From IMG/VR virus record IMGVR_UViG_3300046777_003126, positions 1 through 36,051 of that record: 36,051 nucleotides of DNA. One strand, written 5' to 3'. The DNA is from a virus. Within the stretch, counting starts at the first letter, position 1; each line of letters opens with the position of its first letter. The notes under the pieces were generated by a model. It saw nothing but the letters and a program-made list of their open reading frames with translations, was not told where the DNA came from and did not search any database. Of the stretch, positions 1 through 36,051 are shown in pieces. The translations under genes were made by a program, and so were the position numbers.

Positions 1-375
1 ATACTTTACTTTCGGAACTTCTGGAATACTATTTTTTATTTCTTTAATTTCATCATTAACTTGAGAAATCTTTTTATCATAATACCTCTGATCCTTAATG
101 GATGAAGAAATTTCTTCAATTTTTTCTTCTAAAAGTTTTAGTGGTTCTTTTATTAATTTTTTTTCTTCTATAATATCTGATTCTACTACTTCTTCTTCTT
201 TTATAGAAGGTTCTACCTTATTATCTAATAATTCTTTTGGTGATAGAAATTTTTTTTGTTTTTCTTGTAATTTTTTTTCTTCTTCTGCTTTAGATGCACG
301 AATTATCTCTTCCTCTTGCTTTTGTTTAGCACGAAGTTCTATTAATTCTGAGGGTGATAGTACTTTTTTTCGCAT
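1..375 (-). CDS. Partial coiled-coil protein, 3' end beyond window
   Basis: An ATG at 375-373 opens a frame that stays open for 125 codons to the left edge, so only the N-terminal part is present. The product is extremely rich in Lys and Glu and reads as long charged helices, probably coiled coil. A short motif occurs twice: LSPSELIELR near residue 6 and LSPKELLDNK near residue 44, which suggests a degenerate internal repeat. It lies 68 nt downstream of the small terminase gene on the same strand and has an ATAAATA late-promoter motif 50 nt upstream of the ATG. I do not recognise the family. In T4 the large terminase gp17 follows gp16, and this is not its N terminus. By position it may be a virion or packaging-associated protein. 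Existence is well supported; function is unknown. Confidence 0.72.
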   Translation of the reverse strand, partial: MRKKVLSPSELIELRAKQKQEEEIIRASKAEEEKKLQEKQKKFLSPKELLDNKVEPSIKEEEVVESDIIEEKKLIKEPLKLLEEKIEEISSSIKDQRYYDKKISQVNDEIKEIKNSIPEVPKVKY

Positions 376-424
376 GTTTAAAGGTGATATTTTCTCTCAA
401 TATTTCGTACTTTGTGTATAAGTA

Positions 425-431
425 TATTTAT
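425..431 (-). promoter_or_regulatory. Putative T4-type late promoter (ATAAATA)
   Basis: On the minus strand the gap between gp16 and the leftmost gene contains ATAAATA, the core of the T4 late promoter recognised by the gp55-type sigma factor. It lies about 50 nt upstream of the ATG at 375. In an AT-rich gap a chance match is possible. Confidence 0.45.
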
Positions 432-443
432 TTCGCAGAAAAA

Positions 444-875
444 TCAATCACTTTTAAATTCCTGATTCTTTAGTAATTTTGAAAGTTCTGCAGTAGATCC
501 CACAAATAATGCATTGGTAACATTTGTTGGACCCCTAACTTGCTTTTCTTCCTCAATATCTTTTAATTTCTTTTGTAAATCCATTAATTTGTCAGTAGCG
601 TCTGCTACATTTTTAATTAATTGACCTGCAACTTCATATGCTCTAGGCATTTCACTTTCTTGTGCTAATTCTAGAATTCCATTTATAGCTTCTTGACCTT
701 TTTCTATAATACTATATAGATTTCCTCTAGTATACTCATAATCTTTTCTGACATCATCTGTTGATGAAGAAATTTTTTCAATTTTTTCTATATTTTTCTC
801 ATCATCAACAGAAACTATTTCTCCGGAAACATTAAATGCTTCATTAAGATCGTCAAATTTTTTACTCATCTTCAT
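444..875 (-). CDS. 16: gp16-like small terminase subunit
   Basis: A 143-residue product similar in length to T4 gp16 (164). The central helical region (about residues 70-110, with PRAYEVAGQLIKNVADATDK followed by a Lys/Glu-rich helix) is characteristic of small terminase subunits of T4-like cyanophages. The protein should assemble as a ring on concatemeric DNA and regulate the large terminase during headful packaging. The N terminus (about 1-50) is acidic and probably flexible. The start ATG overlaps the gp15 stop in an ATGA arrangement (4 nt), indicating translational coupling; an in-frame Met two codons later (MSKKF) is the alternative start. Gene order gp13-gp14-gp15-gp16 matches T4 and strongly supports the call. 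Confidence 0.9.
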   Translation of the reverse strand: MKMSKKFDDLNEAFNVSGEIVSVDDEKNIEKIEKISSSTDDVRKDYEYTRGNLYSIIEKGQEAINGILELAQESEMPRAYEVAGQLIKNVADATDKLMDLQKKLKDIEEEKQVRGPTNVTNALFVGSTAELSKLLKNQEFKSD

Positions 876-1873
876 GTCACATTTCCGTCAAATCCAAAAT
901 CATCACCAGGTTCAACTAAAGCATTGTCTGCAGTAGTTATTGATTTGATTTCAGTTCCTGCCAAATGTGCAGTTATTTGAGTGGAATCTTTTCCTCTTTC
1001 TATTACTAATTTATTCCCAGTTTTTGATTTTACATAAACTGATTCTTGCTCAATATCAAGATAATCACCGACTGATATTTGAGATGAGTCATTGACTTCA
1101 ATGACTCTATCATCTGCTGCAATATCTAATGATAAATTAGTTAGAACAATTCCAGTGTAGTTTCTAATTGCTCTGGGTTCAACTGAATAAATCATTGACC
1201 TAGCAGACAATGGAGAATCTCCACCAGCAATAAGACTGACAGTAGACTTCTTGATAATATCTTTTGTAGCAGTTGAAACTGGACCAAATAGATAAGTTTT
1301 TGCAGTAAATCTAAGTGTATAGACTAGAGCTCTTCTTGTTGTATAATCACCTTCGTAGTCATCTTGCATAGTAATACTATCAAGATTAACTGGTATATCT
1401 CTTTTTTCGGAGATAGTATCTATCAAATTAACTGTAATATTATAATGTGGTTGAAAATATGGTAATATTTGTTCTATTATCTGTAAAGCATCATCATTTA
1501 GTTTTGACATAATGGAGAGTTCAAAAATCATATTATATGGAACCGGCATATATGTTTTTTTGACTTCGGTATTGTTGTCTGGATCTTTTGCCAAAAATGT
1601 TTGAGTTGTTGAAACTTTTCTAGATGCATCATAACTTATTCCAGTCAACTCAAAAGACATTCTTGGTAATGTAATTTGAGTTGGTTTATTTAAATCTGGT
1701 GATTGTTCAAGACGCGCTAAAAACTTTTGTGTCGGTCCATATGCTAAAGGAACCTTTATTACATTAATAGTATTCCCAGAAGAATCTGTTTTTTTGATAG
1801 TTATATCGTTAAACAAACTACCAAAAGAAATTACAGTTTTTCTAAAAATTTCGTGATAAAAATATTCAAACAT
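872..1873 (-). CDS. 15: gp15-like tail terminator / sheath stabiliser
   Basis: A 333-residue homologue of T4 gp15 (272 residues), the hexameric ring that caps the tail tube and sheath and joins the tail to the neck. The N terminus (MFEYFYHEIFRKTVISFGSLFND) and the central block describing formats of the interacting beta domain are typical of cyanophage gp15. The extra length lies at the C terminus. Residues about 257-310 form an added module with a GDYLDIEQESVYVK stretch, a VIERG element and an Ala-His-hydrophobic-Gly-Thr element; similar modules occur in the giant proteins upstream. The gene follows gp14 after a 45-nt gap holding a late-promoter motif and overlaps gp16 by 4 nt. Confidence 0.92.
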   Translation of the reverse strand: MFEYFYHEIFRKTVISFGSLFNDITIKKTDSSGNTINVIKVPLAYGPTQKFLARLEQSPDLNKPTQITLPRMSFELTGISYDASRKVSTTQTFLAKDPDNNTEVKKTYMPVPYNMIFELSIMSKLNDDALQIIEQILPYFQPHYNITVNLIDTISEKRDIPVNLDSITMQDDYEGDYTTRRALVYTLRFTAKTYLFGPVSTATKDIIKKSTVSLIAGGDSPLSARSMIYSVEPRAIRNYTGIVLTNLSLDIAADDRVIEVNDSSQISVGDYLDIEQESVYVKSKTGNKLVIERGKDSTQITAHLAGTEIKSITTADNALVEPGDDFGFDGNVT

Positions 1874-1915
1874 ATTAATTCTCTATTTTAAATATTTAAC
1901 ATGATTATATCAAGT

Positions 1916-1922
1916 TATTTAT
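1916..1922 (-). promoter_or_regulatory. Putative late promoter for gp15-gp16
   Basis: ATAAATA overlaps the gp14 stop codon and sits 43 nt upstream of the gp15 ATG, matching the T4 late consensus core. A second weaker candidate, TTAAATA, lies at 1893-1899. Only one of the two is likely to be used. Confidence 0.5.
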
Positions 1923-3358
1923 GGCATACCAAATGGATTTATCTCAGAAAAGTCTATTATAGAGTCTGATTCCTCTTCAATATTTCTATTATCAAAATAT
2001 CCATCTTTGGTTGCATCTACATCTATTAGTCTTATTACCCGCGAAGCACCTGATTTTGCACCAACAACTCTTTCTCCTGCAACAAAATAACCAGAAACAT
2101 TGGATATATACAATTCATTTGTAATAGAATTCCAACTTCTAACAATAGCAGTAACTCCACTTATAGTTCCTGTAACTTTTTCATTAAACTGGAATGAACC
2201 ATAAGAGGTAGAACCAACACCAACATTATTAATAATTATAGTTGGTGCTACACTATAACCTAGACCAGCATTTGTAATTCTAATATCTGTAATTGTTCCT
2301 GCTGCGCTAACAACTGCAGTAGCTGCTGCGGAAACCGTTGTCACACCGGATAAAAATACTTCATTAGTAAATGTTATTGTAGGTTGTGTATAATAACCTG
2401 AACCTGGAGAGGTAAGAGTTATTATACCAACTACACCATCGCCAATAGTTGCAGTTGCTGTGGCTTTAGAACCTCCTCCACCAATAAATCTTACTTGAGG
2501 TGCTACTGTATATCCATATCCAGCATTTACTAATGGAGCACTTTGTATTGATTTTAGATTTGGATTAATATTTGAGTTACATGCAACTACACCAGAAATA
2601 AGTTCTACTGTCGCAATTCCAGTTTGTCCTCCTGAAGGTGCTGAGGATATAGCAACTCTTGGTAAAGAACTATATCCTCCTCCCCTATTTGTAATAGATA
2701 TGAATCTTATACCACCATTTACAATATTTGCTACAGCAGTGGCACTTGATGCTGTCCCCACTAAAGTTAACTTTTGTACATGTCCTAGTATAATGGGATT
2801 TGTTGTTATTCCAGGTGAAGTTGGTTCTAATGAATCATCAATTTCATCAACACCAGTATTAATAATTTCATCCTCGTATCTAAACAATTCACATCTTAAT
2901 TCATAAGTATAAGTTCCTTGAAGTTGATAAAAAGGTTTTTCATGTTCAACATATTTTATTTCAAATAATCTATCTCCCAATGGAAAATAAATTAAATCAC
3001 CCTCTTTGGGTCTTGAGGATAATTTAACATTTGGTTTTTCGCTTATTAGAGGTGATATGTAAGTTTCAAATCTTTCTCTTGATATAGTTATTGTTAATTC
3101 GTTTAATGCCTGTATTCCAAATTTAGATAAAATTACTGGATTATTTCCATAACCTTCATAATTTTCTACGTATGCTTCTATTGGATGAGATTCATCAAAA
3201 ACTGACTGTACTACTTCTTTTATGACCTTCTTTTCTGTTATATATTTTCTCGGCAAATAATAAACTTCAACACCATACATTCTTAGTTGTTCATTCACTA
3301 AATCTTGAACTAAACTTTGTTCAGTTTTTGAACCTTGTAAAAAAAATGGATTTAACAT
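1919..3358 (-). CDS. 14: gp14-like neck protein, expanded
   Basis: A 479-residue homologue of the T4 neck protein gp14 (256 residues), which with gp13 forms the collar that seals the filled head and accepts the tail. The conserved N-terminal part is residues 1 to about 175, starting MLNPFFLQGSKTEQSLVQDL and followed by the block around the acidic YVENYEGYG. The last residues (IDFSEINPFGMP) also match the usual gp14 ending. Between them, residues about 190-375 hold at least four copies of a glycine-aromatic module: NRGGGYSSLP, NAGYGYTVAP, SPGSGYYTQP and NAGLGYSVAP. A SGVTAIVRSW / SGASRVIR module follows. This insertion explains most of the excess size. The ATG overlaps the gp13 stop region by 1 nt. 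Confidence 0.92.
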   Translation of the reverse strand: MLNPFFLQGSKTEQSLVQDLVNEQLRMYGVEVYYLPRKYITEKKVIKEVVQSVFDESHPIEAYVENYEGYGNNPVILSKFGIQALNELTITISRERFETYISPLISEKPNVKLSSRPKEGDLIYFPLGDRLFEIKYVEHEKPFYQLQGTYTYELRCELFRYEDEIINTGVDEIDDSLEPTSPGITTNPIILGHVQKLTLVGTASSATAVANIVNGGIRFISITNRGGGYSSLPRVAISSAPSGGQTGIATVELISGVVACNSNINPNLKSIQSAPLVNAGYGYTVAPQVRFIGGGGSKATATATIGDGVVGIITLTSPGSGYYTQPTITFTNEVFLSGVTTVSAAATAVVSAAGTITDIRITNAGLGYSVAPTIIINNVGVGSTSYGSFQFNEKVTGTISGVTAIVRSWNSITNELYISNVSGYFVAGERVVGAKSGASRVIRLIDVDATKDGYFDNRNIEEESDSIIDFSEINPFGMP

Positions 3359-4203
3359 TATCCTATCATATCTAAAGGTGGAAGTTCATAAGTATTAGAC
3401 ATTTTTTCCATCAACAAATCAATCTCTCTTTGCGCATCATCATAAATTTGTCTTCCATTTAGTTCAACTCCACCCGGGAGTTTAACTCCCTGAAATTTTA
3501 TTAGATTTTGTCCCCACTGACGCTTTATTAGAGATGTTAGATATGGTTTTAAAAATGAGTCATTCCAAACCCTAGAGTAATCATTTGGATCGAGAACAGT
3601 ATAACAATCTATAATAATATAATCATTTTTTGTGACAGAAGACCAATCAATATCTAGATACAATCTATCTTGTCTTTTATTAAATCTTATTTGCTTTTGG
3701 GTATTGAGTAAAAAATCTAAATCTTCAAGATAAGTTTTTACCATAGCATAACTTAATAATTCAATTGAACCCCAATAGTAAATATCATTTAAAAATAACT
3801 GATATTTTACACTAAACATATTATGTGTAATGGTATTGCTGCCATCAAATCTAAAAATTTTATTGACACCAATTACAGATGGTGGAACTTGGAGATAATT
3901 ACTATTCTCTTCAAATGTAAAAGTTGTGGGAGTTCCTGCAATTGTCGTTGTAGTTGTCGTCGTTGCAATTCCCACTGCATTATTTGCCCCCCTCGATCTA
4001 CCTCTTTTAATGTCATCCTCAGTAATTTTATATTTAAAAAAAGTTGGATAAACTCCATCAAAGTGTCTTTCTTGGAAAAACTGAATAGCATCATCTACAA
4101 GGTCATCTATTTGCTCATCTGCAACATTAATTTCTAAAACTGGAGCACCAAGTTTTCTTTTGCAATAATCTATCAACTCTTGTCTAGTAGATGGTTGCGC
4201 CAT
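3358..4203 (-). CDS. 13: gp13-like neck protein
   Basis: A 281-residue homologue of T4 gp13 (309 residues), one of the two neck proteins that complete the head after packaging and form the head-tail joining ring. The N terminus (RQELIDYCKRKLGAPVLEIN, then the acidic DEQIDDLVDDAIQFF helix) is the family signature. Around residues 75-95 there is a low-complexity run of threonines (seven Thr/Ala/Gly-rich residues) which is probably a surface loop. The start has a good Shine-Dalgarno element (GAGGAA) about 10 nt upstream and a CTAAATA late motif 22 nt upstream. The gene begins a gp13-gp14 unit, with 1 nt overlap to gp14. Confidence 0.93.
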   Translation of the reverse strand: MAQPSTRQELIDYCKRKLGAPVLEINVADEQIDDLVDDAIQFFQERHFDGVYPTFFKYKITEDDIKRGRSRGANNAVGIATTTTTTTIAGTPTTFTFEENSNYLQVPPSVIGVNKIFRFDGSNTITHNMFSVKYQLFLNDIYYWGSIELLSYAMVKTYLEDLDFLLNTQKQIRFNKRQDRLYLDIDWSSVTKNDYIIIDCYTVLDPNDYSRVWNDSFLKPYLTSLIKRQWGQNLIKFQGVKLPGGVELNGRQIYDDAQREIDLLMEKMSNTYELPPLDMIG

Positions 4204-4224
4204 TTTTAGTATTCCTCTTCAAAA

Positions 4225-4231
4225 TATTTAG
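4225..4231 (-). promoter_or_regulatory. Putative late promoter CTAAATA for gp13
   Basis: CTAAATA, the variant late motif described for T4-like cyanophages, lies in the 31-nt gap between the preceding 54-residue gene and gp13. It ends 22 nt upstream of the gp13 ATG, with the GAGGAA ribosome-binding site between. Confidence 0.55.
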
Positions 4232-4234
4232 GTT

Positions 4235-4399
4235 TTAAAGTTGTGAGATAACTTCTTGTTGTTTGAGATATAATTTAAAATAGCACTTTGCAATGTTTTT
4301 TAACTTTTCTAAGTCATCAATATTGTCTATTTCTGATGAAAATTTAAAAAACTCAAAACTTTTTGTTAGATTTTCAAGTTTTATTTGATTATGATCCAT
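4235..4399 (-). CDS. Small conserved protein, 54 aa
   Basis: A short ORF starting ATG at 4399-4397 and ending TAA at 4235-4237. The product begins MDHNQIKLENLTKSFEFFKF and continues with a helical segment containing LEKLKNIAKCYFKLYLKQQE. From memory of T4-like cyanophage genomes, a protein with this IKLENLTK...NIAKCY...LYLKQQE pattern regularly lies next to gp13, but I know of no function. It is predicted all-helical with no signal or membrane segment. It overlaps the end of the upstream 74-residue gene by 11 nt and is followed by a late promoter and gp13, so it is packed between baseplate and neck genes. A structural or assembly-accessory role is only an inference from position. Confidence 0.82.
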   Translation of the reverse strand: MDHNQIKLENLTKSFEFFKFSSEIDNIDDLEKLKNIAKCYFKLYLKQQEVISQL

Positions 4400-4613
4400 T
4401 TACCAAATTCCTCAATAAATTTTTAATTTCGTTTAAGTCCTCTTTCATATTAACAATGTCAGATTCTAAATTCTGTAACTTTTGATTCTCTTCAGTTTTT
4501 TTATCTCTTTTGTTGAGATATTCTTGATATTGAGACATATTTGTATTAATTATTGAATTAGTTTTAGGGTCCCTCTTTAAGTGTGAGTGACCCTCTACAC
4601 TGTAGTAATTCAT
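4389..4613 (-). CDS. Small coiled-coil protein, 74 aa
   Basis: The ATG at 4613 lies one base after the TGA of the preceding giant gene (TGATATG), so termination-reinitiation coupling is likely; an upstream TTG at 4622 is in frame but less attractive. The product starts MNYYSVEGHSHLKRDPKTNS, a segment that looks conserved in T4-like cyanophages. It ends in a charged helix (about residues 28-70) with heptad-like spacing, LESDIVNMKEDLNEIKNLL, so it is probably coiled coil. It overlaps the following 54-residue gene by 11 nt. The N-terminal motif resembles a segment of neck/tail accessory proteins, but I cannot assign a function. Confidence 0.82.
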   Translation of the reverse strand: MNYYSVEGHSHLKRDPKTNSIINTNMSQYQEYLNKRDKKTEENQKLQNLESDIVNMKEDLNEIKNLLRNLVNGS

Positions 4614-4614
4614 A

Positions 4615-7600
4615 TCAAGCAAGTGCTATAGTTCTCAAGTCTTTTATTCTTGGGACATAAACTTGGTTGGTTGATGTCATTATAATTTTAATTCTGTATG
4701 ATCTAAATGGTGGTAACTGATCGAGTGTGAAGGAATATTCTGAAAATTCTAAACTATTAGAATCGAATTCAAGCATTTTTGATGGTTGAATGAAGAAGTC
4801 CGAGTGTCCTGTGCTATTTGCAATATCATAAGTACCTAAAGATAGATTTTCATAACCAATGAACGGTTTGAATATTGGTTCAAATCCTGATTTATCACTT
4901 ATAGCATAGAATACTCTTATATCAGAGAATACATTGATATATGCATTAAGTAATACTTTCAAAGATGTTGCTGGATTTTCAAGAGTTATTTCTTTGCTTA
5001 TGTATTGGAAAGCATGTGGATCATTTGAAATAGAATTAACACGATTATCTGTTATGTAATTTTCGATTGGAGAATTAATTCTATTTGAAGTTAAAATAAT
5101 ATTTGCTCTTTGGGCATCAATAACTGGACTAATTCTAGAATCTGAAGATTCCAATAATACTCTCATATTGAAAGACTTATTGCCAGGTAAATTTAACAGA
5201 TTAACAGTTTCATTTACTTTTGAATAAATTGCTCTTGAACTATCCAAATAGTTGATATTATTTAATGTCACTGGTTGGAATCCAACATTAATGTATGGAA
5301 TTTCATTTCCATCTATACTCTGGGAAGAAATTGTTCTTATTGCCGCACTAATTCCAGTTCCGTTTACTGTAACATTTTGTAATTGTGGGGTTATAATTTC
5401 AAAAGGAATATTTTGAGATGCCTTTATGTTATTCCCTCCAGTAGACTTTGTTTGATTGAAGAACAGTTTGGGGAAACTTGAACTATCAGATCTACCAATT
5501 CCATTGGCACCCATATCAATCTTAATGTTATAAGAATCAAAGGTTATTGAATTTTGGAGAGTAGAACTTGACAAGTTGTGAGTTGTGTTGATTCTTCTCA
5601 AGGAAACTCCACCCAATTCATACTTATAAACTGGTGTTCCTGCTGGATAAGTTCTGGATGTTATTCCAATTCCTGAAGAAGAACCAACAGACCTTTCAAT
5701 TTGACCACCAATCAATCCCGTGGAAGTTTGTGTATATGCAATAATTTCATCGCCAATTTGGATATAACCTTTATTGGTTGTTCCAACACCTACATTTTCA
5801 AAGGTAGTGAAATTGGAAGAATCGACTACGGGTATAGGAGAAGTTGATGTTGATGAGTATTCGGAAGTTAATGTAGTTGGAATTATATCTGATGCAACGT
5901 TACTAATAGTAACTAAATTATTTTCAAAATACATTCCATGATTTCTATGATTTACTTTGATGTGGAGACCATCAGTTATAGTTACAATTTCATTGATAGG
6001 AACTCCTCCCCCACTAGAACCATTTAATTGTGTTCTTATTCCAGCATTGTTAATGTATTCAACAGTGTTTCCTGCACCAATTGTCTTGAATTCTCCCTGA
6101 ACATTGTCAAGTATAATAGTATTTGTATTAGCGATTGATACAAGAGACAATCTCATGTCTCTTCCAACAGAATTGAGTCCTACAGTAGTTACTGTAAAAA
6201 CATCTCCAACTTGATGACCAAATCCAGAGCTGGATATTGTTGCTGCAACTGCAACACCATTTGAAATAGTAATATTTGCCTTTGCATCTGAACCAGAACC
6301 AGTCACATTAACCAGATTAACATCACTATATGTTCTTGAACCTGCACCAATTGAAGGAGTATATCCTATTCCAGAATTTATAATATTTAGATTTCCTGTA
6401 GCAATTCCAGAATTTCCTACATAATTTCCAGATGCATTTGAATTTGATTGTACTATGGTATTTCCAAATTGAATATTTGAATCTTGAAGAGTTGAACCAA
6501 GACCAACTCTAACTTTATTTGAAACAAGAGAAAGTGAGTTTGGCATCAAGGTTGCAATTTGGTCATTACCTAATGAAAGTTCAGAATTATAAAACTCAAC
6601 AGTGCCACTGTTAACAAAGTCTGCTCTGTGTAAAACAAACTTCAAATCTTCCCATTGACTTGCTTCCCAAGTTGATGCATTTTGTGACTTGAAGAGAGAA
6701 CCAAGATATGGTTGCTGTCCAACAAAAGTGTTATTTAATAAGTCATTAGCACCAACTCTTGATATAAATGCTCTATATTTTGTTGAGTTTGATGCCACAC
6801 ATATTGCATACTCAGTTCCACCTTCTAAGTATACTGGAGCACTAAAGACAAAAGATGTCGCTGCAGAAGAATCTGTTGATACATTAACTTGATCTGGATT
6901 TAGAGAAACCTCTGCAAATGGTAAAATCTTTGTAGTTGGATAACCATTTTGCATTGTTCTTATTTGAACAGTCACTGGAATTCCCATATCATCCTTTCTT
7001 TCAAAGAAAATATCACATTTTGTCAAGAAAATTCCAGTTGGATCCTCTACAAGGAAAGACTGTGCTAACGGATCTCCCCAACGAATTGAAGTTCTTGTAT
7101 TTGTTGTTCCTACTACTCTACTGCTTACTACAGAAGATGAAACCAGACTCGTTGATTGTTGTTGTTGATCAATATTCTTTGTCTCAATTCTAGCATTTCT
7201 AATAGAAACTATATTTTCTTGTATAGTTTCTAGAGAACCGCTTGAAACAAATCTTTCAGATGCTACTGTTTGAGCTCTATTAATATCATTGGATTGATCG
7301 TTAATTAATGTAAATACTTTACTTCCAGTTTGGAATTTTGGATTTGATTGTACATTAGGGTCTGGTATGAACAAACTTCCAATTATAGCCGATGTATTAT
7401 CTGAAACTAGTCTCAAATTAGAAACAACAGCCTGAGCTCCACTGGTTCTACCAACTAAAACCATTCCTTGTTCAATATAACCTCTGTAATTTGGATTTGT
7501 ATTAATATTTGAGAGAGATGTAATATCTACATTTAACAATGTAGATGTTGATGAATAATTCTCTGGAATTATTTGATTTCCATCTACATATGGATTAAAT

Positions 7601-10600
7601 TGATATGTGCGTGTGGGTTGATTATATGGTCCAGACTTATGATTTAATTTTGCAACTCTGAATAGAATAGATGCCGATGATGCTGGATTTGAACTTGTAG
7701 GATTATTAGAACTTACCTGTCCTATTACTTCTTCACCAACTTGGAATACTCCAGAGGTCATAGAAATTTCAATCAGTTTTGGAATACAGAATTTGGTAAC
7801 ATCTACTCCATCAAAGAATGCATAAAGTCTAGAATTTGGCAACAATCTATTGGCACTAAATTGAATATTTCTAGATCTCATTATTGTGATTGCACTTCTA
7901 TCAACCACTCTATCGCCATTGGAAACTCTTTCAAAAACTTCAGAAATTTCTGTTCTAGTTCCGACTCTAGTTTGTGTTCCAACTCTGCGTACTTCACGTA
8001 TTGTATTTTCACGAGTTTCAGTGGCAAGAGTATCAGTCCAACCAACTCTTCCATTTTCAATAAATCTTGAAGTGCTAATTCTTCTATCACTAGTTTGAGT
8101 TGCTGTTCTTTGAGTTACTGTTTCGCCGGTCCAAACAGTTGTCCAAGAACTCCAAATAGTTGGAGAGAATCCAGTATTTGGATCAACTCCAAATTGTCTA
8201 GTAGCATTAGCGAGTGTTGCTGCAAAATTTCCTTCAACTTGTTGAATACTTGCTTCTATTCTATTTTGAACTACCCAAGTATCAGATGCTGGAGTTAGTT
8301 CTAAAGTTCCATTCCAAAAACTTACCAAGTAGGGTGTAACACTTTCTGAACGTGTTGCAAAATTTTGACGTAACCACTCAACTTCAGTGTAATCAAGTGT
8401 TATAACATCACTATTCTTTCTTATGTTAGAACCTTCAGGTTCTCTTAATGATGCATCAGTTGATTCATCAACTCCTTGAACAGGTCCTAAGCGTAAATCT
8501 AGAGAAGTCGTGAAGTGTGATGGTCTTATTTCCTTATTTCTTGGGTCAATACTGTTTTTATTTTCAATTCCATCTTCTTGTGTTATTGTGTTTGTAAAAT
8601 TGTCAACATAGAAACCAGATTTAAATCTATTGAGACCATTATTATCTGGAATAAAGAGATTTGCTGTATTAGATTCTAGAAGAGATAGTGATGTATAATA
8701 TTCCAAACTCTTAATTCTATTTTCAAGTTGATTTATATCAACCATTCTATATCTCTTATAATCTAGAGATGAAATAGAAGCTTGTGATATGTTATACAGA
8801 TATGGTGGAAGAGATATCTGAGCAACTTCTAGTGAGTCATCAATTGGTACGGGTATTTCTGGAGTTTCAGACGGAGAACCATATTGAATTTGGAACTTAC
8901 CAGTTTTTGATAAGAAAATTCTATCAATTCTACCCAAATAATAAGAGAATGATGCCTCAATATTTTCATCAGATGCTAAAATATTTTGTGCAGAATTTCC
9001 TGATTCATTGAAAGTTCTTCCTAGGAATTCTAGGGGAGAACGTGAGTTTTCGCTTACATTGTACTGACTTACTCTTGGTCTGATATCAATGATATCAGTG
9101 TTTCTTTCTGAATTTACTGTTTTGATGTCGTTAGAATAGTCAAATGTATTATATGATTCTTTGGTTGTAATATCTCCAGTATCTGAAGAATCATAATATG
9201 CACTTGAAAAGTATATTTTTATTTTCCTTGATGGTTCCTGTGATTCTGGTTTCTTTACAATTGTACCATAATCATAGAATGATTCGTTTTGACCAGTTTG
9301 ATATGTGTAGTTGAATGAAATATCTTTGCTGTTAAATGAAATACTTGAAACAGAACCTGTTACTTTGGATTCTTCAAATAATACATTTTCTCCTTCGATA
9401 AAATTCTTTTGATTTTTTATGATATAATCTATTTGATAATCTGATAACAATCTAGATACGATTGCAACACAACCACTAGTTTGTCCAATTATTTTTTCGC
9501 CAATTATCAAATCACTTGTTTTATTGGTTTGACCATTTAATGAAGTGAGAGTCATTACTGGTGCAGATGGGTCATCTATTCCTAAAGATTCATATATTCC
9601 TAAAATTTCAATAACATCTGGAGAATTCAAAGAGATAATATCGTCTTGAACACGAGTTCCATATGGATAATTTCCATAAGTTAATCCATCGTTAAGAGTT
9701 GTGCTACCAATTCCAGAACCAACATACTTAGATTTGTTAACAATAATGCTGTTAACTCTGTTCTTAAATTTAACTTTAGAAACAATATTTGTTTTTCTTC
9801 TTGTAGTAATTAGAGTTGCATTTGTATCATCACCACCAAGATTTAAAATTTGCAACTGTTTTCCATTACCTGATATAAAAATTCTATCTCTAGTAAGAAC
9901 CTCTGATGTTCCATCCGAACGAACTAAACTATATCTTTCCTCATCAAAAGGAAGGAAAATTTCATTGGTGCCGGCAAGAACAGTTTCTCCGAGTTGATTA
10001 TTTACAATGTTTACTGTATCAACTTTTCTTATTACCAGAGATGCTCCAGTTAAATCTACAGATGAAATATTTTTCTTCGGTAGTGGTGTATAGAAAGAGT
10101 TATCTGATGAAGACAATAAATTTGTCTTTTGTAGAGAGAAATCTAAGACTTGAGTAGTGCTTGTTGGTAATACTGATGAAGTAATTCCCGATACTGTCCT
10201 CACATTTGTAATTTCAATTGATGATGTTCCAACACTAACTACCCTAGCAAAAACTGGATCAGGTAAAGTTGTTGTTGTATACTTAACAATATTAAATGGT
10301 TTGAAATTAATTGGATTAAAAGAAGGAGAACTTGATCTGACAGTGCTACTTTTCAGAACATAACTAATAGTTGCCCCAACACCACTTAGAGCGTCTGATA
10401 CTCTAGTAAATGTCACTGCAGCACCCGATATCATGTTGCTTACATTTGTAAATGTAACTGCAGAACCAACTATTAAAGATGAAACATTACTAAAGGTAAC
10501 TGCTACTCCTGCGTTTATAGAGTAACTAACTGTTGATCCAGTACCAATAAGTACAAAACTATTTCCAACTGCAACCACAGAAACATTTGTTATTCCAGTA

Positions 10601-13059
10601 CCAACACTAATAGAACTTCCTATTGCTATTCCAGTGCCTGTAGTAAATCCTACAAAAATAGTAGTAGAACCTATTCCTACAGTTTGTGCCAATGATGTTG
10701 TATACCCTACACTTGTTCCTGGATACGATGTGCTAGCAGTGCTAATTGTTACGAAGTTTCCACCAACACCAGTAATTGCAACATTATTTAATGCAGAAGT
10801 TGTTCCTACCCCCGCAGCAGATATTCTACTTAATGTCGTAATACCAGTTATATTATCTACAAATATAACAGTTGAACCAAAACTTACTGCCTGACCAATT
10901 GACGTTATTAATGCAATTCCAGGAGAAGTTGATGCAGTGCTAATTTGAATGAAAGTTGTACCAACACCAACAACTCTAACACTTGTAACAGCAGATCCTA
11001 CAGTTACAGAACTACCTATTGATACCCCCGTTGTAAATCCTACAAAAATTACAGTAGAACCAACTCCAATATCTGAAGTAAGTGCAGTTGTTAAAGATGT
11101 TCCTGGTGTAGTTGAAGCTGAACTAATCTGAACAAATGTTGCACCTACGGAAACAATTGGGGCATTAGTATATGCTATTCCAATACTAATAGAATCACCA
11201 ACAGAAACGTTTGATGTATTAGAAAGAAAAATTGTTGTCGAACCAACACCAACATTTGATGTTAAAGAAGGATTTATAAAATTAATATTTGAATTATATT
11301 TGGATGCAGTTATAGTTGCCACACCAATAACTACTGAATCAGACTGAACTACATCAGCATTAAATGTTGCCCCTGCACTTACTAAACCATAAACTGATTT
11401 TACATCAGATATTGAATAAGATGTTACTGATATAGCAATTCTATTATTTTCAATTCCATCAATAATAAAAGGTTCATTAACAATAAAATCACCTGACTTT
11501 TCATAAATGGTTAAAGCAGTTCCTACATTTACATTACTTCTTAAAAATCCAGTTGCTCCACTATACTTACCCTTAATGAAGGTTGGAACCCTCAAAGTAA
11601 TAGGTTCATTTAATGTTATTTCTGTAAATGTTTGAACATCATAGAGTGATATTGCCCACTTATTTGTATTTAAATTTTGTTCATCATATTGACCAGAATC
11701 TAATCTATAATCATATACCCTTGCTAGTCCTATTTCTCTTCCAGACTCATTTGTTTTTGGTGCCGTATTAGAACCATATGATGCAGCAAATCCAACTCTT
11801 TCGTTTCTTAAACTGAGAATGAATGTATTTCCAATTCCTATCTTAGGATTACCATAAACATTATTTAAAGAAAGTGTTGGTCCAGTGTAATAATTTATTA
11901 ATTGGTTATTTAAACTTTTTGTTGTTCTTGGTTTTGGAACATCCAAATATGATGGACTTATTGTTTCTACTTCATAACCTCTTACGAATGCTTTTCCTGG
12001 GGAAATTTGATATAATGCAAGATTTTCTGATGGGACAGAACCTGCATCAGTTGTCTGATTACTAAGGAAAACTCCATTATTACCCAGATTGTTGTTTAGC
12101 GATTCTTTGATTGAAACTGAGAAAGGAGTTACATAATAATCTCCAGACTCATCATAAGTTCTTCTTGCTAATTCTGCAGTTAGACCGTCTGTGTTACTAT
12201 TCCTTGTCAGTGTTCTTAAGACGCCAGTTCTAACTGTTGCAAGTTCTATAAAATCATTATCTTCAAAATCGTCTAGACTTTTTTTATGAAGTCTTGCAGT
12301 AATTTTTAATCTGTCTGCTCCAGGAACAGAATAATTTCCAGTAGAGTTATCATTTAAAGATGGATCGACATCTGCATTTATTATTTCCTCTCTTAACAAA
12401 AGACCAATTCTGTAAGAAGGGGTATTGCTGTACTGATCCAACAAAATTGTTTCATCATTTACTGAAATAAATTGACCTTTTGCAAAATAAACACCATTTG
12501 ATATTGAAAAAGCAGAACCAGTTGAATTTGCTCCAGATGAAATAGTAGATGCAAAAGAATCTCCAGCAGAAATTATTTTTCCGCCAAATGATACAGTTCT
12601 ATCTATTGATAGAAGTTCTCCGTCTGAAAAAAAGGTAGTTGAATTATCTACGGTACTTGAACTTACATAAGTTACATATAGAGTTGCATTTCCTCTCTCC
12701 GACTCATCAGATCTCAAATATTTCTTAACTACTGCACTTACACCAGAAGTTCTCCCTGTTATTTTTGCTCCAACTAACTGGGAAAGATATTGTGATAAAT
12801 TAACACCCAAATACTGATTGCTAATCTCTACAGCATAATAACTATTATCATAGGATATATTTCCTGGTATTACCTTTGAACCTTCTTTAAAAAAGTGTTG
12901 TCCAAATTTTTCAATTTGATTTTGTAATATTGATTGGAGAGTGGTTAACTCTCTAGCTTGAACTGGATATCCGGGTTTAAATAAAACACGGTAATAGTTT
13001 TTATTAGGGTCAAAGTCATCAAAATATGGAGCTACATTTAAATTAGTTTCCTGTGGCAT
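4615..13059 (-). CDS. Giant DUF4815-type baseplate/fibre structural protein
   Basis: A 2814-residue virion protein. The N terminus (residues 1 to about 60; PYFDDFDPNKNYYRVLF, then PGYPVQARELTTLQSILQNQ) is the hallmark of the DUF4815 family of phage structural proteins. Residues about 597-896 are a low-complexity tandem repeat with units of roughly 55-60 residues (GVGSTVIFVGFTTGVSIG-type), ending in three short AVTFxxVS copies. Around 1320-1350 lies a conserved DIRPRVSQYNVSENSRSP block. Residues about 1996-2106 form a conserved domain starting SFLVEDPTGIFLTKCDIFF. SGxxAxV modules occur near residues 100, 1180 and 1810, and a GYIQIGDEIIAY module near 2430. By position after gp8 it is probably attached to the baseplate periphery or fibre network. 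Family membership is confident; the exact T4 counterpart (for example gp9) is not established. Confidence 0.88.
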   Translation of the reverse strand: MPQETNLNVAPYFDDFDPNKNYYRVLFKPGYPVQARELTTLQSILQNQIEKFGQHFFKEGSKVIPGNISYDNSYYAVEISNQYLGVNLSQYLSQLVGAKITGRTSGVSAVVKKYLRSDESERGNATLYVTYVSSSTVDNSTTFFSDGELLSIDRTVSFGGKIISAGDSFASTISSGANSTGSAFSISNGVYFAKGQFISVNDETILLDQYSNTPSYRIGLLLREEIINADVDPSLNDNSTGNYSVPGADRLKITARLHKKSLDDFEDNDFIELATVRTGVLRTLTRNSNTDGLTAELARRTYDESGDYYVTPFSVSIKESLNNNLGNNGVFLSNQTTDAGSVPSENLALYQISPGKAFVRGYEVETISPSYLDVPKPRTTKSLNNQLINYYTGPTLSLNNVYGNPKIGIGNTFILSLRNERVGFAASYGSNTAPKTNESGREIGLARVYDYRLDSGQYDEQNLNTNKWAISLYDVQTFTEITLNEPITLRVPTFIKGKYSGATGFLRSNVNVGTALTIYEKSGDFIVNEPFIIDGIENNRIAISVTSYSISDVKSVYGLVSAGATFNADVVQSDSVVIGVATITASKYNSNINFINPSLTSNVGVGSTTIFLSNTSNVSVGDSISIGIAYTNAPIVSVGATFVQISSASTTPGTSLTTALTSDIGVGSTVIFVGFTTGVSIGSSVTVGSAVTSVRVVGVGTTFIQISTASTSPGIALITSIGQAVSFGSTVIFVDNITGITTLSRISAAGVGTTSALNNVAITGVGGNFVTISTASTSYPGTSVGYTTSLAQTVGIGSTTIFVGFTTGTGIAIGSSISVGTGITNVSVVAVGNSFVLIGTGSTVSYSINAGVAVTFSNVSSLIVGSAVTFTNVSNMISGAAVTFTRVSDALSGVGATISYVLKSSTVRSSSPSFNPINFKPFNIVKYTTTTLPDPVFARVVSVGTSSIEITNVRTVSGITSSVLPTSTTQVLDFSLQKTNLLSSSDNSFYTPLPKKNISSVDLTGASLVIRKVDTVNIVNNQLGETVLAGTNEIFLPFDEERYSLVRSDGTSEVLTRDRIFISGNGKQLQILNLGGDDTNATLITTRRKTNIVSKVKFKNRVNSIIVNKSKYVGSGIGSTTLNDGLTYGNYPYGTRVQDDIISLNSPDVIEILGIYESLGIDDPSAPVMTLTSLNGQTNKTSDLIIGEKIIGQTSGCVAIVSRLLSDYQIDYIIKNQKNFIEGENVLFEESKVTGSVSSISFNSKDISFNYTYQTGQNESFYDYGTIVKKPESQEPSRKIKIYFSSAYYDSSDTGDITTKESYNTFDYSNDIKTVNSERNTDIIDIRPRVSQYNVSENSRSPLEFLGRTFNESGNSAQNILASDENIEASFSYYLGRIDRIFLSKTGKFQIQYGSPSETPEIPVPIDDSLEVAQISLPPYLYNISQASISSLDYKRYRMVDINQLENRIKSLEYYTSLSLLESNTANLFIPDNNGLNRFKSGFYVDNFTNTITQEDGIENKNSIDPRNKEIRPSHFTTSLDLRLGPVQGVDESTDASLREPEGSNIRKNSDVITLDYTEVEWLRQNFATRSESVTPYLVSFWNGTLELTPASDTWVVQNRIEASIQQVEGNFAATLANATRQFGVDPNTGFSPTIWSSWTTVWTGETVTQRTATQTSDRRISTSRFIENGRVGWTDTLATETRENTIREVRRVGTQTRVGTRTEISEVFERVSNGDRVVDRSAITIMRSRNIQFSANRLLPNSRLYAFFDGVDVTKFCIPKLIEISMTSGVFQVGEEVIGQVSSNNPTSSNPASSASILFRVAKLNHKSGPYNQPTRTYQFNPYVDGNQIIPENYSSTSTLLNVDITSLSNINTNPNYRGYIEQGMVLVGRTSGAQAVVSNLRLVSDNTSAIIGSLFIPDPNVQSNPKFQTGSKVFTLINDQSNDINRAQTVASERFVSSGSLETIQENIVSIRNARIETKNIDQQQQSTSLVSSSVVSSRVVGTTNTRTSIRWGDPLAQSFLVEDPTGIFLTKCDIFFERKDDMGIPVTVQIRTMQNGYPTTKILPFAEVSLNPDQVNVSTDSSAATSFVFSAPVYLEGGTEYAICVASNSTKYRAFISRVGANDLLNNTFVGQQPYLGSLFKSQNASTWEASQWEDLKFVLHRADFVNSGTVEFYNSELSLGNDQIATLMPNSLSLVSNKVRVGLGSTLQDSNIQFGNTIVQSNSNASGNYVGNSGIATGNLNIINSGIGYTPSIGAGSRTYSDVNLVNVTGSGSDAKANITISNGVAVAATISSSGFGHQVGDVFTVTTVGLNSVGRDMRLSLVSIANTNTIILDNVQGEFKTIGAGNTVEYINNAGIRTQLNGSSGGGVPINEIVTITDGLHIKVNHRNHGMYFENNLVTISNVASDIIPTTLTSEYSSTSTSPIPVVDSSNFTTFENVGVGTTNKGYIQIGDEIIAYTQTSTGLIGGQIERSVGSSSGIGITSRTYPAGTPVYKYELGGVSLRRINTTHNLSSSTLQNSITFDSYNIKIDMGANGIGRSDSSSFPKLFFNQTKSTGGNNIKASQNIPFEIITPQLQNVTVNGTGISAAIRTISSQSIDGNEIPYINVGFQPVTLNNINYLDSSRAIYSKVNETVNLLNLPGNKSFNMRVLLESSDSRISPVIDAQRANIILTSNRINSPIENYITDNRVNSISNDPHAFQYISKEITLENPATSLKVLLNAYINVFSDIRVFYAISDKSGFEPIFKPFIGYENLSLGTYDIANSTGHSDFFIQPSKMLEFDSNSLEFSEYSFTLDQLPPFRSYRIKIIMTSTNQVYVPRIKDLRTIALA
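10370..11270 (-). repeat. Degenerate tandem repeat within the DUF4815-type gene
   Basis: Residues about 597-896 of the encoded protein are built from four or so divergent copies of a unit of roughly 55-60 residues. Each has a GVGSTVIFV-like strand, a SIGSSVTVG-like strand and a TTFIQISTAST-like strand. Three short copies of AVTFxxVSxxISG follow. Composition is almost entirely Gly, Ser, Thr, Val, Ile and Ala, suggesting a repetitive beta structure. Confidence 0.75.
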
Positions 13060-13065
13060 AGTAGT

Positions 13066-14622
13066 TTAGAATTGCAAAATAATTTTAATATCTTCTTTTT
13101 GATTTTGAGACCTGGTAATTGATGGTCTATTATCAACATAAATTATGTTTCCACTGTATTTCTGAACTTCTGGTTCAGAAACTCCATTGTTAAATTCTTG
13201 ACCCAAATAGTATGTCCTACTATTTATTACTGTTGATATACCACTAAAAGAAGTGCTTATTGATAAAGTACTTGCAGTTCCAACAATAGAAATAGAACCA
13301 CCACTAGATGGATTTCCTGTAAATCTATGTAAAGAAAATCCATATGAAGATGATGGATTTAATGAACCGTCTGTATTAAATCCAGCAGTTGTTCTATCTT
13401 GCCAGTACTTTAAAACACCAGTAGTTTGATCATATGAAATTACTCTTCCAACAGCAGTTGAACCAAGACCAACTGTTTGTGTTATATAACTATCTGCGTC
13501 AAAAATCGCAGAACTATATCCAACACCAGTCAATCTTAAAGCATAAACTGCGCTTGCTTTATCCAAAGTTAAATTATCTGTCGTTGAACCTAGTACTTTT
13601 GGATTTTCTACTAATCCTATTCTAGATATTTCATTGCCAGTTATAAAATCTGGATTGGAATTGTCATTTTCAATTCTTGAATATATCAAGACATTTTTTG
13701 AACCAAGTTCTCTATAAATGTCATGACCATGACCACCTTGTGGTGGAATAATAACATTAAAAACTGGTTCTGAGATAGCAGTTGGAACTCCCCCTGCAGA
13801 CAAATCTAAAGTTCCAAATGTGTATCCACTACCTCCTTTTGATATTCTAACAGATTCTATTTTTTGGTCATTATTTACAGTAACAATTGCCTCAGCACCA
13901 GAACCGTCACCTTTTATTGGAACTTTACTATAAGTTCTATTTGCCGTTCCTACACCAACTCCGCGATTTACAATTGTTACAATTTTTATTTGTCCACTTG
14001 TTTTTGCATTCTCTCTAATTGCAGAAACGTCAGAATTGGTGCTCCAGTCAACTGGAACTGGCATATAATTTGTGCTATCAAATTTAATTATATCACTTGG
14101 TTTAATTGTGTAAAGATATTTCCAAATGTACCCATCACCACTTAGACCAGCTTCTCTTGGTTCTAGATCTATAAAAGTTGGTTCATCTAGAGATGGGCGA
14201 CCTTCTGGATAATCTGGACTAGTTCCATTACTTAAGCAAATATAAACTCTATAATCACTGTTCATCACATAAAAGTTTGCATCATATAAACTAAAAGCAT
14301 TTGATGGTTTAGAAGGATTTTCCGCTCTAATATCATGCCTATACATATCATAAGTAACCCCAGACTGCCATGTAATTTTTCTAATTACTGGTCTTACATC
14401 AGATGAGTTTATTCTCTTCAATGCAATCATAGTATCCCAATAATTATTTTCTTGGTCGAAATTGTCTCTTGGATCGGGGGGATTTGTATTCCAAGTAGAA
14501 CTGACCTCCGTTGCGTTTGGCAATCCCACAAACATATAGTATGAATTTGCAGTTGACGCAACACTTGAAAGAAAATTCTTAGTGTTTAATATACGAAGTT
14601 GATCAGTTATAATTGCTGCCAT
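13066..14622 (-). CDS. 8: gp8-like baseplate wedge protein, expanded
   Basis: A 518-residue homologue of T4 gp8 (334 residues), a dimeric baseplate wedge subunit. Family features are the YRVYICLSNG strand followed by LSGDGYIWKYLYTI (about residues 130-175; T4 has GDGYVWEYLFEI) and the C-terminal SGNIIYVDNRPSITRSQNQ (T4 SGEMIYMENRPPI). The extra about 180 residues lie in the middle. They include a glycine module with GDGSGAEAIVTV and KGGSGYTFGTLDL (about 230-275) like those in gp14 and the gp7-like giant, and a Ser/Gly-rich stretch near 420-460. The start is an ATG 19 nt downstream of a perfect TATAAATA late promoter and has no obvious Shine-Dalgarno element. It is followed after 6 nt by the DUF4815-type gene. 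Confidence 0.9.
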   Translation of the reverse strand: MAAIITDQLRILNTKNFLSSVASTANSYYMFVGLPNATEVSSTWNTNPPDPRDNFDQENNYWDTMIALKRINSSDVRPVIRKITWQSGVTYDMYRHDIRAENPSKPSNAFSLYDANFYVMNSDYRVYICLSNGTSPDYPEGRPSLDEPTFIDLEPREAGLSGDGYIWKYLYTIKPSDIIKFDSTNYMPVPVDWSTNSDVSAIRENAKTSGQIKIVTIVNRGVGVGTANRTYSKVPIKGDGSGAEAIVTVNNDQKIESVRISKGGSGYTFGTLDLSAGGVPTAISEPVFNVIIPPQGGHGHDIYRELGSKNVLIYSRIENDNSNPDFITGNEISRIGLVENPKVLGSTTDNLTLDKASAVYALRLTGVGYSSAIFDADSYITQTVGLGSTAVGRVISYDQTTGVLKYWQDRTTAGFNTDGSLNPSSSYGFSLHRFTGNPSSGGSISIVGTASTLSISTSFSGISTVINSRTYYLGQEFNNGVSEPEVQKYSGNIIYVDNRPSITRSQNQKEDIKIILQF

Positions 14623-14640
14623 TTTACAGAGTTTTTTATC

Positions 14641-14648
14641 TATTTATA
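14641..14648 (-). promoter_or_regulatory. T4-type late promoter TATAAATA for gp8
   Basis: An exact match to the T4 late consensus on the minus strand in the 27-nt gap before gp8. The motif ends 19 nt from the gp8 ATG, which implies a very short leader of about 13 nt. Confidence 0.75.
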
Positions 14649-14649
14649 G

Positions 14650-16191
14650 TTACACTGCAACAGTGCTCAAAGTCCCATCATCTGCGACAATTAATCTATA
14701 TCTTGTTCCATTTGGAGATGTAAGAATAAGACCATTGGATGTATTAATGCCAACTGAAATGTCACTATTAAATGTGGAAATACCAGAAACACTCAATTCT
14801 TGTGTTTCTGTTTTTCCATATACTGTTATTCCAATACCCGTTGTTTTAATTTTTAATGAATTATTATAATAAAGATCTACTGAATCTGTTTCATTGGCAA
14901 CAATCATAGAGTCTGTTCCACCTTGATTGTTCAAAGTAAACTGACTTGTTCTGACTTCCAATCCACCTATACTATTTTCGTAGACTTTAGAATTTAAACC
15001 ATCATAGAAAATTTGAAACTGATTTAATACTCCAAATATTGCTCTAGCATTTTCTGAAAAAACAACGTTTGTGCCAAAACCAACACTGTCACTAAAAGTT
15101 GAAACTCCAGAAACACTCAAATGAGTTGCACCAATTCCACCAACTACGGTAAGAATATTTGATGGGTTGGTAGTTCCAATGCCAACTTTACCTGTTGTTG
15201 GATTTAAAATAAATTTTTCAGACCCTCCGGAGTCTTTAATTGAAACGTTATAATAAAAATCTGTTCCTTGTGTAGTAGTATCAATTCGTATACTCTGAGA
15301 TGGTGTCAATGCACCTGTTTGGTGATATAATGATGTTCCTGAATTTGTAAAAGATGCATAGTTGTTGCTTCCATCATCAATATACAAACCAAGAGGAGAT
15401 GTAATACCGATATCATCACTAGAATTATAAATTACAGTCCTGTCATTTGGCAATCCTTCATAGCGATAAATGAAGAATTGATTGCTGCTACCGAAATATA
15501 AAGCATCATTTGAATCAAAATAACCATTTCCATTAAATTTAACATTACCATTAAAAGTTGAAACTCCAGAAACATTTAATTGATTTGAAAATGTAGTTCC
15601 AGTAACTGTTACTCCAGAACCTATTGTTTCAATTTTTTTGGAATTATCGAAGAAAAGTTCTACTGAACCATCTGGAGAAAAGACAGCTAAAGTATCATTT
15701 CCTGCTCCATTTTTTGCCAATTTAATTTCATTGTCGGAGTCAATTAATAATCCACCAGTTCCTCCATCACGAATTACACTAGTGCTTCCATTATGAAAAA
15801 TTTGAAGGTCATTTGAATTTCCAAGATAAATTACTCCATTATCTTTTAAATAAAGATCTGAATTGTTAGTAAATGATACATCAGAACTAATATTTACTGA
15901 ACCATTTAATGTAGAAGATCCTGATACATAAAGTTCAGACGTAGATGTGCCGCTACCAGCAACAGTAAGAGTATTTGTTGGAACAGTTGTTCCAATTCCA
16001 ACATTTCTTAAAGTGTTAATTCCAGAAATTGTTGTTCCCCAAATTGGAGCAGAAAGAACTGTTGTACTTCCTGCCCCAAGATAAGTGTAAACTTCTAAAA
16101 AGTTGCTATTAATTTTGCCACCAGCAACCTTTAATACATCACCAGTTCCATCATTTTGTATAGCACCGGTGTTTATTCCTATTCTTGCCAT
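14650..16191 (-). CDS. gp10-type N-terminus on a repeat-rich tail-fibre protein
   Basis: A 513-residue structural protein. Residues about 8-40 (NDGTGDVLKVAGGKINSNF) match the N-terminal segment of T4 gp10 (DDGTGDYLRKGGIKINENF), the part of the baseplate wedge protein that anchors it to gp7. The rest is unlike gp10 and reads as a fibre. Three or so units of 130-150 residues contain a LGNSNDLQIFHNG / FGSSNQFFIYR / FGVLNQFQIFYDG strand and a VSGVSTFNGNV-type strand occurring at least four times. The C terminus (NGLILTSPNGTRYRLIVADD) is a common ending of cyanophage fibre proteins. It lies between the gp7-like and gp8 genes, where T4 would have wedge components. Probably a baseplate-anchored fibre or pin. 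No lectin or intramolecular chaperone domain was seen. Confidence 0.82.
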   Translation of the reverse strand: MARIGINTGAIQNDGTGDVLKVAGGKINSNFLEVYTYLGAGSTTVLSAPIWGTTISGINTLRNVGIGTTVPTNTLTVAGSGTSTSELYVSGSSTLNGSVNISSDVSFTNNSDLYLKDNGVIYLGNSNDLQIFHNGSTSVIRDGGTGGLLIDSDNEIKLAKNGAGNDTLAVFSPDGSVELFFDNSKKIETIGSGVTVTGTTFSNQLNVSGVSTFNGNVKFNGNGYFDSNDALYFGSSNQFFIYRYEGLPNDRTVIYNSSDDIGITSPLGLYIDDGSNNYASFTNSGTSLYHQTGALTPSQSIRIDTTTQGTDFYYNVSIKDSGGSEKFILNPTTGKVGIGTTNPSNILTVVGGIGATHLSVSGVSTFSDSVGFGTNVVFSENARAIFGVLNQFQIFYDGLNSKVYENSIGGLEVRTSQFTLNNQGGTDSMIVANETDSVDLYYNNSLKIKTTGIGITVYGKTETQELSVSGISTFNSDISVGINTSNGLILTSPNGTRYRLIVADDGTLSTVAV

Positions 16192-16209
16192 TTTAGTGGA
16201 TTTTTAAAC

Positions 16210-16217
16210 TATTTATT
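16210..16217 (-). promoter_or_regulatory. Putative late promoter AATAAATA for the gp10-like gene
   Basis: AATAAATA overlaps the stop codon of the gp7-like giant and ends exactly 19 nt from the next ATG. This is the same spacing as the TATAAATA before gp8, which supports a functional late promoter. Confidence 0.65.
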
Positions 16218-19200
16218 ATTGGATATAGTTATTATATCTTAGAGGATTTACTCTCGATACAACCGCCGAAGAAGTTATTCCGATAATCCCATCATTTCCG
16301 TAAAAATTAAATGTTCTTGGATTTGGTCTATTGCTCAAAACAACCTTACCCCAACTATATTCACCAAAAGATATTGAAGTTGTAGTTGATATTGCTCCAG
16401 TGAAAGAAGAATATGTTGTTGAAAATGTTGTATCCATTGTGTATGTTGAAGAGTCCATAGTGATGTTAGTTGAGTCGAAAGAAATAGTAGATATACCAGA
16501 AATTGGTGTAAATACTCTTAAAACATATGTCACTCCAACTCCAGTAGTTCCACCTAAACCTGGAGATACTACTTGTCTCCTTACAATTTCAGTAGAATCG
16601 ACATAATAAACATTATCCACAAATGATTTTCCAATAGAAATGACATTAAAATCATTATCAATAGAACTTATTGATGTTGATGCAAATCCAACATTTGAGT
16701 TATATACTGTAAAATAATCCCCAACGGAAATAGAACTTATTGTAGTTGCAGAAGAAACTATACTTGTATCTCTAAGATATGAATCAATAGGAATAAACAA
16801 ATCAAATATGAACTTATCGGCACCAGAAATCGTAGTTGTTCCAAATCCAACTATAACCCCATTATCTCCTTGGTAAGAAGAAACAATATCAGTCTCTACA
16901 ACTGATAGTGGTGGTTCAATTAAAACGAAAGGTGGGTTTGATTGGGAATATCCTGTTCCTCCAAAAGAAACTACAATTGAATCCACACTTCCATTTGATA
17001 CGTTTGCATAAGCAGTGGCTCTTTGTGTTGTTCCTAATCCAACTGGATTTGATATCACGACTTGAGGTTGAGATGTATATCCATATCCACCGTCATTAAT
17101 AATGATTGAAGAAACGCTTCCAGATTCTGAAACTGCACAAGTAGCGAATGCAGGAGATACATTATCTTGTGAAATGATGTTAATTTTATTTGTTATATTT
17201 TGTACGGTGTTTTCATTTATTGAATTGTAAAGAGGTCTAATTGTATCAACATATATGGTGTCTGTAGTTTCATTTATGTCTTTAATGATGTATGAAACTG
17301 GATTTACCAAAGGTTCATATAAATTTCTACTTTTACTTATTATTTTTCCATCAACCAATTTATCACTTCTTTGTTGACACCAAGTTACAGTTCTGATGCA
17401 ATTTATATCATCACTTATTCCTGGTCCTGTGTAAGTATTTGTTTCTACAGAATCTGCAGAAATTACATTGGTTACTAGTCTTTCATCCTGTTGAATAGAT
17501 TGAGAGCACAATGAATCGTTATCATCAATTGTTAAAGTATCGCCAACCTTAACTGTTTCAATTACATCTAATAGTTGAACGTCAACATCTCCACTTCCTT
17601 TATAGAATAGTATTTTGCAGGTATCACCTGTCCCTTCTATTCCATCCACTATTGGTTTTGGTGGTTCGGCAAATGTAATTACACTTCCACCACTTAATGT
17701 ATATCCTTCTCCTGGAACTTGTAAAATATTATTTAAGAAGACTAATAATGTTGCTTGAACATCAATATTTGAACCTTTCTTAGATTTTATTGTTACTGGA
17801 GAACCATCTTTGCTTAATGTAAAGTTTCTTCTTAAACCATTAAATTTATTTTCAATTTTATCAAGTACTTCAAGTTGCCCAATATTCCAACCAGCAAAAG
17901 AATCGGATATTACGGACTTGACGTTAATGTGAAACTCTGAGAAAGGTTTTGTAGGATCAGTTGGGATTCCTGCTAATCCGCCAGTTTCTACTGTCAATAT
18001 TTGGTCACTTCCATAATTGTAACCAAAATTAGTAATTTCAAAATCAATTACACTAGATCCTTGCCCAACAACGATACTAACTTTTGCACCAGTTCCCACT
18101 CCACTTGGTCTTGATGAACTATAAACTAGTGGTATGTTATCATATGAAAGAGGGGAATCAAAAATAACAAATGGTGGATTTGATGAAGTATAACCAGCAC
18201 CTGGATTTGTAATTGCAACACTTACAATATTTCCATTACTTACTGCAGCAGTTCCAATAAATTGTATGTTTGGAGTTCCGAGTGATGATGTATAAACACC
18301 AACATTTACCACTGTTTGAATTCCAGACCTGTATCCAGAACCACTATTTCCAATACTAATTGCTGATATTGTTCCTGCCACGGAGACTATTGCAGTTCCT
18401 CCTGCAGAAACTAATGGTTGATATCCAAATCCACCTGTTGATCCAACCGATACTATTATACCACCTACTGGAATGGTTGCTGTCTTTGGATCATATGAAA
18501 CTGATGTTCCTGCTCCAAGGAAAGTTATGCTAGTAATTCCAAGATTTTCAGATAACTGGTAGTCTTGAGTTGGTATTAATGTTCCTTGTGGACCTTGGAA
18601 AACTCCATTGACAAGAATGATGGAATTATTAGTTGAAAATCCTGATATATTTTGTTTTTGTGAAGTTAATCTAAAAGATTTTGTTGTAGAATCAAACCTA
18701 TCAGAAATATCATCAAAAACATAATTTTTGGAGTATGTTTCTTCCGTAGAATTTGGAATACCACTCTTTAGGAATGTTCTTCCTTGGAATTTTGAGTGTG
18801 TAGTTATTCCAGTCCAATCTCTTTCATCTGGAGAATTAGTCGGACTTCCAACGGGAGTTTTGCCTATTGGCGCGTCTGCAAAATTAATAGAATTATTAAC
18901 AATGTTATAGTTTCCCTGAACTTTAGTAACAACTGAGGAATTTGGATGTGTGGATAGTCCTGTTCCCATCCAAGGTCTTCTTACCAAAATTTGATTTGTA
19001 GTACCAAATCCAACATTAGTAATCTTCATAATTTCATTGTTAATCTTTATCAAATCACCACCAAAGAATGAAGTAATTCCACTAACTTGAATAACATTGT
19101 CAGTTAAAGTCACATTTTTAGTTAAAGATGTGATAACGGATGTTTCTACAATAGGAGACTGAATTACATTATCAATTGCAACTAAGCATCTTCCATTTTT

Positions 19201-22200
19201 AGTGTTTCCAACAAAAGAATGTAAGGTTCCTATACCAACACTTACTATATCTAAAGAAATTGGATTTGTTTTTAAGGCATCTTCTGCGCTTCTAGCTAAT
19301 TTAATTTGAGTTTCATTTACTTTAATTGCATAAACTCTAGATGGCAGTTTATCAGTTGTTCCTATACCTACGCCAAAATCTGTTGCTGCTATTCCAATTG
19401 CTTGTGAAGAACCTCCCCCACTATGAGTATAAGTTAGTTCCTCACCGGTAACATAGAAATGTTCTGGTATTAAAATAGTATTATTTTCTGTATCGACAAC
19501 ATCACTATTGTTACCTAAGAAATATCTTTGGAAAATATTTTTCCCATTGTGTGTTAAATTGAATTCTCTCTTTACATCAGCAAAAGTTCCTGTGTAATTA
19601 GAGGAACCAACATTAATTTTTCCATTATTTAAATCAATTACTAAATCCGAAGGACTTGATGTAGCACTTGCTAATTGCAATGACATTTGGAAAACTCTAA
19701 CCTGAACATCAATATTAGGATTGGGAGTAAAGTAAAGACTAGTGTAGGTTGTTCCAGCACCCGCTCCAACAGTTCCTAATCCAGAAACAGTTTCAATATT
19801 TCCATATTCAGTTAAAAATACATCAGAGTCATCATCAATTAATATTGCCTCTGAAAATTGATATCTTCCATTTGTTGTATCTTCAACACAAATTAGGAAA
19901 TAAGATGCGTCATGTTGTTCTTCACTGGTTATATCATTGGGATAAACTGCTATTACATTTTCAAATGGAGATGAAGAAGATGCTATTGAAGTAATTGATG
20001 AATTTATGAAAGCTATATTTTGATCAGATTGACCAAATGAATAAGTACCAACACCTGTCGAAGAAGTATTAGCAATAGAGATAATAATAGAATTTGCAGT
20101 TACTCCTATACCAGAATAGGGAATAAAGTCAATTTTTAATTCAGAACCTGCTATGTATGGATAATAACTTCCCAATCCAATAGATTCAAACGAATCAAAT
20201 CCAGAAGCAATCATTTGTCCATAATTTAAAAATTCTATATTTGAACCATCATGAATTAAATTAATTTCATCAACTGCGCTTCTTCCATCAGTAGAATCAA
20301 GTTGTACTAATATTTTTGATGCTCTATATGTTGTACCTATAGAAATTATATTTCCTGAGGAACTTGTTGGTATTGTGTAATTTTGAGTGCTTATTTTTAC
20401 TGTATCACCTAACGTTGTTTCCCCAATACCAGCAACAGTATTTTCAATATCTAAAGAAATATAACTTAAATCATAATCATTAAGTTCAAATAAAGTTGGA
20501 TAGAACAAAAGATTTCCAAAATTTTCTCTAAAAGAAACATCAAAACTACCAAGATCTCTTACAGTTTCTACTCTTCCATATTGGTTTATATACGCCCTGC
20601 TTCCATTGTGAATTATACTAACAAATAAAGCCTGCCTTTCAGATGTGAATCTTTTATCTCTAATATAAGTAAAATATTTCTTAACTTTTTGTTCGATATT
20701 AAATTCATCAACTATACTATATGGAGTTGGTCTAGGATTACTATTGAAAGAATCGCTGAAGTCATCAATTGTTAGAACTCTATTTCCTACTGATTCAAAA
20801 TAATCAGTAAGAACTCTGTTTGAGAAATAAATTTCAGATGAAATAACTTTTTCAGAAATATTTAATTTATTTTCAAACACAGAGTCATATCTCTTATAGC
20901 ACGATAAGTCAACTTCACTAACAATATCAGAAATTACATCCACAAAATTAGAAATACCTATATTCCCAGAATCTGATGAAATTACTTTATCAGATTCTAT
21001 TTGCAAATCGGAAAACTTTACTAAACCTGAAATATGGAATAAAGAACTTACAATATCGTTCCACTCATTATATGAAACTTTAGATTGTAATGAGTATGAG
21101 AAATTTTGATAATAATAATTATCATGAATTCTTTGTAAATTGCTACTTAAGAATCCAAACTCATTTTCCCACCCAATAATTTCTTCTGATGTTGAATCAG
21201 TATCAATAAAAGAGTTAAAATTATATTTTTCTCCAATTATACCTATTGTTTTTGTTCCTATACCTCTAACAATATCACCAACAGTAAACTCATCTTGTGA
21301 TGAAAGTTTTATTATATTAGTTTTTTCATTAAAACTTTCAACTATTCCTTTCTTATTTCCAGAATATACTGTCTCTCCTTTTGCAAAAGAACTTTTTTTA
21401 AGTTTAATATCAAAAATTGGGAAGTCTTTCTCTGCAATAATTCTTCCTGCAGAATTAATTGGATCATATAATCCTGGAACTTCTCCATCACTCAATAACT
21501 CTGACATATTGAAAGTAACAATACCAACATTTCCACCCAGTCCTGTATTTCCTGCAGGAACATCTGTCAATGTGAATAATTTATAATTATAATTTTCAGA
21601 ATTATATCCTTTAGCACTTGTTCCTATTCCTACACTAACATTTTCAATTAAAACTTTGTCTCCAATAGAGAATGGGAAAACATCACTAAAACCAGTGTTT
21701 AATCCAACAGAAACATCTTTTGTGGTACTGTTAAATGTTATTGAACTTATTTTTACTCCATTTGAATTATTAATTGGAATAATTTTTAAATTTTCACTTA
21801 CAGAATCAGCATTTTTTAATATATCTACAGATGTTTTTCCAAGAGTAAATTTCAAATCAATATCATCAATAACCTTGTTTTGATATTCATCAAATAAAAC
21901 CAATCCTGGTGGTAAAGAATAACCATTACCTATTGATGATACGCCAATATAAGTTATCCTATTAAAAGGACTTACATCAAATACTTCTGGTAAATTTGAT
22001 GAGGGTCTCAATGTCTTGTCTGTTGTATAATCAAAACCAATTGTATCCATTTTGGTTGAAATTGCATTTCCAATTCCATAACCATATGGTTTTAATATTG
22101 CACCTGTTCCATTTTCCGTCGTAATTGTTGTTATACCTGGTAATTGTTTATAACCATAACCACCATAATTTACTCTAATACTTGAAATAGAACCAACTGC

Positions 22201-25200
22201 ATTTTTTGATGTTGTTGTGTACTTGAAAGAACCATTTCCTACTGAATATGAAGTGTCCTCTGGAATTTCTGAAATATAATAATTAAATGATGTGCTAGAA
22301 ACACCAACAACAGAATATGAACCAGAATACTTACTTAATTTTACATTTATTGAATTGAAATCAATTACATCTTGATCAATTACCAACTCTTGTTTAGGTA
22401 ATGAAGATAAGTTTTTATTGATAGGAATTAATTTATAGAAAAGTTTTGATGGGACAGAATCATCTAGTTTTAGAGTAACAGAGGCATTTGTAGATATGCC
22501 AATTAATCCATTACGTGAAACATTGAAAGTATTTGCGGATAAATTTCCATAAAATTCTTGAGTAAATTCTTCATCTGTGAAAATTTTAAAATCAAATGAT
22601 GAATATAATTTAGAAGCAAAGTTAGATGCTAGTGATGAATCTGAAAGATCAAATACTATTTCATTGTTTCTGACAATATCTATTTTTGGATTAATAGGAG
22701 ATATTGTTCCAAAAGATGTTGACGTTATATTAACGACTTCTTTATTAAAAGTCTCTGCACCATACTTAGAATTTGATAACTTTATTAAGTCCTTCGTGTA
22801 TCTTATGATGTAGTAAATTTTTTGATTTACTAAACCACCGCATGGAGATGATGATGTATGAATTATTTTATCACCTGTTTTGAGATTGTGATTTTGAATA
22901 AAAATAGTATTATTTTCAATATCTACATCTGATGCAATAAAATCCTTTGGGTTTACTACAACTCTTCTGTTATAGTCATTATATTTAATGACTATGTTTT
23001 TTCTGAGTGATGGATTAACATTTAAATCTACTTTATCTAAATTGGATAGACCGTGTGATGATGCAGTTGAAACAGTTACCGAATTTCTTGTAATTTCTGC
23101 TCTAACTGAATTTTGTCTAGATGTTTTGAAACTGTGATATGCACCTGTCCCAAAACCTACAAAGTATAGTAACTTGTCACCAATGTTAGTGCTACCTACT
23201 CCTACAAAAGTACCGGTTGTTCCCAGACCAATTCTAACAGTAGAAATTCCAATCAAATTATCTGAAATATTAGCAGCATAAACTACTGATGAATTTTCCA
23301 AATTAAAAGTAGTTGAACCATTATATACCACTAAAGAACTTCCACCATTGTTTGAATAAATGATAGGTTCTCCTGTTATAAATTCATGATCTGGTATATA
23401 AATGGAACGAGTTGGAATAAAGATTTGACTTATTCCAACACCAATATTAGAAGAAATGATTGTAGAACCTATACCAACACCACTGAGAGTTCCTAGACCA
23501 ACTGACTCTGATGGATTAAAATAGACCTGCTTATCACTATCAAATTTTACATTCAATTCGGGTGCTGTAATAAAAGTAAATTTTCTAGGAAGTTCTTCTA
23601 CTAAGGTAGAGGCAGTGTGTGCTGAACCTGTAGTTCCATCAACTTCCCTTAAAATTCTTACCCTTGATAAAATTAGATCTATATTTAAAACTTTTACCTT
23701 TTCATTTTCAATCTTTAAAATATCATTTTCTCTTATAGAAGAACCGTTTAAATTTCCAGATAAAGAAATATAAGTAACGATTCCTGTTGTGGATGTATTA
23801 CCTAATGCATTTGAAAGAGAATAAACTGATGATGTAACACCAATGTTGTAATTACCTTGTAGATTTGTGGTTGATGTATTAATTCCACTTATAGAAATTA
23901 AGTCTCTATTCAAAAGATTGTGTGGAGATTCTGAATAAGCAACATATTTTCCTTTAAAATCAAAAGGAATTAATTCTACATTTGATAATGAAGTAGAAGC
24001 TACGCTTATTGTATTAATATCTTTTCCTTCGATGCTACTAACAATAGCAGCGGCAGATTTGCCTCCAGTATTAGAATTGTCAAATATAACCCTATCGTTT
24101 ACTTTGTATCCACTCCCTCCATCAAAAACAGAAACTTTATCTACTTGACCTTGAGAAGTTGAAACTATTTTTGCAGAGTAAGTATTTTCCTTTATTTGGG
24201 ACGTTATGAAATCATAAAAACTATTTTCACTTCTTAAGTTATATGAAGTTGTATTTCTAAACCAAATTTTTGATTTATCTAAAGAATCAGAGGATAAATC
24301 ATAATCATCTTGATTGGATAGTTTCTCAAAATTAAATTGAATTGGTTTTGATTTAAAAGTATTTCCTATTACATAAGGAAAAACTGGTTTTCTATATCCA
24401 GAAAAAGGTTCTGTATTTTCTATTGAAGAGTCATCTATTGTAGTAAAGTATGCATACACTCCATTAGGATACTCCGGAGTCACACAATATCTACCATTAT
24501 GCTCATCCAAATCTCCAGAGTTATCAAATTCATAATCTTCAACAAAGAATCCAAGAGGGAAATTTGGTCTATTTAATCCTGAAACCAACTTATACCCAGA
24601 CTTCATTAATCTGGCATTTCCTCCAGTAGATGAATTAAAACCATATGGACCATATATTGGATTGCCATCATATGCCCATCCAATAATTGGAGAATGATTT
24701 TTTGAACTAATTTCTTGCCCATTCAATTGTTGCAAATCATATACTCCATACCTAGTCTCATTATCTCTAGACTTTTGGTATACTGATTTTCTTAGATTCC
24801 TTGGTGTATAGATGTGTGTATATTGTAAACCGTATCTGTCAGATATACTCTTCTTTAAAATTCCATCATCATTTGAGATAATATTTAAATACTTCTGGAA
24901 TAGATTGACATTCCATTGCTTTATTTTGAATGATAAATCTGCACCTCTACCTGACGGAATAACTGTTATTTTTGTGGATGAATCATATCCTTGACCACCA
25001 TTCACTATTTTTACTGATACAATTTTACCCCCACTTAATACTGGAGTTAAATCTGCATAGTTTCCTTTTCCTTCTACCAAAAGTTCTGGGGGAGAATTAT
25101 ATCCCTCTCCACTGTAATTTACAATTACATCTACTATTTCACTGTTATTAACTACTGCGATTAGTTCTGCATCTTTTCCTGTTAACAATTCATAATATGG

Positions 25201-28200
25201 TTGTCTAACATAATTTAAAATTTCTGAAGAACCATATCCTATGCCACCATTTTTAATATCTGCAGAATTTATTTCTCCCCTAAAAATAGGTTGTAGCACT
25301 GCATTAAAATCTTGACCAGAATACGTCGCTACTCCAATTTTTCCTGAAACTAATACTCTTATAGGTTCATAGTTAAAAATATGTGTTTCAGTTCCGGTAG
25401 ATGTAATATCCACATACTGTTTATTCTCATAGTAAAAATATTTGTTAGTCGAAGCAATACCAACATGTGATAATTTAAAATTATCATCATCAACTTTTGT
25501 CACAATATATTGTTCAGTAGTGGATAATCCAGATGCGACTGTTCCTGTAGTTGAATATACAACTATTTCTCTAGAATTATACCCATGATTTTTAATATTA
25601 ATTTGATTTAATGAAGTTACTATTCCAGAACTAGCACATGATCTTTCTTTATTTTCATAATTTTCACCTTCATTAATGATAGAAATACCTGATATTATTT
25701 TTTTAGGTAAAACTGACTCTATCCTATGAATTCCATTTCCATAACTTGTTAAAGAAATGGTGTTTATGCCGAGTGCAGCATCATTCTCATTCTTAAACAA
25801 CTTAATGGTATAAGCATCTATTGATTTTACGTAGTAAATTGAATTTGTAGATAGACCAGAAATTCCCTTTTCGCCATCAGTTTTGTATATGACTTGCTCT
25901 ACACTTCTAAATTTATGAAATGTTGAAAAACCTATTGTATTATTAGTTAAATCTACATAATTTGATAAATTATCAGAAAAGAAAGAAGATGAATGACTGA
26001 TTAAAGTCGTGTTTACTTTTGCTTCTGCACCAGCACCATTTCCTCCAAAAATAGTAATAATAGGTTCTGAAACATAATCAAATCCATTATCAATTATATT
26101 AATCTTCTTTAGAGTACCCTTTACCGAAACTGAAGCAGTAGCACCAGTTCCCACTGAGTCGTAGATTCTAATAACGGGTGGATTAATAACATCATAATTA
26201 TCACCATTTTTATCAACTATTATTTCTTCAATTTCTCCATATCTAATAAAATCTGATGATTTATAATTTGATAACTCAACTCCATTTATAAAAATGCCAA
26301 TATTTGTATCTACTGGAGTTTCATACACTCCACTTTCATTATTTGGTTCTGAGATTAATCTGAGTAAATTTTGTGGTTTTACTGAAAGATTTTGAAAATC
26401 AGATGGTCCAATAAAATTAGAAGTTACAATTCCAGAAATATTAATGAAATTGTTATTATTAATTTCAGACCTACTTCCAGCAATCTTTATTTGATTTTCA
26501 TTAATTCTTTTAATAAAATATTTCCCTGCAACTAGATTATCAAAATTACTTGTAATTGTATAGTCAATAGTTTGGTTGTTATCAATGTCTACTGGAATAG
26601 AACCTGGAGAATAATAAATGGAGTCACCTGTGTAGAAACCATGATTAGGTATGGTTAAAGTATCTCCACTAAAAGAACCATTCAGTTCAAAAACCCTATC
26701 ATAAAAAGATAATGGTTGACCATTATAAGAAGGTATGGATGTAGAAGCAACTAAAACATCTCCAGAATAATTTAAATAAGTGTTTTGGATATCAGAATTA
26801 TAATTATTGACGTAACTATATCTTTCAAGATTTGAACTGACTGAGGATTTTTTAATATTTCTCTGTATGGTATAAGTTCTTAGATTAGATAAAATTCCTT
26901 GACCTTTTATTGTAAAGGTTTTGCTATCAATAATAGATGATATTATGCAATTTGACTTTTCTGAAGTATCATCTTCCAATATAGCAGTATCTCCAACATA
27001 AAAAATATTATTATCATATGTTTTAACTCTATAAACTAAATTGGCAGAATCAATGAGAAAAATTTCTGATATGTTATATTTTACTGGTATATTTAAAATC
27101 CAATCATTTGCTTTAAATGATGAACTTGCAATTCCTGGTTGAATCACTCTTGCAGTATCATTTTCAGAAAAATAAAATCCATTATCTATTAGGTTAATAT
27201 TTTTAAATACAGAACCAATTCTGACCTTAATTACATCTGATGTTGAAATACCTGGATAACCATAAGCATTAACATCAAGTCTAACTGTGGAACCAATAGA
27301 AACTGAAGATTCTATTGGAGTTTTTCCAAAAAACTGAGTTAGTGATTTTGAATCATATGATACTTCCTCAGATAATCCATTTTCAAGAGAAAATATCAAA
27401 TTACCTGAAGTTGGAAAACCAATAGTAGAATCAACATCAAAAACGGTAGAACCAGAAGATACTGCTGAAGTTAACTTTGTATGTGGATGTGAAATAAAAG
27501 GTGAGGTATAATTACCCGTTGTGTTATTTTTTCTATCATAATCATAATCTAATTTCATTCTATAATAATTTTTATCATCAGTTCTGATGATTTCTACATC
27601 ATTTACAAAAGCTTCAGCGTACTTAACTCCATAACTTGGTATTGCGTCTTGAACTAGTGTTCTATTTTTTAGTCTTAAAGGATCTCCTTCAATGGACTCC
27701 ACAATAACATCTTTACTTCTTAAAAAGTTTGAAGAAGATGGTTTCAGTATAAAATCTTTTGGATTTATTATTTTTACTGGTTCTCCATATAAAGTGGAGA
27801 ATAAAATTTTTATAGAATCTTCATTTCCTTTAGACTCATAAAAATCTGAAATTCTTCCAATTAAAACTTTTTGATTTACTTTTGGTGATAATTCTCTTCC
27901 TTCAAATCCTGGTAAAAACTGATTTTTTAATTTAAGTAAAAAATTGTCTAAAAATAAAGCACTTAAATTATCAATAGAAGAAATACTATTGTGTGCTTCT
28001 GCAACAGTACTAGAAAAAATTAATTGCTCTGGATCGTTACCACTTCCATATTCGGATATTCCACTAAAACCACGAACACATTCCTCAAAACTTCTTTCGG
28101 TTTTTGACTTATAAAGAATAATTTCATTGTTAATTTTTATAAGTCCATATTTTTCTGGGAATCCATAAGTTCCTAGGAAATTTTGAGATGGATTATATAG

Positions 28201-28455
28201 AACAGGAATAGTAGTATCAAATGATGTTACATCTTCCGCTAAAACACAAGTTTTACTATGATTCAACAGAGAGTCTAAATCAAAATATTGATCTATATTT
28301 TGTAATAAATCTAAAGGTGAACCAGTATATTCTTGAGATGAGTAATATTCATTTAAAAATTCTGATATTAGGGGATAATTATCCCTAACAAAAGATGGGA
28401 GTTGAGAAGAAACTACTTCTTTAATTTTAACTCTGGTTCTGTCTGTTGATATCAT
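16216..28455 (-). CDS. 7: Giant gp7-like baseplate wedge protein with YHYH domain
   Basis: A 4079-residue protein from one uninterrupted 12.2-kb frame. In T4, gp7 (1032 residues) initiates the baseplate wedge and lies near gp6, gp8 and gp10; this gene has the same neighbours. Residues 1 to about 290 (VVSSQLPSFVRDNYPLISEF onward) form the conserved N-terminal part found in cyanophage gp7-type proteins. Around 1180-1360 is a YHYH-like domain with GWAYDGNPIYGPYG near 1257 and DEHNGRYCVTPEYPNGVYAY near 1325. Glycine-aromatic modules (NGGQGYDSS, NYGGYGYKQLP, GSGYRSG, GGYGYTSQP) recur near 770-830, 1070-1155, 1450, 2100, 3290-3440 and 3790-3840. IxINNExxxY-type modules occur near 110-150 and about 3130. 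Baseplate identity is confident; calling it gp7 rests on position and the N terminus. Confidence 0.82.
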   Translation of the reverse strand: MISTDRTRVKIKEVVSSQLPSFVRDNYPLISEFLNEYYSSQEYTGSPLDLLQNIDQYFDLDSLLNHSKTCVLAEDVTSFDTTIPVLYNPSQNFLGTYGFPEKYGLIKINNEIILYKSKTERSFEECVRGFSGISEYGSGNDPEQLIFSSTVAEAHNSISSIDNLSALFLDNFLLKLKNQFLPGFEGRELSPKVNQKVLIGRISDFYESKGNEDSIKILFSTLYGEPVKIINPKDFILKPSSSNFLRSKDVIVESIEGDPLRLKNRTLVQDAIPSYGVKYAEAFVNDVEIIRTDDKNYYRMKLDYDYDRKNNTTGNYTSPFISHPHTKLTSAVSSGSTVFDVDSTIGFPTSGNLIFSLENGLSEEVSYDSKSLTQFFGKTPIESSVSIGSTVRLDVNAYGYPGISTSDVIKVRIGSVFKNINLIDNGFYFSENDTARVIQPGIASSSFKANDWILNIPVKYNISEIFLIDSANLVYRVKTYDNNIFYVGDTAILEDDTSEKSNCIISSIIDSKTFTIKGQGILSNLRTYTIQRNIKKSSVSSNLERYSYVNNYNSDIQNTYLNYSGDVLVASTSIPSYNGQPLSFYDRVFELNGSFSGDTLTIPNHGFYTGDSIYYSPGSIPVDIDNNQTIDYTITSNFDNLVAGKYFIKRINENQIKIAGSRSEINNNNFINISGIVTSNFIGPSDFQNLSVKPQNLLRLISEPNNESGVYETPVDTNIGIFINGVELSNYKSSDFIRYGEIEEIIVDKNGDNYDVINPPVIRIYDSVGTGATASVSVKGTLKKINIIDNGFDYVSEPIITIFGGNGAGAEAKVNTTLISHSSSFFSDNLSNYVDLTNNTIGFSTFHKFRSVEQVIYKTDGEKGISGLSTNSIYYVKSIDAYTIKLFKNENDAALGINTISLTSYGNGIHRIESVLPKKIISGISIINEGENYENKERSCASSGIVTSLNQINIKNHGYNSREIVVYSTTGTVASGLSTTEQYIVTKVDDDNFKLSHVGIASTNKYFYYENKQYVDITSTGTETHIFNYEPIRVLVSGKIGVATYSGQDFNAVLQPIFRGEINSADIKNGGIGYGSSEILNYVRQPYYELLTGKDAELIAVVNNSEIVDVIVNYSGEGYNSPPELLVEGKGNYADLTPVLSGGKIVSVKIVNGGQGYDSSTKITVIPSGRGADLSFKIKQWNVNLFQKYLNIISNDDGILKKSISDRYGLQYTHIYTPRNLRKSVYQKSRDNETRYGVYDLQQLNGQEISSKNHSPIIGWAYDGNPIYGPYGFNSSTGGNARLMKSGYKLVSGLNRPNFPLGFFVEDYEFDNSGDLDEHNGRYCVTPEYPNGVYAYFTTIDDSSIENTEPFSGYRKPVFPYVIGNTFKSKPIQFNFEKLSNQDDYDLSSDSLDKSKIWFRNTTSYNLRSENSFYDFITSQIKENTYSAKIVSTSQGQVDKVSVFDGGSGYKVNDRVIFDNSNTGGKSAAAIVSSIEGKDINTISVASTSLSNVELIPFDFKGKYVAYSESPHNLLNRDLISISGINTSTTNLQGNYNIGVTSSVYSLSNALGNTSTTGIVTYISLSGNLNGSSIRENDILKIENEKVKVLNIDLILSRVRILREVDGTTGSAHTASTLVEELPRKFTFITAPELNVKFDSDKQVYFNPSESVGLGTLSGVGIGSTIISSNIGVGISQIFIPTRSIYIPDHEFITGEPIIYSNNGGSSLVVYNGSTTFNLENSSVVYAANISDNLIGISTVRIGLGTTGTFVGVGSTNIGDKLLYFVGFGTGAYHSFKTSRQNSVRAEITRNSVTVSTASSHGLSNLDKVDLNVNPSLRKNIVIKYNDYNRRVVVNPKDFIASDVDIENNTIFIQNHNLKTGDKIIHTSSSPCGGLVNQKIYYIIRYTKDLIKLSNSKYGAETFNKEVVNITSTSFGTISPINPKIDIVRNNEIVFDLSDSSLASNFASKLYSSFDFKIFTDEEFTQEFYGNLSANTFNVSRNGLIGISTNASVTLKLDDSVPSKLFYKLIPINKNLSSLPKQELVIDQDVIDFNSINVKLSKYSGSYSVVGVSSTSFNYYISEIPEDTSYSVGNGSFKYTTTSKNAVGSISSIRVNYGGYGYKQLPGITTITTENGTGAILKPYGYGIGNAISTKMDTIGFDYTTDKTLRPSSNLPEVFDVSPFNRITYIGVSSIGNGYSLPPGLVLFDEYQNKVIDDIDLKFTLGKTSVDILKNADSVSENLKIIPINNSNGVKISSITFNSTTKDVSVGLNTGFSDVFPFSIGDKVLIENVSVGIGTSAKGYNSENYNYKLFTLTDVPAGNTGLGGNVGIVTFNMSELLSDGEVPGLYDPINSAGRIIAEKDFPIFDIKLKKSSFAKGETVYSGNKKGIVESFNEKTNIIKLSSQDEFTVGDIVRGIGTKTIGIIGEKYNFNSFIDTDSTSEEIIGWENEFGFLSSNLQRIHDNYYYQNFSYSLQSKVSYNEWNDIVSSLFHISGLVKFSDLQIESDKVISSDSGNIGISNFVDVISDIVSEVDLSCYKRYDSVFENKLNISEKVISSEIYFSNRVLTDYFESVGNRVLTIDDFSDSFNSNPRPTPYSIVDEFNIEQKVKKYFTYIRDKRFTSERQALFVSIIHNGSRAYINQYGRVETVRDLGSFDVSFRENFGNLLFYPTLFELNDYDLSYISLDIENTVAGIGETTLGDTVKISTQNYTIPTSSSGNIISIGTTYRASKILVQLDSTDGRSAVDEINLIHDGSNIEFLNYGQMIASGFDSFESIGLGSYYPYIAGSELKIDFIPYSGIGVTANSIIISIANTSSTGVGTYSFGQSDQNIAFINSSITSIASSSSPFENVIAVYPNDITSEEQHDASYFLICVEDTTNGRYQFSEAILIDDDSDVFLTEYGNIETVSGLGTVGAGAGTTYTSLYFTPNPNIDVQVRVFQMSLQLASATSSPSDLVIDLNNGKINVGSSNYTGTFADVKREFNLTHNGKNIFQRYFLGNNSDVVDTENNTILIPEHFYVTGEELTYTHSGGGSSQAIGIAATDFGVGIGTTDKLPSRVYAIKVNETQIKLARSAEDALKTNPISLDIVSVGIGTLHSFVGNTKNGRCLVAIDNVIQSPIVETSVITSLTKNVTLTDNVIQVSGITSFFGGDLIKINNEIMKITNVGFGTTNQILVRRPWMGTGLSTHPNSSVVTKVQGNYNIVNNSINFADAPIGKTPVGSPTNSPDERDWTGITTHSKFQGRTFLKSGIPNSTEETYSKNYVFDDISDRFDSTTKSFRLTSQKQNISGFSTNNSIILVNGVFQGPQGTLIPTQDYQLSENLGITSITFLGAGTSVSYDPKTATIPVGGIIVSVGSTGGFGYQPLVSAGGTAIVSVAGTISAISIGNSGSGYRSGIQTVVNVGVYTSSLGTPNIQFIGTAAVSNGNIVSVAITNPGAGYTSSNPPFVIFDSPLSYDNIPLVYSSSRPSGVGTGAKVSIVVGQGSSVIDFEITNFGYNYGSDQILTVETGGLAGIPTDPTKPFSEFHINVKSVISDSFAGWNIGQLEVLDKIENKFNGLRRNFTLSKDGSPVTIKSKKGSNIDVQATLLVFLNNILQVPGEGYTLSGGSVITFAEPPKPIVDGIEGTGDTCKILFYKGSGDVDVQLLDVIETVKVGDTLTIDDNDSLCSQSIQQDERLVTNVISADSVETNTYTGPGISDDINCIRTVTWCQQRSDKLVDGKIISKSRNLYEPLVNPVSYIIKDINETTDTIYVDTIRPLYNSINENTVQNITNKINIISQDNVSPAFATCAVSESGSVSSIIINDGGYGYTSQPQVVISNPVGLGTTQRATAYANVSNGSVDSIVVSFGGTGYSQSNPPFVLIEPPLSVVETDIVSSYQGDNGVIVGFGTTTISGADKFIFDLFIPIDSYLRDTSIVSSATTISSISVGDYFTVYNSNVGFASTSISSIDNDFNVISIGKSFVDNVYYVDSTEIVRRQVVSPGLGGTTGVGVTYVLRVFTPISGISTISFDSTNITMDSSTYTMDTTFSTTYSSFTGAISTTTSISFGEYSWGKVVLSNRPNPRTFNFYGNDGIIGITSSAVVSRVNPLRYNNYIQ

Positions 28456-28496
28456 TTTTGATGCGCTAATTGAATAATTTTTTTAATTATTTTTAG

Positions 28497-30452
28497 TTAT
28501 GCCGTGGTAATAATTGTAGTGGAAATTATTGGTGAACCACGTACAATGGTTGTATTTGTATAACTTGAAGAAACAATATAATTACCTCCTGAGAAATCGG
28601 AACCTGATGAAATGGTATCTGGTAAAGCATTAAATGTGCTATTATTAATATCTATCTGCAAATAAAGATCTTGTAATCCAATTACATCGTTTGAATGTGG
28701 TGGAATTGATATTTGAACAACTGGCACATCTTCAGTAATTTCTGTCCTGACAATATTAATCGGATTCAATCTGATTTCACCTTTCATATAATCAATTTGT
28801 CCTATAGAATCTCTTACAATCTGAGGATCTCTGGCAGAGTTCAATCTGAATAAAAATATTCTACCATATCTCATATCATTTTGATTTGGAACATCACCTA
28901 AGTAAACTGCATAAGGATATCCACTCACATAAAATGCACTTGATTTTATGTTATATCCAGATTGTTTGCTAATATGAAATCTATTTCCATAACAAATTTC
29001 ATATTCTGCTAGAGAATTTGCAGCAACTTTCATATCCCTTCTCATAACAATTTTAGTTATGTTTGATGTAACTGATTGATGACTATCATCTATTAGTTTT
29101 AAAAACTTACTATATTTAAATCTGGCACCAAAAGTATTTAATTGCTGAGATCTTGCATATTCTTGAGCATTTTTTGAAATGATAGATGTTACAAAAGATT
29201 GATTTGGTGCAAGATTTGTATTGTAATATGCAGTAACGTCTGCTTCAAGATAAAGATATTTTAAATCCACTATTTCTGGAGAAATTCCAGCAACTGAATA
29301 TTGTTTCAGTTTACTCTTTATTTCATTTTTGACCGAATTGGACAAATATTGACCATTTGTTGGTTTAATTGCAAGAAAGACTTTTCCATATTGAGGAGGA
29401 TTTAAGTCTTCTCCTCCATAAGCAGCAATAGTATCAATAAAAGGATAAATTCTTGGTGTTATGATTTCGTAATCTCTAGAAGTAACTGCCCTATGTCTTG
29501 CAGAATAAAATCTAGGAGCGTATTTTTTAATTGAATCTACGCTTTCTATCTCTTTTCCATCATTTGATGGTGTATTTGCTGTAAGTTGAGATATGCCTGA
29601 GGTAATTAAATTCTCTACGCCACCAAAATTATATGTAAGTCTTCCAGTAAAAGCAAAATTTTGTACTCTATTTCCAGATGAACCATTAGTTATGATATAA
29701 GATACTTCAATATAACTATTATCTTGTGGTTTTTTCCCAAAAATATCATCACCAAATATTATTTCGTATCTTTCATCTTCAATCTCATAAACATAGAAAA
29801 CTGGGTCCTCTGGATTTATATCAAATAAATTATCTACTTTTCTATACTGTCTTGAAATTGTTGATGTTTCTGATGGTTTTACAATAACTCTAATGGTATC
29901 CGTATCAATACCAGCATTTGGTAAAATATATCTCTGCTTTGGTGTTAGAGGATTTACTGTAAAACTAGTAGTTAAATAAGTTCCTTCATAGATTTCTACA
30001 TTCTCAAATAAAGCAGCATCTGATACTACAGGAACAGTTATATCAGATAAAATTGAAAATGTTAAATTTTGATTCTCAAATCCAAGGGCAGATGTACAAA
30101 CTAATCCTTTATTTAAAGTAATCGAAGATGGTTTATTCTGATACTGGGCAGTGTCTACAAAAAAAGTAATACTTGACTTAGCACATTTTTTTGATCTTGG
30201 AACATATCCAATATTTCTAGCAAGAGAAACCACATTTTCTCTCAGGGTGGCACTGTCAATAAAAACTTCATTGCTTACCATATTGGCATTATATGAAGCA
30301 ATGTATGTATTATATGCAAGTACATCAATAATCACAGAAAGATTAGATCCTTCAAAATCATAATCAGTGAAATTTGAATTAGATCTTAGGTAATCTCTAA
30401 TTGATGTTTTTATCTGGTCAAAATCCAGATTTGTGAAGTTGATAAGTGACAT
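28497..30452 (-). CDS. 6: gp6-like baseplate wedge protein
   Basis: A 651-residue homologue of T4 gp6 (660 residues), whose dimers form the inner iris ring of the baseplate and which belongs to the baseplate J-like family. The N terminus (NFTNLDFDQIKTSIRDYLRS, then the YDFEGSNLSVIIDVLAYNTY block and a NxxMVSNEVFIDSATLRENV helix) is diagnostic. The block near residues 325-345 (RHRAVTSRDYEIITPRIYP) is the J-family core. Start and gp25 stop overlap by 1 nt (TAATG), indicating translational coupling in a gp25-gp6 unit as in T4. Length is close to T4, so unlike gp8, gp14 and gp7 it has not been expanded. Confidence 0.95.
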   Translation of the reverse strand: MSLINFTNLDFDQIKTSIRDYLRSNSNFTDYDFEGSNLSVIIDVLAYNTYIASYNANMVSNEVFIDSATLRENVVSLARNIGYVPRSKKCAKSSITFFVDTAQYQNKPSSITLNKGLVCTSALGFENQNLTFSILSDITVPVVSDAALFENVEIYEGTYLTTSFTVNPLTPKQRYILPNAGIDTDTIRVIVKPSETSTISRQYRKVDNLFDINPEDPVFYVYEIEDERYEIIFGDDIFGKKPQDNSYIEVSYIITNGSSGNRVQNFAFTGRLTYNFGGVENLITSGISQLTANTPSNDGKEIESVDSIKKYAPRFYSARHRAVTSRDYEIITPRIYPFIDTIAAYGGEDLNPPQYGKVFLAIKPTNGQYLSNSVKNEIKSKLKQYSVAGISPEIVDLKYLYLEADVTAYYNTNLAPNQSFVTSIISKNAQEYARSQQLNTFGARFKYSKFLKLIDDSHQSVTSNITKIVMRRDMKVAANSLAEYEICYGNRFHISKQSGYNIKSSAFYVSGYPYAVYLGDVPNQNDMRYGRIFLFRLNSARDPQIVRDSIGQIDYMKGEIRLNPINIVRTEITEDVPVVQISIPPHSNDVIGLQDLYLQIDINNSTFNALPDTISSGSDFSGGNYIVSSSYTNTTIVRGSPIISTTIITTA

Positions 30453-30853
30453 TATCGTGTCTGTTGTAATGCAAATTCTAGTCTTTGACCTTGTGCCTCA
30501 ATTCCAATGATATCATAGTAAATTGTTATATCGTAACCATCTAGGTTTTGATTGGGGTTAACTATAACAGTTTGTAAATCAACTCTTGGTTCATAATTTC
30601 TAATAACTTCTTCAATTTGTGATTGAATAGTTGCAGCACTTATCAAATCGACATTCTCAAAGAGACTATTATAGACATTAGAACCAAGAGTTTGGTTGAA
30701 AAATCTTTCCCCCCTTATAGTCAACACTAAATTTTGAACAGAACGAGCAATAGCGGTCTCATTTTTGATGTCAACTATATCAGAATTTAAAGGATTTGTA
30801 CTTAATGACAAACTAATATCTTTAAATGATTGACTAACTCGTTCTATTGGCAT
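30452..30853 (-). CDS. 25: gp25-like baseplate wedge protein
   Basis: A 133-residue homologue of T4 gp25 (132 residues), the GPW/gp25 family sheath-initiator that sits in the baseplate inner wedge and templates sheath polymerisation. Family features are SVQNLVLTIRGERFFNQTLG (about 37-56) and EEVIRNYEPRVDLQTVIVNP (about 82-101); the RGER and EPR motifs are both present. Length is normal. The leader carries an AATAAATAAATA late-promoter motif, no clear Shine-Dalgarno element, and a minimal start-stop ATGTAA directly before the ATG. It is coupled to gp6 by a 1-nt overlap. Confidence 0.95.
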   Translation of the reverse strand: MPIERVSQSFKDISLSLSTNPLNSDIVDIKNETAIARSVQNLVLTIRGERFFNQTLGSNVYNSLFENVDLISAATIQSQIEEVIRNYEPRVDLQTVIVNPNQNLDGYDITIYYDIIGIEAQGQRLEFALQQTR

Positions 30854-30869
30854 TTACATAGAGTGTTTT

Positions 30870-30881
30870 TATTTATTTATT
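30870..30881 (-). promoter_or_regulatory. Putative late promoter upstream of gp25-gp6
   Basis: On the minus strand AATAAATAAATA contains two overlapping copies of the late core ATAAATA, 17-21 nt from the gp25 ATG. It overlaps the last codons of the preceding 83-residue gene. Confidence 0.6.
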
Positions 30882-31124
30882 ATGTTCATAGAGAGGTTCA
30901 GTGCCATATTCCCAGTCATCATAATCATCATCATTACGAATTTTTGCATGAATTTCATTTTGATGAAAGAAATCATGTTTTTTGGGAGTCAAGTTATCAT
31001 TTGCAATTTCACGAAGCATTTTTTTCTTCTCAACTTTATCATCCCAACCATATTCACTTGACAAATATTGAGTCCCCCACTCATTTTTCATGAAATTTTG
31101 GTCTTTATCGACTTTTTTAGTCAT
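30873..31124 (-). CDS. Conserved small protein, 83 aa
   Basis: An 83-residue hydrophilic protein, strongly charged, with a Lys-rich N-terminal half and an acidic C-terminal run near residues 64-73 (NDDDYDDWEYG). Residues about 14-35 (NEWGTQYLSSEYGWDDKVEK) look like a structured helix-turn segment. No signal peptide, membrane segment or catalytic motif is visible. The start is supported by a strong AGGAG ribosome-binding site 8 nt upstream, which sits at the base of a 6-bp hairpin. It precedes gp25 directly. I do not recognise a function; its position before gp25 appears to be common among T4-like cyanophages, from memory only. Confidence 0.8.
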   Translation of the reverse strand: MTKKVDKDQNFMKNEWGTQYLSSEYGWDDKVEKKKMLREIANDNLTPKKHDFFHQNEIHAKIRNDDDYDDWEYGTEPLYEHNK

Positions 31125-31130
31125 TTTTTT

Positions 31131-31151
31131 CTCCTGATTGATTAAAATCAG
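31131..31151 (-). promoter_or_regulatory. Hairpin overlapping the ribosome-binding site of the 83-aa gene
   Basis: On the minus strand CTGATT-TTAATC-AATCAG forms a 6-bp stem, and its 3' arm runs directly into AGGAG, the ribosome-binding site of the 83-residue gene (its first base pairs are shared with the stem). Such an arrangement can modulate initiation. The stem is short and AT-rich, so stability is modest. Confidence 0.4.
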
Positions 31152-31176
31152 AACTTTTTACGGGGTTTCTATCCCG

Positions 31177-31776
31177 TTAGTCAATATAAAAACCTTTTCT
31201 TAAGTAATCTTCGTCTCTTATGAACTCTAAATTTTCTTTATTTTCGATATTTTCATCATTCCAGACGGGAATTGCTACAGTATTTCCGTATCTAAAGTCT
31301 GGATTTTGTCTAAAATGAACTTCTATTAGATTATTACCTATAAATTCACAATTTATCCAGGGATAACTTCCCCTAAGATTGTCTAATACTTTTGGAAACG
31401 GAATATTTTTGTCAATTTTACTCCACTTTTTCCACTTATATAGTGGGTCATCATTACTTCTTTCTCCAAGAATGACTAATTTTGGTTGTTTTTCGTAATA
31501 ATCAACACTAATATGATCACCTTTAAAGATTTCACACCAAAATTCAGATGGATGAAAATGATCTGTAGTATTTTCTATCCATTCAATACGAGAAAATCGT
31601 CCCATACCAAGTAAATTAATACTTGGTCGGACGATATAATGATCTGATTTTGGAACAGAGCATCCTATAGGACCACACAGATGCTTTAGACGGGTGTTTA
31701 GTATGAGTTTATTATAAACCCAAAGGTCTTCTTCATGTATTGATTTCCACTCATCTATAGGATCTGAGTAGTACAT
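31177..31776 (-). CDS. Conserved phage protein of unknown function, 199 aa
   Basis: A 199-residue soluble protein, rich in Trp, Tyr, His and Asp. Visible blocks are the N-terminal LWVYNKLILNTRL (about 18-30), CGPIGCSVPKSDHYIVRPSI (about 34-53) followed by NLLGMGRFSR, then HPSEFWCEIFKGDHISVDYY (about 75-94). The C-terminal part has a VHFRQNPDFRYGN motif. The pattern of paired Cys and the GMGRFSR/FWCE(I/F)F.G.H.S.DY order suggests a compact, possibly enzymatic fold (an ATP-grasp-like fold is one loose thought), but I cannot name the family. It is unlike T4 gp53. The ATG overlaps the stop of the preceding 68-residue gene (TAATG), so the two are coupled. Confidence 0.85.
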   Translation of the reverse strand: MYYSDPIDEWKSIHEEDLWVYNKLILNTRLKHLCGPIGCSVPKSDHYIVRPSINLLGMGRFSRIEWIENTTDHFHPSEFWCEIFKGDHISVDYYEKQPKLVILGERSNDDPLYKWKKWSKIDKNIPFPKVLDNLRGSYPWINCEFIGNNLIEVHFRQNPDFRYGNTVAIPVWNDENIENKENLEFIRDEDYLRKGFYID

Positions 31777-31982
31777 TAAGTAATGTCTGAAATAAAAGGT
31801 CTATGAAGAGTATAATTTTTCTGAATACGAATATCAGAATTTTTAAAAGTCCAACACTCTCCACTACTATCTAGAAAGACAACCCATTCTAGATCATGTT
31901 CTTGAGAACGATCGATTAAAAAAAATGCCCAACCATTACCTTTAGGGGTAACGACTGGGATTTGAGGATTAAGTTGTAACAT
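31776..31982 (-). CDS. Conserved small protein, 68 aa
   Basis: A 68-residue protein predicted to be mostly beta strands. The core contains KGNGWAFFLIDRSQEHDLEW, VVFLDSSGECWTF and a short basic stretch near residue 53. It has one Cys, three Trp and no membrane segment. The start is the ATG nine bases after the stop of the 46-residue gene, and its stop overlaps the start of the 199-residue gene (TAATG), so three genes form a tightly coupled unit. I do not recognise a domain. The arrangement upstream of gp25 suggests a conserved cyanophage accessory protein. Confidence 0.82.
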   Translation of the reverse strand: MLQLNPQIPVVTPKGNGWAFFLIDRSQEHDLEWVVFLDSSGECWTFKNSDIRIQKNYTLHRPFISDIT

Positions 31983-31991
31983 TAGGTTTTA

Positions 31992-32132
31992 TCAGTTACC
32001 TTGACCGCGATATTTTTTCTTACGGCCATTACGAGAAGTTGCACTAAGAAGTGTTCTTGCTGATCGTCCTTGACGAGTCTTCTTAGGGGGGCCTGGTTGA
32101 AAGACCGTTTTATTCATACCACCTTTAGCCAT
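31992..32132 (-). CDS. Small basic protein, 46 aa
   Basis: A 46-residue ORF with a strong GGAGG ribosome-binding site 9 nt before the ATG at 32132. The product is highly basic: about a third of residues are Lys or Arg, with clusters PPKKTRQGRSAR and RNGRKKKYRGQG. It contains almost no acidic residues and is also rich in Gly. Such a peptide would bind nucleic acid or an acidic protein surface. It lies 14 nt after the glycosyltransferase stop and 9 nt before the 68-residue gene. I believe equivalents recur in T4-like cyanophages, but no function is known to me. Confidence 0.85.
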   Translation of the reverse strand: MAKGGMNKTVFQPGPPKKTRQGRSARTLLSATSRNGRKKKYRGQGN

Positions 32133-32146
32133 TTAAAATACCTCCA

Positions 32147-32911
32147 TCAAATAATACGAGTTTTTTCATGTCCAACGCGAATGCGAGGATCGCACCAAAT
32201 CTCAAATCCTGCCTCTTTAGCATCAAGACAGAATGATACATCCTCTCCACACATATCTTGAACATTCCCTGACTCAAAGACTTGCATCTTTGGAGCAAAC
32301 CAAGGATATTCAAGATTCTCAAAAACACCATTCTTAATTAATACCCAACCGAAACCTGTGTAATCTACAGTGAATGGTTTACGACGCTTACTAATTGATT
32401 CTACAGTTTCGTGATTCATGACTCCACCATTCTTACGGAAATCATCTTCTTCTAACCAGTGAGCGACAGAAGTTGTGTGACCATCCTCAGTTGCATACCA
32501 ACCTGCGACAATTTCACGCTCTGTACCATCTTCACTGAGTGCTAAATCACAGAGTTGCCAGAACTTGTTAGAATCAAAAACAATATCGCTATCAATCCAG
32601 AGTTGATAATCATATTGTAGTTTTCCATCCCAAGGAACTTGCTTTGGTCCTCGGAGAACATTTGCACCCAAACACTTACATCTTGCAAAGTTTACCATTG
32701 ATGAGTAATCTTGTGAAATCTGAATACTCATTCCATTTTGTACAAGGTCAAAACAAAGTTGTACAAATGCTTTTAGGAAAATAAAAGAGCATCCTCGACC
32801 AGGTAAACAAAATACAATTGACTTACCTTTCATTCGTTCTTTAATAGCATCAATATCCCATTCTTCTTTGGGTTTTGGTGCTGCTGCTTTTACAGTGAAT
32901 CCTTTTGCCAT
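32147..32911 (-). CDS. GT-A-fold glycosyltransferase-like protein
   Basis: A 254-residue protein with features of GT-A (family 2-like) glycosyltransferases. A hydrophobic strand SIVFCLPGRG (31-40) comes first. LWIDSDIVFD (104-113) carries the DxD metal-binding motif (Asp107, Asp109). C-terminal GEDVSFCLDAKEAG (222-235) gives the ED pair often used as catalytic base, and IRVGHEKTR (244-252) supplies a conserved His. The likely reaction is transfer of a sugar from a nucleotide sugar to a phage or host acceptor; substrate cannot be read from sequence. Two Cys-rich patches (near 78-80 and 221-240) are unusual. It has its own near-consensus sigma70 promoter, so it may be expressed earlier than the structural genes downstream. 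Confidence 0.75.
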   Translation of the reverse strand: MAKGFTVKAAAPKPKEEWDIDAIKERMKGKSIVFCLPGRGCSFIFLKAFVQLCFDLVQNGMSIQISQDYSSMVNFARCKCLGANVLRGPKQVPWDGKLQYDYQLWIDSDIVFDSNKFWQLCDLALSEDGTEREIVAGWYATEDGHTTSVAHWLEEDDFRKNGGVMNHETVESISKRRKPFTVDYTGFGWVLIKNGVFENLEYPWFAPKMQVFESGNVQDMCGEDVSFCLDAKEAGFEIWCDPRIRVGHEKTRII

Positions 32912-32935
32912 AAAGTTTAATCAACCTTCATATCA

Positions 32936-32964
32936 ATTTTAACAGTCTATATATGCATTGTCAA
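32936..32964 (-). promoter_or_regulatory. Sigma70-like promoter for the glycosyltransferase gene
   Basis: On the minus strand, TTGACA (32964-32959) is followed by a 17-nt spacer and TAAAAT (32941-32936). The -35 is perfect and the -10 matches at five of six positions. The -35 overlaps the stop codon of the 66-residue gene, and the predicted start site lies about 18-20 nt before the glycosyltransferase ATG. Confidence 0.7.
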
Positions 32965-33161
32965 TATGATGAATTTTGACAGATTTCTTTGTTAATTGTC
33001 AGTTCTTCATATGACAAATCATCAATAGTATAGTCAGTGTGCATCACCCCTACAAGTTGATTTAAAGTCTTCCATGTAAGTTTGAATTCTTCTTCCTTAA
33101 TTGAATGAAATAAACATCTATCCTTTGCATATATGTGATATATTTTTTCTTGTGCAGTCAT
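32961..33161 (-). CDS. Small protein of unknown function, 66 aa
   Basis: A 66-residue protein beginning MTAQEKIYHIYAKDRCLFHS, followed by EEEFKLTWKTLNQLVGVMHT and an acidic YTIDDLSYEELTI segment. The predicted content is a helix plus short strands, with no membrane segment or known motif. It could be a compact alpha/beta accessory protein, but I cannot name it. Its stop codon overlaps the -35 box of the glycosyltransferase promoter. The start region has an AT-rich leader containing TTTCCGG, like that before the HNH gene. It is separated by 31 nt from the 48-residue membrane protein gene. Confidence 0.78.
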   Translation of the reverse strand: MTAQEKIYHIYAKDRCLFHSIKEEEFKLTWKTLNQLVGVMHTDYTIDDLSYEELTINKEICQNSSY

Positions 33162-33192
33162 AAAAAATATCCGGAAATTTTTTCTTTCAGTC

Positions 33193-33339
33193 TTATTTTG
33201 TTACTGCATTATATATCACGACTGCACAAAATCCTAATGCAATAAAAAATGGTCGTGGATAGCGAATCATCCAGCCTGCTAAGACAACCTTCCAGAAAGA
33301 CCAATAAGGAGGTTTTCGATGGTTTGCTGAGAGTCTCAT
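33193..33339 (-). CDS. Small membrane protein, 48 aa
   Basis: A 48-residue ORF with an ATG at 33339-33337 and a good AAAGGA ribosome-binding site 4-5 nt upstream. The N-terminal half is basic (residues 1-30 include RLSANHRKPP and a Trp-rich SFWKVVLAGW stretch). Residues about 30-46 (PFFIALGFCAVVIYNAV) form a likely single transmembrane helix, with a lysine at the C terminus. It lies 7 nt after the HNH gene stop. Candidate roles for such a protein (membrane anchoring, host envelope effect) are speculation; only the membrane topology is supported by sequence. Confidence 0.78.
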   Translation of the reverse strand: MRLSANHRKPPYWSFWKVVLAGWMIRYPRPFFIALGFCAVVIYNAVTK

Positions 33340-33346
33340 GTTTCCT

Positions 33347-33703
33347 TTAAATATTATTCATATTTGTTACTCTATCACACCACCTCAGATTATCAACCCT
33401 ATTGTTCAGTTTATTTCTGTCAATATGGTCAACCTCTGCATATCTGTGAGGGTTGCATATTAAGGTTTCTGCAATTAATCTGTGAACATATTCTTTGCGC
33501 TGATAAAGTGTTTTTCCGAATTCATCTTTGATCGAAATATTCACAGATGCATATTGTTTTGTGTGGGCACCTCCTCTAAGAAATTGTTTAACCTCTACCA
33601 ATTCTTTTCTCTGATTACCGTCATAAAATCTATGAGGTTCTCGATATACTTTGCCATCCTCAGTAACATAATATCCATTGAATATTGTGGGATGCTTTTT
33701 CAT
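33347..33703 (-). CDS. HNH homing endonuclease
   Basis: A 118-residue HNH_3-type endonuclease. The N-terminal segment (residues about 7-24, IFNGYYVTEDGKVYREP) resembles the NUMOD4 DNA-binding element that often precedes HNH_3 domains. The nuclease core is HRLIAETLICNPHRYAEVDH (74-93) followed by IDRNKLNNRVDNLRWC; His74, the Asp92-His93 pair, Asn101 and Asn105 fit the HNH metal site. Free-standing HNH genes are frequent selfish elements in T4-like phages. I chose the ATG at 33703 because it begins the conserved part; the frame stays open upstream to an ATG at 33796, which would add 31 hydrophobic residues of doubtful value. No intron signals were seen around it. Confidence 0.85.
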   Translation of the reverse strand: MKKHPTIFNGYYVTEDGKVYREPHRFYDGNQRKELVEVKQFLRGGAHTKQYASVNISIKDEFGKTLYQRKEYVHRLIAETLICNPHRYAEVDHIDRNKLNNRVDNLRWCDRVTNMNNI

Positions 33704-33855
33704 ACCGGAAAAATTTTTTATATGAGAGAGATAAAGAGGTCGAAAAAGACATACAGTGTAGGTTACAGGGACCCAGAAAATTAATATACGGGACAACGCC
33801 GCGCCGCGCTATAAACAATCGGCATAAAAACGCTGCCGAACCACTACACGAACTC

Positions 33856-33884
33856 AGTCTAACATAAGTGCCCTCCAGTGTCAA
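33856..33884 (-). promoter_or_regulatory. Sigma70-like promoter upstream of the HNH gene
   Basis: On the minus strand TTGACA (33884-33879), a 17-nt spacer and TAGACT (33861-33856) form a plausible host-type promoter. Its -35 sits in the loop of an 8-bp inverted repeat. Transcription would give a leader of about 145 nt before the HNH ATG, with no other gene recognised in it. Confidence 0.5.
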
Positions 33885-33895
33885 CCAGAGGGCAC
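33868..33895. repeat. 8-bp inverted repeat flanking a -35 box
   Basis: GTGCCCTC at 33868-33875 pairs perfectly with GAGGGCAC at 33888-33895 across a 12-nt loop. It lies 13 nt downstream of the stop of the 45-residue gene. No run of T follows on either strand, so a simple intrinsic terminator is unlikely; an operator or an RNA hairpin ending the early transcript are the alternatives. Confidence 0.55.
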
Positions 33896-33908
33896 ACAGT
33901 GGACTACA

Positions 33909-34046
33909 TCAAGCAGCAGTAAGTACCTCCGCAACACTATCAATGTTCGATTCAATTACAGTGCTGTCGATAACATCCAGAATGGACAGAATCTCAGCGC
34001 CAGTGTTACCTTGTGCCAGAAGAGAAAGAGCAATCGACTTGGACAT
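33909..34046 (-). CDS. Small protein, 45 aa, paralog of its upstream neighbour
   Basis: An ORF with ATG at 34046-34044 and TGA at 33909-33911. The product starts MSKSIALSLLAQGNTGAEIL and continues SILDVIDSTVIE, then a variable tail rich in Ser, Asp and Ala. Residues 12-24 (QGNTGAEILSILD) are identical to those of the next gene upstream (34088-34228); the N terminus differs only in the hydrophobic residues. It is likely one small helical domain followed by a variable tail. The 38 bases of leader and first codons are identical between the two genes, proof of recent duplication or gene conversion. I recall similar QGNTGxEIL small proteins in other T4-like cyanophages, with no known function. Confidence 0.85.
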   Translation of the reverse strand: MSKSIALSLLAQGNTGAEILSILDVIDSTVIESNIDSVAEVLTAA

Positions 34047-34075
34047 AATCAGAAGAGAGTGTTAGTTAGAGAGTG
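34038..34075. repeat. 38-nt direct repeat, copy 1
   Basis: Identical over 38 nt to 34220-34257, with a period of 182 nt. It covers the leader (minus strand CACTCTCTAACTAACACTCT then TCTGATT) and the first codons of the 45-residue gene. Confidence 0.9.
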
Positions 34076-34087
34076 AAGAGTAGACTA

Positions 34088-34228
34088 TCAGAAATCAATC
34101 ACATCTGCAGTCGGTTCAGTGTTATAATTCTCCGAAACATTCTCAGAGGTCAGTGTATCCAGAATCGAAAGAATCTCAGCGCCAGTGTTGCCTTGCATGA
34201 GCATGGAAATCATCACTTGCTTGGACAT
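34088..34228 (-). CDS. Small protein, 46 aa, paralog of its downstream neighbour
   Basis: An ORF with ATG at 34228-34226 and TGA at 34088-34090. The product starts MSKQVMISMLMQGNTGAEIL and continues SILDTLTSENVS, followed by an acidic tail ending TADVIDF. It shares the QGNTGAEILSILD core with the downstream 45-residue gene, while the C-terminal tails are unrelated, so the tails may carry the specificity. The N-terminal amphipathic helix carries four Met residues. It shares an identical 38-nt leader with its paralog. Both lie between the 53-residue gene and the HNH region, in what appears to be an early transcription unit. Function is unknown. Confidence 0.85.
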   Translation of the reverse strand: MSKQVMISMLMQGNTGAEILSILDTLTSENVSENYNTEPTADVIDF

Positions 34229-34257
34229 AATCAGAAGAGAGTGTTAGTTAGAGAGTG
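34220..34257. repeat. 38-nt direct repeat, copy 2
   Basis: Second copy of the 38-nt perfect repeat seen at 34038-34075, spanning the leader and first codons of the 46-residue gene. Confidence 0.9.
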
Positions 34258-34302
34258 TTTGATTTGAGTGTCTTTAGGGCGCATCTCATTCCCCTTGATA
34301 TA

Positions 34303-34464
34303 TCAGGCAGCGAAATCTTCAGGGAGAAGATTAATAAATGCTTGCACTCCAGCGATATGCAGAGAGGCAACAAATTGATAGGCAGAGTTATAATCAGGAA
34401 ACTCTACAGTTCGCTCCACATTGTCCTGAACATTAGTGAAGGTAACAGTGCGGGATTGAGTCAT
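34303..34464 (-). CDS. Small protein of unknown function, 53 aa
   Basis: An ORF with ATG at 34464-34462 and TGA at 34303-34305. The product starts MTQSRTVTFTNVQDNVERTV, a likely pair of beta strands, then FPDYNSAYQFVASLHIAGVQ, a helix, and ends in an acidic LLPEDFAA. The beta-beta-alpha layout and small size suggest a compact single domain, but I recognise no family. The leader has CACACTCTC directly before ATG and no purine-rich ribosome-binding site, like most genes in this region. It lies 43 nt after the ArdA-like gene and 74 nt before the paralog pair, probably in the same transcript. Confidence 0.8.
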   Translation of the reverse strand: MTQSRTVTFTNVQDNVERTVEFPDYNSAYQFVASLHIAGVQAFINLLPEDFAA

Positions 34465-34507
34465 GAGAGTGTGAATTAAGGAATGAACAGTAAGAGTAAC
34501 TTAAGAC

Positions 34508-34924
34508 TCAGAAGTTGCGGGAGAAGACATAACCCTCACCCAGGAAATCGAAATCATAGGTGAGAGCAGACTCCCAAGTTGCTTGCCAATCGACTACAAT
34601 TTCAACAGGCAGATTGTACTGTTCGGCATAGAACTCCTCTGCAAAGTCTGCTTCAGAGTTATACTCACCTCGGTAAGCATCCACCGCATACTCTACACAA
34701 TCGAGACCGTGATAATCGACAAAGGCATCAACTTGTGCGTAACCGATTGCCTCACCAGCAGTCACATAATCCTCATAGTAAGTAACAAACTGCTCCTCAG
34801 AGTTGTTATCAATGAACTCCAGAATGTCCTCCAGAGCATAAGACTCAGAGACCAATTCCTCAATCTTGCTAACAGTCTCAGGAGCGAACAGTTCGGTGTA
34901 GTTAGTGGTGAAAGTAACGGTCAT
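34508..34924 (-). CDS. ArdA-like antirestriction protein (DNA mimic)
   Basis: A 138-residue, extremely acidic protein: by hand count 31 Asp/Glu against three Lys/Arg. The C-terminal half, with VEYAVDAYRGEYNSEADFAE (about 76-95), followed by a WQATWESALTYDFDFLGEGY block (about 114-133) and the final YVFSRNF, matches the ArdA pattern of YxGxYxSxxDFA...DWxxx...GYVF. ArdA proteins mimic the bend and charge of B-DNA and occupy the DNA site of type I restriction enzymes, protecting entering phage DNA. Family ArdA proteins are usually 150-180 residues, so this is slightly short, with the first domain reduced. A duplicated upstream element lies 41 nt before the ATG, and the leader ends in ACACACTCAA. 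Early expression fits the role. Confidence 0.82.
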   Translation of the reverse strand: MTVTFTTNYTELFAPETVSKIEELVSESYALEDILEFIDNNSEEQFVTYYEDYVTAGEAIGYAQVDAFVDYHGLDCVEYAVDAYRGEYNSEADFAEEFYAEQYNLPVEIVVDWQATWESALTYDFDFLGEGYVFSRNF

Positions 34925-34957
34925 TTGAGTGTGTTTGGTTTGAAGTGTGGTCCTTAC

Positions 34958-34991
34958 ACTAGTAGGACACTTTAGAGGATCCTAACTTTAA
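34958..34991 (-). promoter_or_regulatory. Duplicated early-type upstream element, copy 1 (before ArdA-like gene)
   Basis: Positions 34965-34991 match 35503-35529 at 26 of 27 bases. On the minus strand the shared block reads TTAAAGTTAGGATC, one variable base, then TCTAAAGTGTCC, followed by a TAGT-containing segment. It precedes the ArdA-like gene and looks like a promoter of a phage-specific early class, not a canonical sigma70 site. Confidence 0.6.
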
Positions 34992-35004
34992 CTCTCTGAG
35001 AGTT
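34990..35004. repeat. 15-bp palindrome next to the early-type element
   Basis: AACTCTC-T-GAGAGTT is a perfect inverted repeat between the stop of the 57-residue gene and the first copy of the upstream element. It is absent from the second copy. Operator or short hairpin are both possible. Confidence 0.5.
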
Positions 35005-35008
35005 TGTG

Positions 35009-35182
35009 TCAGCGACCGTCCCAAACTTGAGAGGTCCAACCATCACGTTCTGCACGACGTTGATCATAATCTTCCTCAGTCCAGTTATCATCATAATCAC
35101 CCGAATAGTTGGGGGACTGAAGTAGATAATCGGGGAGGGTTTCCATCTGACCAGTCTGGAAGTTATAGCGTTGAGTGTTCAT
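35009..35182 (-). CDS. Small acidic protein, 57 aa
   Basis: An ORF with ATG at 35182-35180 and TGA at 35009-35011. The product starts MNTQRYNFQTGQMETLPDYL, has a very acidic, aromatic middle (NYSGDYDDNWTEEDYDQRRA), and ends WTSQVWDGR. It has no Cys, no membrane segment and few hydrophobic runs, so it may be partly disordered or a small charge-mimic like the neighbouring ArdA-like protein; that is speculation. The leader is CCACTCTT directly before ATG with no ribosome-binding site of the purine type. It lies 28 nt after the NYQTW gene, probably in the same transcript. Confidence 0.8.
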   Translation of the reverse strand: MNTQRYNFQTGQMETLPDYLLQSPNYSGDYDDNWTEEDYDQRRAERDGWTSQVWDGR

Positions 35183-35210
35183 AAGAGTGGAAGAATTAAG
35201 TGTAACGAAC

Positions 35211-35474
35211 TCAGAGATCTTTCATCAGGTCGTTAATCTGGAAGTCGTTAATCATTGCAGAATCCCACTTCACACCATCGGGAGTTTGCATCAGATAGCG
35301 ACCGATTTGACCCTCAGTCATACAGCGAACAAACTTATCCCAAGGCGTCTCATTATCACCGCAGAACTGAACACATGCCTTAGCAGTGTTATAAAGAAAC
35401 TCATCATTCTGAATCCAGAGTGCTACATTCCAAGTCTGATAGTTGGTGTAACCGTTATAAGTCTCTTGGGTCAT
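35211..35474 (-). CDS. NYQTWNVALW-type small protein (DUF7249-like), 87 aa
   Basis: A small protein with the motif NGYTNYQTWNVALWIQNDE (about 7-25), then LYNTAKACVQFC, a CMTEGQIGRYLM helix and a WDSAMINDFQINDLM C-terminal segment. This NxxTWxVxLWxxND pattern occurs in a widespread family of small phage and plasmid proteins (I recall DUF7249; the number is from memory). Function is unknown, though such genes commonly lie beside antirestriction genes, as here. The frame opens at an ATG at 35495, but that codon touches the candidate promoter segment TATAGT; the ATG at 35474, preceded by CACCACTCAAACCCAA, matches the leader of the ArdA-like gene and is preferred. Confidence 0.82.
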   Translation of the reverse strand: MTQETYNGYTNYQTWNVALWIQNDEFLYNTAKACVQFCGDNETPWDKFVRCMTEGQIGRYLMQTPDGVKWDSAMINDFQINDLMKDL

Positions 35475-35495
35475 TTGGGTTTGAGTGGTGCTCAT

Positions 35496-35529
35496 ACTAT
35501 AGGGACACTTTAGACGATCCTAACTTTAA
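35496..35529 (-). promoter_or_regulatory. Duplicated early-type upstream element, copy 2 (before NYQTW gene)
   Basis: The second copy of the element at 34958-34991. Here the downstream segment is TATAGT at 35501-35496, a better -10-like match than in copy 1. A start site near 35489 would place the first usable ATG at 35474. Confidence 0.6.
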
Positions 35530-35554
35530 TACCCAGACACATGTACCACTAGTG

Positions 35555-35722
35555 TTACTCTACTGTCTCAAGTCTCTCAATAAACTCATCTAGGTAATCT
35601 GTGGGGTCATGACCTAATTCTGCGATTCGATTTAGGTGATTCAGAATATCACTGAACTGTCGCACATAAGGTACGCGAATCCTGTCAGTTTTACCCAAAA
35701 AAGCATAATTCTTTGGTCTCAT
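35555..35722 (-). CDS. Small helical protein, 55 aa, hairpin-covered start
   Basis: An ORF with ATG at 35722-35720 and TAA at 35555-35557. The product starts MRPKNYAFLGKTDRIRVPYV and continues as two helices, RQFSDILNHLNRIAELG and DPTDYLDEFIERLETVE, separated by a His-Asp-Pro turn. It is soluble, with no membrane segment. The most striking feature is the leader: a perfect 17-bp inverted repeat whose second arm ends on the A of the ATG, with a CTAAATA late motif in the loop. This suggests stage-dependent translation. I do not recognise a family. Confidence 0.78.
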   Translation of the reverse strand: MRPKNYAFLGKTDRIRVPYVRQFSDILNHLNRIAELGHDPTDYLDEFIERLETVE

Positions 35723-35773
35723 AGTTTTGTCCCAAAACTCTATGATATTTAGGGGGGTTTTGGGACAAAACTA
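35722..35773 (-). promoter_or_regulatory. Perfect 17-bp inverted repeat covering a start codon
   Basis: TAGTTTTGTCCCAAAAC (35722-35738) and its exact complement (35757-35773) flank an 18-nt loop. On the minus strand the second arm ends at the first base of the ATG of the 55-residue gene and contains the weak GGGA ribosome-binding site, so a transcript reading through would hide the initiation region. The loop contains CTAAATA. Confidence 0.85.
35746..35752 (-). promoter_or_regulatory. Late-promoter motif CTAAATA inside the hairpin loop
   Basis: Minus-strand CCCCTAAATATC sits in the loop of the 17-bp inverted repeat; the same 12 bases recur at 36034-36023. Initiation about 6 nt downstream would produce RNA holding only one arm of the hairpin and therefore an open start codon. 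Confidence 0.5.
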
Positions 35774-35783
35774 ATAAGGCAAT

Positions 35784-35957
35784 TTACCAACGGTCAGGTG
35801 TGCTAAGGTCCTCCACATAAGCATCACACTTCTCAGCAGGTTCTAACTCCAATACTCTATCCCACTGAATCTGGTGGGGGTTCATATCATCGAATACTTC
35901 TAATTCTAAGGTTACACGATACTTAACCTTCTGTGCCTGGTGATAAGCGACTGACAT
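35784..35957 (-). CDS. Small conserved protein, 57 aa
   Basis: An ORF with ATG at 35957-35955 and TAA at 35784-35786. The product contains KVKYRVTLELEVFDDMNPHQ, then IQWDRVLELEPAEKCDAYVE and ends DLSTPDRW. Two beta strands and a helix are likely, with strong acidic character. From memory, a protein with the MNPHQI...VLELEPAE...YVEDL pattern is common in T4-like cyanophages, but no function is known to me. It is the only gene at this end with a classic ribosome-binding site (AGGAG, 8-9 nt before ATG) and it has a well-formed sigma70 promoter, so it should be expressed early by unmodified host polymerase. Confidence 0.82.
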   Translation of the reverse strand: MSVAYHQAQKVKYRVTLELEVFDDMNPHQIQWDRVLELEPAEKCDAYVEDLSTPDRW

Positions 35958-35970
35958 AAGTGTGCTCCTG

Positions 35971-35986
35971 ATGTATATGGATACAT
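35971..35986. repeat. 6-bp inverted repeat at the predicted start site
   Basis: ATGTAT-ATGG-ATACAT overlaps the -10 edge and predicted transcription start of the rightmost promoter. It could be an operator or a 5'-end hairpin; chance is also possible. Confidence 0.35.
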
Positions 35987-36013
35987 TGTAAGATGCCCTG
36001 AGTTTAATGTCAA
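35985..36013 (-). promoter_or_regulatory. Sigma70-like promoter for the rightmost gene
   Basis: On the minus strand TTGACA (36013-36008), a 17-nt spacer and TACAAT (35990-35985) give a perfect -35 and a five-of-six -10. The predicted leader to the ATG at 35957 is about 20 nt and contains AGGAG. Confidence 0.75.
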
Positions 36014-36024
36014 GGTGCTGGGGA

Positions 36025-36031
36025 TATTTAG
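36025..36031 (-). promoter_or_regulatory. Putative late-promoter motif CTAAATA at the right edge
   Basis: CTAAATA within CCCCTAAATATC, the same 12-nt context as the motif in the hairpin loop 278 nt to the left. It lies upstream of the sigma70-like promoter and could add late transcription of the same unit. Confidence 0.4.
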
Positions 36032-36051
36032 GGGCGCTGGGGGTGTTTTTG

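Follow-up and report, generated by a model that had tools for sequence, protein, structure and literature searches.

A start-codon hairpin with a late-promoter-like box in its loop as a probable translational gate in cyanophage-related viruses

The hairpin and its gene neighbourhood

The DNA analysed, referred to here as the window, comprises the 36,051 nucleotides of the IMG/VR virus record IMGVR_UViG_3300046777_003126. The window was found to be T4-like and cyanophage-related, with one protein matching the T4-type head-tail connector family and with similarity searches of the end region giving Synechococcus and Prochlorococcus phages. Two short genes, designated P0002 and P0001, follow each other on the minus strand and are separated by a long inverted repeat (Table 1); the stop codon of P0002 lies 11 nt before this hairpin. 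The first-pass annotation had described a perfect 17-bp repeat with an 18-nt loop, which ends on the A of the ATG of a 55-residue gene and carries CTAAATA. The coordinates agree with this description, the two 17-nt arms being 100% complementary and 18 nt apart (the arm at 35722-35738 reads TAGTTTTGTCCCAAAAC), and the CTAAATA box was located in the loop. Each arm in itself is a pseudo-palindrome, TTTTG-TCC-CAAAA.

Table 1. Features of the P0001 locus in window coordinates
Feature	Position	Strand	Remarks
P0001, 55 codons, proposed gated gene (MRPKNYAFLGKTDRIRVP...)	35555..35722	(-)	ATG at 35722-35720; relatives in 48 viral loci
Hairpin 3' arm	35722..35738	(-)	Last base is the A of the P0001 ATG; contains the ribosome-binding region
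Shine-Dalgarno-like GGGA, weak	35730..35733	(-)	Inside the 3' arm, 7 nt 5' of the ATG
Hairpin loop	35739..35756	(-)	18 nt; holds the late box; 20 nt separate the 13-nt core arms
Late-promoter-like box CTAAATA	35746..35752	(-)	In the loop; predicted 5' end of late RNA near 35739
Hairpin 5' arm	35757..35773	(-)	TAGTTTTGTCCCAAAAC; would be missing from RNA begun in the loop; kept in relatives
P0002 (phrog_12516, 57 aa), upstream gene	35784..35957	(-)	Head of the proposed read-through transcript
Sigma70-type early promoter TTGACA-17-TACAAT	35985..36013	(-)	11/12 consensus match

Among the hairpins of the window with a loop of at most 40 nt, the one at P0001 is the longest perfect hairpin, the next best having 12 bp. 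When the window was simulated 30 times with an order-1 Markov model, the longest arm reached 13 bp, versus 17 bp in the real sequence. RNA folding of the hairpin region gave -32.2 kcal/mol (z = -5.3), a value equalled by none of 200 shuffles. A search of the window for Rfam families gave no match.

For P0001, the third codon positions vary most in relatives (0.36 versus 0.19 and 0.12), which is the pattern expected of a real gene. In the structure predicted for the monomer, the N-terminal part is of low confidence and the last 36 residues form two helices. A ribbon-helix-helix fold was suspected by eye from the sequence pattern; searches of Pfam, PDB sequences, Foldseek and the PF01402 family gave no match to it. 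Homologues of P0001 were identified neither by tblastn in 50,697 phage records nor by a profile search of five isolate cyanophages and T4.

Additional features were observed elsewhere in the window. A 45-nt direct repeat (34947-34991 and 35485-35529, 84% identical) lies 5' of two minus-strand genes starting at 34924 and 35495, and is possibly a shared early promoter element. At 33909-34257, tandem 46-aa open frames lie 182 nt apart and share 38- and 39-nt blocks of 92-100% identity; judged from these blocks, they are a recent gene duplication. Two very long minus-strand genes, of 4079 and 2814 codons, occupy positions 16216-28455 and 4615-13059.

Promoter motifs and the predicted switch

The sigma70-like promoter that had been read upstream of the two genes is, besides its consensus match at 36013-35985, kept in relatives: it lies about 56 nt 5' of P0002 in the window, and a counterpart was found 56-58 nt 5' of P0002 in 10 of the 10 relatives with upstream sequence (L039 lacks that sequence). 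Just 5' of this promoter, at 36023-36043, a second late-box-like site, CCCCTAAATATC, was identified. From this proximity, P0002 may carry both early and late promoters.

CTAAATA occurs 4 times in the window versus 11.5 times expected, and all 4 copies are on the coding strand. The published late motif of the cyanophage S-PM2 is NATAAATA (PMC2984593). In a sample of six cyanophage genomes or near-genomes and the window, NATAAATA was 14.7-fold and NCTAAATA 7.2-fold commoner per base upstream of genes than inside them, with a strong strand bias, versus 0.9- to 1.9-fold for permuted control motifs upstream of cyanophage genes (the entry labelled ATAAATA-reversed is the motif itself and is therefore no control). 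Judged from this distribution, late boxes are a real signal in these genomes. The box of the window itself, CTAAATA, is an enriched form. In 11 of the 18 haplotypes of the P0001 relatives, all of them from the clade with P0002, the box reads TATACATA, TATAGATA or CTAGATA (C or G at the fifth position), and the excess of these variants upstream of cyanophage genes is small, at 1.2- to 2.0-fold. In this clade, either the box is undergoing decay or the variants act as late promoters of low strength.

The hairpin of P0001 is likely to be a translational gate of the type described for gene e of phage T4. Early RNA would start at the sigma70 promoter (36013-35985) and run through P0002 into P0001; in this read-through RNA, the 17-bp stem would enclose the ribosome-binding region together with the A that begins the start codon, and P0001 would be left untranslated. 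At the late stage, RNA polymerase carrying gp55, the late sigma factor of the phage, would initiate in the loop at CTAAATA; the resulting RNA, with a leader about 17 nt long and no 5' arm, would allow P0001 to be translated. Because the hairpin and the late box in its loop are kept in every intact relative found, P0001 is probably silent early and switched on late in infection. We infer that late transcription does start at CTAAATA, that translation in the cell is blocked by the hairpin, and that the timing is as outlined.

Folding predictions agree with the proposal of the first-pass annotation that read-through RNA hides the initiation region and that RNA started in the loop frees it. The late start was modelled 6 nt after the box in 23 sequences of P0001, HNH and endonuclease VII genes, and the modelled late leader was 16-22 nt long in 23 of the 23 cases. 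For the window, the start region (-15 to +3) was predicted to be unpaired at 0.01 in the read-through RNA versus 0.32 in the late RNA; over the 23 sequences the values were 1-36% versus 32-88%, with the same direction in all of them. In the late RNA of the window, the leftover 3' arm can fold back on itself into a small hairpin, so that the start region would be only partly open. The change for the AUG triplet alone was not uniform, with L077, L005 and a few others going in the opposite direction, which implies that the gate would act mainly on the ribosome-binding region. In summary, P0001 shows at the level of its sequence a predicted buried start region, a box positioned for removal of the 5' arm, an upstream early promoter and paired conservation of the arms, which are the marks of a T4-type gate.

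Conservation, rebuilt hairpins and rival explanations

Protein searches of IMG/VR identified 48 loci encoding the P0001 family, 35 of them in the plain form, unfused and unextended. The hairpin lies directly 5' of the ATG in 35 of the 35 plain homologues, which represent 18 haplotypes, and the core spacer is always 20 nt. A scan with the arms alone, in which the spacer was left free at 12-30 nt, yielded 25 contigs; among the matches listed, every contig has a spacer of 20 nt and a P0001-family gene downstream. A late-box-like motif is present in every loop, in the form TATA[ACG]ATA, CTA[AG]ATA or ATAAATA. The gene upstream of the hairpin is P0002-like in one clade and is different or missing in others, which shows that the hairpin belongs with the downstream gene. 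A GGGAC core is common to nearly all relatives, AAAGGAC being present instead in the HNH lineage of L005.

Conservation of the arms as a pair in related phages had been named in the first-pass annotation as a check on the switch, and was found in the 35 plain homologues, in one compensated pair and in rebuilt stems. In a gapless alignment of 18 rows, 93% of the cells pair, versus 22-59% when the partner column is slid. Pair 18-45 of this alignment (A2) is A-U in 13, G-U in 2 and G-C in 3 haplotypes. A double change was seen in only 1 of the 16 pairs and the remaining core is nearly invariant, so that covariation within the core is thin. The mean non-majority fraction is 0.01-0.03 for the arms, 0.47 for the loop, 0.36 for third codon positions and 0.06-0.12 for second codon positions. 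Variation in the arms is below that at codon positions 1 and 2, and the position of the box drifts inside the fixed spacer. As far as the alignments indicate, the conservation of the arms and the fixed spacer exceed what pairing alone requires.

Several lineages contain hairpins in which at least half of each arm is new, while the arms still pair fully or mostly, the loop again carries a late box, and the hairpin still precedes the start codon. In the 140-aa HNH fusions L073-L076, the arms TTTTGTCCCGTTATACCT and AGGTATAACGGGACAAAA form a perfect stem of 18 bp, with CCTAAATA in a 20-nt loop 5' of the new ATG. The L005-type fusions have the arms TTTTGTCC-C-TTAATAC and GTATTAA-A-GGACAAAA with one mismatch and with TATAAATA in the loop, and the N-terminally extended form in L077 and L079 has the arms GTATTATGTCCC and GGGACATAATAC with CCTAAATA in the loop (for L077, the arms are alternatively given as TATTATGTCCC and GGGACATAATA). 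As sequence evidence for pairing, these rebuilt lineages are stronger than the covariation within the core.

In two different P0001 lineages (L005:9683-10165 and L073:2685-3156), an HNH cassette lies inside the P0001 hairpin and is joined in frame to P0001; the left junction follows TTTTGTCCC. The Pfam match to the HNH domain is weak (E = 0.003) and falls short of the curated cut-off. L039 and L041, which are without HNH, and the L005-type loci with HNH represent an empty and an occupied pair; the upstream flank is nearly identical through TTTTAGTTTTGTCCC, and the downstream sequence is identical from AGACCGAAGAATTACAC on. The match of these flanks places the cassette inside the hairpin, where its 3' arm forms a stem with the 5' arm that is left. 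The HNH cassette may home to the hairpin site. At two other loci, L080:250-520 and L081:2740-3010, the 3' arm of the hairpin and the start region are doubled, the copies being about 110 nt apart and separated by a short open frame (MRHITDTNKYEPKTI...).

The cassettes inside the hairpin in two lineages, with their junction after TTTTGTCCC, together with the duplication of the hairpin sequence in L080 and L081, would also be expected of a DNA element, a homing target of HNH or a recombination hot spot, that has no translational role. However, such an element explains neither why the hairpin always abuts the start codon nor why a new hairpin and a late box precede the HNH start codon nor why a G-U state is kept on the coding strand, and as the whole explanation it is highly unlikely. 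A transcription terminator of P0002 is a very improbable reading as well. The hairpin is strong and lies 11 nt past the P0002 stop codon, but neither strand has a T run after it, a terminator scan limited to loops of 3-8 found none at this position, and the late box in the loop would be needless. The hairpin also goes with P0001 and not with the upstream gene. An intrinsic terminator, consisting of a G+C-rich stem and a T run, was rejected on the missing T run and on the association of the hairpin with the downstream gene.

A further reading is that the arms are a pair of operators flanking the late box, bound by a protein, perhaps P0001, which represses the promoter either alone or beside an RNA gate. 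This is possible, though on the whole doubtful. It would account for arms that vary less than codon positions 1 and 2 and for a core spacer fixed at 20 nt while the box shifts inside it; P0001 is small, with two predicted helices in its last 36 residues, and its family is fused to HNH nucleases. A precedent is I-TevI, which combines an RNA gate with autorepression at an operator over its own late promoter (PMC2988022). However, the rebuilt hairpins of L073, L005 and L077 keep the pairing from arm to arm and lose the palindrome within the arm. No regulon was found, since beyond the hairpin only scattered copies of the arm with one mismatch occur in seven related contigs, and Pfam, Foldseek and the family search gave no ribbon-helix-helix match for P0001. 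The operator as sole explanation is disfavoured by the loss of symmetry within the arms of the rebuilt hairpins and by the lack of a regulon. A layer of protein binding added to the arms of a gate, with P0001 as the candidate by analogy to I-TevI, is a tentative and rather improbable extension; such a protein, bound to the arms in the form of RNA or of DNA, would account for their conservation beyond the needs of pairing. It is unlikely that the whole of a broader scheme applies, in which the arms would be both an RNA gate and protein-binding sites, possibly for P0001, and in which HNH cassettes would home into the gate and rebuild it from the host arm and their own complementary arm, the invader being silenced early from its insertion on.

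Comparison to known gates and a second gene family

Hairpin-gated late genes are a textbook device of phage T4, and the shuffling of promoters plus stem-loops in T4-like phages is known from PeSL cassettes. For T4 e, soc and 49, the start region lies in a hairpin on early read-through RNA and is opened by a late promoter (PMC3014915). For I-TevI, I-TevII, segB and mobE of Aeh1, a hairpin covers the ribosome-binding site and is absent from the late RNA (PMC2988022). The precedents of e, soc and 49 are thus as the first-pass annotation had stated them, and I-TevI joins them (PMC3014915; PMC2988022).

T4 gene e and P0001 would be alike in that a late promoter overlaps the hairpin, a short RNA would lack the 5' arm, and a late gene lies within an early transcript. 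However, in T4 e the late box spans both the 5' arm and a short loop (AATACCTTCTATAAATACTTAGGAGGTATTATG); in P0001 the stem is longer, the core spacer is fixed at 20 nt and the box lies in the loop. The P0001 product is unrelated to that of T4 e. With the I-TevI type, P0001 shares a late promoter placed so that late RNA would lack the hairpin over the ribosome-binding site. In addition, the P0001 family has fusions to HNH endonucleases which are themselves preceded by such a hairpin, recalling I-TevI, I-TevII, segB and mobE. Unlike these homing-endonuclease genes, P0001 of the window lacks a nuclease domain; the proposed gate stands before family members with and without HNH, and the cassette lies inside the gate. 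In the cyanophage S-PM2d, the psbA 5'-UTR contains a putative inverted repeat, which, according to the authors, might affect the stability of the mRNA and the response to light (PMC5931967). Like that of P0001, this is a cyanophage inverted repeat that probably forms an RNA hairpin and has early and late promoter motifs nearby; the role proposed for P0001, a gate over the start codon that a late promoter inside the hairpin would open, was not part of that discussion.

Genomes were also scanned for a hairpin at a start codon combined with a late box positioned to delete the 5' arm. Among the T4 genes recovered by the scanner, soc (15573) and 49 (46855) were identified from their annotation, and e and probably I-TevI from their position. 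At a stricter threshold, 10 matches were obtained per 482 NATAAATA boxes in all genomes (7 of 416 without T4), versus about 20 per 5,342 for control motifs that were permuted or reverse-complemented, a count which leaves out one listed entry that is the motif itself. The clearest new match is the gene for endonuclease VII of Synechococcus phage S-SRM01 (NC_070963.1, 126172), where the stem is a perfect 18 bp, the ATG falls within the 3' arm and CATAAATA stands at the loop (L198:1616-1686). T4 gene 49, a classic gated gene, codes for the same enzyme. In the S-SRM01-like endonuclease VII genes (L198 and L199-L231), the hairpin has a stem of 18 to 19 bp, its 3' arm containing the start codon and AAAAGG and its loop containing CATAAATA. 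Among the close homologues in viral contigs, the majority retain the hairpin, with one compensated pair in L208, and some have lost the structure. By its sequence, the S-SRM01 gene would be an independent cyanophage instance of the logic of T4 e, soc, 49 and I-TevI.

The gating mechanism as such is known. In the open-licence literature searched, no description was found of hairpin-gated late genes in cyanophages, be it in these two gene families or with an HNH cassette lying within the gate, and earlier reports elsewhere are possible. Cyanophages are abundant in marine and fresh waters. By comparison alone, the device was seen in the unrelated P0001 and endonuclease VII families. The HNH insertions illustrate how a mobile gene that lands inside a gate may preserve or re-create it. 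With this arrangement in mind, annotators could find late genes that are hidden inside early-looking blocks.
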